Origin: an uncultured Burkholderiales bacterium
Lineage (GTDB): Bacteria > Pseudomonadota > Gammaproteobacteria > Burkholderiales > Burkholderiaceae_D
DNA: 46,451 nt
NCBI GenBank assembly: GCA_903836575.1
Contig: CAILRJ010000355.1
Span: forward strand, 1-46,451
Reading direction: 5' to 3'
The position numbers and the translations under genes were made by a program. Shown here piece after piece: positions 1-46,451 of this stretch. Numbering within the stretch: the first letter of the stretch is position 1; each line of letters begins with the position of its first letter. Under the pieces are notes generated by a model. That model was given only the letters and a program-made list of their open reading frames with translations, was not told the DNA's origin and made no database searches.

Positions 1-1
1 C

Positions 2-1150
2 GACATTGAACTGTTCCGCAAGATTGCCACGGTGGCTGCTGTTCTTGGTGTGCTAGGTGCAGGTTTCATGCTTGCCAAGGGCCGCAAGACGTTGCGAGAG
101 TCAGCCATACCTGTGCTGGCCACCGTTGGTTTAGCAGTGTTCTCGTACAAGCTTCAAAATATTACTGACTGGCGTTTGACGATTTTCGGAGTGATGACCT
201 TGTTCGTCGTGTATTACCTGCAAGATGGCATCATCGGATTCTTGCGCAGTCTTTTCGTCAAGGGCTCAGTTCGTGACGCAAAGCATGCCGGTACACAGGG
301 TGACGAATCGAAAGCATGGGCAGTTGCCCCAAGTACTGCGGGTATCGGCTCAACCTTGCTTACCGCCAAGGGTATCTTGATGCAATTTGGTGGTTTGAAG
401 GCGTTGAACCTAGTTGATTTAGTCATCGCAAAAGGAACGGTCCATGGCTTAATCGGCCCTAACGGTTCAGGCAAGAGCACGATGATGAACGTATTGACTG
501 GTATATACAAACCGACCGCTGGAGCCGTTGAATTCAATGGCGCGGTAATCTCCGGACAAACGCCTTCGTCAATTGCATTGGGTGGCGTGGCTCGTACATT
601 CCAAAACGTGCAGTTATTTGGTGAAATGACCTCGACGGAAAATGTTTTGGTTGGGTTGCATAATACTTTCCGAAGCAACATCGTTGATGTAATGTTTAAT
701 ACACCAAGGTATCGGCGAGAAGATGCTCAGGCGCGTGAGCGTGCCGCTGGGATCTTGCAGTTTGCCGGTTTGGCGTCATTGGCTGACGAAGAAGCCCGCA
801 ATCTGCCGTATGGCAAGCAACGCGTCTTGGAAATTGGTCGTGCACTTGGACTCAATCCTCAATTGTTGTTGCTCGATGAGCCAGCCGCCGGCTTGACGGC
901 TCCCGACATCAAGGAGCTTGTCGCGATTATTCGCAAAATAACGCAACATGGCATTACGATCATCCTTATCGAACACCATATGGATGTTGTGATGTCTATT
1001 TCGGATACCGTTACCGTCCTTGATTTCGGTCAAAAAATTGCCGAAGGCAAGCCCGCTGCGGTTCAGTCCGATCCAAAAGTGATCGAAGCTTATCTGGGAG
1101 GTAGTGTCGGTGACGATGCTTCAGCCACGCCTACTCTTGCAGGGAATTGA
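2..1150 (+). CDS. Branched-chain amino-acid ABC transporter, LivM-LivG fusion (5' partial)
   Basis: The reading frame is open to the first base of the window, so the start lies upstream and the listed GTG at 32 is only an internal codon. The first ~75 visible residues are hydrophobic and look like the last membrane segments of a LivM-type permease. A short linker follows, then a complete LivG-type ATPase with Walker A GPNGSGKS, a Q-loop region (RTFQNVQLF), Walker B LLLLDEPAAGL and the H-loop (LIEHHMD). The signature region reads LPYGKQR, typical of LivG. Permease and ATPase are therefore one polypeptide, whereas in E. coli they are separate. It should act at the inner membrane in uptake of leucine, isoleucine, valine or related substrates. 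The stop lies one base before livF, so the genes are co-transcribed. The substrate cannot be told from the sequence. Confidence 0.9.
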   Translation, partial: DIELFRKIATVAAVLGVLGAGFMLAKGRKTLRESAIPVLATVGLAVFSYKLQNITDWRLTIFGVMTLFVVYYLQDGIIGFLRSLFVKGSVRDAKHAGTQGDESKAWAVAPSTAGIGSTLLTAKGILMQFGGLKALNLVDLVIAKGTVHGLIGPNGSGKSTMMNVLTGIYKPTAGAVEFNGAVISGQTPSSIALGGVARTFQNVQLFGEMTSTENVLVGLHNTFRSNIVDVMFNTPRYRREDAQARERAAGILQFAGLASLADEEARNLPYGKQRVLEIGRALGLNPQLLLLDEPAAGLTAPDIKELVAIIRKITQHGITIILIEHHMDVVMSISDTVTVLDFGQKIAEGKPAAVQSDPKVIEAYLGGSVGDDASATPTLAGN

Positions 1151-1151
1151 C

Positions 1152-1883
1152 ATGCTTACTATCTCTAATCTGCACGCCGCCTATGGCAAAGTCGAGGTCT
1201 TGCACGGTATCTCGCTTGAGGTACCAAAGGGTAAGGTTGTTACGCTGATCGGCTCTAACGGCGCTGGAAAGACGACGACCATGCGCGCCATTTCCGGCAT
1301 GATCAAGCCTAAATCCGGCACTGTCACACTCTCAGGGAAAGATGTGACCGGTCTGGAATCGCACAAGATTGCCCGCGCAGGATTGGCACATTCTCCGGAA
1401 GGCCGCCGTGTTTTTTCTACGATGAGCGTTACGGATAATTTATTGCTGGGAGCATTTCCTCGCTATACAGGATCACGCCCACGTGGTGATATCAAGGAGG
1501 ATCTCGAAAAATCGCTGGAGCTGTTTCCCCGGCTGAAAGAGCGTCAGCATCAACTTGCTGGCACGCTTTCTGGTGGTGAACAGCAAATGCTGGCGATGGC
1601 ACGCGCGGTGATGCTGAATCCTGAAGTCATCCTGCTTGATGAGCCTTCGATGGGACTGGCGCCAATTCTCGTCGAGGAAGTCTTTCGTATTATTCTTAGC
1701 TTAAAAAAACGCGGTGTGACGATGTTATTGGTCGAGCAGTTTGCAGCGGCAGCACTAAATGTGGCTGATTATGGCTATGTGATGGAAAATGGTCATATTT
1801 CTGTGCACGGCCCGGCTGACAAACTCAAGAACGATCCCGCTGTTCAAGCCGCCTATCTCGGTGGTGGCGGTCAGCAGCACTGA
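1152..1883 (+). CDS. livF: Branched-chain amino-acid ABC transporter ATP-binding protein LivF
   Basis: A 243-residue ABC ATPase of LivF type, the second nucleotide-binding subunit of a HAAT-family importer. Visible motifs are Walker A GSNGAGKTT near residue 36, the signature LSGGEQQM, Walker B VILLDEPSMGL and the C-terminal YLGGGG typical of LivF. The track start at 1104 lies inside the upstream gene. The ATG at 1152, directly after the LivM-LivG stop, gives the usual LivF N-terminus (MLTISNLHAAYG). It is the last gene of the operon, and a hairpin terminator follows within 20 bases. LivF should pair with the fused LivG domain to drive transport from the cytoplasmic face. Confidence 0.95.
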   Translation: MLTISNLHAAYGKVEVLHGISLEVPKGKVVTLIGSNGAGKTTTMRAISGMIKPKSGTVTLSGKDVTGLESHKIARAGLAHSPEGRRVFSTMSVTDNLLLGAFPRYTGSRPRGDIKEDLEKSLELFPRLKERQHQLAGTLSGGEQQMLAMARAVMLNPEVILLDEPSMGLAPILVEEVFRIILSLKKRGVTMLLVEQFAAAALNVADYGYVMENGHISVHGPADKLKNDPAVQAAYLGGGGQQH

Positions 1884-1897
1884 TGAAGTAGTAGGTG

Positions 1898-1950
1898 AAA
1901 AGCTCGCTCGCATCGCCTTGGCATATTCGCTGGGCAATGCGAGCTTTTTT
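1898..1950. terminator. Rho-independent terminator after livF, probably bidirectional
   Basis: AAAAGCTCGC at 1898-1907 pairs with GCGAGCTTTT at 1939-1948, and the run extends to six T. An alternative shorter-loop stem, GCTCGCAT with ATGCGAGC, is also possible. The A-run on one side and T-run on the other would let it serve both livF and the convergent LysR gene, whose stop codon overlaps the T-run. Confidence 0.75.
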
Positions 1951-2866
1951 ATTTCTGATCTCCAGTACGGCGCCAGTAATCCGGCCGCAAGTAAGCATGC
2001 CGAAGAAAGTCAACAAACACACGGATGCGCAATGGCAGATGACGCCGCTGTGTAAATACTGCGTAGATGTCATTTCCCGGTGCGGCGAACTCATCGAGTA
2101 CAGTGACCAGCAGCCCAGACTCAATTTCACTCCCCACTTCCCACATCGATCTCCATGACAAACCCTTGCCTGCCAGAGCCCAGTCGTGGAGTACCTCTCC
2201 ATCGTTGCAAGCCATGTTGCCGGTGACCTTGATCGTGATGTTTTTGCCGTGCTGACGAAAGGTCCAGCCACGTTGGCTACCGTCGCTACTAATTGCCAGG
2301 CAGTTGTGACCTGTTAGTTGGTCCAGTGCCTGCGGTATGCCATGGCGTTTCAGATATGCCGGTGTGGCAACAACCACGCGTTTATTTTCGGCCAGCTTGA
2401 CGCCGACCATGTTGGAGTCAGTCAGTGCTGCAATCCGGATGGCGACGTCTATGCCTTCGTCTAGTAAGTCGGCAATGCGGTCATTCAGACTCAGCGTGAG
2501 GTTCACGCCACGATGTTCGGCCAGGAATGAAGGCAGTAACGGAGCGACATGCTGACGGCCGAAGCCGGCAGGAGCTGAGATTGTCAAGTGACCACTTGCG
2601 GCACGTGCTCCGGCAGAAACGGCCAATTCGGCCTGGTCTAATTCGGCCAAGATGCGCTGACAGTCCTCCAGGAAACTGCTGCCTTCAGGTGTTAATACGA
2701 TCTTACGCGTGGTTCGCTGCAATAACTTGACGCCCAGTCGTTCTTCCAGCGCATCAAGGCGACGTCCTATCATTGCCGGTGCTATGCCTTCAGCGCGTGC
2801 TGCAGCAGAAAAGCTTCCCTTTGCGATGATTTCGACAAAGGTGGAAAGTTGCTTGAATTGATCCAT
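1949..2866 (-). CDS. LysR family transcriptional regulator
   Basis: A LysR-type regulator of about 305 residues. The N-terminal winged helix-turn-helix is clear (STFVEIIAKGSFSAAARAEG, then RLDALEERLGVKLLQRTTRKI), followed by a periplasmic-binding-protein-like effector domain. The chosen ATG at 2866 gives MDQFKQLSTF, the usual start of this subfamily. In-frame ATGs at 2875 and 2890 are possible, and the track start at 2908 is a TTG without a Shine-Dalgarno sequence. The gene converges on livF across the shared terminator, and no divergent target gene is adjacent. The effector and regulon are not predictable. A long palindrome lies about 65 bases upstream of the start. Confidence 0.9.
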   Translation of the reverse strand: MDQFKQLSTFVEIIAKGSFSAAARAEGIAPAMIGRRLDALEERLGVKLLQRTTRKIVLTPEGSSFLEDCQRILAELDQAELAVSAGARAASGHLTISAPAGFGRQHVAPLLPSFLAEHRGVNLTLSLNDRIADLLDEGIDVAIRIAALTDSNMVGVKLAENKRVVVATPAYLKRHGIPQALDQLTGHNCLAISSDGSQRGWTFRQHGKNITIKVTGNMACNDGEVLHDWALAGKGLSWRSMWEVGSEIESGLLVTVLDEFAAPGNDIYAVFTQRRHLPLRIRVFVDFLRHAYLRPDYWRRTGDQK

Positions 2867-2930
2867 GGAGTCCATATGGTGAATGCGCATAAACCTGTCG
2901 CAACCCAATGGTAATTTGTTTCATTGCCAG

Positions 2931-2980
2931 AACCCAAAAAAACGATATGCCGATTGGTCGACATACCGTTTCTTTGGGTT
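2931..2980 (-). terminator. 50-base imperfect palindrome, likely terminator of the BAX-inhibitor gene
   Basis: AACCCAAA at 2931-2938 mirrors TTTGGGTT at 2973-2980. Inside it AAACG-TATG-CGA pairs with TCG-CATA-CGTTT around a TTGG loop, with four isolated mismatches in about 23 pairs. Read on the minus strand the inner stem is followed by seven T, which fits an intrinsic terminator about 160 bases past the BAX-inhibitor gene stop. It also lies just upstream of the LysR gene, so an operator role is possible. Confidence 0.55.
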
Positions 2981-3138
2981 GGGGATGACTATTTGAGACG
3001 CGGTTAGTTCTTGCCGCTAGATCAATCCCTTGATGTCGAACACTAGGTCAAACTTAGTCATCCGTGGTGACTATCCAGGTTTCAAGTTTGGCAAGAAGTT
3101 ATCACAACGATAAATTCTTAGTCCGGTATCGAGAACGC

Positions 3139-3831
3139 TCAATCGTCGCGATTCACGAATCCAAGTATGTGCAACAGACTTGTGAAAAGGTTAAAGATTG
3201 AAATGAATAACGTCAGCGTCGCCATCACGTAATTGGTCTCACCACCACGTACGATATTGTTTGTTTCATACAAAATCATGCCCGACATCAGCACCACAAA
3301 AGCAGCTGAAACGGTCAACGACAAGGCTGGAATTTGTAGAAAAATTCCTGCCAGCGACGCCAAAAAAGCAACCAATATGCCAACGGTTAAAAAACCGCCC
3401 ATCATGGACAGATCACGCTTGGTTACCATCGCATAGGCGGAGAGTGCAACGAAAATTGCGGCCGTCCCACCGAATGCCAGCATGACGGTTTCTGTCCCGT
3501 TGGGCATGCTGAGGTAACGACTGATAATCGGGCCTAGCGTATATCCCATGAAGCCGGTAAGCGCGAATAGTAAACCGACACCCAGCGCCTGATCACGGTA
3601 TTTTGTAATAGCAAACAGCAAGCCGAAGTAACCAACTAGCGTGATGATGATGCCCGGTCCTGGCAAGCCGAGCGCGGCGGTGGCGCCTGCAGCTACCGCG
3701 CTGAAGGCCAGGCACGCCGATAACAGCATGTAGGTATTGCGTAGTACGTTTCGGGCATTGTCATCGATGACGTTGCTGGCAGACCCAGCGTTCGTCGCGC
3801 TGCGGCCGAAGAGTGAATTGCGATCGTTCAT
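3139..3831 (-). CDS. BAX inhibitor-1 / YccA family membrane protein
   Basis: A 230-residue polytopic inner-membrane protein of the UPF0005 / BAX inhibitor-1 family, to which E. coli YccA and YbhL belong. After a polar N-terminus of about 25 residues there are roughly seven hydrophobic segments, with family-like stretches such as GYTLGPIIS in the middle and LILYETNNIV-type sequence near the C-terminus (MILYETNNIVRGGETNYV). YccA binds and modulates the FtsH protease, and other family members are proposed to conduct calcium. Which applies here is not known. The ATG at 3831 is preceded by a good GGAAGGA Shine-Dalgarno sequence. It is divergent from nhaR. Confidence 0.88.
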   Translation of the reverse strand: MNDRNSLFGRSATNAGSASNVIDDNARNVLRNTYMLLSACLAFSAVAAGATAALGLPGPGIIITLVGYFGLLFAITKYRDQALGVGLLFALTGFMGYTLGPIISRYLSMPNGTETVMLAFGGTAAIFVALSAYAMVTKRDLSMMGGFLTVGILVAFLASLAGIFLQIPALSLTVSAAFVVLMSGMILYETNNIVRGGETNYVMATLTLFISIFNLFTSLLHILGFVNRDD

Positions 3832-3956
3832 GGAGTATTCCTTCCGATGTAAATAAATTGACGCCGGTAAAAAAATAACCGATTGCTTGAGGATAGTCTA
3901 TTTTCTTTGTTTAAAAAGCGCACATAATGGAAGGCTTACTTCGATAAAGCAGAATT

Positions 3957-4883
3957 ATGAAAAATACCGGTCTGAATTTTCGACATCTCTATTATTTTTG
4001 GGTCGTTGCCAAGGAAGACAGCATCACACGTGCGGCCGAGCGGCTCGGTGTAGCGATCCAGACGATCAGTACCCAGCTCGGTCTGCTGGAAAAATCGATT
4101 GGCAAGTCGCTTTTCGCCCCTCAGGGTAGGCGACTCGTGTTGACCGAAGCCGGACGTATCGCGATGCGCTATGCCGAGCAGATTTTTGCACTGGGCGAGC
4201 AGATGGAAGATGCTTTGTCGGACCTTGATGTCGGTAGGACAATGCGCCTGACAGTCGGGATTTCTGACTCACTACCAAAATTGATTGCCTCGCGCTTGCT
4301 GGCAGCTGCACTTGCCTTGCCGGAGCGTGTCAGGCTGGTATGTTACGAAGATCGCTTTGAAGCCTTGCTCGGCGAACTCAAGGTCCATAAGCTTGACGTG
4401 GTGTTAACCGATCGTCCTGTGCATGCGGGCACAGTTTTGCGCGTATTCAGCCATTTGCTAGGAGAGAGCGAACTAATGCTTTTTGGTCTGCCCGCATTGG
4501 CTGAAAAATACGAGCCAGGTTTTCCGGCGAGCTTGCAAGGCGCGCCGCTATTGCTGCCGACACGCAATAATGCGATTCGCGGCAGGATTGATCATTGGCT
4601 TGAAGCGCAGGACCTGCGTGCCGACGTAGTCGGCGAGTTCGATGACAATGCGTTACTAAATACTTTTGGACGAAGCGGATTAGGACTTTTTCCGGCACCA
4701 TCCGCACTGGCTGATGATGTTGCTGCGCAATTCGGTGCGATTCCGGTTGGTCCGCTGCAGGGCGTCAAGGAGCAGTTCTATGCGATTTCCAACGAACGCA
4801 AGATCAAGCATCCGGCGGTCGAGGCCATCCTGTCGGCGATTCATGGCGAAGATCTTGCCGGCGGTCACAAAGAACTTACATAA
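3957..4883 (+). CDS. nhaR: LysR family regulator NhaR
   Basis: A 308-residue LysR-type regulator whose N-terminus (LNFRHLYYFWVVAKEDSITRAAERLGVA) is the hallmark of NhaR, followed by the QTISTQLGLLEKSIGKSLF recognition region. In E. coli NhaR activates the Na+/H+ antiporter nhaA and the pgaABCD biofilm polysaccharide operon in response to sodium and pH. No antiporter gene is adjacent, so its target lies elsewhere. The gene is divergent from the BAX-inhibitor gene, and its 3' end overlaps the convergent marC gene by 19 bases. The Shine-Dalgarno sequence before ATG 3957 is weak. Confidence 0.88.
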   Translation: MKNTGLNFRHLYYFWVVAKEDSITRAAERLGVAIQTISTQLGLLEKSIGKSLFAPQGRRLVLTEAGRIAMRYAEQIFALGEQMEDALSDLDVGRTMRLTVGISDSLPKLIASRLLAAALALPERVRLVCYEDRFEALLGELKVHKLDVVLTDRPVHAGTVLRVFSHLLGESELMLFGLPALAEKYEPGFPASLQGAPLLLPTRNNAIRGRIDHWLEAQDLRADVVGEFDDNALLNTFGRSGLGLFPAPSALADDVAAQFGAIPVGPLQGVKEQFYAISNERKIKHPAVEAILSAIHGEDLAGGHKELT

Positions 4884-5464
4884 GATCGTATCCCGGCGAG
4901 CAGCATTTCTACCGCCATCGCGGTCAATATCAAGCCCATCAATCGCTCGAATGCCAGCATGGCTCGAACGCCAAGTACTTGTTGCATTCGTTCGGCACCC
5001 AGCAATACTGCCAGCCAAACCAGGGCAACAGCCGATAGTGCTGCGACATGCAGGAGCACATCAGCGGTGGTGTCGGAGGAAAATAGTAGAACCGTCGCAA
5101 GCGCAGATGGTCCGGCGAGTGCCGGGATCGCGAGCGGCACGATGAACGGTTCGCTGTTGCTGTCCGTGTCGCCAAGTACACCTCCGGGTTGCGGGAACAC
5201 CATTCTTAATGCGATCAGGAACAGAATTACCCCGCCACCAATGCGTAGTGCAATTTCAGATAATTGCAACGCATTGAGAAAGTGCCGCCCGAAAAACATA
5301 AATAGCAGCAACAACAGGAAGGCGATCAGACATTCGCGTACCACGACACGCCAGCGGCGCTCGCGCGGGACGACCCTTAAAGCGCTGACGAATAGCGGGA
5401 CATTTCCAAACGGATCAGTGACGAGCAATAGCAGGATGAATGCCTGAAAAAAAGTATTGGACAT
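4865..5464 (-). CDS. MarC family (NAAT) integral membrane protein
   Basis: A 199-residue protein with about six membrane helices that belongs to the MarC / UPF0056 family. The N-terminus FQAFILLLLVTDPFGNVPLFVSAL carries the family DPFGN motif, and the matching second-half region reads PLAIPALAGPSALATVLL. The internal repeat of two three-helix halves is typical. E. coli MarC was once linked to multiple antibiotic resistance but that was withdrawn, and some relatives transport neutral amino acids. The function here is therefore open. The last 19 bases overlap the end of nhaR tail to tail. A perfect 14-base palindrome lies 27 bases upstream of the start. Confidence 0.9.
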   Translation of the reverse strand: MSNTFFQAFILLLLVTDPFGNVPLFVSALRVVPRERRWRVVVRECLIAFLLLLLFMFFGRHFLNALQLSEIALRIGGGVILFLIALRMVFPQPGGVLGDTDSNSEPFIVPLAIPALAGPSALATVLLFSSDTTADVLLHVAALSAVALVWLAVLLGAERMQQVLGVRAMLAFERLMGLILTAMAVEMLLAGIRSYVSSL

Positions 5465-5490
5465 GAAGGGAGTTTGAGAATGGTCGAATG

Positions 5491-5504
5491 CACAATTAAT
5501 TGTG
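5491..5504. promoter_or_regulatory. Perfect 14-bp palindrome upstream of marC (candidate operator)
   Basis: CACAATTAATTGTG is its own reverse complement. It sits 27 to 40 bases before the marC start codon, between marC and the upstream same-strand gene, where an operator would be expected. No regulator can be assigned. Confidence 0.35.
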
Positions 5505-5521
5505 GAGGGTATGGTAATACA

Positions 5522-6532
5522 CTATGAACGTAGCATTCCGTCACCATCCTGTGTCAGGCGGCATCGACATTCCGGATAGCCGGTGCAACGCCAGAATGAT
5601 TTGAAGTCACCGCTGCGCAAGTCCATTTTGCGTGAACACACCGGGCAGGTTGGACTGCGGAAGTCACCTTTCACAGCCAGTTGTAAAAGCATCTCTTGTC
5701 GTTTTTGCGGTAATTTCAGGATACGTCCGAGGAGGGTAGGGCCATCTATTGCGGTTATGTTGAGGTTCCGTGCTGTCGCAAGGGCGTCCACGCTGAAATG
5801 ACCTGCAGTCAGGAAGAAAGACTGTTGGACGGCGTGACGCTGCTGTGCCGTATGAAGCGCGCGTACCCGGTCGACCTGAATGATGACTTCGCCGCTTACG
5901 GTGCAGGCAATTGCGTTCATGTAAGTCGATCCCTCCTGCCATATCTGCAGGTTAGAAGCACTGTCCGGAGCACTCTCAAGTGGGCGTGCGTTGAGCTTGA
6001 TCGCATCGAAAAAACTGCGGCAAACATCTTCGAAACGCCGCCATTCAAGTTCTTGCAGTAACTCCAAGCTCCAGTCTGTCAGCGGGATGACTGCTCGCGA
6101 TAGATTATGGTGAGGCGGGATCTCAATTGCCGGGACCGGCATGACCAAGCTAGGATGGCGCTCCATGCTGGGAATTCTCTCTCGCGTGTCACGGTTGTTG
6201 CTGGCCCATCTGCTATTGATATCCGGTTGCCGCCACTGGTCCTGCATCGTTGAATCTCGGGTCTGCCGCGTGGTGCTGGTTTGGCCCGGCCGTGCCGAGC
6301 GTCGTGTTGGCCTGTTTCTGCGTACGCGCTCTACGAGCAGGATGAACCACAATCCCAGAGATATCAGCCAGATTAACAACAACGACTGAACGATCCATGC
6401 AACCTGTTCTGGTGCTAGCGCAGGTAGCAGTGACGTCAGTTTGAATCGGGTAACAACGTAGCCGACTCCGACGAGAACCATCAGCAAGGTGATGACCTGG
6501 AAAACGGTATTACGCTGGCTACCATTGTTCAT
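5522..6532 (-). CDS. Membrane-anchored Mrr-like protein with topoisomerase-type zinc finger, probably catalytically degenerate
   Basis: A 336-residue protein. Two N-terminal membrane segments (about residues 9-27 and 45-66) are followed by a basic, polar linker, an Mrr-type restriction-endonuclease fold and a C-terminal C4 zinc ribbon (CPVC...CTGYPEC) as in topoisomerase I. The fold is marked by LLQELEWRRFEDVCRSFFDA and by FFLTAGHFSVDALATARNLNITAIDGPTLL, which matches the family stretch for late strands and helices. The family active site is D...QxK. The corresponding stretches read SASNLQIW and AIACTVSG, so the Asp and Lys appear lost (my own alignment by eye). The ATG at 6532 has a GGAG Shine-Dalgarno sequence 8 bases upstream; the longer frame to 6592 has none. 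It may act as a DNA-binding or structural protein rather than a nuclease. Confidence 0.72.
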   Translation of the reverse strand: MNNGSQRNTVFQVITLLMVLVGVGYVVTRFKLTSLLPALAPEQVAWIVQSLLLIWLISLGLWFILLVERVRRNRPTRRSARPGQTSTTRQTRDSTMQDQWRQPDINSRWASNNRDTRERIPSMERHPSLVMPVPAIEIPPHHNLSRAVIPLTDWSLELLQELEWRRFEDVCRSFFDAIKLNARPLESAPDSASNLQIWQEGSTYMNAIACTVSGEVIIQVDRVRALHTAQQRHAVQQSFFLTAGHFSVDALATARNLNITAIDGPTLLGRILKLPQKRQEMLLQLAVKGDFRSPTCPVCSRKMDLRSGDFKSFWRCTGYPECRCRLTQDGDGMLRS

Positions 6533-6985
6533 GTATCGACTCCGTCGGATATCACTACATTGATTATCCAATAGCTTATCGCTTCGTGACATGGAAAAAG
6601 TTGTTCAAAATAAATCTACGGCCCTCGTTGCAACGGTCTTCTTCAAATAATTACCGGCTTTTTAGTGATCTCAGGATTTTTTAGTGCAATCTTAGCGCTG
6701 GCCGATTTGTCGCCGAGCGCTAAGGTTGCCTTTGCGTCCCCGATATTTGGTCGCCATCTAGGGCTTCATACGTGCGCTGGAAGTCGGAAATCTTCGCAAG
6801 ATTTATCGATGGTTGAAAAAACGTGAGTCCATAAATAATCATCTGCGGAAAAATGATGTACCAAGTGGACAGCCAAGAGCGTCATTGACAGCCATGATTA
6901 CCGGGTGCCGAACCACGTGTCGTACGGTCCGGTACTCGGTTCTCCTTATTCGTTCACTTCTCAGCAGGTCTGACTCTCGTTTTGC
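6533..6985. other. 453-base gene-free stretch with two stem-loops
   Basis: No convincing coding frame is present; the 73-residue plus-strand ORF at 6813-7034 has no recognisable features. Two inverted repeats stand out. CTTAGCGCT (6691-6699) pairs with AGCGCTAAG (6716-6724), and the stem can be extended by an inner GGC/GCC. AAATCTT-CGC-AAGATTT (6788-6804) is a perfect 7-bp hairpin. Neither is followed by a clear T-run on the plus strand. The region also holds the promoter of the Mrr-like gene. An unannotated small RNA is possible but not shown. Confidence 0.4.
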
Positions 6986-7492
6986 TCAATATTTCCCGAT
7001 GAAATCCCGCTTGCCAACATCGACGCCGTTGTGACGCAGGATTGCGTAGGCTGTCGTTACGTGGAAGAAAAATTGTGGCAGTGAGTAATGTAGCAAGTAG
7101 GTCTGGCCTTTGAATGACTTGCTGTTAGGACCAGAGCTGGTCGTGATGTCGCGTTCTTCGCTTCCATCGATCTGTGCCGCTGGCAGCGAGCCGATAAAAG
7201 CCAGTGTTTTGGCAATGCGTGCCTTGAGTTCGGCAAAGGTCTGTTCGGTATCCTCGTACTTCGGCACGTCGACGCCTGCCAGACGGGCGCAGCTGCCCTT
7301 GGCAAAATCTGCAGCGATCAGGACTTGGCGTGTCAGCGCAAACATGTCCGGGAACAGTCGCGCTTGCAGGAGTGCATTCGGATCGATTTTTTTATCATTG
7401 GCATGCGTTTCGGCTTTATCGAGCAAGTCGGTCAGGCTGTTAAGCATCTGCGTGAACACGGGAACAGACGCGGCGTACATTGAAATAGACAT
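6986..7492 (-). CDS. DUF1993 family protein
   Basis: A 168-residue soluble protein of the DUF1993 family, recognisable from MSISMYAASVPVFTQMLNSLTDLLDKAETHA, the LPDMFALTRQV-like stretch and the C-terminal FFHVTTAYAILRHNGVDVGKRDFIG. The family has a four-helix DinB-like look, but no activity is established. The ORF track extends it to 7615, but that start is unlikely: it would run into the divergent oxidoreductase gene. The ATG at 7492 has a strong CAGGAG Shine-Dalgarno sequence six bases upstream. The 112 bases between this start and the next gene must hold both divergent promoters. Confidence 0.85.
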   Translation of the reverse strand: MSISMYAASVPVFTQMLNSLTDLLDKAETHANDKKIDPNALLQARLFPDMFALTRQVLIAADFAKGSCARLAGVDVPKYEDTEQTFAELKARIAKTLAFIGSLPAAQIDGSEERDITTSSGPNSKSFKGQTYLLHYSLPQFFFHVTTAYAILRHNGVDVGKRDFIGKY

Positions 7493-7604
7493 GATGATCT
7501 CCTGAAAAAGTCTGCGGATGATAGCGCACTGCTGGTGCCGGTGTGGCGTGCTTGCGGGTCTTCTGCGGTACGATGTGTAACCGAAAAGTGACTTCAGAAA
7601 GCCT

Positions 7605-9863
7605 ATGCCGAACATTCCGCCTGAAAAAAAATCCCGTCGTTACTTCCTGCTCGCCGCCCTTGGTGTAACTGGCGCGCTGACGGTTGGCTGGGGGCTGATG
7701 CCGCCGCGTCAGCGTCAGGAAGGCAGCGAGCCGCTGCCCGTCGTTGATGGGGAAGTCGCGCTTAACGGCTGGATCAAGATCGGTCGTGACGGCACTGTTA
7801 CAGTCGCCATGCACCGTAGCGAAATGGGACAGGGTGTTCATACAGCGCTACCGATGCTGGTGGCCGAAGAGCTTGATGTGCCGCTGTCGATGGTACGCAT
7901 CATGCAGGCGCCGATCGACAAGATTTATGGCAATGTCACTATGCTGGTCGACGGTCTGCCTTTCCATCCGGATGACAACGGACTCGTCAAGCGCAGTGCG
8001 CAGTGGTTGACGGCGAAGGTGGCACGCGAGCTCGGTTTGATGGTCACCGGCGGTTCATCAAGCGTCAAGGATGCATGGGGACCGATGCGAGAAGCCGGTG
8101 CAACGGCGCGCGCGATGCTGGTTGCCGCCGCCGCGCAGCAATGGAAGGTGCCGGATGCGCAGTGCCGGACTGACGCCGGTGTGGTGAGTCATGCGAATGG
8201 CAAGCGCGCGACCTATGGCGAGCTGGTCGAGGCGGCCGTCCACAGCAATCCCGGCAGGATTTCGCTGCGACAGCCGGCGCAATTCAAGCTGATCGGTACG
8301 CCGCAACTCAGGCGCGACTCTGCCCTCAAGGTTGATGGCAGTGCCATCTTTGGACTTGACGTGCGACCACCCGGCATGGTCTATGCCGCAGTCCGGATGT
8401 CGCCGACCCTTGGCGGCAGCGTCGCTCAGTTCGTCGAGAGTGCGGTCAGGGCAATGCCGGGCGTATTGCAGGTGGTGGATTTTTCGGCTGCGGCCGGTGG
8501 TGTAGCCGGCGTTGCCGTGATTGCCAAATCGTTCTGGCAGGCACAGCTGGCGGTCAAGGCGTTGCCGCTGGAGTGGGTTGCCGGTCCGAACGCAGCACTC
8601 AAGACGGCCGACGTATTTGCCGATCTCGTGGCCAAGCTCGAGAGCGAGCCGGGCTATGTTTATCACTCCGCCGGCGACATGGCGTTGGCTGGCAAAGCGA
8701 TCAAGACCTTGCAGGTTGAATACCGCGCGCCGTTCCTGGCGCATGCAGCATTAGAACCGATCAATTGTACGGCCCAGGTTCGTGATGGCAAGGTGACGTT
8801 ATGGGCCCCGACTCAAGTGCCGAGCGTTGCGCTGGCGGCGGCGGCCCGGGTCGCCGGTGTCGACAAGGAGCAGGTGACGGTGCATGTCACTTATCTGGGC
8901 GGTGGCTTTGGTCGCCGGCTCGAAATTGACATGGTCACGCAGGCCGTGGCAATTGCCCTGGCAGCGGCGGGTGCACCGGTACAGGTGATCTGGTCGCGCG
9001 AAGAAGACACCGCCCACGACATGTATCGGCCGGCGGCATTGGCGCGCTTCTCCGCTGCGTTCGACGGTGCCGGTCAGGTCATTGGCTTCGATTGCAAGTC
9101 AGCGTCGGGTTCGATTACGCAGCAGGTACTCAAGCGTACTTTCGGGCTGCCTTCCGGCGGCCCCGACAAGACCACGGTCGAGGGCGAATTCGATTTGCCT
9201 TATGCGTTTCCGAACCAGCGTATTGCACACGTCATTGCGCCAACGCCGGTGCCGCTTGGTTACTGGCGCTCGGTCGGGCACTCGCATAATGCTTTTTTTA
9301 CCGAGAGCTTCATTGATGAAATAGCGCTCGCGGTGGGCAAGGACGAAGTCGACTTCCGGCGCGAGCTACTGAAAAATCATCCGCGACATCTGGCGGTGCT
9401 CGATGCAGCGCTTGCCCAAGCCGGCCCCGTGCCAGCCGGTCACGCGCACGGTGTAGCCCTGCATCAATCGTTTGGCAGCATCGTTGCGGAGGTGGCTGAT
9501 GTGTCGATCAAGGCGCGTACGATCCATGTGCACCGCGTGGTCTGCGCGGTCGATTGCGGTATCGCCGTCAATCCGAATCTGATTGCACAGCAAATGGAGT
9601 CAGCGGTAATTTTTGGACTGAGCGCCGCACTGTTTGGTGAAATTACGCTGGAGAACGGTCAGGTGCAGGAAGATAACTTCAGTAATTATCCTGTCGTACG
9701 GATGCACCAGGCTCCACTGGTGGAAACGGTAATCATCGCCAGCACTGAACCACCGCAGGGCATTGGCGAGCCAGGCGTACCGCCGATTGCACCAGCCGTC
9801 GCGAATGCAATCTTCAAACTGACCGGCACCCGTTTGCGCACTCTGCCACTGCGAATTAGCTGA
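7605..9863 (+). CDS. Molybdopterin-dependent oxidoreductase large subunit, isoquinoline 1-oxidoreductase beta (IorB) type
   Basis: A 752-residue protein of the xanthine dehydrogenase family, IorB / aldehyde dehydrogenase large-subunit type. The N-terminus KKSRRYFLLAALGVTGAL resembles a twin-arginine signal, so export is likely. Molybdenum-cofactor landmarks are HRSEMGQGVHTALPMLVAEELD near residue 70, YLGGGFGRR near 430, GYWRSVGHSHNAFFTESFIDE and the C-terminal GEPGVPPIAPAVANA, which holds the expected catalytic glutamate. The family works with a small [2Fe-2S] subunit and often a cytochrome c, which pass electrons onwards. Neither is next to it here, so partners must be encoded elsewhere or the enzyme is an orphan. 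The substrate is unknown. It ends five bases from the convergent thioredoxin-like gene. Confidence 0.88.
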   Translation: MPNIPPEKKSRRYFLLAALGVTGALTVGWGLMPPRQRQEGSEPLPVVDGEVALNGWIKIGRDGTVTVAMHRSEMGQGVHTALPMLVAEELDVPLSMVRIMQAPIDKIYGNVTMLVDGLPFHPDDNGLVKRSAQWLTAKVARELGLMVTGGSSSVKDAWGPMREAGATARAMLVAAAAQQWKVPDAQCRTDAGVVSHANGKRATYGELVEAAVHSNPGRISLRQPAQFKLIGTPQLRRDSALKVDGSAIFGLDVRPPGMVYAAVRMSPTLGGSVAQFVESAVRAMPGVLQVVDFSAAAGGVAGVAVIAKSFWQAQLAVKALPLEWVAGPNAALKTADVFADLVAKLESEPGYVYHSAGDMALAGKAIKTLQVEYRAPFLAHAALEPINCTAQVRDGKVTLWAPTQVPSVALAAAARVAGVDKEQVTVHVTYLGGGFGRRLEIDMVTQAVAIALAAAGAPVQVIWSREEDTAHDMYRPAALARFSAAFDGAGQVIGFDCKSASGSITQQVLKRTFGLPSGGPDKTTVEGEFDLPYAFPNQRIAHVIAPTPVPLGYWRSVGHSHNAFFTESFIDEIALAVGKDEVDFRRELLKNHPRHLAVLDAALAQAGPVPAGHAHGVALHQSFGSIVAEVADVSIKARTIHVHRVVCAVDCGIAVNPNLIAQQMESAVIFGLSAALFGEITLENGQVQEDNFSNYPVVRMHQAPLVETVIIASTEPPQGIGEPGVPPIAPAVANAIFKLTGTRLRTLPLRIS

Positions 9864-9868
9864 GTGGC

Positions 9869-10285
9869 TCAGTCGGCGGCGTCATCGAGCAGGCGCTGCA
9901 AATGGAAGCGCTGCTCGTGTACGTGGCTGACGGCGAGGTTGGCCAGTTCATTGGCTGGCAGCGCGGCTTGTGCCTGCACCAGCCGGTCGGCCAGTTGCAG
10001 GCCCGGCTGGACACTGCCAAAAAAGGCAACATAGGCATTGCGCTGGACCAGCATGGTCGGAAAATTCTCCACTTCGATATCGCCCAGCAAGTCGGCCTGA
10101 TCTTCGATGTCGATCCACAAGAAGCGTTTGTCGGGATGGCGCACAGCGAGCTCATCGAATTGCGGGCGGTAGTCGCGGCAAACATCGCACCAGGCTGCGC
10201 ACAGGCAGGCTACCAGCAGGTCGTCGCTGCGCAGCCATTCCTGCAACTGGGGAAGGGTGTCGGCGTTCAAGGTCAGGATAGTCAT
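9869..10285 (-). CDS. Thioredoxin family protein with CDVC active site
   Basis: A 138-residue single-domain thioredoxin fold without signal peptide, so cytoplasmic. The active-site loop reads AAWCDVCRDYRPQF, a CxxC dithiol but with Asp-Val in place of the Gly-Pro of classical thioredoxin. Downstream, VENFPTMLV supplies the cis-proline region, so the core fold is complete. The ATG at 10285 gives the natural N-terminus MTILTLNADTLPQLQEWL; the track frame adds seven residues from a non-ATG start. It is convergent with the oxidoreductase gene and divergent from tsaB. The partner is not known; the CxxC change suggests a redox potential unlike that of TrxA. Confidence 0.85.
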   Translation of the reverse strand: MTILTLNADTLPQLQEWLRSDDLLVACLCAAWCDVCRDYRPQFDELAVRHPDKRFLWIDIEDQADLLGDIEVENFPTMLVQRNAYVAFFGSVQPGLQLADRLVQAQAALPANELANLAVSHVHEQRFHLQRLLDDAAD

Positions 10286-10415
10286 GGAGCGAAGGGCGAA
10301 TAGCAAAAAACACTATCGTAATGCATGTCGCTACTTTTTCACCAGCGTGCAGGGCAGGAGCGTGCATTTTAGCGATTCAACTGATCTCGTCACTGCGCGC
10401 GGTAAAATACGCTTC

Positions 10416-11114
10416 ATGCCCACCATTCTCGCCATCGAAACCTCTTCCGAGTCCGCCTCCGTAGCCCTGTTGCACGGTTCTACTATCCTGAGCCGTCTGG
10501 CCAGTGGCTCGCAAACGCACTCACACACTCTGTTGCCGATGGTGCAGCTTGTGCTGCGGGAAGCCGGGCTTGGTCTGGCCGATTGCGCAGCCATTGCCTT
10601 TGGCGCTGGTCCGGGTTCCTTTACCGGCGTACGTACCGCATGCGGTGTTGCGCAAGGTCTGGCGTTCGGCGCTGATCGCCCGGTTGTCGCAATCAGTACG
10701 CTCGAAGCAATGGCGCTCGCCTGCCACGAACAAACCGGCGCCAGCGCAGTATTGGCGATGCTCGATGCCAGGATGGGTGAAGTGTATTGGGCACAATATC
10801 GCTTTACGCCGTCGCTCGAGATCGTTATTGCACCTTGCCTGTCAGCGCCCGACAATGTCTTGCCGGCCGGTGCCGTTACGGCTTGCGGTAATGGTGTGTC
10901 CGCTTATGCCGCGCAATTCGCCAGTCGCCTTTTTATGCAGGATGCCCGTGCGGATCTGATGCCGCACGCAGTCCAAGTAGCGTCGCTGGCGAGGTTGGCG
11001 CTGGCAGCCGGATCGCAAGTGGCTGCCCGGGATGCCCAACCCATTTATTTGCGTAACAAGATTGCTCTGACGACTGCTGAGCGGTTATTGAAAAGCCAGC
11101 AGGTTACGGCATGA
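10416..11114 (+). CDS. tsaB: tRNA threonylcarbamoyladenosine biosynthesis protein TsaB
   Basis: A 232-residue TsaB (YeaZ). It is an ASKHA-fold protein that partners TsaD and TsaE in making the universal t6A37 modification on ANN-decoding tRNAs. The N-terminus MPTILAIETSSESASVALL and the region FGAGPGSFTGVRTACGVAQGLAFG are diagnostic. The track start at 10257 adds 53 unrelated residues overlapping the divergent gene; the ATG at 10416 is the family start. Its stop overlaps the rimI start (ATGA), opening a tightly coupled tsaB-rimI-udg run that is common in Burkholderiales. Confidence 0.95.
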   Translation: MPTILAIETSSESASVALLHGSTILSRLASGSQTHSHTLLPMVQLVLREAGLGLADCAAIAFGAGPGSFTGVRTACGVAQGLAFGADRPVVAISTLEAMALACHEQTGASAVLAMLDARMGEVYWAQYRFTPSLEIVIAPCLSAPDNVLPAGAVTACGNGVSAYAAQFASRLFMQDARADLMPHAVQVASLARLALAAGSQVAARDAQPIYLRNKIALTTAERLLKSQQVTA

Positions 11115-11602
11115 ATCTGGAAACGCAGCCGATGCGGATGCCGGACCAGCATCCGTCACTGCAGTTTCGACGGATGACCGAACAGGACCTCGATGAAGTC
11201 GTGGCGATCGAAGAAAAAGTCTATCCGCATCCTTGGTCGCGTGGCAATTTTGTTGATTCGATCCGTAGTGATTATCAGGCTTGGGTACTGCAAGACGGAC
11301 GGGGTAGTTTGCTCGGTTATTTCCTGTTGATGTTTGCGGTCGACGAAGTGCATTTGCTTAATATTTCGGTGCGAGGTGACATGCATGGACGCGGCCTCGG
11401 TCGTTACCAATTGCAGAAAATCGTCGCGTTGGGACAGCAGGAGGGGATGTTGTCGGTATTGCTGGAAGTACGACCGTCGAATTTGCGTGCTCTGGAGGTC
11501 TACGAACGCTATGGTTTCATGCGAATCGGATGTCGTAAAAATTACTATCCGGCCGGTATCGGTGGTCGCGAGGATGCGATCGTGATGCGGTTGACGCCAT
11601 GA
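11111..11602 (+). CDS. rimI: Ribosomal protein S18-alanine N-acetyltransferase RimI
   Basis: A 163-residue GNAT acetyltransferase of RimI type, which acetylates the N-terminal alanine of ribosomal protein S18. The acetyl-CoA site is visible in VHLLNISVRGDMHGRGLGRYQLQ, followed by LLEVRPSNLRALEVYERYGFMRIGCRKNYYP, which is strongly RimI-like. It starts within the tsaB stop and its own stop overlaps the next start (ATGA), so the three genes are translationally coupled. The first ~20 residues are a short extension before the domain begins. Confidence 0.94.
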   Translation: MNLETQPMRMPDQHPSLQFRRMTEQDLDEVVAIEEKVYPHPWSRGNFVDSIRSDYQAWVLQDGRGSLLGYFLLMFAVDEVHLLNISVRGDMHGRGLGRYQLQKIVALGQQEGMLSVLLEVRPSNLRALEVYERYGFMRIGCRKNYYPAGIGGREDAIVMRLTP

Positions 11603-12522
11603 CGTCAGCAGACGCGGGCATGGTGCGGCGTGCCAGATTCTTGCATGAACTGGGTATTGGTCCTGTCTGGGTACAACGATATGGGCATGTGCAGAAATCA
11701 CCCGTTGAGGGGCTATCGGATGTGCCATCCCGGATCACTGCAGCGGCGCCAGTGGAGCCGCTGCCATCTGTCGTGATGGTTGCGGCACCGGTTATTGACA
11801 AACAGGAAAAAATTGCTTCGGCATGGGACGATGTGTCAGTGCCAGTGCCAGTGCCAGTCCGTGCGGGCATTGCCGCCGCGTCCGCTCCGCCGGTCCTTGC
11901 CTTAGCCAGTGATGACGGTGTTGCCGCCATCGCCAGCATGTCGTGGCAAGAACTCGACATTGCCGTCACCAACTGTACCCGCTGCCCGCTTTGCAAAAAC
12001 CGCAAGCAGGCGGTGCTCGGTACAGGTGACCAAAAAGCTGGCTGGTTGTTTGTCGGCGAGGGTCCGGGTTCCGTCGAGGATCAGAAGGGCGAGCCGTTCG
12101 TCGGTCCGGCGGGCAAACTGCTCGACAGCATGTTGCTGGCGCTTGACTTGCGCCGCGGCGAAAACAGCTACCTGTCTAATGCAGTCAAATGTCGTCCGGT
12201 AGATGCCGACGGCAAGGACCGGCCGCCAACCGCCGTTGAAAGCGCGGCCTGCCGCCCCTACCTGGAACGCCAGATCACTTTGCTCAAGCCCGCTGTTATC
12301 GTTGCGCTTGGGAAAGTTGCTGCTTTGTCGCTGCTCGGCGGCGATCCGAAAATCGCTGTCGCGGCCTTGCGGGAACATACGCACCGTTATGGCAGCATCC
12401 CTGTCGTAGTCACTTATCATCCGGCCTACCTGCTGCGCAAACCGCTGGACAAGGCCAAGTCGTGGCGCGACCTGTGTCTGGCTGCGCAGGCCTATGCCAG
12501 CGAAGGAAAACTTGCAATCTGA
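11599..12522 (+). CDS. Family 4 uracil-DNA glycosylase
   Basis: A 307-residue iron-sulfur uracil-DNA glycosylase, family 4, which removes uracil from DNA. The conserved core starts near residue 130 with CTRCPLCKNRKQAVLGTG, then GEGPGSVEDQKGEPFVGPAGKLLD (motif 1), NAVKCRP and the C-terminal TYHPAYLLR (motif 2 histidine). The cysteines fit the family 4Fe-4S site. The N-terminal ~120 residues are a low-complexity Ala/Val/Pro-rich tail of unknown role, including VPVPVPV encoded by tandem TGCCAG units around 11838-11858. The gene overlaps rimI by four bases and the DUF1853 gene at its end. Confidence 0.92.
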   Translation: MTSADAGMVRRARFLHELGIGPVWVQRYGHVQKSPVEGLSDVPSRITAAAPVEPLPSVVMVAAPVIDKQEKIASAWDDVSVPVPVPVRAGIAAASAPPVLALASDDGVAAIASMSWQELDIAVTNCTRCPLCKNRKQAVLGTGDQKAGWLFVGEGPGSVEDQKGEPFVGPAGKLLDSMLLALDLRRGENSYLSNAVKCRPVDADGKDRPPTAVESAACRPYLERQITLLKPAVIVALGKVAALSLLGGDPKIAVAALREHTHRYGSIPVVVTYHPAYLLRKPLDKAKSWRDLCLAAQAYASEGKLAI

Positions 12523-13465
12523 CCCATTTCAGGCAGTTTTTCATGCGCGCTGGGCAGGCTTGCGCGACCCCCACGTGCGTGCTCTGGCCTGGCTGCTGGA
12601 TGCGCCCGATCTACTCGATCCTGCCGCTACGCAATGGGATGGCAAGATTGCCTCGCTGACGCCGGCTTCCGATCTCGCTGTGTGGTTGACAGTGCTCGAT
12701 GGCGCACCGGAAAATTTGCATGCGTTTCTGATGCTGCGTCCGTATGAGCGGCTTGGGCGATATGCCGAAAAACTGCTGGCATTTTATTTTTTACGGCAAG
12801 GCATGCTGGTAGCGCACGGCGTGCAAGTACATTCTGGAAAAAATCAGACGATCGGTGAATTCGATTACTTGTTGCAGAATGCCGGACAGTTTCAACACTG
12901 GGAATTCGCGACCAAGTTATACCTGCTCGAAGGCAGTGCCGATGGCGACTATTTTGTCGGACCCAACCTGGCCGATACGCTAGGAACTAAAATGCGCAAG
13001 ATCCTCGAGCGTCAGCTTGCACTCGGCCAGCATCCGGATGCCCAAATGCATTTGCCGGCACCGATTGAACGGGCTTGCGCATTGATCAAGGGATGGCTGT
13101 TTTATCACGGTAACGATCAGGCTTCGCAGGCGCTCGGCGTGCGATCAGACCACTGCCGCGGCTTCTGGTGCGCGCAGGCTGATGCCGGCCGGTTGGACGC
13201 CGAATGTTATGTGTTGTTGCCGAGATTGTCGTGGCTGGCACCGCTGCAGATCGAGAGCGACCAGACCGTAGGCAAGGCCGCGATGACTGCCGCACTTCAA
13301 ACGCACTTCGCGCAGACTTCGATGCCGGTATTGGTCTCGCTGTTGCGTTTTGTCGATGGCATCGCGCAGGAAACCAGGCGTGGCTTTGTCGTGCCGGACG
13401 ACTGGCGCGAACGTGCCGGCCAGCGCGCGCAGCGTGCCTTCATCGCCAGTCACAGCCGGCCCTAA
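12494..13465 (+). CDS. DUF1853 family protein
   Basis: A 323-residue protein of the DUF1853 family, recognised from LRDPHVRALAWLLDAPDLLD at the N-terminus and LGRYAEKLLAFYFLRQG...VHSGKNQTIGEFDYLLQ, followed by HWEFATKLYLL. The spacing of G-E-F-D and W-E-x-x-x-K resembles a PD-(D/E)xK nuclease core; this is my reading and not established. It overlaps the glycosylase gene by 29 bases if the ATG at 12494 is used. A TTG at 12512 has a better Shine-Dalgarno sequence (AAGGA at 12503-12507) and would shorten it by six residues. Its position after a uracil-DNA glycosylase would fit DNA repair, but that is only context. Confidence 0.85.
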   Translation: MPAKENLQSDPFQAVFHARWAGLRDPHVRALAWLLDAPDLLDPAATQWDGKIASLTPASDLAVWLTVLDGAPENLHAFLMLRPYERLGRYAEKLLAFYFLRQGMLVAHGVQVHSGKNQTIGEFDYLLQNAGQFQHWEFATKLYLLEGSADGDYFVGPNLADTLGTKMRKILERQLALGQHPDAQMHLPAPIERACALIKGWLFYHGNDQASQALGVRSDHCRGFWCAQADAGRLDAECYVLLPRLSWLAPLQIESDQTVGKAAMTAALQTHFAQTSMPVLVSLLRFVDGIAQETRRGFVVPDDWRERAGQRAQRAFIASHSRP

Positions 13466-13469
13466 CTGT

Positions 13470-14738
13470 TTAATGCTTGTGTTCGCCGATCAGCGCCAGT
13501 GAGTCAAATTCCTGTTGGTTGCGTTTGTGCTTGCGCATGACAACCAGCATCATGGAAGAGACGAAAAAGCCAAACATAAAGATGACAATGTTCACGTTCA
13601 GGTTCATTTTTATCATGATCGCATAGAGCACCAGCATGCCCAGTACCGACAGGTTTTCATTAAAGTTCTGGACAGCAATCGAGTGACCGGCACTCATCAG
13701 GACATGACCGCGATGTTGGAGCAGGGCATTCATCGGTACCACGAAATATCCCGACATCGCACCGATCAGGATCAGCAACGGATAGGCAACCCAGACAGTC
13801 GTCACCATCGTCATCGAGATCACCACCAGTCCCATCGCGACGCCCAGCGGCATCACCGACAGAGATTTTTTCAGCGGCACGAAGCGCGCCGCAGCGACGG
13901 CGCCGATCGCCACGCCAACAGCGACCACTCCTTGCAGGATTGCTGCGCGGTCGAGCGGAATATGCAGTGATTTTTCAGCCCATTTCAGGACGATGAATTG
14001 CAGCGTCGCGCCGGCACCCCAGAACAAGGTAGTTACCCCGAGCGAAATCTGGCCCAGCTTGTCTTTCCAGAGCGTCTTGTAGCAGTGTGAAAAATCAACA
14101 ATCAGGCGCAGCGGATTGCGCTGTTGATGCGCGTAACGTGCACCAGTGTCAGGAATTTTAAGGTTAAATGCGGCGGCTAGAAGATACGACAGTGCAATGA
14201 CCGACAGCGCGGCTTCCATCGGCGTATCAACACCGGTATCGATGAGTGGCATGTCGAACTGCAGCAGTGTGGCGGCGATCGTGGGATTGACCAGCGATCC
14301 GCCGAGTACCGTGCCGAAAATGATGGAGGCGATCGTTAGTCCTTCGATCCAGCCGTTGGCGGCCACCAGTCGTTCCGCCGGCAGCAGTTCGGTCATGATG
14401 CCGTACTTGGCTGGTGAATACGCCGCTGCACCGATGCCAACTACTGCGTACGAGATGAGTGGATGCACGTGTAAAAACATCAGGCTGCAGCCAAAGACCT
14501 TGACAAGGTTGGTGATGAACATTACCCGTCCCTTGGGCATGGCATCGGCAAACGCTCCGACAAAGGCCGCCAGCAAGATGTAGGAGAGTGCAAAAAACAA
14601 CTTCAACAATGGTGTCATCCATTGCGGTGAATGCATCTCCGCAAGAAGCGCGATCGCGGCTATCAGTAACGCGTTGTCGGCCAGCGAGGAAAAAAACTGC
14701 GCTGCCATGATGGTGTAAAAACCGCGATTCATACGCAT
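13470..14738 (-). CDS. lplT: Lysophospholipid transporter LplT
   Basis: A 422-residue major-facilitator protein with about twelve membrane helices, of the LplT family. LplT flips lysophosphatidylethanolamine across the inner membrane so that it can be re-acylated. Landmarks are MNRGFYTIMAAQFFSSLADNALLIAAIALL at the N-terminus, GRVMFITNLVKVFGC and AAYSPAKYGIMTELLPAERLVAANGWIEGLT. The acyltransferase Aas, which is often beside or fused to it, is not present here. It converges with the DUF1853 gene with four bases between and is divergent from alr. Confidence 0.93.
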   Translation of the reverse strand: MRMNRGFYTIMAAQFFSSLADNALLIAAIALLAEMHSPQWMTPLLKLFFALSYILLAAFVGAFADAMPKGRVMFITNLVKVFGCSLMFLHVHPLISYAVVGIGAAAYSPAKYGIMTELLPAERLVAANGWIEGLTIASIIFGTVLGGSLVNPTIAATLLQFDMPLIDTGVDTPMEAALSVIALSYLLAAAFNLKIPDTGARYAHQQRNPLRLIVDFSHCYKTLWKDKLGQISLGVTTLFWGAGATLQFIVLKWAEKSLHIPLDRAAILQGVVAVGVAIGAVAAARFVPLKKSLSVMPLGVAMGLVVISMTMVTTVWVAYPLLILIGAMSGYFVVPMNALLQHRGHVLMSAGHSIAVQNFNENLSVLGMLVLYAIMIKMNLNVNIVIFMFGFFVSSMMLVVMRKHKRNQQEFDSLALIGEHKH

Positions 14739-14910
14739 GCTGGGGTTGCTATGGTGGTGATGTCGGCTTGCTTTATACCATGAAAATATCTGGCAACTCT
14801 GAATTTGCGGCGGTGTTGGAGAGGGGCGCTCCGGTAAAATGAACCGTGTTTATTCAAGCGCTAGAAAACCCTCTTTTATTCGGCCTTTTTTACTACTCTT
14901 TATCGGAACT

Positions 14911-15996
14911 ATGCCTAGACCACTTGTCGTCATTATTGATATTCCTGCATTGCAGCATAATTTGTCCGTAGCACGACGACGTATGCCTGCGGCGACTACC
15001 TGGGCAGTAGTCAAGGCGAATGCTTATGGTCATGGCCTGGAGCGTGGCATGCGAGCGTTCGGTGCCGCCGACGGTCTGGCGCTGATCGAGCCCGAAGCGG
15101 CGGTTGCCTTGCGTGAGCTTGGCTGGCAGAAGCCGATTCTTCTGCTTGAAGGCTGTTTTGACCAGAGCGATTTCAGGCTTGCCGCGCAGCACAAATTTGA
15201 AGTGACCATTCATTGTCCGCAGCAAATAGGCTGGCTTGAGAAAACCCGTTTCGACGCGCCAGTCAATGTCCACCTGAAAATGAATAGCGGCATGAATCGG
15301 CTCGGCTTCATGCCACAGGATTTTGCCGCGGCTTATCAGCGTCTGCGTGGCAACCCCCAAGTGGGAACTATTGCGTTGATGACCCACTTCGCCAACGCCG
15401 ATGCGGCTGACAATCCAGGTCTGCCACTGGCTGAACAAGTGCGCCGATTCGAGTTCGGTAGCGCAGGGCTTGAGGCTCCATGGAATATTTCGAATTCCGC
15501 CGCCACACTGCTGCATGCCGATATGCGTAGTCATCAGGTCCGTCCCGGCATCATGCTCTACGGCGGTAGTCCCGGCGCGCACAAGACGTCGCCGGCAGGT
15601 GCCTTCGGCTTGCGTTCGGCGATGACGTTGCAGAGCGAATTGATTGGTATCCAGCAAATCCATCCCGGCGATGCTGTTGGCTACGGTAGCCGTTTTATCG
15701 CGGACGTACCGATGACGATCGGCGTGGTCGCCTGCGGATATGCCGATGGCTATCCGCGTCATGCACCGGGCGGTACCCCGGTGCTGGTTGACGGAGTTCG
15801 TACTCGGCTGGTAGGGAATATCTCGATGGATATGATGACCGTCGATCTGACGGCGATCCCCACGGCGCATCATGGCAGTTGCGTCACGCTGTGGGGTGAC
15901 GGTTTGCCGATCGACGAAGTGGCGGAGGCCGCCGGTACCATCGGTTATGAATTGATGTGTGCCATCGCCCCGCGCGTGCGTGTCACTGAACGATAG
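14911..15996 (+). CDS. alr: Alanine racemase
   Basis: A 361-residue PLP-dependent alanine racemase, which makes D-alanine for peptidoglycan. The PLP lysine lies in WAVVKANAYGHG (about residue 36), the second catalytic residue in AVGYGSRF (Tyr), with NSGMNRLGF and SNSAATLLH also typical. The track start at 14839 adds 24 residues; the ATG at 14911, preceded by CGGAAC, gives the family N-terminus MPRPLVVIIDIPALQHNL. It is divergent from lplT and 19 bases ahead of radA, so alr and radA are probably one transcript. Confidence 0.95.
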   Translation: MPRPLVVIIDIPALQHNLSVARRRMPAATTWAVVKANAYGHGLERGMRAFGAADGLALIEPEAAVALRELGWQKPILLLEGCFDQSDFRLAAQHKFEVTIHCPQQIGWLEKTRFDAPVNVHLKMNSGMNRLGFMPQDFAAAYQRLRGNPQVGTIALMTHFANADAADNPGLPLAEQVRRFEFGSAGLEAPWNISNSAATLLHADMRSHQVRPGIMLYGGSPGAHKTSPAGAFGLRSAMTLQSELIGIQQIHPGDAVGYGSRFIADVPMTIGVVACGYADGYPRHAPGGTPVLVDGVRTRLVGNISMDMMTVDLTAIPTAHHGSCVTLWGDGLPIDEVAEAAGTIGYELMCAIAPRVRVTER

Positions 15997-16015
15997 ATTT
16001 TTTAATACAGGTCCC

Positions 16016-17398
16016 ATGGCAAAAGTAAAAACCAATTTCACCTGCAGCGAATGCGGTGGTATCAGCAACAAGTGGACGGGTCAATGTCCGTCCTGCGGGC
16101 AATGGAATACGCTCGTTGAAACCCAGATTGAAAGCGCCGGAATCAACCGGTTGTCGCAACAGGCGGCACCAGTCAGTCTGGCGCAAACCGCGCCGGTACT
16201 CTCGTTAGCCGATATCGAGGCGGTCGAGGTGCCACGCTTTGGCACCGGCATCGAAGAATTTGACCGGGTGCTAGGCGGGGGGCTGGTGCCGGGTGGGGTG
16301 GTGCTGATCGGAGGGGATCCTGGTATTGGCAAATCGACGCTGTTATTGCAGGCGCTCGCCAACCTGTCGCGTAGCAAGAAAGTGCTCTACGTCAGCGGCG
16401 AAGAATCGGGCGCACAGATTGCACTGCGCGCCAAGCGATTGGCGGTGGATGCCAAGGATTTGCAATTACAAGCAGAAATTCAGCTCGAAAAAATTTTGTA
16501 CACGCTCGCCGAACACAAACCTGACGTGGCCGTGATCGATTCGATTCAGACCGTGTATTCGGACGCGCTCAGTTCGGCACCCGGTTCGGTGGCTCAGGTG
16601 CGCGAGTGTGCTGCGCAACTCACGCGCACCGCCAAGCAGACCGGCGTGACCATCATCATGGTCGGCCATGTAACCAAAGAAGGCGCGTTGGCCGGGCCGC
16701 GTGTGCTTGAGCATATCGTTGATACGGTGCTGTATTTCGAAGGCGATACCCATTCGAGTTTCCGGTTGGTGCGTGCGGTCAAGAATCGCTTTGGCGCAGT
16801 CAACGAGCTTGGCGTGTTTGCGATGACCGAGAAGGGTTTAAAAGGGGTTTCCAATCCGTCGGCGCTGTTTTTGTCGCAGCACGATAACCAGGTGCCAGGT
16901 TCCTGTGTCATGGTGACGCAGGAAGGAACCCGGCCCTTGCTGGTCGAGATTCAGGCCTTGGTCGATACGTCGCATGCGCCAAATGCGCGGCGCTTGTCGG
17001 TCGGCCTCGACCAGAACAGGCTGGCGATGCTGCTTGCAGTGTTACATCGGCATGCCGGTGTCGCGGCATTTGATCAGGATGTCTTCATTAACGCAGTTGG
17101 GGGCGTCAAGATCACCGAGCCGGCGGCAGATCTGGCAGTGATGCTGGCAATTCAGTCCTCGCTGCGCAACAAGCCGTTACCGCGCGGTCTGGTTGTGTTC
17201 GGCGAGGTCGGATTGGCTGGCGAAATTCGTCCCGCGCCGCGCGGACAGGAGCGTCTGCGGGAAGCGGCCAAACTGGGCTTTTCAATTGCGATGATACCCA
17301 AGGCGAATGCGCCTAAAGGGAAGGTCGAAGGCTTGACCATCATCGCGGTCGAGCGCATTGATGAGGCACTCGAGAAAATCCGCGACGCAGCGCTGTAA
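16016..17398 (+). CDS. radA: DNA repair protein RadA
   Basis: A 460-residue RadA (Sms), a hexameric DnaB-like helicase that drives branch migration in homologous recombination. The N-terminal C4 zinc finger (CSECGG...CPSCGQWN), Walker A GGDPGIGKST, the RadA-specific KNRFGAVNELGVF motif and the C-terminal Lon-like domain (LPRGLVVFGEVGLAGEIRP) are all present. The ORF track starts inside alr; the ATG at 16016 gives the normal MAKVKTNFTCSECGG start. It is the last plus-strand gene before the minus-strand polysaccharide locus, which it meets tail to tail with a 77-base gap. Confidence 0.96.
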   Translation: MAKVKTNFTCSECGGISNKWTGQCPSCGQWNTLVETQIESAGINRLSQQAAPVSLAQTAPVLSLADIEAVEVPRFGTGIEEFDRVLGGGLVPGGVVLIGGDPGIGKSTLLLQALANLSRSKKVLYVSGEESGAQIALRAKRLAVDAKDLQLQAEIQLEKILYTLAEHKPDVAVIDSIQTVYSDALSSAPGSVAQVRECAAQLTRTAKQTGVTIIMVGHVTKEGALAGPRVLEHIVDTVLYFEGDTHSSFRLVRAVKNRFGAVNELGVFAMTEKGLKGVSNPSALFLSQHDNQVPGSCVMVTQEGTRPLLVEIQALVDTSHAPNARRLSVGLDQNRLAMLLAVLHRHAGVAAFDQDVFINAVGGVKITEPAADLAVMLAIQSSLRNKPLPRGLVVFGEVGLAGEIRPAPRGQERLREAAKLGFSIAMIPKANAPKGKVEGLTIIAVERIDEALEKIRDAAL

Positions 17399-17475
17399 TT
17401 TTTTTGATCGGGCATGACAACCCTCGAAGTCACCTTCTCTTGCCCGCGTTGTCGTGATCGTCGGGTCTCAGGTTA

Positions 17476-19317
17476 TTAATGTTCGCTTTCCGCAGTGCAG
17501 GTCACAGTGAGTTCACGAACTTCGCCGGCGGCGACTTGCCAGTGATGGTCAGCTTGCCTGCTGACGATTCCTTTGCCATGGGTAATCTTCGGTTTTTGGC
17601 AGAGTGCAACCGGGATGCGCCAAGTCATTTGCGCCAGCGAGGTATCGTGGTGCGCTTTGAGTTCCAGTTTGCCAGCCTGATCGCTCAGTTTCCACTGCAC
17701 TTCTTCCCGCCGACTCATGAAACGCGCCACGTCGGTCATCGTACGCCAATTGAATAAGTGTTGTTCCTGCAGTGATTTGGCGGTATCGAGCAGGGCGCGC
17801 ATTGAGTCAGCGTAATAGGGCACACCGATCGGGTGGCAGTAAATTTGGCGAATAGTTTGGTTGGTAGCGACAAATTTAGTGAGCGCAACGAGCCAGTCCG
17901 TCATCGGCCCGGCTGGTTGTTTGGCGAACATTGCTTCTTCGAACGACGCAATACGGCCGAATGGCGTTATCGGAATGGACCAGGTGCGTTTGTCGATCAG
18001 GGCATTGTTCTGGAACATACGTGTCGGGCCCATGCCCAGATTGGATGTGGTGTAGTAGGTTTCGATTCCATGTCTGCCAATCCAATCGATGACCCAGCGC
18101 GGATGGTTACCGTTTGGTGCCGAGTATTCGGTAATCGGTCGACCGGTGACCTTGCGCATCGCGTCGTTGTTATAGACCAGATATTTTTCATATTCGTTGC
18201 TGTTGGTATCGTTGACGCGCGAGCCGAAATAGTTATGGATCCAGCCACCGTGATCGCCGATGGCGTTGCCGCGTGCTTGTAAATAACGTATCCATTGCTG
18301 CGTTGTGGTGTTGTGAACAACATCCATGCCTAAACCGTCGCCAAACTGATTGACGTCGGGGCCCGCCGTGAAATGTATCGAGTACGGGCCCTGATCAAAA
18401 ATCCCCATTTTTTGTAGCGTGGCGAGACTCTTGATGGCTGAGCCGTTATCGACATGGATATTCAGAATTAGCCCGCCGATGCCGTCCGGTGCAGATAACA
18501 AACGAGGAAGGCCGACAAATTCGTCTGAAAAATAACGCAGGAATGAATGCATCAGCAAGCCATCCGTACGGTTCTTGAGCAAACCCAATGGCAGGTTGAT
18601 AAACAAGGTTTCACCCTTGCCTAGCCGATGTCTGGCTGCGACCACTTGTGTCTCAGGCGTCAGCATCATCACCTCGGTATCGGCTGCAACAGCGCCGGTC
18701 TGGAACAATGGATATTTCAGTTCGCTATAGCGATAAGTCGTCATCCATTGATCAAAGGTCTGGCTATTGAACGAGACCGCTTTCTCCACATCGGTTCGCC
18801 CAGGAGGGATGCCGATACGCGAGACGGATTCTTTCGTACCGATGACCGGGCTGGCACGCACGACGGCTTTGCCGAATTTTTCATACATCGCATATTCAAC
18901 GCCTGCGACGTCGGACAGTCGTGCACTCTCGGGGGCATACGCACCGTTGAGGTCATAGGTCAGCGCATCGAAGACCAGCATGAGTTTGCCGCCTTGCCGG
19001 ACATAATCTCTGAGCGTGTCGGTCAGGTACGTGGAGGCGCGCCGATGGAGTTTGTCGGGCACGATGATTCCCGCATAGGCTTTCTGATCGGATGGTCTGG
19101 CACGCAGGAATTGGCTGGCACTGACGACTTCGAGCTTGATGCCTTCTTCCAGTGCCGCCTGGTGCCAGATCTGTTCGCTATCGGTATCTGTCCCGTCGGC
19201 CACAAGTAAAGCCAATGTGCGTTTTTGATCGAATGCCGGCCAGATGGCATAGGCCAGTGTGCAGCTGGCTACCACTGCGATCGCTAGTAATATCCAGCTG
19301 TTTTTGATGATTTTCAA
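17476..19317 (-). CDS. Large exported polysaccharide deacetylase-like protein with N-terminal amidotransferase-like domain
   Basis: A protein of about 613 residues with an N-terminal hydrophobic anchor or signal (WILLAIAVVASCTLAYAIWP). Residues ~35-270 resemble a class I glutamine-amidotransferase-like alpha/beta fold (YAGIIVPDKL, RDYVRQGGKLMLVFDAL, RHRLGKGETLFINLPLG). Residues ~285-500 look like a divergent NodB-type deacetylase: NIHVDNG near 288 for the first Asp, GDHGGWIHNY near 356 for the metal histidines, YSAPNGNHP near 400, and QIYCHPIG. The architecture recalls fungal Agd3 and the PelA deacetylase half; this is inference. A beta-sandwich-like tail ends the protein. No ATG exists at the 5' end. 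The TTG at 19317 has TAAGGA seven bases upstream and is preferred over the TTG at 19323. It is the last gene of the locus, 274 bases after the preceding one. Confidence 0.72.
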   Translation of the reverse strand: MKIIKNSWILLAIAVVASCTLAYAIWPAFDQKRTLALLVADGTDTDSEQIWHQAALEEGIKLEVVSASQFLRARPSDQKAYAGIIVPDKLHRRASTYLTDTLRDYVRQGGKLMLVFDALTYDLNGAYAPESARLSDVAGVEYAMYEKFGKAVVRASPVIGTKESVSRIGIPPGRTDVEKAVSFNSQTFDQWMTTYRYSELKYPLFQTGAVAADTEVMMLTPETQVVAARHRLGKGETLFINLPLGLLKNRTDGLLMHSFLRYFSDEFVGLPRLLSAPDGIGGLILNIHVDNGSAIKSLATLQKMGIFDQGPYSIHFTAGPDVNQFGDGLGMDVVHNTTTQQWIRYLQARGNAIGDHGGWIHNYFGSRVNDTNSNEYEKYLVYNNDAMRKVTGRPITEYSAPNGNHPRWVIDWIGRHGIETYYTTSNLGMGPTRMFQNNALIDKRTWSIPITPFGRIASFEEAMFAKQPAGPMTDWLVALTKFVATNQTIRQIYCHPIGVPYYADSMRALLDTAKSLQEQHLFNWRTMTDVARFMSRREEVQWKLSDQAGKLELKAHHDTSLAQMTWRIPVALCQKPKITHGKGIVSRQADHHWQVAAGEVRELTVTCTAESEH

Positions 19318-19324
19318 GCGCAAT

Positions 19325-19330
19325 TCCTTA
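19325..19330 (-). promoter_or_regulatory. Shine-Dalgarno site selecting a TTG start
   Basis: TAAGGA on the minus strand lies seven bases before the TTG at 19315-19317. The nearer TTG (19321-19323) is too close to be used well. There is no in-frame ATG near the 5' end of this gene, so a UUG start is required. Confidence 0.55.
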
Positions 19331-19591
19331 TATTAAAGAATGAGGTCGTTGACTGAGGAAACGCTGTCAAGCTCCGCGTTATCACTCGGCACTGCTCGGT
19401 GATGACGTAATTCGTTGGGAAAGTTGCATGGTCTGGTTGACGCGAGATTGCCGCTTGGTGACGATATTCACCACTGTCCCGACTATAAACATCCGAGCTT
19501 CAACTTAATTTGCGGGTTCTCAAGACGCGTGGGTTATCGCAATAAATATGTCATAGCGCCTTGCCTTGACGTTGCGCAGAGCGGTCTTGCA

Positions 19592-20431
19592 CTATCGCGT
19601 GATCCTCGCGGGAATCAGGCTGACCGTCCAGGAGTACAGCGCAACGAATAGCAGCATGTCGAAGACAGCACCAAGGCATAGGTAAAGTACGGGCATATAA
19701 AGCAGTGACATCTTGTAGAGAATCAGTGTGTGCAAGACAACCTTGTGCGGGATCATCAGAGTGAAATAGCCGAGGATGAAAATTGTGTGCACGATTTTGA
19801 CGGTCAGGCTTAGTTCCAGCAGGTAATAGCCAATCGCTAGCATTACTGGAATCGCCAGCATCAGCATGCTGCCCATGCTGATTAGGGCGCGCATGTGATC
19901 CGGGATCGAGTAAGGAAATTGCGATGGCGCATACCAGAAAAATAACAAAGCGAGTGCTTGTACGACGCAGAGGATACGCAACAAGTATTGCAACGGGATC
20001 CTGTCTTTGCTCATGTTTGAGGTCAGAGCAAACACAACAAACGTGGCCAGTGCCGAGATCAGTTTGGTAGTGAAACTGGGCATGTACGACGCATTGGCTG
20101 CACCTATCCATTCAAACTGTAAGGTGTTTGCTAAGGCTGTTTGATGCTGAGCCTGCAAGGGGATGTCCAGGCGTGTCAGCCAGAATTGGATGCAGTCTTG
20201 CCAGAAATTGAGGATAAATGGCTCACCAATTAGCAGCAAGCAAAAAAATAAAACGGGTAACAAGAGCGCTTGCACAATGACGAACGGTTCAGCAGTCAGC
20301 TTGCGCATTGCCCGATGCTGGCCTGCCGCCGCATGGTGCTGCCTTGCGATCCGTATGGCTTGTGCGGCTGACTCGACGGCAGCGTTACGCAGTTGTCTGT
20401 AGGCGGAGAGATTTTCTTTTTGGGTTTGCAT
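19592..20431 (-). CDS. Polytopic inner-membrane protein of unknown function in the polysaccharide locus
   Basis: A 279-residue protein I do not recognise. The first ~50 residues are polar and basic with an alanine- and histidine-rich stretch (RQHHAAAGQHRAMRK), and should be cytoplasmic. About six hydrophobic segments follow: VIVQALLLPVLFFCLLLIG, then a loop of ~50 residues, LISALATFVVFAL, ILCVVQALALLFFWY, MLMLAIPVMLAIGYYLLEL, TIFILGYFTLMI and a long final helix pair. The spacing is somewhat like the Yip1 group, which is a weak resemblance. The ATG at 20431 lies five bases after the YaiO-type gene stop, so they are co-translated. Its place in the operon suggests a part in polymer export or synthase assembly. 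Confidence 0.7.
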   Translation of the reverse strand: MQTQKENLSAYRQLRNAAVESAAQAIRIARQHHAAAGQHRAMRKLTAEPFVIVQALLLPVLFFCLLLIGEPFILNFWQDCIQFWLTRLDIPLQAQHQTALANTLQFEWIGAANASYMPSFTTKLISALATFVVFALTSNMSKDRIPLQYLLRILCVVQALALLFFWYAPSQFPYSIPDHMRALISMGSMLMLAIPVMLAIGYYLLELSLTVKIVHTIFILGYFTLMIPHKVVLHTLILYKMSLLYMPVLYLCLGAVFDMLLFVALYSWTVSLIPARITR

Positions 20432-20436
20432 GGTGC

Positions 20437-21270
20437 TCAATCGAAATGTCGTGACAAGCCAATATCAACGCCGCTACGTTCATACGTCGGATTGCGGTAG
20501 TGGTTAATGCTGATGCTGGTACCCCAGTTCTGGTTGATCCGGTAGCGCCACGCGAGGCTGGCTTCCTGGCTGTTGAAGTTCACCAGGCTGGTATCTAGGG
20601 CCAGTGGCAAATATCCTTCGCTACCCCAAGCCACTCTGGCCGACAAGGTATTGCGTGGATCAGGGTTGTAGCTAGCGGCGACAAATTGCTGGTGCGTCAT
20701 CACACCACCGGGATTACTGCGGTTGAATCGGACGCCGCCTTCAAGAACGAGCGGAAACTCAAAGTACCAGGCGCCACCGAGGCTGATGCTGAGGTCGACA
20801 TGGCCGTCAGGGGCATCGTAGTAGCCAACTCCGAGCGAGCTGATGAAGTTTTTCTCAGGCAACCACTTTTTGTAAAAGAAGCCATCAAGGCGGTAGCGCG
20901 GCAAATAAAAAGCGCCATCCCCAACGCCGACCGAGATGCTTGCAAACCTGCTGTCATCGAGGGTCACGGTATCGGTCACACCGAGGAACGTGCCGCTGGT
21001 GTGATATTCGTTTTTACTTGATAGCTCCACTTGCAATACATGGTTGTCCTGTTCCAGCACGCCGTGGGCAGTCAGGTGGTGCCACGATGAATAGGGTCCC
21101 GTCAGTTGCTGGGTTCCGGTCGTGACTTCGAATGACCGCAGCGCGGGATTCAGGAGCATATCCGGCGGGGCGGTCCTGCTCGTTTCTGCATGTCCTGTTA
21201 TTGCAGTCATTGCGATCCAGGCGAGCGCAACACAACTGAAAGGATAGTTAGCAGGCAATTTCGGCTCCAT
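20437..21270 (-). CDS. YaiO-type outer-membrane beta-barrel protein
   Basis: A 277-residue protein with a signal peptide (FSCVALAWIAMTAITGHAE) and then alternating amphipathic strands rich in aromatic residues, ending in a terminal aromatic-type strand (RSGVDIGLSRHFD). This is the form of the YaiO outer-membrane barrel family; GPYSSWHHLTAHGVLEQDNHVLQVELSSKNEY and the DTVTLDDSRFASISVGVGDGAFYLPRYRLDGFFYKK stretch fit it. In E. coli yaiO is next to a GT2 glycosyltransferase and a deacetylase gene, the same neighbour types as here. The ATG at 21270 is preferred to the TTG at 21288. It overlaps the end of wecB by 23 bases. A role in passing polymer across the outer membrane is inferred. Confidence 0.8.
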   Translation of the reverse strand: MEPKLPANYPFSCVALAWIAMTAITGHAETSRTAPPDMLLNPALRSFEVTTGTQQLTGPYSSWHHLTAHGVLEQDNHVLQVELSSKNEYHTSGTFLGVTDTVTLDDSRFASISVGVGDGAFYLPRYRLDGFFYKKWLPEKNFISSLGVGYYDAPDGHVDLSISLGGAWYFEFPLVLEGGVRFNRSNPGGVMTHQQFVAASYNPDPRNTLSARVAWGSEGYLPLALDTSLVNFNSQEASLAWRYRINQNWGTSISINHYRNPTYERSGVDIGLSRHFD

Positions 21271-22423
21271 CAGACTTTGCAGGCGCAAGGATCGCCGCTA
21301 TCCGTTGTGCCGCGTAGCCATCACCAAAGGGGCTTTGATCGACCTGCATGCGTCGGTATGCAGTACTGTCCTCAAGCAGAGGCCGCGCATGCCGGCATAT
21401 GTCGTCTACATCGGTACCCACCAGCAAGGCACCGCCGGCGTTGACAAGTTCCTGCCGCTCGGTGCTCGTGCGAGCGATCAGTACTGGTTTTGCAAAAGCC
21501 GAGGCCTCTTCCTGAATGCCGCCGGAGTCGGTCAGCGTGAAGTGACAACGCACCAGCAAATCGATTAGCGCTGGATAATCGAGCGGATCGGTCAGGCAGA
21601 TGCGTTCTCTGACGCAGGATGGGAGTGCAGAGATTTCGCGTTCGACATCGCTGCGTACGGCTGGGTTTGGATGGACTGGCCAGACTACAACGACGCCATC
21701 GTGCTGCGCAACGATGGCGCCGGCCGCTTGCGCGATCTGGCGTATTGGTGCGCCCCAGTTTTCGCGACGGTGTGCGGTGATCAGGATCATGCGGTCGCCG
21801 CGATGCTGGTGCAAAAACTGACGGGCGTTTTCCGGGATTGCCGGATTGTTGTCGCGGGAAGCATTTTGCAGATAGTTGCGGGTCCATAATGCGGCGTCGA
21901 TTACGGTATTGCCGACCATGAAAATATTATCGGCAGCGATATTTTCTACGCGCAGATTTTCACGGGCCTGTTCGGTTGGCGGGAAATGCCAATGAGCGAG
22001 CCGACCGATCAGCTCGCGATTTTTTTCTTCAGGAAAGGGGTCGCGTTGATGAGTGCGCAGTCCTGCTTCAATATGGGCAACCGGAATATCGTCGTAATAG
22101 CCAGCCAGCGCACCGACGAACGCGGAACTGGTGTCGCCCTGGACCATAATGACATCGGGTTGTAGTGCGCGAATCGCTTCCGCGACGCCATCGGTCAGTG
22201 CGGATGTCAGGTGGGCCAGCGCCGGCGACTTGCGCTGCAGGTTGATGACAATGTCCGGAGGCATATCGAAGAAACGATACAGTTCGTGAGCAACGGCCTC
22301 ATGCTGACCGGTATGGATTATCTGTACATGCTGTCCGCGCGCCTTGAGTGCCTTGTAGACGGGAGCCATTTTGATGATTTCCGGCCGGGTCCCCAGGCAG
22401 GTAAGAAAAGTCTTTTTTTGCAT
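21248..22423 (-). CDS. wecB: UDP-N-acetylglucosamine 2-epimerase (non-hydrolysing)
   Basis: A 391-residue enzyme that interconverts UDP-GlcNAc and UDP-ManNAc in the cytoplasm. Family motifs are FLTCLGTRPEIIKMAPV at the N-terminus, HIEAGLRTHQRDPFPEEKNREL, ILITAHRRENWG and TDSGGIQEEASAF. The ATG at 22423 gives the conserved start (MQKKTF); the track frame adds 36 unrelated residues. No wecC-type dehydrogenase is adjacent, so UDP-ManNAc itself, rather than its uronate, may be the sugar used by the nearby GT2 synthase. It leads the second sub-cluster of the locus (wecB, barrel, membrane protein). Confidence 0.94.
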   Translation of the reverse strand: MQKKTFLTCLGTRPEIIKMAPVYKALKARGQHVQIIHTGQHEAVAHELYRFFDMPPDIVINLQRKSPALAHLTSALTDGVAEAIRALQPDVIMVQGDTSSAFVGALAGYYDDIPVAHIEAGLRTHQRDPFPEEKNRELIGRLAHWHFPPTEQARENLRVENIAADNIFMVGNTVIDAALWTRNYLQNASRDNNPAIPENARQFLHQHRGDRMILITAHRRENWGAPIRQIAQAAGAIVAQHDGVVVVWPVHPNPAVRSDVEREISALPSCVRERICLTDPLDYPALIDLLVRCHFTLTDSGGIQEEASAFAKPVLIARTSTERQELVNAGGALLVGTDVDDICRHARPLLEDSTAYRRMQVDQSPFGDGYAAQRIAAILAPAKSDGAEIAC

Positions 22424-22498
22424 GAGTAAAAGTAATGCTTTTGTTTTGGTTGTCATGGAAAGCCGATACCCGAATACCCGGACTTGATGCGCCGCCTG

Positions 22499-22513
22499 CG
22501 TTACGCCGTAACG
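22499..22513. promoter_or_regulatory. Inverted repeat upstream of wecB
   Basis: CGTTACG-C-CGTAACG is a perfect 7+7 inverted repeat with a one-base centre. It lies 76 to 90 bases before the wecB start, within the 275-base gap that separates wecB from the hydrolase gene. The gap holds no supported gene, so a separate wecB promoter with this as operator is plausible. Confidence 0.35.
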
Positions 22514-22698
22514 TATGTGGCAATGTTGCAAAGGTTATTCCGGAGAGTGACTTGCGAGAAGCGGGGCAAATTTTTTGGTCCTTTACTTTTATAGCACCGG
22601 AGTTTTTGGCTCTATTTGACAAAAATCATGTTGACTCTCTGTCCATTGAAAATAGGCACATAAAGTTTGAGTTGTCTGTTTAATTCCAGGGTCTATCG

Positions 22699-23685
22699 CT
22701 AGTTACAAGCAGTATTCGCAGCGGCAGACTTGAGTCCTTTGCTTTGAAGAATCTGCGCAACGACTTCATCCGTCACGGTCCAGTGACCGGTTCGCTGATA
22801 CGGCAAGGCTTCCCGTAGCCAGCATTGCGCCGATGTCTTGTCGTTCTGTTTCATGGCGATGTAGGCGATCAATCCCCATGCGTAGTCATTGCTGACTTGC
22901 TTGAGCCAGAGCGCGCGATGCTGTTTCATCCATGTGCGGTAATAGTTGCCGGAGTCGTTGGGTAGCAGCGGGAAATTGACTAGCAACGGAAAAATCTGGG
23001 CGACATGATCCGGATAAAATGCGGGAGTGACGGTTTTCTGTTCGGGTTGGGTCGATACCAGAAAACGTCGGGATTGCGCATCCCAGAAAGTGTTGTGAAT
23101 CGCTTGGGAGAATTTTCGTGCACTCTGGTTTGCTGTCTGTCCGACCCGTGCCGTCTGGTAGGACCATACTTCGAGGTTGTCCATGAATAGCCCATGCTGG
23201 AAGGTTGGCGACACCAGATAGACGCCACGTTTCTTGTCGAGCAGGGTTTCCAGCGCCTTGCTGGCGGCGTTGTGGCTCTTGCGCCAGCCCGGTTGGATGT
23301 CGAGTTGCCCGGGCATCGTGTCGAGGAATTTGAGCCAGATCGCGAGCAATGCGTCATCTGCATCGGCCTCCCGGCAATCAAGCCAGATCGGTCCTGTGCG
23401 GCAGAAGCGGGCAAAGCTGCCGTCAAGACGTTGGCGGATAGTTAGCCAGTCGATCCATTTCGACGCGTAGGCAGAAATGTCGAGGCCATTTTCCTGAGCC
23501 AGCAGTAATGCTTGTAATGTGAAGTACGGATCGATGACATTGCCGGTTTCGAGGATCATGATGGCTCCGGAATCGTCCGCAAATGCCCTCAAATCCAGTA
23601 CCGGCGCTGCGGTTAATGCAACTGGAAACGCCAGCAAAAGCAGCGTGAGTGCAGCATTCCGCCATCGGCGCATCAAGGCTCCCAT
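22699..23685 (-). CDS. Secreted alpha/alpha-toroid hydrolase-like protein
   Basis: A 328-residue protein with a signal peptide (NAALTLLLLAFPVALTAAP). The mature part is helical with repeated aromatic and acidic turns, such as IDPYFTLQALLLAQENGLD, KWIDWLTIRQRLDGSFARFC, DADDALLAIWLKFLD and VWSYQTARVG. That pattern resembles (alpha/alpha)6 six-hairpin glycosidases such as GH8 BcsZ. No family can be named with confidence, and the catalytic acid is not fixed. By position it would cut or trim the polymer in the periplasm, as BcsZ or AlgL do in their systems. Its start overlaps the upstream bactofilin-like gene: ATG at 23685, or ATG at 23673 in a TGATG junction. Confidence 0.68.
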   Translation of the reverse strand: MGALMRRWRNAALTLLLLAFPVALTAAPVLDLRAFADDSGAIMILETGNVIDPYFTLQALLLAQENGLDISAYASKWIDWLTIRQRLDGSFARFCRTGPIWLDCREADADDALLAIWLKFLDTMPGQLDIQPGWRKSHNAASKALETLLDKKRGVYLVSPTFQHGLFMDNLEVWSYQTARVGQTANQSARKFSQAIHNTFWDAQSRRFLVSTQPEQKTVTPAFYPDHVAQIFPLLVNFPLLPNDSGNYYRTWMKQHRALWLKQVSNDYAWGLIAYIAMKQNDKTSAQCWLREALPYQRTGHWTVTDEVVAQILQSKGLKSAAANTACN

Positions 23686-24701
23686 ACAACCCCGACTTTT
23701 CTTGCCCAGATGGTTCCGTGCGCGACTGCACCGGAGATGGCGATAAGATTGTCGGTACTGATCGTGGTCGGTGCATCGGCGCGGCCTATTACCGTGCCGC
23801 TACCGAGCACAATTTCGGTTTCAGAGATGAGTGGTCCCGCCACGCAGGCATGGTCGTGTAGCTCGATGCGGTCTTCGCAGATCAGCGAACCGGTGATTCG
23901 TGCCGAGCGGCCGACTTGTATCGCGTTGCGTGCTTTGACATGGCCGTCGACGATCGTGTGGTGGCCGATCGTCAAGGTTCCCGTGACGATTAGTGATCCT
24001 GTGTAGCTGCAGCCGTCAGTTAGCCGACAGTCGCCCTTGACCAGCGTCAGTGCCGCGGTACGACGGACTGCCCCTGGCAATTCATTGAGGCTAGCCGGTA
24101 AATAGAGATCCAGTTTTTGCGGTGTTGTTGTGGCTTTTTTCCCTAGTTGAATCGTGGGTGCACTGAGTCTTTCGAAACAGCAGCGGCCTGCCAGTTCGAT
24201 GCTGATGTTGGAGGACAGACGCCGCAAGGTGACACAGCCGGTATCGAGACTGATCGGTCCATCGGCGTGGCCCCATTCAAGGATTTCTCCGTTGCTGCCA
24301 AGTCGTAGCATGCCGTGTGACAGGACGCTGGTCAGACTGCTGTTGCCGCCACAGTCGAGGTCCGCGTGCAGGTAGAGCGGTCGGTTGCAGCGGACCGGTG
24401 CGGCAGAGAGGATTGCATCTAGTCCGATCAGCGGTCGGGTACCCTCCGTCCAGTTCATCTGCACCGGCGGCTTATACACATAGTCGAACTTGCTTTGAGC
24501 ACGGTCGCTAGCGATATCAGTGAGGGCATCGTTGCGGAATTGGCGCGTGAAATAATCGACTTCGTTAGCATACTGGCGTGAAATCGGTAAAGGCGAACAG
24601 TCCTCCGGTGCACGCCATTCGTTGACTGCCGGGACGAACGGCAGCGATAGCATGACAAGACATAGAAGGCAGAACAGATACAGCGCAAGGGTTGAATTCA
24701 T
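23673..24701 (-). CDS. Membrane-anchored bactofilin-like beta-helix protein
   Basis: A 342-residue protein with one N-terminal membrane segment (TLALYLFCLLCLVMLSLPFV). A ~180-residue region with several cysteines follows, and then a C-terminal stretch of short hydrophobic repeats (YTGSLIVTGTLTIGHHTIVDGHVKARNAIQVG...ARITGSLICEDRIEL), which is the right-handed beta-helix pattern of bactofilins and polymer-forming proteins. Classical bactofilins are cytoplasmic; this one should have its helix outside the inner membrane if the anchor is a normal signal anchor. The ATG at 24701 lies two bases after the GT2 stop, so the two are tightly coupled. It might scaffold the synthase or bind the polymer. 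Confidence 0.68.
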   Translation of the reverse strand: MNSTLALYLFCLLCLVMLSLPFVPAVNEWRAPEDCSPLPISRQYANEVDYFTRQFRNDALTDIASDRAQSKFDYVYKPPVQMNWTEGTRPLIGLDAILSAAPVRCNRPLYLHADLDCGGNSSLTSVLSHGMLRLGSNGEILEWGHADGPISLDTGCVTLRRLSSNISIELAGRCCFERLSAPTIQLGKKATTTPQKLDLYLPASLNELPGAVRRTAALTLVKGDCRLTDGCSYTGSLIVTGTLTIGHHTIVDGHVKARNAIQVGRSARITGSLICEDRIELHDHACVAGPLISETEIVLGSGTVIGRADAPTTISTDNLIAISGAVAHGTIWARKVGVVWEP

Positions 24702-24703
24702 GA

Positions 24704-26275
24704 TCAGGGTACCGGCGGTTGGCGATAGCGAATGGTCTTGTCCCACACCATTTCGCGTTTAAAGAGCCAGTCGACCAGCAGACTCCAGGAGGCATGGGAT
24801 ATTGCAAACAGACTGATGAAAAAACACAGCAGGTTAAATGGCAGCAGACGCAGTCGCTTGCGATTGCCATCGAGCAGTACTGCAATAGCGATCTCGAAAA
24901 AAGCCGCGAAATTACCCAGCGTGCTGAATGCCATCAAGGCAAAAGCGGGTATGAGCCGGTTCAGCAGCGAACCGGCATTGGCGAAGTACAAGGCCAGAAC
25001 GATGAACCAGCCGGTCAGCAGAAGCAGCGGGACGATAAACACCAGCAGCAGCAGCATGCCGTCAATGCGCTCGCGCAGACTGAGGAAGGGACTGGTCAGG
25101 AAGCTATACCAGTACCGCACCATGACCTGGTTATGTCCCTTGGACCAGCGTTTGACTTGCTTGATGCGGACAGCCCAGTCTTCGGGGACTTCTTCGTAAC
25201 ATTCGGAGCGATTGGTATAGACGGTTTTCCAGCCATTGAGCATCAGGCGGTAAGTGATGTCGGTATCTTCGGCGAGGATGTCGTCATGCCAGCCGCCAGC
25301 CGCGTGCACAGCCGAGCAGCGCACGCCGCCAACGGTGCCACCATATTGCGGCAACAGGCGCAGGTTCATGCGGGCTTGCTGATCGACCTGATAGCCGCCG
25401 GAACGTTCAAGATCAAGCATGCGGGTGAGCAGGTTGGTGCCGGCGTTCATCGGTACTACCCGACCCATTACTGCACCGACTTCGGGATCGAAAAAAGGCG
25501 CGACCAGTTGCTTGAGCAAGCCACGACCGGGTACGTAATCGGCATCGAAGATGATCACGATATCGCCCTCGACATAGGCCAGCGCGTCCTTCAGTGCAGC
25601 GGCTTTGCCGGCCTTGCCGGTTAGCCGATGGAATGGCGTGATACGTCCGGGATAGCGGGCAACGTAACTGTCGATAATGTCGCGGGTACGATCGAGCGAG
25701 CGGTCGTTGACCGGTACGATTTTTAGCCGGTCAGCCGGGTAGTTGGTGTCGAGGAGTGCTTCGATACAGCCTGCAATGACTTTTTCTTCATTGTGCGCAG
25801 CAATGAACACGGTGATCGATGGCCAGTTCGCCTGGTCGATATCGATGTAAGGATGGCGTTGTTTGCCAAACAATCTGCTAATCGTAAAGAGGAAGTGCCG
25901 CACTCCGTAGAGCGCCATGATCAACACGATAATGAACAGCAGCGCCGCCATTAGCGAGATCAACGGCCGGTCACTGATGGTCGGTATTGCATCGCCGATG
26001 CCCACCGAGCGGGCTCTCAGGCCGTCGATATTGTCGAGGTTGATCAGGCTGTTTGCATCTTGTTCCGCGTCCCGTACCAAAGGGGCGGGACTGTCGCTGA
26101 CAGTTGCCTGTTGCGCTGTGCTGGGGATTTCTTCCTGAGTCAGGGACGGTGTTGCGCTTGCCGGTGAGGATATTTGTGCTTGTAATGGCAAGGCGGTCAG
26201 TAGCGCGAAGTGCATGAACAGCGTGGCGATCACGCGCGCGGATCGGGTCCGGCCGACATCGGAGTGGTGGTGCAT
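24704..26275 (-). CDS. Processive family-2 glycosyltransferase, polysaccharide synthase
   Basis: A 523-residue membrane synthase. It opens with a signal-like segment (residues ~14-33) and an exported Ser/Thr/Pro-rich stretch to ~100, then a membrane helix (~105-130). The GT2 catalytic domain carries FIAAHNEE (~157), VPVNDRS (~188), IFDADYV (~242), AEDTD (~335, catalytic base) and QVKRW (~373), the D,D,D,QxxRW set of processive synthases such as PgaC, BcsA and hyaluronan synthase. Three to four C-terminal helices complete a translocation pore. The ATG at 26275 is preceded by AGGGA; the longer track frame begins in non-coding sequence. No PilZ domain is seen, so direct cyclic-di-GMP control is not evident. 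The sugar is probably an N-acetylhexosamine because wecB and a deacetylase are in the locus. Confidence 0.88.
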   Translation of the reverse strand: MHHHSDVGRTRSARVIATLFMHFALLTALPLQAQISSPASATPSLTQEEIPSTAQQATVSDSPAPLVRDAEQDANSLINLDNIDGLRARSVGIGDAIPTISDRPLISLMAALLFIIVLIMALYGVRHFLFTISRLFGKQRHPYIDIDQANWPSITVFIAAHNEEKVIAGCIEALLDTNYPADRLKIVPVNDRSLDRTRDIIDSYVARYPGRITPFHRLTGKAGKAAALKDALAYVEGDIVIIFDADYVPGRGLLKQLVAPFFDPEVGAVMGRVVPMNAGTNLLTRMLDLERSGGYQVDQQARMNLRLLPQYGGTVGGVRCSAVHAAGGWHDDILAEDTDITYRLMLNGWKTVYTNRSECYEEVPEDWAVRIKQVKRWSKGHNQVMVRYWYSFLTSPFLSLRERIDGMLLLLVFIVPLLLLTGWFIVLALYFANAGSLLNRLIPAFALMAFSTLGNFAAFFEIAIAVLLDGNRKRLRLLPFNLLCFFISLFAISHASWSLLVDWLFKREMVWDKTIRYRQPPVP

Positions 26276-26497
26276 AGTTGAGCTTCCCTGTGTATTTTTT
26301 TGTTGAAACGGGTTTCGGCTCCTGTCCGCGTTGCATGACGGACTACTTGGTGCAAGGCCAAAACGTTTGAAAAGTGTATGCGGCGGTTGGCCGCATTCCT
26401 TGACAATCAACAAATGAACTCGAAAGGATGGGAGAGGGGGACGGGGCGGCTCAGATAGTGCTATCCCGATGAAGCCGTGCGTGCCGGCCGGTGTTTA

Positions 26498-27808
26498 TTA
26501 GTCGCGGGTCAGCAACGCCTGCGCTGCAGCAACTCCGCTGCGTACGGCGGACTCAATCGTGGCGGGATAGGCATTGGCGGTGTAGTCGCCGGCCAGTTTC
26601 AAGCCTGACAAGGGGGTGTGACTATCCGGACGCAGCAAACCCGGCGTGCAGCTGAACGTGGCGCGTTTTTCGGAAATGACCTGACTCCATATCGGCATGG
26701 TCAGCTCCGGACGGGAAAATGCCTGCGCCAATTGCTGGCCGACGGCACTTGCCAGTGCCGCCTTGCCCTCGGCGATGGCTTCGTTCGAGGCACTGACGAC
26801 GACCGCAAACAGACCATCATGTCGCGTATCAAGCTGGCCACGATCGAATACGAACTGACCCCAGCGCTGCTGTTGAGGATCATCGATGAGCGCATGAAAC
26901 GGTTCGGGGAGCCGCCGGTCAGGAGGGTATTGCAGATAGCACGTCGTGATGGGCTCATAGGTCAATGCCTGCAGCGTAGTCACGTCGGTCAGCGGCGCCA
27001 GTAAGGTGGCGGCATTGCCGATGTCGGTAGCCAGGACGACCTCGTCGGCATGATGGATAGCACCCGCACTCGTTAGTTGCCATCCCTGGTCACGTCGGGC
27101 GATGGCGGTGATGCGGGTGCCGGTCTGCATCTTGCCCAGGTGCTGTTCAATGAAGTGCGCAGCCTGATTCGGAAACAGGCTGCTCAGGTCGCAGCGAGGT
27201 AGCAGCATGTCCGAGTCGGATCGACGCGCGCCCAAACTGTCTTTCAGCACAGTGAGGAATACTTGCGCCGAGGCACGTTCCGGTGGTGTGTTGAGCGCGG
27301 CGATACACAGTGGCCGCCACATCAGCTGGATCAGCGTGACAGTCTGGTCGAAGCGTTCCAGCAGTTCCGTGACGCTGCAATCCATGTTGAGTTGCCAGTC
27401 CATCCAGCGCGCCGCCGACGAAAATCGCATCAGCGCCAGTTTGTCGGTGCGGGTGAGTCCGCGGGCTCGCCACAAGGCAACTGCCAGGTGTAACGGTGCC
27501 GGTAAGGCAGCGGCAACGAAGTCCATGCCGGTTCCTGGCGGGTAGCGCATTTGCAAGGGCAGGCGCAACAACGCGGTATCGGGGTCGATGCCAACCTGAC
27601 GCATCAGGCGCAGCGACTCACGGTAGGCTCCTAACAGGATGTGCTGACCATTGTCGAGTGACAGGCCCTGGAGGGTGACTTGCCGTGCACGGCCGCCCGG
27701 CGTGCGGGCCGCCTCGAATAACGTAACGCGACGACCGGCTGCAGCCAGTTCGACGGCGGCGGCACAGCCAGCCCACCCAGCACCGATGACGGCAGTGTGT
27801 ATCGTCAT
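26498..27808 (-). CDS. hpnE: Hydroxysqualene dehydroxylase HpnE
   Basis: A 436-residue FAD-dependent amine-oxidase-fold enzyme, the last step of the bacterial hydroxysqualene route to squalene. The dinucleotide-binding motif VIGAGWAGCAAAVELAAAGRRVTLFE opens the protein, followed by TPGGRAR and SLDNGQHILLGAYRESL, which are characteristic of HpnE. The C-terminus has LKLAGDYTANAYPATIESAVRSG, the second FAD-contact region. It begins seven bases after hpnD, so it is co-transcribed in the order hpnC, hpnD, hpnE. No squalene-hopene cyclase gene lies in the window. Confidence 0.94.
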   Translation of the reverse strand: MTIHTAVIGAGWAGCAAAVELAAAGRRVTLFEAARTPGGRARQVTLQGLSLDNGQHILLGAYRESLRLMRQVGIDPDTALLRLPLQMRYPPGTGMDFVAAALPAPLHLAVALWRARGLTRTDKLALMRFSSAARWMDWQLNMDCSVTELLERFDQTVTLIQLMWRPLCIAALNTPPERASAQVFLTVLKDSLGARRSDSDMLLPRCDLSSLFPNQAAHFIEQHLGKMQTGTRITAIARRDQGWQLTSAGAIHHADEVVLATDIGNAATLLAPLTDVTTLQALTYEPITTCYLQYPPDRRLPEPFHALIDDPQQQRWGQFVFDRGQLDTRHDGLFAVVVSASNEAIAEGKAALASAVGQQLAQAFSRPELTMPIWSQVISEKRATFSCTPGLLRPDSHTPLSGLKLAGDYTANAYPATIESAVRSGVAAAQALLTRD

Positions 27809-27815
27809 CGAGCGG

Positions 27816-28649
27816 TCATCCGCGGATATAGGTACGCCACGCCAGCCACAGCTTGCGGATTGGCGTGAGCGAAATGCGCTGCTTCAGTACATGGAATCCA
27901 TCGTGTTCGATTTCCGACAGCAGGGCGCGATAAATCGCCGACATCATCAGGCCCGGTCGCTGGCTGCGCCGGTCGGCGGCCGGCAGCAGTGCCAATGCTT
28001 CATCGTAGGCACTTTGAGCCCGGCGGACCTGGAAGCGCATCAGGTTTTCGAACTGCTCGTTGTGACGGGCATTGAGCAGGTCTGCTGCCGTCACGCCGAA
28101 TTGCTGCAGTTCGTTGACCGGCAGGTAGATCCGGCCGATACGGGCATCTTCGCCGACGTCGCGGATGATGTTGGTGAGCTGGAATGCCAGCCCGAGTTTT
28201 TCGGCGTAGAGCAGTGTCTGCTTGTCGGTATAGCCAAAAATGCTGGCTGACAGGATCCCGACCACGCCGGCGACATGCCAGCAGTATTTTTGCAACCCGA
28301 TGTAATCGAGGTAGCGGGTTTGATCCAGATCCATTTCCATGCCATCGATGATGGCGAGTAAATGCTGGCCATCAAGCTGGTAGGTTGCCATGTGGGGTTG
28401 CAATGCCAGCGTGACCGGATGGGTTGGCGTACCGGCCAGCATCGCGCCGATTTCGCTGCGCCACCAGTGCAGCTTGGTGCGGGCGATGCCGACATCGGTA
28501 CATTCATCGACGGTGTCGTCGACTTCACGGCAAAACGCATACAGCGCCGTAATCGCCCGTCGGCGCTCGGCTGGCAGGAATAAAAAGCTGTAATAAAAAC
28601 TGGAGCCGCTTTGCGCGGCTTTTTGTTGACAGTACTCGTCTGGAGACAT
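27816..28649 (-). CDS. hpnD: Presqualene diphosphate synthase HpnD
   Basis: A 277-residue trans-isoprenyl diphosphate synthase-fold protein that joins two farnesyl diphosphates to presqualene diphosphate. The two aspartate-rich sites are visible: YAFCREVDDTVDEC near residue 37 and NIIRDVGEDARIGRIYLP near 160. SSFYYSFLFLPAERRRAI at the N-terminus is typical of HpnD. It is the middle gene of hpnCDE, 82 bases after hpnC and seven before hpnE. Confidence 0.94.
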   Translation of the reverse strand: MSPDEYCQQKAAQSGSSFYYSFLFLPAERRRAITALYAFCREVDDTVDECTDVGIARTKLHWWRSEIGAMLAGTPTHPVTLALQPHMATYQLDGQHLLAIIDGMEMDLDQTRYLDYIGLQKYCWHVAGVVGILSASIFGYTDKQTLLYAEKLGLAFQLTNIIRDVGEDARIGRIYLPVNELQQFGVTAADLLNARHNEQFENLMRFQVRRAQSAYDEALALLPAADRRSQRPGLMMSAIYRALLSEIEHDGFHVLKQRISLTPIRKLWLAWRTYIRG

Positions 28650-28731
28650 GGATGCGCCGGGCAGGAATCGAAGCCGCTATGCTAGCCGACCACGCCGATA
28701 CCGACAAACCTTATGTCGATACCAGCAGTAT

Positions 28732-29541
28732 TTACATGCGCAGTGCACGCCATAGAAGGCGCAGGTAGTCGGTTTTGCGCAGCGTGGGACGCTGGCGAAA
28801 GACATCGTAATCGACCGCTTCGATCGTGGCGAGGATATGCAATCCGCCTTGCACCACCAGTCGTAATTCCCAGCCGATCCGGCCCGGCAAGCGCAACGCC
28901 AGCGGCGCGCCGGCCAGCAGCAAAGCGCGCGCGCGATCGATTTCGAAGGCCATCAACTGGCGCCAGGCGTCATCGACACGCTGTTCAGTCAGCTGGGTTT
29001 CGCTGACACCGAAACGGGACAGGTCTTCCAGCGGCAAATAGATACGCGACTTCTGCCAGTCGATGGCGACGTCCTGCCAGAAGTTAATCAACTGTAGCGC
29101 GCTGCAAATTGCATCCGATTGCGCCAGGTTACGTGCGTCGGCCGCGCCATACAAATGCAGCATCAGCGCACCGACCGGATTGGCCGAGCGGCGGCAGTAA
29201 TCCAGCAGCGTCGTGAAATCGGTATAACGCGTCGTCACGACATCCTGCCGGAACGCCGACAGCAAGTTGCGCATTGGCGTCAGTGGCAATTGCCAGTCGT
29301 GCACGACGTCGTGGAGCTTGCGAAATAGTGGTTCGGCCGGTGTCCCGCCTGCGGCAATCAGGTCGAGTTGCGCTTCATAGGTATCGAGTGCGGCAATGCG
29401 TTCGTGCGGAGCGGCATCGCCCTCGTCGGCGATGTCATCGGCGCTGCGGGCGAACGCATAAATGGCTTCGACCGGCGGGCGCAGCCGGGCCGGAAGCAGG
29501 ATGGAGGCAACCGGAAAGTTTTCGTAATGATCGACGGCCAT
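28732..29541 (-). CDS. hpnC: Hydroxysqualene synthase HpnC
   Basis: A 269-residue squalene/phytoene synthase-family enzyme which turns presqualene diphosphate into hydroxysqualene. Aspartate-rich motifs are AFARSADDIADEGD and LINFWQDVAIDWQKSRIYLP. The N-terminus MAVDHYENFPVASILLPARLRPPVEAIYAFAR fits HpnC and supports the ATG at 29541, not the longer track frame that reads back through the intergenic operator. It is the first gene of hpnCDE and is divergent from the RND efflux operon. The shared upstream region holds a TetR-type palindrome about 60 bases from its start. Confidence 0.93.
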   Translation of the reverse strand: MAVDHYENFPVASILLPARLRPPVEAIYAFARSADDIADEGDAAPHERIAALDTYEAQLDLIAAGGTPAEPLFRKLHDVVHDWQLPLTPMRNLLSAFRQDVVTTRYTDFTTLLDYCRRSANPVGALMLHLYGAADARNLAQSDAICSALQLINFWQDVAIDWQKSRIYLPLEDLSRFGVSETQLTEQRVDDAWRQLMAFEIDRARALLLAGAPLALRLPGRIGWELRLVVQGGLHILATIEAVDYDVFRQRPTLRKTDYLRLLWRALRM

Positions 29542-29597
29542 GCAGGTTTTCTCCAAGCCAGAAAGGAGTTTGAAAAAATCAGTCGGAGTTTTGTAAT

Positions 29598-29623
29598 AAT
29601 TACTAACCGATTGGTCAGTAATT
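29598..29623. promoter_or_regulatory. TetR-family-type operator between hpnC and the RND operon
   Basis: AATTACTAACCGATTGGTCAGTAATT is a 26-base palindrome with only two symmetric mismatches, and its core ACC-GAT-TGGT resembles operators of TetR/AcrR-type efflux repressors. It lies 90 bases before the adaptor gene start and 57 bases before hpnC, so it could control either or both. No tetR-type gene is present in the window. Confidence 0.65.
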
Positions 29624-29712
29624 GTTTTAAGCTCCGAGCGGTACAAGAAGTACTGGTGAAAACTCCCGTTCCCAGTGTTTCTTTTTGAGCCCGCATCATA
29701 AAGGAAAGCACC

Positions 29713-30852
29713 TTGACCTCCTGCCTCAATTCCTCCCGTTTTTCCGTCGCTCCCATGGCTGCGGTCGTACTGGCGCTGGTACTGCTCGCCGGCTGTTCCA
29801 AACCGATCGAAAAAACCGAAGATATCCGGCCTGTTCGCGCCATGAAGCTGGTCGCCGCCGATGCGGATGCGAAGGCCGAGTTTTCCGGTGATGTTCGCCC
29901 GCGTATCGAATCCCGTCTCGGCTTTCGTGTCGGCGGCAAAATCGTCGCGCGCAAGGTCGAGGTAGGTAGTCTGGTCAAGCGCGGGCAGATACTCATGCAG
30001 CTCGATCCGCAGGATTTACAACTGGCGCAATTGCAGTCGGCGGCCGTGTTGAAGGCCGCACAAAGCAATCGTGACCTGGCCCGTGCCGAGCAGCAGCGCT
30101 ATGAAGATTTGCGGGCGCGTAATTTTGTTAGCCAGGCCGTGCTGGATGCCAAGCAAACTGCTTTCCAGGCGGCGCAGGCCAGTTTCGATCAGGCGACTGC
30201 TGCGGCGCGCAATCAAATTAATCAGACCGGTTACGCTACGCTGATCGCCAATGCCGACGGTGTCGTCACGGGTATCGATGCGGAAGCTGGTCAGGTTGTC
30301 GCGGCGGGTACGCCGGTGTTGCGGATCGCGGAGACCCGCGACAAAGATGTGGTCATTGGTATTCCCGAGGATCAGGTGGAATTATTGCGCCGGGTGGACG
30401 ACATCCGGATCCACGTCTGGGCCAATCCGGATACGGTGATTCAGGGGAAATTACGTGAATTATCACCCATTGCCGATCCGGTCTCGCGTACTTTTACCGC
30501 CCGCATTGCGTTGCCGGTTGAGGCCGTCGAGGTGCGTTTAGGCATGACGGCCTATGTCACCTTTGTCAGCAAAATCCCGCAAGGAATGATCCGTGTCCCG
30601 CTCAACGCGTTGGTGCGCAACCAACCGAACACGGCCGTCTGGGTCATTGACAAGGGCATCGTCAGCCTGGTGCCGGTGCAAGTCGTCGGTCCTGCCGGCA
30701 ACGACATGTTGTTGTCTGGCGGTGTTTCTGCCGGTCAGGTCATCGTCACCGCCGGAGTCAACTTGCTCAAATCCGGCCAGAAAGTCACCATCCTCAATGA
30801 CGACCTTGCCGTGCGCGATGCGGCCTTGCTGCAGGCCGGGGCGACCAAATGA
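29713..30852 (+). CDS. RND efflux periplasmic adaptor (membrane fusion) lipoprotein
   Basis: A 379-residue AcrA/MexA-like adaptor that links an inner-membrane RND pump to an outer-membrane channel. The N-terminus has a lipoprotein signal with lipobox LLAGC (Cys at about residue 28). Then come the split lipoyl domain (SRLGFRVGGKIVARKVEVGSLVKRGQILMQLD ... ANADGVVTGIDAEAGQVVAAGTPVLRI), an alpha-hairpin with Ala/Gln-rich heptads between them, and the beta-barrel region. The start is a TTG at 29713, supported by AAGGAA at 29701-29706, six bases upstream; the next ATG (29755) has no such site. Its stop overlaps the pump start (ATGA). No outer-membrane factor gene follows. Confidence 0.92.
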   Translation: MTSCLNSSRFSVAPMAAVVLALVLLAGCSKPIEKTEDIRPVRAMKLVAADADAKAEFSGDVRPRIESRLGFRVGGKIVARKVEVGSLVKRGQILMQLDPQDLQLAQLQSAAVLKAAQSNRDLARAEQQRYEDLRARNFVSQAVLDAKQTAFQAAQASFDQATAAARNQINQTGYATLIANADGVVTGIDAEAGQVVAAGTPVLRIAETRDKDVVIGIPEDQVELLRRVDDIRIHVWANPDTVIQGKLRELSPIADPVSRTFTARIALPVEAVEVRLGMTAYVTFVSKIPQGMIRVPLNALVRNQPNTAVWVIDKGIVSLVPVQVVGPAGNDMLLSGGVSAGQVIVTAGVNLLKSGQKVTILNDDLAVRDAALLQAGATK

Positions 30853-33800
30853 AAGGCGGATTCAACCTCTCGCGCTGGGCACTCGAACACATTCCGCTAA
30901 CACGTTATCTGATGGCAGTGCTGCTGATCGGCGGCATGCTCAGCTATGCCCGGTTGGGCCAGGACGAAGATCCGCCATTCACGTTTCGTGCCATGGTCGT
31001 GCGGGCGACCTGGCCCGGTGCGACCGCTTTACAGATGGCCGAGCAAGTCGCTGACAAGCTCGAAAAAAAACTGCAGGAAACACCTTACATTGACAAGATC
31101 CGTAGCTACTCGAAGCCCGGAGAAACCACCATCATCCTGCAACTGCGCGAATCGACGCCGCCCAAAGAAACGGCCGCTTCGTGGTATCAGGTACGCAAGA
31201 AAATCGGCGATATTCGCGCCACCTTGCCGGCGGGTGTCAACGGCCCGTTCTTCAACGACGAGTTCGGCGATACCTACGGTTCGATCGTCGCTCTTTCCGG
31301 CGACGGCTTTACGTATGCCGAAGTAAAGGACTATGCCGACTTTGTGCGCCAGCAGTTGTTGCGGGTGAACTCGGTCGCCAAGGTGGAGTTGTTCGGTGTT
31401 CAGGACGAACGCATCACGATCGAGTTTTCACAAAAAAAATTCGCCCAGTTAGGTATCACGATTGATAGCGTGGTCGCACAACTGGCGGCGCAAAACTCGG
31501 TCGAGGGAACCGGTATTCTGGTGACGCCGACCGATAACCTGCAGGTGCGCGTCACTGGCGCGCTGATGACGGTCAAGGACCTGCAGGAACTTGATCTGCG
31601 CGCCAATGGCACCAGTTTCAAGCTCGGAGACTTCGCCATGATCCGGCGCGAGTACCGCGATCCGCCGCAAGACAAGATGCGCTTCAATGGCAAGGATGTG
31701 ATCGGTCTCGGCATTTCGATGGAAAAGGGCGGCAACATCATCGAACTCGGAAAGAGTCTTGACACGACGCTCGCGGCGGTTAAAGCCAAGTTGCCGGTGG
31801 GCGTTGAGTTATCGCGGGTGGCCGATCAGCCGAAGGCCGTCATTGCCTCGGTCAGCGAATTCCTGCACACGCTGGTTGAGGCGGTGCTGATCGTGCTGGC
31901 AGTCAGTTTCCTGGCGCTGGGATTGCACACTAAACCTTTTCGGCTCGACATCCGTCCCGGTCTGGTGGTCGGTCTGACGATACCGCTGGTTTTAGCGATC
32001 ACGTTCCTGTTCATGCGCATTCTTGATATCGACCTGCACAAGATTTCGCTGGGTGCGCTGATCATTGCCCTGGGCTTATTGGTTGACGATGCCATCATCG
32101 CCGTTGAAATGATGGTGCGCAAAATGGAGGAAGGATTTTCGCGGTTCGATGCAGCCACTTTTGCCTACACTTCAACGGCGATGCCAATGCTGACCGGTAC
32201 GCTGATCACGGCGGCTGGATTCCTGCCCATCGGCCTGGCCAAGTCGACGGCCGGCGAATATACGTTTTCGATGTTTTCGGTCAATTCGCTGGCACTGCTG
32301 ATTTCATGGCTGGTGGCCGTTATCTTTACCCCTTATATTGGATATGTCCTGCTCAGGGTCAAGCCAGTTGCCGGCGCCGATGCCCACCATGAATTGTTCA
32401 ATACACCGATGTATAACCGGTTCCGCAAGACGGTCAACTGGTGTGTCGAATGGCGCAAGACGACGATCCTGTTAACACTGGCCGCGTTTGGATTGGGCGT
32501 GTTTGGCTTCAAGTTCATCGAGCAACAATTTTTCCCTGACTCCAGTCGCACCGAGCTGATGGTGGAACTCTGGCTGCCGGAAGGTTCGGCTTTCAGGGCA
32601 ACGGAAGCGCAGGCAAAAAAATTCGAAGCCTTCATTCAAAAGCAGGACGGCGTCGAAAGCGTCACCAGTTATGTCGGTACTGGCAGCCCGCGCTTTTATC
32701 TGCCGCTGGACCAGATTTTTCCGCAGACCAACGTGTCGCAAATCGTCGTCCTGGCCAAAGATCTGAAAGCACGTGAAGCTTTGCGCTTGAAGATTGTTGC
32801 AATCTTCAAAGCGGATTTCCCTGAGGTGCGCGGTCGCGTCAAGCTGTTGCCAAACGGACCGCCAGTGCCCTATCCGGTGCAGTTTCGTGTCACCGGCACG
32901 GAAGTAACAAAGGTCAGGGCGATTGCGGATCAGGTCAAGGAGATCATGCGTGCGAACCCGAATGCGATCGGTGTCAACGATAACTGGAACGAGTCGGTCA
33001 AGGTTTTGCGGATCGATCTGGATCAGGAAAAAATGCGCGCGGTTGGCGTGACCTCGCAGACAGTCATGCGTGCAGCCAACACGCTGTTGAGCGGATCGAC
33101 GGTCGGCCAATATCGTGATGGCAATCGCTTGATCGATATCGTCATCCGGCAACCCGTCGATGAGCGGTCGACGATTTCTGCACTGGATCAGGCCAATATC
33201 CCGACGGCCAGCGGCAAGTCGGTGCCACTGTCACAGCTCGCACGTGCCCGGTTTGTCTGGGAACCCGGAGTGATCTGGCGCGAAGGACGTGAATGGGCTG
33301 TGACCGTGCAATCTGATGTGGCCGATGGCATTCAGGGGCCAACGGTATCGAATCAGATCAATCCTCAGCTCGCGACGTTGCGCGCTGGTCTGCCGGCGGG
33401 CTACAAAATCGATCTGGCCGGTGCGGCTGCCGATAGCGGCAAGGCACAGGAGTCCATTGCTGCCAATGTGCCACTGGTAATCTTTATTATCTTCACGTTG
33501 CTGATGTTGCAGCTGCACAGTTTTTCACGCTCGCTGTTGGTATTTTTGACCGGACCTCTCGGTGTGGCCGGCGCGGCGATGGCCTTGTTACTGCTGCAGC
33601 GGCCGTTCGGCTTCGTCGCGCAACTCGGCGTGATTGCGCTTTTCGGGATGATCATCCGCAACTCGGTGATCCTGATTGACCAGATCGAGCAGGATATCGC
33701 CGCCGGTGCGGCCCCATGGAATGCAATTGTCGAATCGGCCGTGCGACGCTGCCGGCCAATCATTCTGACTGCCGCCGCAGCGGTACTGGCCATGATCCCG

Positions 33801-33938
33801 CTGTCACGCTCGGTATTCTGGGGGCCGATGGCGGTGGCCATCATGGGCGGTTTGATCGTCGCTACCGCGCTAACGCTGTTGTTCTTGCCGGCGTTGTATG
33901 CGGCGTGGTTCAGGGTCAAAAAACCCTCCCCGACGTGA
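30849..33938 (+). CDS. RND efflux pump, inner-membrane permease subunit
   Basis: A 1029-residue AcrB-type resistance-nodulation-division transporter, full length, with twelve expected helices and two large periplasmic loops. The first helix is followed by LGQDEDPPFTFRAMVVRATWPGATALQMAEQV, as in the VexF/TriC-like branch. The proton-relay pair is in LGLLVDDAIIAVEMMVRKMEEG (helix 4). The second half carries LLMLQLHSFSRSLLVFLTGPLGVAGA and FGMIIRNSVILIDQIEQD, and the C-terminal helices end at RVKKPSPT. The substrate range is not predictable. It is coupled to the adaptor by a four-base overlap, and the pair must borrow an outer-membrane channel encoded elsewhere. A terminator lies about 120 bases downstream. 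Confidence 0.94.
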   Translation: MKGGFNLSRWALEHIPLTRYLMAVLLIGGMLSYARLGQDEDPPFTFRAMVVRATWPGATALQMAEQVADKLEKKLQETPYIDKIRSYSKPGETTIILQLRESTPPKETAASWYQVRKKIGDIRATLPAGVNGPFFNDEFGDTYGSIVALSGDGFTYAEVKDYADFVRQQLLRVNSVAKVELFGVQDERITIEFSQKKFAQLGITIDSVVAQLAAQNSVEGTGILVTPTDNLQVRVTGALMTVKDLQELDLRANGTSFKLGDFAMIRREYRDPPQDKMRFNGKDVIGLGISMEKGGNIIELGKSLDTTLAAVKAKLPVGVELSRVADQPKAVIASVSEFLHTLVEAVLIVLAVSFLALGLHTKPFRLDIRPGLVVGLTIPLVLAITFLFMRILDIDLHKISLGALIIALGLLVDDAIIAVEMMVRKMEEGFSRFDAATFAYTSTAMPMLTGTLITAAGFLPIGLAKSTAGEYTFSMFSVNSLALLISWLVAVIFTPYIGYVLLRVKPVAGADAHHELFNTPMYNRFRKTVNWCVEWRKTTILLTLAAFGLGVFGFKFIEQQFFPDSSRTELMVELWLPEGSAFRATEAQAKKFEAFIQKQDGVESVTSYVGTGSPRFYLPLDQIFPQTNVSQIVVLAKDLKAREALRLKIVAIFKADFPEVRGRVKLLPNGPPVPYPVQFRVTGTEVTKVRAIADQVKEIMRANPNAIGVNDNWNESVKVLRIDLDQEKMRAVGVTSQTVMRAANTLLSGSTVGQYRDGNRLIDIVIRQPVDERSTISALDQANIPTASGKSVPLSQLARARFVWEPGVIWREGREWAVTVQSDVADGIQGPTVSNQINPQLATLRAGLPAGYKIDLAGAAADSGKAQESIAANVPLVIFIIFTLLMLQLHSFSRSLLVFLTGPLGVAGAAMALLLLQRPFGFVAQLGVIALFGMIIRNSVILIDQIEQDIAAGAAPWNAIVESAVRRCRPIILTAAAAVLAMIPLSRSVFWGPMAVAIMGGLIVATALTLLFLPALYAAWFRVKKPSPT

Positions 33939-34054
33939 TTACTTCTGGCTGGCGCGGTGCTGCAATGAGCGTCGCGCCAAAAATCACGGCGTGCTGGAAT
34001 AAAATCCAGTAAAATCACCGACTGATGTAGACCGGCCTCTGGCAAAGGCAGTTG

Positions 34055-34087
34055 AAGGCGACCATATTTACCTCAGGGTCGCTTTTT
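34055..34087 (+). terminator. Rho-independent terminator between the RND operon and tRNA-Leu
   Basis: GCGACC (34058-34063) pairs with GGTCGC (34077-34082) around a 13-base loop, followed by TTTTT; AA and TT extend the stem. It separates the efflux operon from the tRNA-Leu/tig unit. Confidence 0.7.
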
Positions 34088-34110
34088 GCTTTTGGCAGGT
34101 GGACATTCCC

Positions 34111-34197
34111 GCGAGGATGGCGAAATTGGTAGACGCACCAGGTTTAGGTCCTGACGCCAGTAATGGTGTGGGGGTTCGAGTCCCCCTCCTCGCACCA
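34111..34197 (+). tRNA. tRNA-Leu (anticodon UAG)
   Basis: An 87-base class II tRNA including encoded CCA. Acceptor GCGAGGA pairs with TCCTCGC, the T arm is GGGGG-TTCGAGT-CCCCC, and the long variable arm GCCAGTAATGGTG is present. The anticodon loop TTTAGGT gives TAG at 34145-34147, reading CUN leucine codons. The anticodon stem CCAGG/CCTGA has a C-A mismatch at the base pair next to the variable arm. It lies 31 bases before tig, a Burkholderiales arrangement. Confidence 0.96.
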
Positions 34198-34228
34198 CAG
34201 AATTCTTTTTATAATTTGGACGATTCAC

Positions 34229-35581
34229 ATGGCAACTGCTGTCGAAACCCTCGAAAAACTTGAGCGCCGCATCACGATCACGGTCCCTTTGGCAGATGTC
34301 CAGGCCGAAGTCGAAAAGCGCCTGAAAGTACGCGCTAAATCCGCCAAGGCACCTGGCTTTCGCCCAGGCAAAGTGCCAATGAAAATGGTTGCTGCCCAGT
34401 TTGGTTATCAGGTTGAAACTGAAGTCCTGAATGACAAAGTTGGTCGCGCTTTTAACGATGCTGCCAACGAAAACAAACTACGGGTTGCCGGATACCCACG
34501 TATCGAGCCGAAAGCTGCCGGTGAAGATGCCGTAGAAGGCACGATTGTTTTCGAAGCGACTTTTGAAATCTATCCTGAAGTCAAAGTCGGTGACCTCACA
34601 ACTACTGAAGTCGAAAAAACCGTCACTGAAGTGACCGATGCAGAAATTGACAAGACCATCGAGATCCTGCGCAAGCAGCGAGCTCACTTCCACGTCAAGG
34701 GCGAGCAGGATGCGCACGGCGACGGCGGTCCGGATCAGACAGCACAAAAAGACAACCGCGTAACGGTCGACTTCACCGGATCGATCGACGGTGTTGAATT
34801 CCCGGGCGGCAAGGCTGATGACTACGCCTTCGTTCTTGGTGAAGGCCGGATGCTGCCCGAATTTGAAGCAGCGATCACCGGACTGAAAGTTGGCGAATCG
34901 AAGTCATTCCCACTGGCCTTTCCAGCGGATTACCACGGCAAGGATGTCGCTGGAAAAACCGCTGAATTCACGATTACGCTGAAAAAACTCGAGTGGGCAC
35001 ACATGCCTGAAGTCGATGCCGAGTTTGCCATCACGTTGGGCGTTGAAGACGGTGACATTGCCAAGATGCGTGCTGATATCAAGGTCAACCTTGAGCGTGA
35101 AGTTGGTGGTCGCACCAAAGCTAAAACTAAAGATAGCGTGATGGATGCGCTGATCAAGTCAGCTGAACTCGACGTGCCAAATGCGCTGGTCGAACAAGAC
35201 GTCGAGCGCCTCGTCGAGATGACGCGTCAGGACATGCAGCAACGTGGAATGGATGTGAAGAGCATGCCGTTTCCGCCAGAGTTGTTTACTGCTCAGGCCG
35301 AACGCCGCGTACGCCTTGGTTTGATTCTGGCTGAAGTAGTAAAGACAAACAGCCTCCAAGCGACGGCAGACCAGGTCAAGGCGCAGGTTGAAGACTTTGC
35401 CAAGAGCTACGAAGACCCTCAGCAAGTGATGCAATATTATTTTAGCGACCGTAACCGTCTCGCTGAAGTCGAAGCCCTTGTATTGGAAGAAAACGTCGTC
35501 AACTACGTCTTGGGAAAATCAAAAGTGACGGAAAAATCTGTCGCCTTTGATGAATTGATGAGTAACAACGCACAGGCGTAA
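34229..35581 (+). CDS. tig: Trigger factor
   Basis: A 450-residue ribosome-associated chaperone and peptidyl-prolyl isomerase. The N-terminal ribosome-binding signature GFRPGKVP lies near residue 45. The FKBP-like domain is marked by [38 protein letters not shown] near 175-215, and the helical C-terminal chaperone arms follow. The track start lies inside tRNA-Leu; the ATG at 34229 gives [20 protein letters not shown]. There is an insertion-like polar stretch ([19 protein letters not shown]) before the isomerase domain. It heads the tig-clpP-clpX-lon proteostasis block. Confidence 0.96.
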
Positions 35582-35616
35582 ATCGCCGTGTGCTCTCCAA
35601 AGGAAAGCAACTATTC

Positions 35617-36237
35617 ATGATGACAAGAAATTTTGCGATGGAACCACAGATGCTCGGCATGATCCCGATGGTGATCGAGCAGAGCGGACGCGGGGAACGG
35701 TCGTACGATATTTATTCGCGCTTGCTGAAAGAACGCGTCATTTTTCTCGTGGGCCCGGTCAATGACGGTGTGGCCAACCTGATCGTCGCGCAGCTGCTCT
35801 TCCTGGAGAGCGAAAATCCGGACAAGGATATTTCGCTATATATCAATTCACCCGGCGGGTCGGTCTCGGCCGGCATGGCAATCTTCGACACGATGCAGTT
35901 TATCAAGCCGAATGTCTCGACGTTGTGCACGGGATTGGCGGCATCGATGGGCGCTTTCCTGTTGGCTGCTGGTGCCAAGGGCAAGCGGTTCTCGTTGCCA
36001 AACTCGCGCATCATGATTCATCAGCCATCCGGTGGTGCGCAAGGTCAAGCAACTGACATTGAGATTCAGGCAAAGGAAATCCTTTACTTGCGCGAACGCC
36101 TGAACGGTATTCTTGCCGACAAGACCGGGCGCACTATCGAGGAAATTCGTCGGGATACCGAACGCGATAACTTCATGTCTGCTGATGAAGCAGAAAAGTA
36201 CGGCATGATCGATAAAGTTCTGACCACCCGCGAGTAA
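35617..36237 (+). CDS. clpP: ATP-dependent Clp protease proteolytic subunit ClpP
   Basis: A 206-residue serine peptidase that forms the double-heptamer chamber used with ClpX and ClpA. The catalytic serine is in [14 protein letters not shown], the histidine in [22 protein letters not shown], and the acidic residue in [11 protein letters not shown]. The ATG at 35617 (or 35620) follows AAAGGAAA; the track frame starts at an upstream GTG. It is 35 bases after tig, and a strong terminator follows, so clpX probably has its own promoter too. Confidence 0.96.
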
Positions 36238-36267
36238 CCTGCGACTAATACGGCTTTGGTCACACAG

Positions 36268-36304
36268 AACGCCCGGACAGTTAACCGTCTGGGCGTTTTG
36301 TTTT
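36268..36304 (+). terminator. Rho-independent terminator after clpP
   Basis: AACGCCCGGAC (36268-36278) pairs with GTCTGGGCGTT (36287-36297), an 11-bp stem with one G-T pair and an 8-base loop, followed by TTGTTTT. It lies in the 172-base gap between clpP and clpX. Confidence 0.8.
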
Positions 36305-36409
36305 CAGACGACGATGCCGACGCCCTCCCGCGACATTCTGATGCGTCGCCGTGACGGAAAATGATTTCGCAGGTAATATCAAACAAACCCCACCACCTTC
36401 AACTTCTCC

Positions 36410-37678
36410 ATGTCCGATAAAAAATCTACTACCAGCGAGAAATTGCTGTACTGCTCATTTTGTGGCAAGAGCCAGCATGAGGTTAAAAAACTGATCGCCG
36501 GACCCTCTGTATTCATTTGCGACGAGTGTATCGATCTCTGCAATGACATCATTCGGGACGAGGCTTCTACGGTGGAATCCGTAGCCGGTCCTAAATCAGA
36601 GTTGCCAACGCCGCAAGAAATTTGTGAACTGCTGGGTCAGTACGTGATCGGGCAGGAAGGTGCCAAGCGCATCCTGTCCGTGGCCGTTTACAACCACTAC
36701 AAGCGTTTGCGTCACCTTGGCAAGAAAGACGATGTTGAATTGGCCAAGAGTAATATCTTGCTGGTCGGCCCGACTGGTTCCGGCAAAACGTTGCTGGCAC
36801 AAACGCTTGCACGGATGCTCAATGTACCGTTCGTGATTGCGGATGCCACGACGCTTACCGAAGCCGGCTATGTCGGTGAAGACGTTGAAAACATCATCCA
36901 GAAATTATTGCAAGCCTGTAACTACGATGTAGAAAAAGCGCAGAAGGGCATTGTCTACATCGATGAAATCGACAAAATTTCACGTAAGTCCGACAACCCC
37001 TCGATTACCCGGGATGTATCAGGTGAAGGTGTTCAGCAAGCATTGCTGAAGCTCATTGAAGGCACGATGGCATCGGTACCGCCACAAGGCGGTCGTAAGC
37101 ATCCGAACCAGGATTTTGTCCAGATTGATACGACCAACATCATGTTTATTTGTGGTGGCGCGTTCGACGGCTTGGCCAAGATCATCAGCAATCGTTCTGA
37201 AAAAAGCGGGATCGGTTTCTCAGCTAGCGTAAAAAGCCAGACAGAGCGGTCAGCAAGCGAGGTATTGTTAGAAGCGGAACCGGAAGATCTGATCAAGTTC
37301 GGCCTCATTCCTGAGCTGGTCGGACGCTTGCCCGTGGTTGCGACGCTAAGCGAATTGACAGAAGACGCCATGATCCAGATTCTGCTGGAGCCAAAAAATG
37401 CGCTGATCAAGCAGTACGCGCGGTTGTTGCAAATGGAAGGCGCGGAACTCGAAGTCCGTCCTGCCGGATTGCAGGCAATTGCCCGTAAGGCTTTGCAGCG
37501 CAAGACCGGTGCACGAGGCTTGCGGTCGATTCTCGAGCATGCCTTACTGGACGTGATGTTTGAATTGCCGAATCAACAAAATGTCTCAAAAGTAGTCATT
37601 GATGAAAATACTATCACCCAGGGTGCCAAGCCATTGATGATTTATCATGATCAGCCGAAAGTAGCCGGTTCCAAGTAA
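36410..37678 (+). CDS. clpX: ATP-dependent Clp protease ATPase subunit ClpX
   Basis: A 422-residue AAA+ unfoldase. It has the N-terminal C4 zinc-binding domain (CSFCGK...CDECIDLC), Walker [10 protein letters not shown], the pore-loop motif AGYVGEDVE, Walker [11 protein letters not shown], and the IGF loop in [12 protein letters not shown] that docks onto ClpP. Length and order match E. coli ClpX. There is no strong Shine-Dalgarno sequence before the ATG. It is separated from clpP by a terminator and from lon by 230 bases. Confidence 0.97.
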
Positions 37679-37698
37679 TATGTTCGGTTTTACAGCCT

Positions 37699-37726
37699 GA
37701 AAATACCGTGTAGCCATCGGTTTTTT
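37699..37726 (+). terminator. Weak hairpin and T-run after clpX
   Basis: A short stem ACCG/CGGT with an A-run before it and TTTTTT after it lies about 25 bases past the clpX stop. The stem is only four pairs, so this may be weak or partial. Confidence 0.4.
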
Positions 37727-37908
37727 CGGGCGAACGCAGTAGCATTAAAAAATACGGACCAGTGACAATCCGTTGAGATGCCGGTTCCGCCCAGTTGGTG
37801 GCCGGGTTTTTACCGGGATTTTTTCGTCCACTGATATTTGTTCGTGAACGGCCTTGTGTTTTCCGCTCTCGCGCCAACATCAATTACATGTTTTTGATAA
37901 GGCTCGCC

Positions 37909-40320
37909 ATGACGACTTCCACTTTTACTGAACATACCCAGTTACCGCTATTGCCTTTGCGCGATGTTGTAGTTTTCCCGCATATGGTCATACCGTTATT
38001 CGTTGGTCGTCCCAAGTCCATCAAGGCCCTCGAGGCTGCAATGGAGCAAGGGAAGAGCATCATGCTGGCAGCACAAAAAGCTGCAGCCAAGGATGAACCA
38101 TCGGCCGATGACATTTATGAAATCGGTTGCATTGCCAACATTCTTCAAATGCTGAAGCTCCCTGACGGCACCGTCAAGGTACTGGTCGAAGGTACCCAGC
38201 GCGCCCGTATTCACCATATCAGTGAACTCGATACGCATTTCATCGCCGATCTGACGCCGGTTGAGTCCGAGGCCGGTGATGAGGCCGAAGTCGAGGCGAT
38301 GCGCCGTGCGATCGTTCAGCAGTTCGATCAATACGTGAAGCTGAACAAGAAAATCCCACCTGAAATTCTGACCTCACTTGCCGGCATCGACGATGCTGGT
38401 CGCCTTGCCGATACGATTGCCGCGCACTTGCCGCTGAAACTTGAGCAAAAACAGGTCATTCTCGAAATTGTTAATGTCGCAAAGCGCCATGAACATTTAT
38501 TGGGTCAGCTTGAAGGTGAGCTAGATATTCTGCAGGTAGAAAAGCGCATCCGTGGCCGCGTCAAGCGCCAAATGGAAAAGTCCCAGCGTGAGTACTACCT
38601 TAACGAGCAAGTCAAGGCGATCCAGAAAGAACTTGGCGAAGGCGAAGAGGGCGCAGACCTGGAGGAGCTTGAGAAAAAAATTGTTGCCGCCAAGATGCCA
38701 AAAGAAGCACTTGCCAAGGCCAACAGCGAACTCAAGAAGCTCAAGCTCATGTCGCCGATGTCGGCTGAGGCGACCGTCGTTCGCAACTATATCGATACGC
38801 TAGTCGGGCTGCCATGGAGAAAAAAGTCCAAGGTTAACAACGATTTGTCGAATGCTGAGAAAGTACTTGAAGACGACCATTTTGGTCTCGACAAGGTCAA
38901 GGAACGCATTCTGGAATATCTTGCCGTTCAACAGCGTGTCGATAAACTGAAAGCCCCGATTTTGTGTTTCGTCGGTCCTCCTGGTGTGGGAAAGACCTCG
39001 CTTGGTCAGTCAATTGCCCGTGCGACGAACCGCAAGTTTGTTCGGATGGCGCTAGGTGGTGTGCGTGATGAGGCCGAAATTCGCGGTCATCGTCGTACTT
39101 ACATCGGCTCGATGCCTGGCAAGATTCTGCAGAGCCTGGCGAAAACCGGTGTGCGCAACCCACTGTTCCTGCTTGACGAAATCGACAAGCTAGGTATGGA
39201 TTTCCGTGGTGATCCGTCGTCGGCACTGCTTGAAGTGCTGGATCCGGAACAGAATCATATGTTTTCGGACCACTACGTTGAGGTTGATTTTGACCTGTCC
39301 GATGTAATGTTTGTCGCGACTTCCAATTCGTACAATATTCCGCCTGCGCTGCTTGACCGGATGGAAGTGATCCGGTTGTCGGGTTACACCGAAGATGAAA
39401 AAACCAGCATCGCGCAACGCTATTTGCTGCCTAAGCAAATCAAGAATAACGGTCTGCTGGAAGGCGAAATCAGTGTGGCCGAATCGGCGATTCGCGACAT
39501 CATTCGCTATTACACACGTGAAGCGGGTGTCCGGTCCCTTGAGCGGGAAATATCGAAGATCTGCCGTAAAGTCGTCAAAATGCTGCTGCTTAAAAAGCAG
39601 GATAAGAAAGTGGCGGTTACCGGCAAAAATATTGACAAGTTCCTTGGAGTGCGTCGCTACGATTTCGGTGTCGCTGAAAAAGAAAATCAGATCGGACAAG
39701 TCGTCGGTCTGGCCTGGACGGAAGTGGGCGGGGATCTGCTGACCATCGAAGCCGTGACGATGCCTGGCAAGGGACAGATCATCCGTACCGGTACACTCGG
39801 CGATGTAATGAAGGAATCGATCGAGGCAGCACGCACGGTGGTACGTAGTCGTGCCCGTAATCTTGGCATCAAACTCGATGCGTTCGAAAAGAACGACATT
39901 CACATCCATGTACCGGAAGGTGCAACGCCGAAAGATGGACCATCGGCTGGTGTGGCGATGACGATTGCCATGGTGTCATCCTTCACCGGCATACCAGTGC
40001 GTGCCGATGTTGCGATGACAGGCGAAATTACGTTGCGCGGAGAAGTGCTGCCGATCGGTGGGTTGAAGGAAAAACTGCTGGCAGCGCATCGAGGCGGTAT
40101 CAAGACGGTGATGATTCCCGAGCAAAATGTGAAGGACTTGGCCGAGATCCCGGACAACGTCAAGAACAAGCTCGAGATCGTACCAGTGCGCTGGATTGAC
40201 AAGGCGCTCGAGATCGCACTTGAACGATCGCCTGTACCGCTGACCGATGAAGAAGTCGCGTTGAGTGCACTGGCGGCGCAAAAGAAGGAGCCGGTCGATC
40301 CGCTGATCGTGAAGCATTGA
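37909..40320 (+). CDS. lon: ATP-dependent protease Lon
   Basis: An 803-residue Lon protease of the usual bacterial length. Domains in order are the N-terminal substrate domain (LPLLPLRDVVVFPHMVIPLFVGR), a coiled-coil helical part, the AAA+ module with Walker A VGPPGVGKTS and Walker B FLLDEIDKLG, and the C-terminal peptidase with catalytic Ser in PKDGPSAGVAMT and Lys in GGLKEKLLAAHRGG. The ATG at 37909 is preceded by AAGG; the track frame adds 38 unrelated residues, and an ATG at 37888 is a lesser alternative. A strong terminator follows 20 bases after the stop. Confidence 0.97.
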   Translation: MTTSTFTEHTQLPLLPLRDVVVFPHMVIPLFVGRPKSIKALEAAMEQGKSIMLAAQKAAAKDEPSADDIYEIGCIANILQMLKLPDGTVKVLVEGTQRARIHHISELDTHFIADLTPVESEAGDEAEVEAMRRAIVQQFDQYVKLNKKIPPEILTSLAGIDDAGRLADTIAAHLPLKLEQKQVILEIVNVAKRHEHLLGQLEGELDILQVEKRIRGRVKRQMEKSQREYYLNEQVKAIQKELGEGEEGADLEELEKKIVAAKMPKEALAKANSELKKLKLMSPMSAEATVVRNYIDTLVGLPWRKKSKVNNDLSNAEKVLEDDHFGLDKVKERILEYLAVQQRVDKLKAPILCFVGPPGVGKTSLGQSIARATNRKFVRMALGGVRDEAEIRGHRRTYIGSMPGKILQSLAKTGVRNPLFLLDEIDKLGMDFRGDPSSALLEVLDPEQNHMFSDHYVEVDFDLSDVMFVATSNSYNIPPALLDRMEVIRLSGYTEDEKTSIAQRYLLPKQIKNNGLLEGEISVAESAIRDIIRYYTREAGVRSLEREISKICRKVVKMLLLKKQDKKVAVTGKNIDKFLGVRRYDFGVAEKENQIGQVVGLAWTEVGGDLLTIEAVTMPGKGQIIRTGTLGDVMKESIEAARTVVRSRARNLGIKLDAFEKNDIHIHVPEGATPKDGPSAGVAMTIAMVSSFTGIPVRADVAMTGEITLRGEVLPIGGLKEKLLAAHRGGIKTVMIPEQNVKDLAEIPDNVKNKLEIVPVRWIDKALEIALERSPVPLTDEEVALSALAAQKKEPVDPLIVKH

Positions 40321-40339
40321 TTGGCATGTGTTGATTAGG

Positions 40340-40367
40340 AAATGGCGCTCTGTGGAGCGCCATTTTT
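40340..40367 (+). terminator. Rho-independent terminator after lon
   Basis: AAATGGCGCTC-TGTG-GAGCGCCATTT is a perfect 11-bp stem with a four-base loop, ending in a T-run. Confidence 0.9.
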
Positions 40368-40577
40368 ATATCCTCTTTGGATTGTTTCCGGTGGATTTAT
40401 CCCGGGGCTGGCGTGAATTCCCATAATTACAGTTTTTACATGGCGATTGTCCTGCTGCTTGTGCATTTAAGCATGGCAAAGCAGCTTCGTATGAGTTAAG
40501 ATCGTCGACTTCGGTGTGGTGACAAACATCGGAAATGTAGAAATCTGCAGTCGACTGGCAGCCCAAAGCCGCATTGA

Positions 40578-40653
40578 GGGTGCTTAGCTCAGTTGGTAGA
40601 GCGGCGCCCTTACAAGGCGTAGGTCGGGGGTTCGAGCCCCTCAGCACCCACCA
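40578..40653 (+). tRNA. tRNA-Val (anticodon UAC)
   Basis: A 76-base cloverleaf including CCA. Acceptor GGGTGCT pairs with AGCACCC, the anticodon stem GCGCC/GGCGT encloses CTTACAA, so the anticodon is TAC at 40611-40613, and the T arm carries TTCGAGC. The 210 bases between the lon terminator and this gene hold nothing I can support. Confidence 0.97.
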
Positions 40654-40737
40654 GACGTCGTCTGCAACACAATGCGAAGCATGTTGTATACGGTTAAATT
40701 GGAAGCAATTTGATTGTGAATAAATGAGTAGTAATCA

Positions 40738-40814
40738 GGAGTGGTAGTTCAGCTGGTTAGAATACCGGCCTGTCACGCCGGGGGTCGCGGGTTCGAGTCC
40801 CGTCCACTCCGCCA
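40738..40814 (+). tRNA. tRNA-Asp (anticodon GUC)
   Basis: A 77-base cloverleaf including CCA. Acceptor GGAGTGG pairs with CCACTCC, the anticodon stem CCGGC/GCCGG encloses CTGTCAC giving GTC at 40772-40774, and the T arm is CGGG-TTCGAGT-CCCG. The 3' end of this gene is repeated downstream. Confidence 0.97.
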
Positions 40815-40855
40815 GAACAATAACGACGAAGTAGTGATTCCATTGGAATCACGTC
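40794..40855 (+). repeat. tRNA-Asp 3'-end repeat, copy A (inside and after the tRNA)
   Basis: A 62-base unit that starts in the T loop of tRNA-Asp (CGAGTCCCGTCCACTCCGCC) and runs 41 bases past the tRNA, ending in GTGATTCC-ATT-GGAATCAC, a perfect 8-bp hairpin. It matches copy B at 60 of 62 positions. Confidence 0.9.
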
Positions 40856-40866
40856 GGGACTCGAAG

Positions 40867-40888
40867 GGAATCGCTTGCAAGCGATTCC
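40867..40888. repeat. Perfect 22-bp palindrome inside the repeat cassette
   Basis: GGAATCGCTTGCAAGCGATTCC equals its own reverse complement. Just before it, CGGGACTCGAA (40855-40865) is an exact inverted copy of TTCGAGTCCCG from the tRNA-Asp T arm (40792-40802). Confidence 0.85.
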
Positions 40889-40907
40889 GCGGCCTGCAGT
40901 ATGTAGG

Positions 40908-40969
40908 CGAGTCCCGTCCACTCCGCCAGAACAATAACGACGAAGTAGTGATTTCATTGGAGTCACGTC
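40908..40969 (+). repeat. tRNA-Asp 3'-end repeat, copy B
   Basis: A direct repeat of copy A, offset by 114 bases, including the tRNA 3' end with CCA. The two differences lie in the hairpin (GTGATTTC-ATT-GGAGTCAC), and both leave G-U pairs, so an RNA stem would be kept. Confidence 0.9.
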
Positions 40970-40978
40970 CACTCCGCC
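40966..40978 (+). repeat. Third, short copy of the tRNA-Asp acceptor 3' end
   Basis: CGTCCACTCCGCC is identical to 40801-40813 of tRNA-Asp; the next base is G in place of the A of CCA. It overlaps the end of copy B by four bases. Confidence 0.75.
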
Positions 40979-40988
40979 GAAACATCCG

Positions 40989-41016
40989 AAAAGGCGAACG
41001 CGAGTTCGCCTTTTTT
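40989..41016 (+). terminator. Rho-independent terminator after the tRNA/repeat region
   Basis: AAAAGGCGAAC-GCGA-GTTCGCCTTTTTT forms an 11-bp stem with a four-base loop and a T-run of six. It would end the tRNA transcript, including the repeats, before ppiD. Confidence 0.9.
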
Positions 41017-41069
41017 CATATGCATCACTGCGATAGAATTGTTCGCAACTTGTCTCTGAATGGTTGATC

Positions 41070-42998
41070 ATGTTTGAATTCGTCCGTACTCATAAACGCC
41101 TGATGCAGTTTTTGCTGCTTTTAATCATCGTCCCGTCGTTCGCTCTGGTGGGTTTGGGAAGCTATAAAAGCTTCGGGGATGCCGAAAATGTGGTCGCCAA
41201 AGTGGGCGGCCAACCTATCACACAGCCCGAGTACGATGCAGCGTTGCGTGAGCAAATGGCGCGCTTCAAACAGATGTTCGGTGCACAGTTCGATCAGAAG
41301 ATGTTCGATACGCCAGAGGCTCGTCGAGGCGTTCTGGATAGCCTGATCGCTCAGCGTGCCTTGTCCATCGAAGCTGCCCGGCAGCACTTGAGCGTGGCTG
41401 ACAAGGCTCTGCAGCAGAGCATCACCAGCATTGATGGTCTCGTTGGTCCCGACGGTAAATTTGATGGTGAACGCTATCGCTCGTTACTTGCCATGCAAGG
41501 CATGACACCGGCCATGTATGAGCAGCGCTTACGCCAGGATATGGCTGTTCAGCAATTGAATTCAGCGATCCAGTCGACGGCCTTTGCACCAAAGTCAGTG
41601 ACGCGCCGTTTGTCAGAGATCAACGATCAGGAACGTTCCGTTCAGGAACTGTTTTTCAAGCCGGCCGATTATGCTAGTCAGGTGAAAGTTACGCCTGAGA
41701 TGCTGAAGGCCTATTACGACAATAACGCTCGTCAATTTGAAGTGCCGGAGCAAGCCAAAGTCGAGTATGTAGTCTTGAGTAGCGACGCATTGGCGGCCCA
41801 GATTGCAGTAACGGATCAGGAAGCGGCAGACTTTTACGAACAAAACAAACGACGGTTTGGTATTGATGAACAACGCCGTGCCAGTCATATTTTGGTCAAT
41901 CTGAAAAAAGAGGCGTCGGTAGCGGACAAAGCTGCGGCCAAAGCTAAGGTTGAGAAATTACTCGACCAAGTGCGCAAACACCCCGCAGATTTTGCCAAAA
42001 TCGCCAAGGCCAGCTCTGAAGATCAGGGCAGTGCACCCAATGGTGGTGATCTGGATTTCTTTGGCAAAGGCGCGATGACACCTCCGTTCGAAGATGCTGT
42101 GTTCAAGCTCAAGTTAAATGAGATCAGCGACGTTGTTGAGTCCGATTTTGGATTTCATATCATTGAAGTTACGGCGATCAAGCCCGCTTCGTTCCGGACG
42201 CTAGAGCAGGTCAAGCCGGAGATCATCGCAGACATCAAGAAGCAAAAAGCAGCCAAGCAATATTCGGAAGCTGCAGAAGTGTTCAGCAATACCGTCTATG
42301 AACAGTCAGACAGCCTCAAACCGGTTGCCGATAAACTCAAACTGAAAGTGGAAACGGTTTCCAATATCAGCCGCACGCTCAATCCGTCGGCGCCACCGAC
42401 TGCACTGTTTAATAACCAGAAATTCCTCAATGCACTGTTTGCCGACGATACATTGAAAAACAAGCACAACACCGAGGCCGTTGAAGTCGCGCCGAGCACA
42501 CTATTAGCTGGTCGTGTCGTCGAGTACAAGCCCGTTGGCAAGCGGCCGTTGGCAGAGGTTGAAGCGATCGTACGTGAGAAAGTGATTGCAGAAGAGTCCG
42601 CAGTACTGGCTAAAAAAGCCGGTGAAGCGAAGCTCGCTGCGCTCAAGCTCGCCGATGATGCAGCGGGATTTGGTAGTGTCAAAGTGGTGTCGCGGGCGAA
42701 AAACGACGCACTCAATGGCGCCGGATTCGACAGCGTCATGAAAGCTGATATCAGCAAGTTGCCGGTCATTGTGGGTACGGATCTGGCTGGCCAGGGTTAC
42801 GCGGTGTATCGGATCAGTAAAGTCGCTCAGGCCGAAAAAATTGATGGACCACGCCGTCTTGCTGAAGAAAAGCAAATCGCCAACACGCTGGCCCAGCAGG
42901 AAATGCTTGCCTACATCGACGCACTCAAGCTAAAAGCCAAGGTAAAAATTATCAAGCCCGTCTCAAACACGCCAGTGGTGGCGGATGAGCGTTTGTAA
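41070..42998 (+). CDS. ppiD: Periplasmic folding chaperone PpiD (SurA N-terminal and parvulin domains)
   Basis: A 642-residue protein of PpiD type, anchored by one N-terminal helix (LMQFLLLLIIVPSFALVGLGSY) with the rest in the periplasm, where it assists proteins leaving the Sec translocon. A SurA-like N-domain (KVGGQPITQPEYDAALREQM) is followed by a parvulin domain at about 265-370 (RRASHILVNLKK ... GGDLDFFGKGAMTPPFEDAVFKLKLNEISDVVESDFGFHIIEV). A long C-terminal domain ends the protein. The ATG at 41070 is preferred to the TTG at 41064. It comes after the tRNAs and lon, as is usual for this order. Confidence 0.94.
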   Translation: MFEFVRTHKRLMQFLLLLIIVPSFALVGLGSYKSFGDAENVVAKVGGQPITQPEYDAALREQMARFKQMFGAQFDQKMFDTPEARRGVLDSLIAQRALSIEAARQHLSVADKALQQSITSIDGLVGPDGKFDGERYRSLLAMQGMTPAMYEQRLRQDMAVQQLNSAIQSTAFAPKSVTRRLSEINDQERSVQELFFKPADYASQVKVTPEMLKAYYDNNARQFEVPEQAKVEYVVLSSDALAAQIAVTDQEAADFYEQNKRRFGIDEQRRASHILVNLKKEASVADKAAAKAKVEKLLDQVRKHPADFAKIAKASSEDQGSAPNGGDLDFFGKGAMTPPFEDAVFKLKLNEISDVVESDFGFHIIEVTAIKPASFRTLEQVKPEIIADIKKQKAAKQYSEAAEVFSNTVYEQSDSLKPVADKLKLKVETVSNISRTLNPSAPPTALFNNQKFLNALFADDTLKNKHNTEAVEVAPSTLLAGRVVEYKPVGKRPLAEVEAIVREKVIAEESAVLAKKAGEAKLAALKLADDAAGFGSVKVVSRAKNDALNGAGFDSVMKADISKLPVIVGTDLAGQGYAVYRISKVAQAEKIDGPRRLAEEKQIANTLAQQEMLAYIDALKLKAKVKIIKPVSNTPVVADERL

Positions 42999-43019
42999 AT
43001 AATCCGGTTGCGATGGATT

Positions 43020-43063
43020 GAAGGCCACACAGGCATTACGTCCTGTGTGGCCTTCGGTGTTTG
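43020..43063 (+). terminator. Long hairpin terminator after ppiD
   Basis: GAAGGCCACACAGG (43020-43033) pairs perfectly with CCTGTGTGGCCTTC (43042-43055), a 14-bp stem with an 8-base loop. The following GGTGTTTGTT is only moderately T-rich. Confidence 0.75.
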
Positions 43064-43147
43064 TTGGTCAAATTGATTGACTGCTCATGTTACTTCTAGC
43101 AAGTAGAGTTCGACTGCAGGAGTAACCGTCGCGGATTCGTCTGCGGT

Positions 43148-44170
43148 TCAGCGGACCGCCACCTGAAAATAAGCCTTGAAGGCTGCGATGGTGCGGGTCA
43201 CATCGTCGTGAGAAACATCAAGGTGTGTGACCAGACGCATGTGCGGGGTGATGCGCGCGGTAATACCATTTTCCAGCAGATATTTTTCGAGCGGCGCGCA
43301 ATGGGCCGCATCCATGTCGGCATACAGGATGTTAGTTTGCGGGGTGCTGACAGTGAGTTCGTCGATCCCGGCCAGGCCCGCGGCCAGCAGCGTTGCATGG
43401 TCATGATCTTCAGCCAGCCGGTCGATGTGATGCTCCAGCGCATACAAGCCGGCAGCGGCAAGAATACCTGCCTGGCGCAAGCCGCCACCGAGCATTTTGC
43501 GCCAGCGCAGCGCGCGTTGGATCATATCGCGACTGCCGCACAGTACCGAGCCGATAGGCGCGCCCAATCCTTTTGACAAGCACACCGAGACCGAATCAAA
43601 ACCCGCCGTCGCCGCTTGCAGGCTGATGCCTTGCTTGACTGCCGCATTGAAAATCCGCGCGCCATCCAAATGGGTAATCAGGCCGCGCTGATGCGCCAGC
43701 GTGGTGGCGGCGTCAAGATAGTCACGCGGCAAAACGCGACCGCCAATCGTATTTTCGAGCGCTAGCATGCGCGTGCGGGCAAAGTGGACGTCGTCGGGTT
43801 TGATGGCTCCGGCAATATCAGTCAGCGCCAATGAGCCATCGGCTTGCTGTGGCAGCGGTTGCGGCTGAATACTTCCAAGCACGGCTGCACCACCGGCTTC
43901 GTACTTGTAGGTATGCGCTTCCTGACCAACCAGATATTCGTCACCACGACCGCAATGTGCCATCAGGCCAATCAGGTTGCTTTGCGTGCCGGACGGTGCA
44001 AAGAGCGCAGCTTCATAGCCGAACAGTTCTGCGGTCACGTGCTGCAAGCGGTTGACGGTCGGATCGTCGCCGTACACATCATCACCGACCTCGGCCGCGG
44101 CCATGGCTGCACGCATGGCAGGACCGGGACGGGTCACGGTATCGCTACGCAAATCGATCAGGTGATTCAT
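43148..44170 (-). CDS. ltaE: Low-specificity L-threonine aldolase
   Basis: A 340-residue PLP enzyme of fold type I that splits L-threonine and L-allo-threonine to glycine and acetaldehyde. The N-terminus [38 protein letters not shown] is diagnostic, and the PLP lysine lies in [32 protein letters not shown] and [13 protein letters not shown] also fit. Its ATG overlaps the stop of the upstream cation transporter gene (ATGA), so they are co-translated. There is no clear functional link between the two. Confidence 0.95.
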
Positions 44171-45105
44171 ACGACTCCTTGTGGTGAGGGTGGCTTGACC
44201 CGGAACGGATCAACATGGGTCATCAGGTTCAATACAGCGTGTCGCTCCATGACACGGCGACGCGCATCGAGGGCGATGTCATGACCTTGCTCGACGGTGA
44301 TGTCGGCATCAATTTCAAGGTGGACATCGACTAAGATCATGTCGCCGGCCTTGCGGGTTTTCAGGTCATGCCAGCCGAGTACGCCGGGAGTTTCTGTCAG
44401 CGTGACACGAATTGCCTGCACCGTCTCATCGTCGACTGCGCGATCCATCAAGTCATGCAACGCATCCCAGGCAAAACCCCAACCCATTTTCGTGACCATG
44501 AATCCGACGATCATCGCTGCCAGTGGATCGAGGATCGGATAGCCCATCAGGCTGCCGGCGATGCCGACGGCCACCACCAGCGACGCTGCAGCATCCGAGC
44601 GCGCGTGCCAGGCATTGGCGACCAGCATGCTGGAACGCACTCTCTTGGCCACGTTGAGCATGTAGCGAAACAGCAGTTCCTTGGCCAGTAGCGCTGCGAG
44701 GGCAACCCAGATCGCCACCGACTTGACTTGCTGGATTGCGCCCGGCTGTTCGATCTTGTGAAAGGCGCTCCACAACATGCCGACGCCAACGGCTAGCAGC
44801 AGCAGGCCGAGCGTGAGCGATGCTGCATTTTCGTAGCGCTGGTGGCCATAGTGGTGATCCTCATCCGGCGCTTTCTGGCTATGGTGATTGGCAAACAAAA
44901 CGACGAAGTCAGCCACCAGATCCGACAGCGAGTGAATGCCGTCGGCGATCAGTCCTGCCGATCCCGCCAGGATGCCGGTACTGACCTGGCCGATGGTCAG
45001 GCCGATGTTGACGACGACGCTGACCAGCGTGCTGCGCTTGGCGGCCTCTTGCCGTGACGGTGTGTTTTCGTCGTCGTGTTCGTCCAGTTGGTCGATGGCT
45101 TGCAT
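44167..45105 (-). CDS. Cation diffusion facilitator family transporter
   Basis: A 312-residue CDF transporter with about six membrane helices, exporting divalent metals such as zinc, iron, cobalt or manganese in exchange for protons. Metal-site motifs are GLIADGIHSLSDLVADF in helix 2 and NAWHARSDAAAS in helix 5 (HxxxD). The C-terminal cytoplasmic domain (PGVLGWHDLKTRKAGDMILVDVHLEID) is complete. A histidine- and aspartate-rich loop (HHSQKAPDEDHHYGHQRYE) follows helix 2. The track frame extends to 45261, but the ATG at 45105 has AGGGA seven bases upstream. It sits 86 bases after the phospholipase D-family gene. Confidence 0.93.
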   Translation of the reverse strand: MQAIDQLDEHDDENTPSRQEAAKRSTLVSVVVNIGLTIGQVSTGILAGSAGLIADGIHSLSDLVADFVVLFANHHSQKAPDEDHHYGHQRYENAASLTLGLLLLAVGVGMLWSAFHKIEQPGAIQQVKSVAIWVALAALLAKELLFRYMLNVAKRVRSSMLVANAWHARSDAAASLVVAVGIAGSLMGYPILDPLAAMIVGFMVTKMGWGFAWDALHDLMDRAVDDETVQAIRVTLTETPGVLGWHDLKTRKAGDMILVDVHLEIDADITVEQGHDIALDARRRVMERHAVLNLMTHVDPFRVKPPSPQGVV

Positions 45106-45191
45106 GTTATTTCCCTGGTTTATTTTTTCCCTCGCATGGCGAGGGGGTGTTGCCTCAGCTGTGTCGCGCCTGCTGTATTGTTCATGCTGTA

Positions 45192-46451
45192 CTACTCCTG
45201 CCGTTCCAGGATTGATCCGAGCGCTGCCAGCGCCCGCTCGCCAATCGAACGATCGGCCCATTCCTTGAGCGTGATGCGCCGGCTGTTATCGAGGTAGTCA
45301 TCGACCGTGCGTTTGAGCTCGGTCGCGATTGTCGCATCTCGCAAGACCAGATTGACTTCATTGTTCAGTCCGAACGAGCGGTTATCGAAATTGGTCGATC
45401 CGACGACCGACCACAGGTCGTCGAGCAGCATGATTTTCGCATGCAGCATGCCGGGCTGGTATTCATGAATTTGCACGCCGCCGGCGATCAGTTCGCCGTA
45501 CCAGCGTCGGCTCGCCAGGCGCGCAATCGTGTGGTTGTTATGGCTGCCGTTGGTCATGATCGTTACTTTCACTCCGCGGGCGACGGCGTCCAGCAGCGCG
45601 GTGCGCATCGATCGGTCAGGTACGAAGTAGGGCGAGGTGATCAGTAACTCCTGTCGTGCTGCGCCCACCAGTAGTTGGAACAACACGCGGGCGCGGGTAG
45701 AGCGACCGCCGGTCGGTGTACTGCCGATCACCAGAGCGATGGCATGGTCGACGCCAATGGTGGCGGGCAGGGTAGTTCGGCCCAGCCGCATTTCGGGACC
45801 GACGAGAATTTCGCCGTGGCTTTCCAGCCAGCTCTGTGCGAAGACGGATTGCAACGCGCGTGCCGGCGTACCGGTGACGCGCATCATCAGATCGCGCCAC
45901 GGCGGTGAGTCAACCGTGCCGGTGTCCCAGGCGGCGCCGATGCCGGCGCCACCAACGAAGGCAGTCTGGCCGTCAACGACCAGCAACTCGCGATGGGTGC
46001 GGTTGTTCCAGCGTTTCAGTGTGTACCAGCGAAACGGCTGGTACCACGCCACTTGCGCACCAGCGGCACGCAGCGGGTCAAAAAAATGGTCAGGCGTCGG
46101 CAGACTGCCGACGGCATCGACAACGACGCGTACCGTGACACCGGCACGTGCGCGTTCGGCCAGCGCATCGATGAAGATTTGGCCGATCGGCGTCGCATGA
46201 AAAATAAAGGCTTCCAGATCGATCGATGTCGTGGCGCTACGGATCAGCGCCAGTTCGGCAGGGTAAAAATTTTTACCTTCCGGATAGATCGTCGTGTCAT
46301 CCAAGGCCAGCGGCGCCTGCTCGACGACGCTGCCCAGCAAGTCAAGCAATACCGGCGAGCGGGTCGACGGCACCGGTGCGCTGGTGTGGTAAGTCAGACC
46401 CGGCTCGAACAGCACTACGAACACCAGCGCCAGCATCAGCGTGGTGGACAA
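45192..46451 (-). CDS. Cardiolipin synthase-like phospholipase D family protein (5' partial)
   Basis: At least 419 residues; the frame is open to the window edge, so the true start may lie outside. An N-terminal hydrophobic segment (TLMLALVFVVLFEPGL) anchors it. Two phospholipase D domains follow. The second HKD motif is canonical (LHAKIMLLDDLWSVVGSTNFDNRSF). The first reads THRELLVVDGQTAFVGGAGIG, with Glu where the consensus has Lys. Cardiolipin synthases of this type join two phosphatidylglycerols, or phosphatidylglycerol and phosphatidylethanolamine. YFVPDRSMRTALLDAVARGVKV is typical of Cls. ClsB or ClsC type cannot be settled from the visible part. Confidence 0.85.
   Translation of the reverse strand: MSTTLMLALVFVVLFEPGLTYHTSAPVPSTRSPVLLDLLGSVVEQAPLALDDTTIYPEGKNFYPAELALIRSATTSIDLEAFIFHATPIGQIFIDALAERARAGVTVRVVVDAVGSLPTPDHFFDPLRAAGAQVAWYQPFRWYTLKRWNNRTHRELLVVDGQTAFVGGAGIGAAWDTGTVDSPPWRDLMMRVTGTPARALQSVFAQSWLESHGEILVGPEMRLGRTTLPATIGVDHAIALVIGSTPTGGRSTRARVLFQLLVGAARQELLITSPYFVPDRSMRTALLDAVARGVKVTIMTNGSHNNHTIARLASRRWYGELIAGGVQIHEYQPGMLHAKIMLLDDLWSVVGSTNFDNRSFGLNNEVNLVLRDATIATELKRTVDDYLDNSRRITLKEWADRSIGERALAALGSILERQE

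Follow-up and report, generated by a model that had tools for sequence, protein, structure and literature searches.

Polymer-modifying deacetylases with a three-domain plan have been proven in several systems, namely Agd3 (PMC7229062), PelA (PMC12022489), PelADA (PMC13254593) and NDST1 (PMC10864358). Agd3 of Aspergillus fumigatus (CE18 with CBM87, PDB 6NWZ; PMC7229062) combines a glutamine amidotransferase (GATase)-like domain lacking the Cys, a NodB-like barrel and a beta-rich C-terminal domain, and is encoded within a polymer-synthesis gene cluster. PelA (CE21; PMC12022489) likewise carries an alpha/beta domain ahead of its periplasmic deacetylase and has an additional hydrolase domain, whereas PelADA of Bacillus cereus (CE26/CBM114; PMC13254593), found in a Gram-positive Pel operon, shows an Agd3-reminiscent three-domain plan without one. 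The substrates of the characterised enzymes are GalNAc polymers or heparan sulfate, and all of them have kept either an Asp-Asp pair or an H-x-D-x-D motif. Bacterial Agd3 homologues in polysaccharide operons were already reported together with Agd3 (PMC7229062); the occurrence of such a plan in a bacterium therefore has precedent. A second relevant system is the NGR glycan of Escherichia coli, with a processive GT2 synthase (NfrB), WecB and an outer-membrane export protein (NfrA). There, NfrB and WecB, without the rest of the ECA pathway, were proposed to make a ManNAc polymer, and the pairing of synthase and wecB genes served as evidence (PMC8669472, PMC8669469).

Here, we analyzed a stretch of 46,451 nucleotides (the window; contig CAILRJ010000355.1) from an uncultured Burkholderiales bacterium, in which a putative deacetylase gene ends a minus-strand run of seven genes:

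24704..26413, minus strand: processive GT2 synthase with DxD, ED and QxxRW (profile matches, alignment)
23673..24746, minus strand: bactofilin-like protein (PF04519, 27.1 bits, just below the cut-off of 27.9)
22699..23685, minus strand: exported (alpha/alpha)-barrel protein, possible chain-trimming hydrolase (model pTM 0.76, weak Foldseek matches)
21248..22531, minus strand: WecB, non-hydrolysing UDP-GlcNAc 2-epimerase (TIGR00236, 377 bits, cut-off 210)
20437..21288, minus strand: YaiO-family outer-membrane beta-barrel, probable exporter (PF19413, TIGR04390)
19592..20440, minus strand: membrane protein without Pfam match, recurring in cassettes
17476..19317, minus strand: exported, three-domain putative deacetylase (TTG start, Pfam, AlphaFold2 model, Foldseek)

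The first-pass annotation of this DNA had considered a deacetylase adjoining a polymer synthase, and the GT2 synthase in the same run bears this out. The location in a polymer-synthesis cluster is shared with Agd3, but WecB is encoded here and no GalNAc pathway. The wecB gene is the only copy found in this genome. The DxD, ED and QxxRW motifs of the synthase are invariant in 12 cassettes, as are the catalytic residues of WecB, whose roles we took from general knowledge of this enzyme. The barrel protein showed weak Foldseek matches to sugar 2-epimerases, the methylmannose polysaccharide hydrolase MmpH and BcsZ; together with the (alpha/alpha)-barrel model, these make a role as chain-trimming hydrolase plausible. 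NDP-sugar dehydrogenases are encoded elsewhere in the genome (contigs C65 and C72), the former resembling UDP-glucose dehydrogenase more than WecC as judged by eye. The otherwise overlapping gene run is broken by gaps of 268 and 167 bases (window 19324-19591 and 22532-22698), which are of similar size in the close relatives L003, L004 and L030 and could hold internal promoters. Directly upstream on the same strand (26498-29646), two genes for squalene/phytoene synthases and one for a flavin amine oxidoreductase follow the pattern of the hopanoid genes hpnC, hpnD and hpnE; in relatives from other genera, the cassette does not include them.

The deacetylase is encoded by a minus-strand open reading frame at 17476-19323, while the plus-strand reading of this interval is interrupted by stops. 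The best start is a TTG at 19317 with AAGGA 7 nt upstream, in agreement with the coordinates first annotated (17476-19317). Another in-frame TTG at 19323, from which residues are numbered here, was rejected as too near the ribosome site. A relative with 41% identity in another genus of the same family (E 4e-150) and dozens of columns, besides H290, H358, H363 and H497, kept across 24 homologues indicate that the frame is real beyond chance. From its sequence, the N-terminus (residues 3-28) was read as a signal peptide or membrane anchor. Cys residues occur in the whole protein only at positions 21, 496, 575 and 609; the sequence VASC (residues 18-21) could suggest a lipoprotein, but this reading was discarded since Ser takes the place of the Cys in an orthologue. 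The protein is divided into the following domains:

18514..19236, minus strand: GATase-like alpha/beta N-terminal domain without Cys, residues about 30-270, part modelled with low confidence
17698..18513, minus strand: NodB-like deacetylase domain, residues about 271-542 (Pfam Polysacc_deac_1, model, Foldseek)
17479..17697, minus strand: beta-rich C-terminal domain, residues about 543-615 (DSSP of the model)

The assignment of a NodB barrel, whose absence would have spoken against the initial annotation, is supported by Pfam, an AlphaFold2 model and Foldseek. Polysacc_deac_1 matched with 23.9 bits (cut-off 23.1), falling under the cut-off in some relatives; this match and the barrel place the protein in the CE4/NodB superfamily, while the canonical TFDDG motif, which supplies the base and the metal Asp, is missing from the 24-sequence alignment. 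The model, built on five sequences only, reached a pTM of 0.69 and a mean pLDDT of 65.8, with the barrel and tail mostly above 70 and residues about 119-228 poor. In this model, D292, H358 and H497 are located at or just past strand ends, as in NodB barrels. The best full-length Foldseek match in the PDB was human NDST1, namely its N-terminal and deacetylase domains (PDB 9f6z, 8chs; PMC10864358), with an E-value of 2.9e-9 and a TM-score of 0.38 by query length. Further matches to the barrel were 3rxz, Salmonella ArnD, H. pylori PgdA (HpPgdA) and insect chitin deacetylase; Agd3 was absent among the 50 matches listed. For the N-terminal domain, the fold matches are GATase and GH42-like (Pfam and Foldseek; part of the domain is poorly modelled), including GMP and aminodeoxychorismate synthases in Foldseek and, weakly, the GATase-like beta-galactosidase trimerisation domain in Pfam. 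The initial suggestion of an amidotransferase-like domain without Cys nucleophile held, as residues 30-270 contain no Cys at all; the domain thus lacks the catalytic residue of class I glutamine amidotransferases and shares the Cys-less GATase-like fold of CBM87. Searches of PDB sequences with phmmer and a nine-member profile gave chance matches only, no NCBIfam model matched the protein, and the fold search against viral models returned only generic deacetylase, esterase and tail-protein matches.

All seven parts of the cassette were found in thirteen other loci with varying gene order (L003, L004, L005, L006, L029, L030, L031, L032, L035, L052, L053, L054 and L055). One of these is located on the Cupriavidus sp. 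P-10 plasmid pMTS1 (L029), and two are cassettes of a single genome (L054, L055); in L004, the contig ends within the synthase, and the deacetylase of L006 is frameshifted. Since L003, L004 and L030 are closely related to the window, their weight as independent evidence is small. The deacetylase family is rare: of 399 genomes from the order, 10 gave a match, which was weak and incomplete in four. Some relatives are encoded on their own, with no cassette around them, which counts against an explanation based on the cassette polymer. In the literature on YaiO with an exopolysaccharide synthase, bactofilin or WecB, no description of this cassette was found.

From the genes, domain families, predicted fold, conserved residues and cassette, we infer an activity, metal ligands, a substrate and an order of steps. 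It is reasonably likely that the protein is a periplasmic N-deacetylase, encoded by the last gene of a synthase-dependent polysaccharide export cassette that uses UDP-ManNAc. WecB would make UDP-ManNAc, the GT2 synthase would polymerise ManNAc through the inner membrane, and the deacetylase would take off part of the acetyl groups in the periplasm. The barrel protein may trim the chains, a task that could replace that of the hydrolase domain of PelA, before YaiO would export the product. The GATase-like domain most likely lengthens the binding cleft, as in Agd3. As WecB is present in every cassette, the polymer probably contains N-acetylmannosamine, in contrast to the GalNAc polymers of Agd3 and PelA. 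In a ManNAc polymer, the N-acetyl group is axial. As in the NGR system, wecB is paired with the synthase gene in every complete cassette examined. However, the similarity between NfrB and the cassette GT2 is very low (24.8% over a short stretch, E 0.011), so that ManNAc as substrate is drawn from analogy. The c-di-GMP-binding MshEN domain of NfrB-type synthases was not found in the GT2 by Pfam, nor an NfrA homologue in the cassette, where YaiO takes its place; the deacetylase, bactofilin-like and barrel proteins are extra compared to the E. coli system. If true, the locus would provide a genetic basis for a deacetylated ManNAc polymer.

An N-deacetylase acting on a mainly GlcNAc-based, PNAG-like polymer, with WecB feeding a minor sugar or another pathway, appears unlikely. 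The nearest named synthase model is indeed PgaC/IcaA, although its score of 120.6 bits is far under the cut-off of 422, and the spacing of the second deacetylase motif is that of PgaB. Against this, WecB is encoded in every cassette, including a plasmid-borne form in Escherichia fergusonii, and pgaA and pgaB are absent from the window.

E. fergusonii RHB18-C04 carries this form on a conjugative plasmid (L050; NZ_CP057682.1, 6581-13206), where an acyltransferase gene replaces that of the deacetylase. The remaining genes encode bactofilin-like, WecB, YaiO-like, membrane, barrel and GT2 proteins (51% identity for the GT2), and no near match to the DNA of this cassette was found among E. coli genomes. 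The K-12 strain of E. coli has yaiO beside yaiP (GT2, 25% identical), an acyltransferase gene (yaiX) split by IS2 and a different deacetylase, YaiS. The yaiO-yaiX-yaiP-yaiS locus thus shares the YaiO porin, a GT2, an acyltransferase gene and a deacetylase with these cassettes, but lacks the WecB, bactofilin-like and barrel genes, and YaiS is short (558-base gene). The comparison suggests export by YaiO with variable tailoring enzymes as a common theme. The acyltransferase of E. fergusonii also implies possible O-acylation of the polymer in some lineages, and its position in place of the deacetylase would suit an esterase removing O-linked rather than N-linked acetyl groups. We regard such an esterase as improbable: every characterised protein of the three-domain plan is an N-deacetylase, and no acyltransferase gene was noticed in the deacetylase-bearing cassettes inspected.

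Regarding the active site of the proposed N-deacetylase, the stretches highlighted in the first-pass annotation, NIHVDNG (288-294), GDHGGWIHNY (356-365) and YSAPNGNHP (400-408), are all encoded in the minus-strand frame. The alignment of 24 homologues revealed the following motifs:

18445..18462, minus strand: motif 1, N288-x-H290-x-D292-N293 (24-sequence alignment)
18235..18252, minus strand: motif 2, H358-GGWI-H363 (24-sequence alignment)
18106..18129, minus strand: motif 3-like EYSAPNGN, residues 399-406, with Ser401 coupled to Asp292 (alignment)
17830..17835, minus strand: motif 5/CM4, H497-P498, probable catalytic acid (alignment; role assigned from CE4/CE18)

No variation occurs at H290, H358, H363, H497 and P498. 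At position 292, 18 of the 24 homologues have Asp and six have Cys, so that the first motif reads H290-x-(Asp/Cys)292. The adjacent position 293 is occupied by Asp in a single homologue (L051) and by Asn, Ser, Ala or Tyr in the other 23, and position 294 is variable. In Agd3 (PMC7229062), NDST1 (PMC10864358) and PelADA (PMC13254593), the metal Asp is located right after the residue equivalent to 292; its lack in 23/24 sequences and the Cys292 of six relatives count against a deacetylase. The spacing to the second His of motif 2 is i+5, which is also that of E. coli PgaB (H184, PMC13366581; H189, PMC7112194), and no conserved Arg is present in the CM3 region (residues 428-466). Asp292 is always paired with Ser401 and Cys292 always with Ala401, resulting from one or two changes on the tree. 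Based on this covariation, residues 292 and 401 are probably in contact.

Motif 1 may be read in two registers. In the first, D292 would act as base and the protein would have lost the metal Asp; in the second, which resembles PelA with a shift of two positions, H290 would be the base and Asp/Cys292 would bind the metal. We tentatively favour a metal held by residues 292, 358 and 363. Catalysis would then most likely proceed via a divalent metal on these positions with H497 as acid, and H290 would be the base or an activator of D292. The lost metal Asp, the lack of a conserved CM3 Arg and the occurrence of Cys292 in six relatives could also indicate a catalytically dead protein that merely binds or guides the polymer. 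This is, in our view, slightly less probable still than the esterase, as the four site His are invariant in all 24 sequences, the Cys form included, and the joint change of Asp/Cys292 and Ser/Ala401 suggests a maintained site.

The first-pass annotation had compared the protein to Agd3 and CE18. While the analogy in architecture stands, membership in CE18 does not: the Pfam profile Agd3_CE (PF25115) matched nothing in this genome, nor did it match nine family members at E<=10, and the CBM87 profile PF25116 gave no match in member scans at the same threshold. As a positive control, a bacterial Agd3 homologue from another genome of the class (L037), which aligns with 6NWZ, matched PF25115 at 1.2e-21 and PF25116 at 1e-13. 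Among the CE18 motifs, the Asp-Asp pair of CM1 (D377, D378) is replaced by Asp or Cys at 292 with an acidic neighbour in 1/24 sequences. The two metal-binding His of CM2 correspond to the invariant H358 and H363, yet in an HxxxxH rather than HxxxH spacing (i+5 instead of i+4). The CM3 Arg (R613) is absent, whereas an MT3-like Pro is retained without its Arg, and the CM4 catalytic His corresponds to the invariant H497, past a strand end in the model. By all tests run, the family is outside the reach of the Agd3 profile and is not CE18 at the level of sequence. Comparison with the other families gave a similar picture. With PelA, the protein shares the His two positions before the motif-1 Asp and the missing CM3 Arg, but H-x-D-x-D is reduced to H-x-(D/C) and no GH166-type hydrolase domain was found by Pfam. 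The Asp-Asp of motif 1, HxxxH and the Arg equivalent to R458 of CE26 are likewise lacking in the 24 homologues, whereas PelADA keeps D262-D263 and HxxxH (PMC13254593). The likeness to NDST1 is structural only, as the NDST deacetylase profile HSNSD-CE (PF12062) did not match, the pair D319-D320 is not kept and no sulfotransferase domain is present. A true CE18 member, i.e. an orthologue of Agd3 with a GalNAc polymer as substrate, is highly improbable despite the same domain order and the bacterial homologues in polysaccharide operons (PMC7229062), since both profiles miss the family but match the control, CM1 and CM3 are not conserved and no GH114 gene is present in the cassette.

The deacetylase appears to represent an as yet unnamed family whose catalytic motif is altered. 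Tentatively, we propose that these proteins form a new carbohydrate-esterase family acting as N-deacetylases on a ManNAc polymer, with a motif 1 of one ligand (Asp/Cys) and an invariant His in place of Asp-Asp, and that they belong to an undescribed, partly plasmid-borne exopolysaccharide cassette where deacetylase and acyltransferase would be interchangeable. A family without the second Asp but with the His kept, beside a WecB-fed synthase, would make it possible to test how the scaffold is adapted to a different sugar. As a whole, the cassette is compact, and its acyltransferase form is carried by the conjugative plasmid of E. fergusonii.

In addition, the genome encodes a second, longer paralogue (G000:C426:2272-3054; L002, L028), which is cut by the contig end. 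Its complete relatives (L016-L019) are 786-831 aa in length; this group has a Thr/Ala-rich insert in the N-terminal half, Cys at 292 and no cassette, with mdoG as neighbour in L033. A locus of another genome (L053; G738:C10:145001-165000) contains two divergent deacetylase genes (5403-7241 and 13392-15539) flanking one cassette. Finally, a PelA-like gene with the classical HIDADG and HSFSHP motifs is located at G000:C350:10079-10771 and downstream (L059), where it spans two overlapping frames, reflecting either a frameshift or an assembly error.
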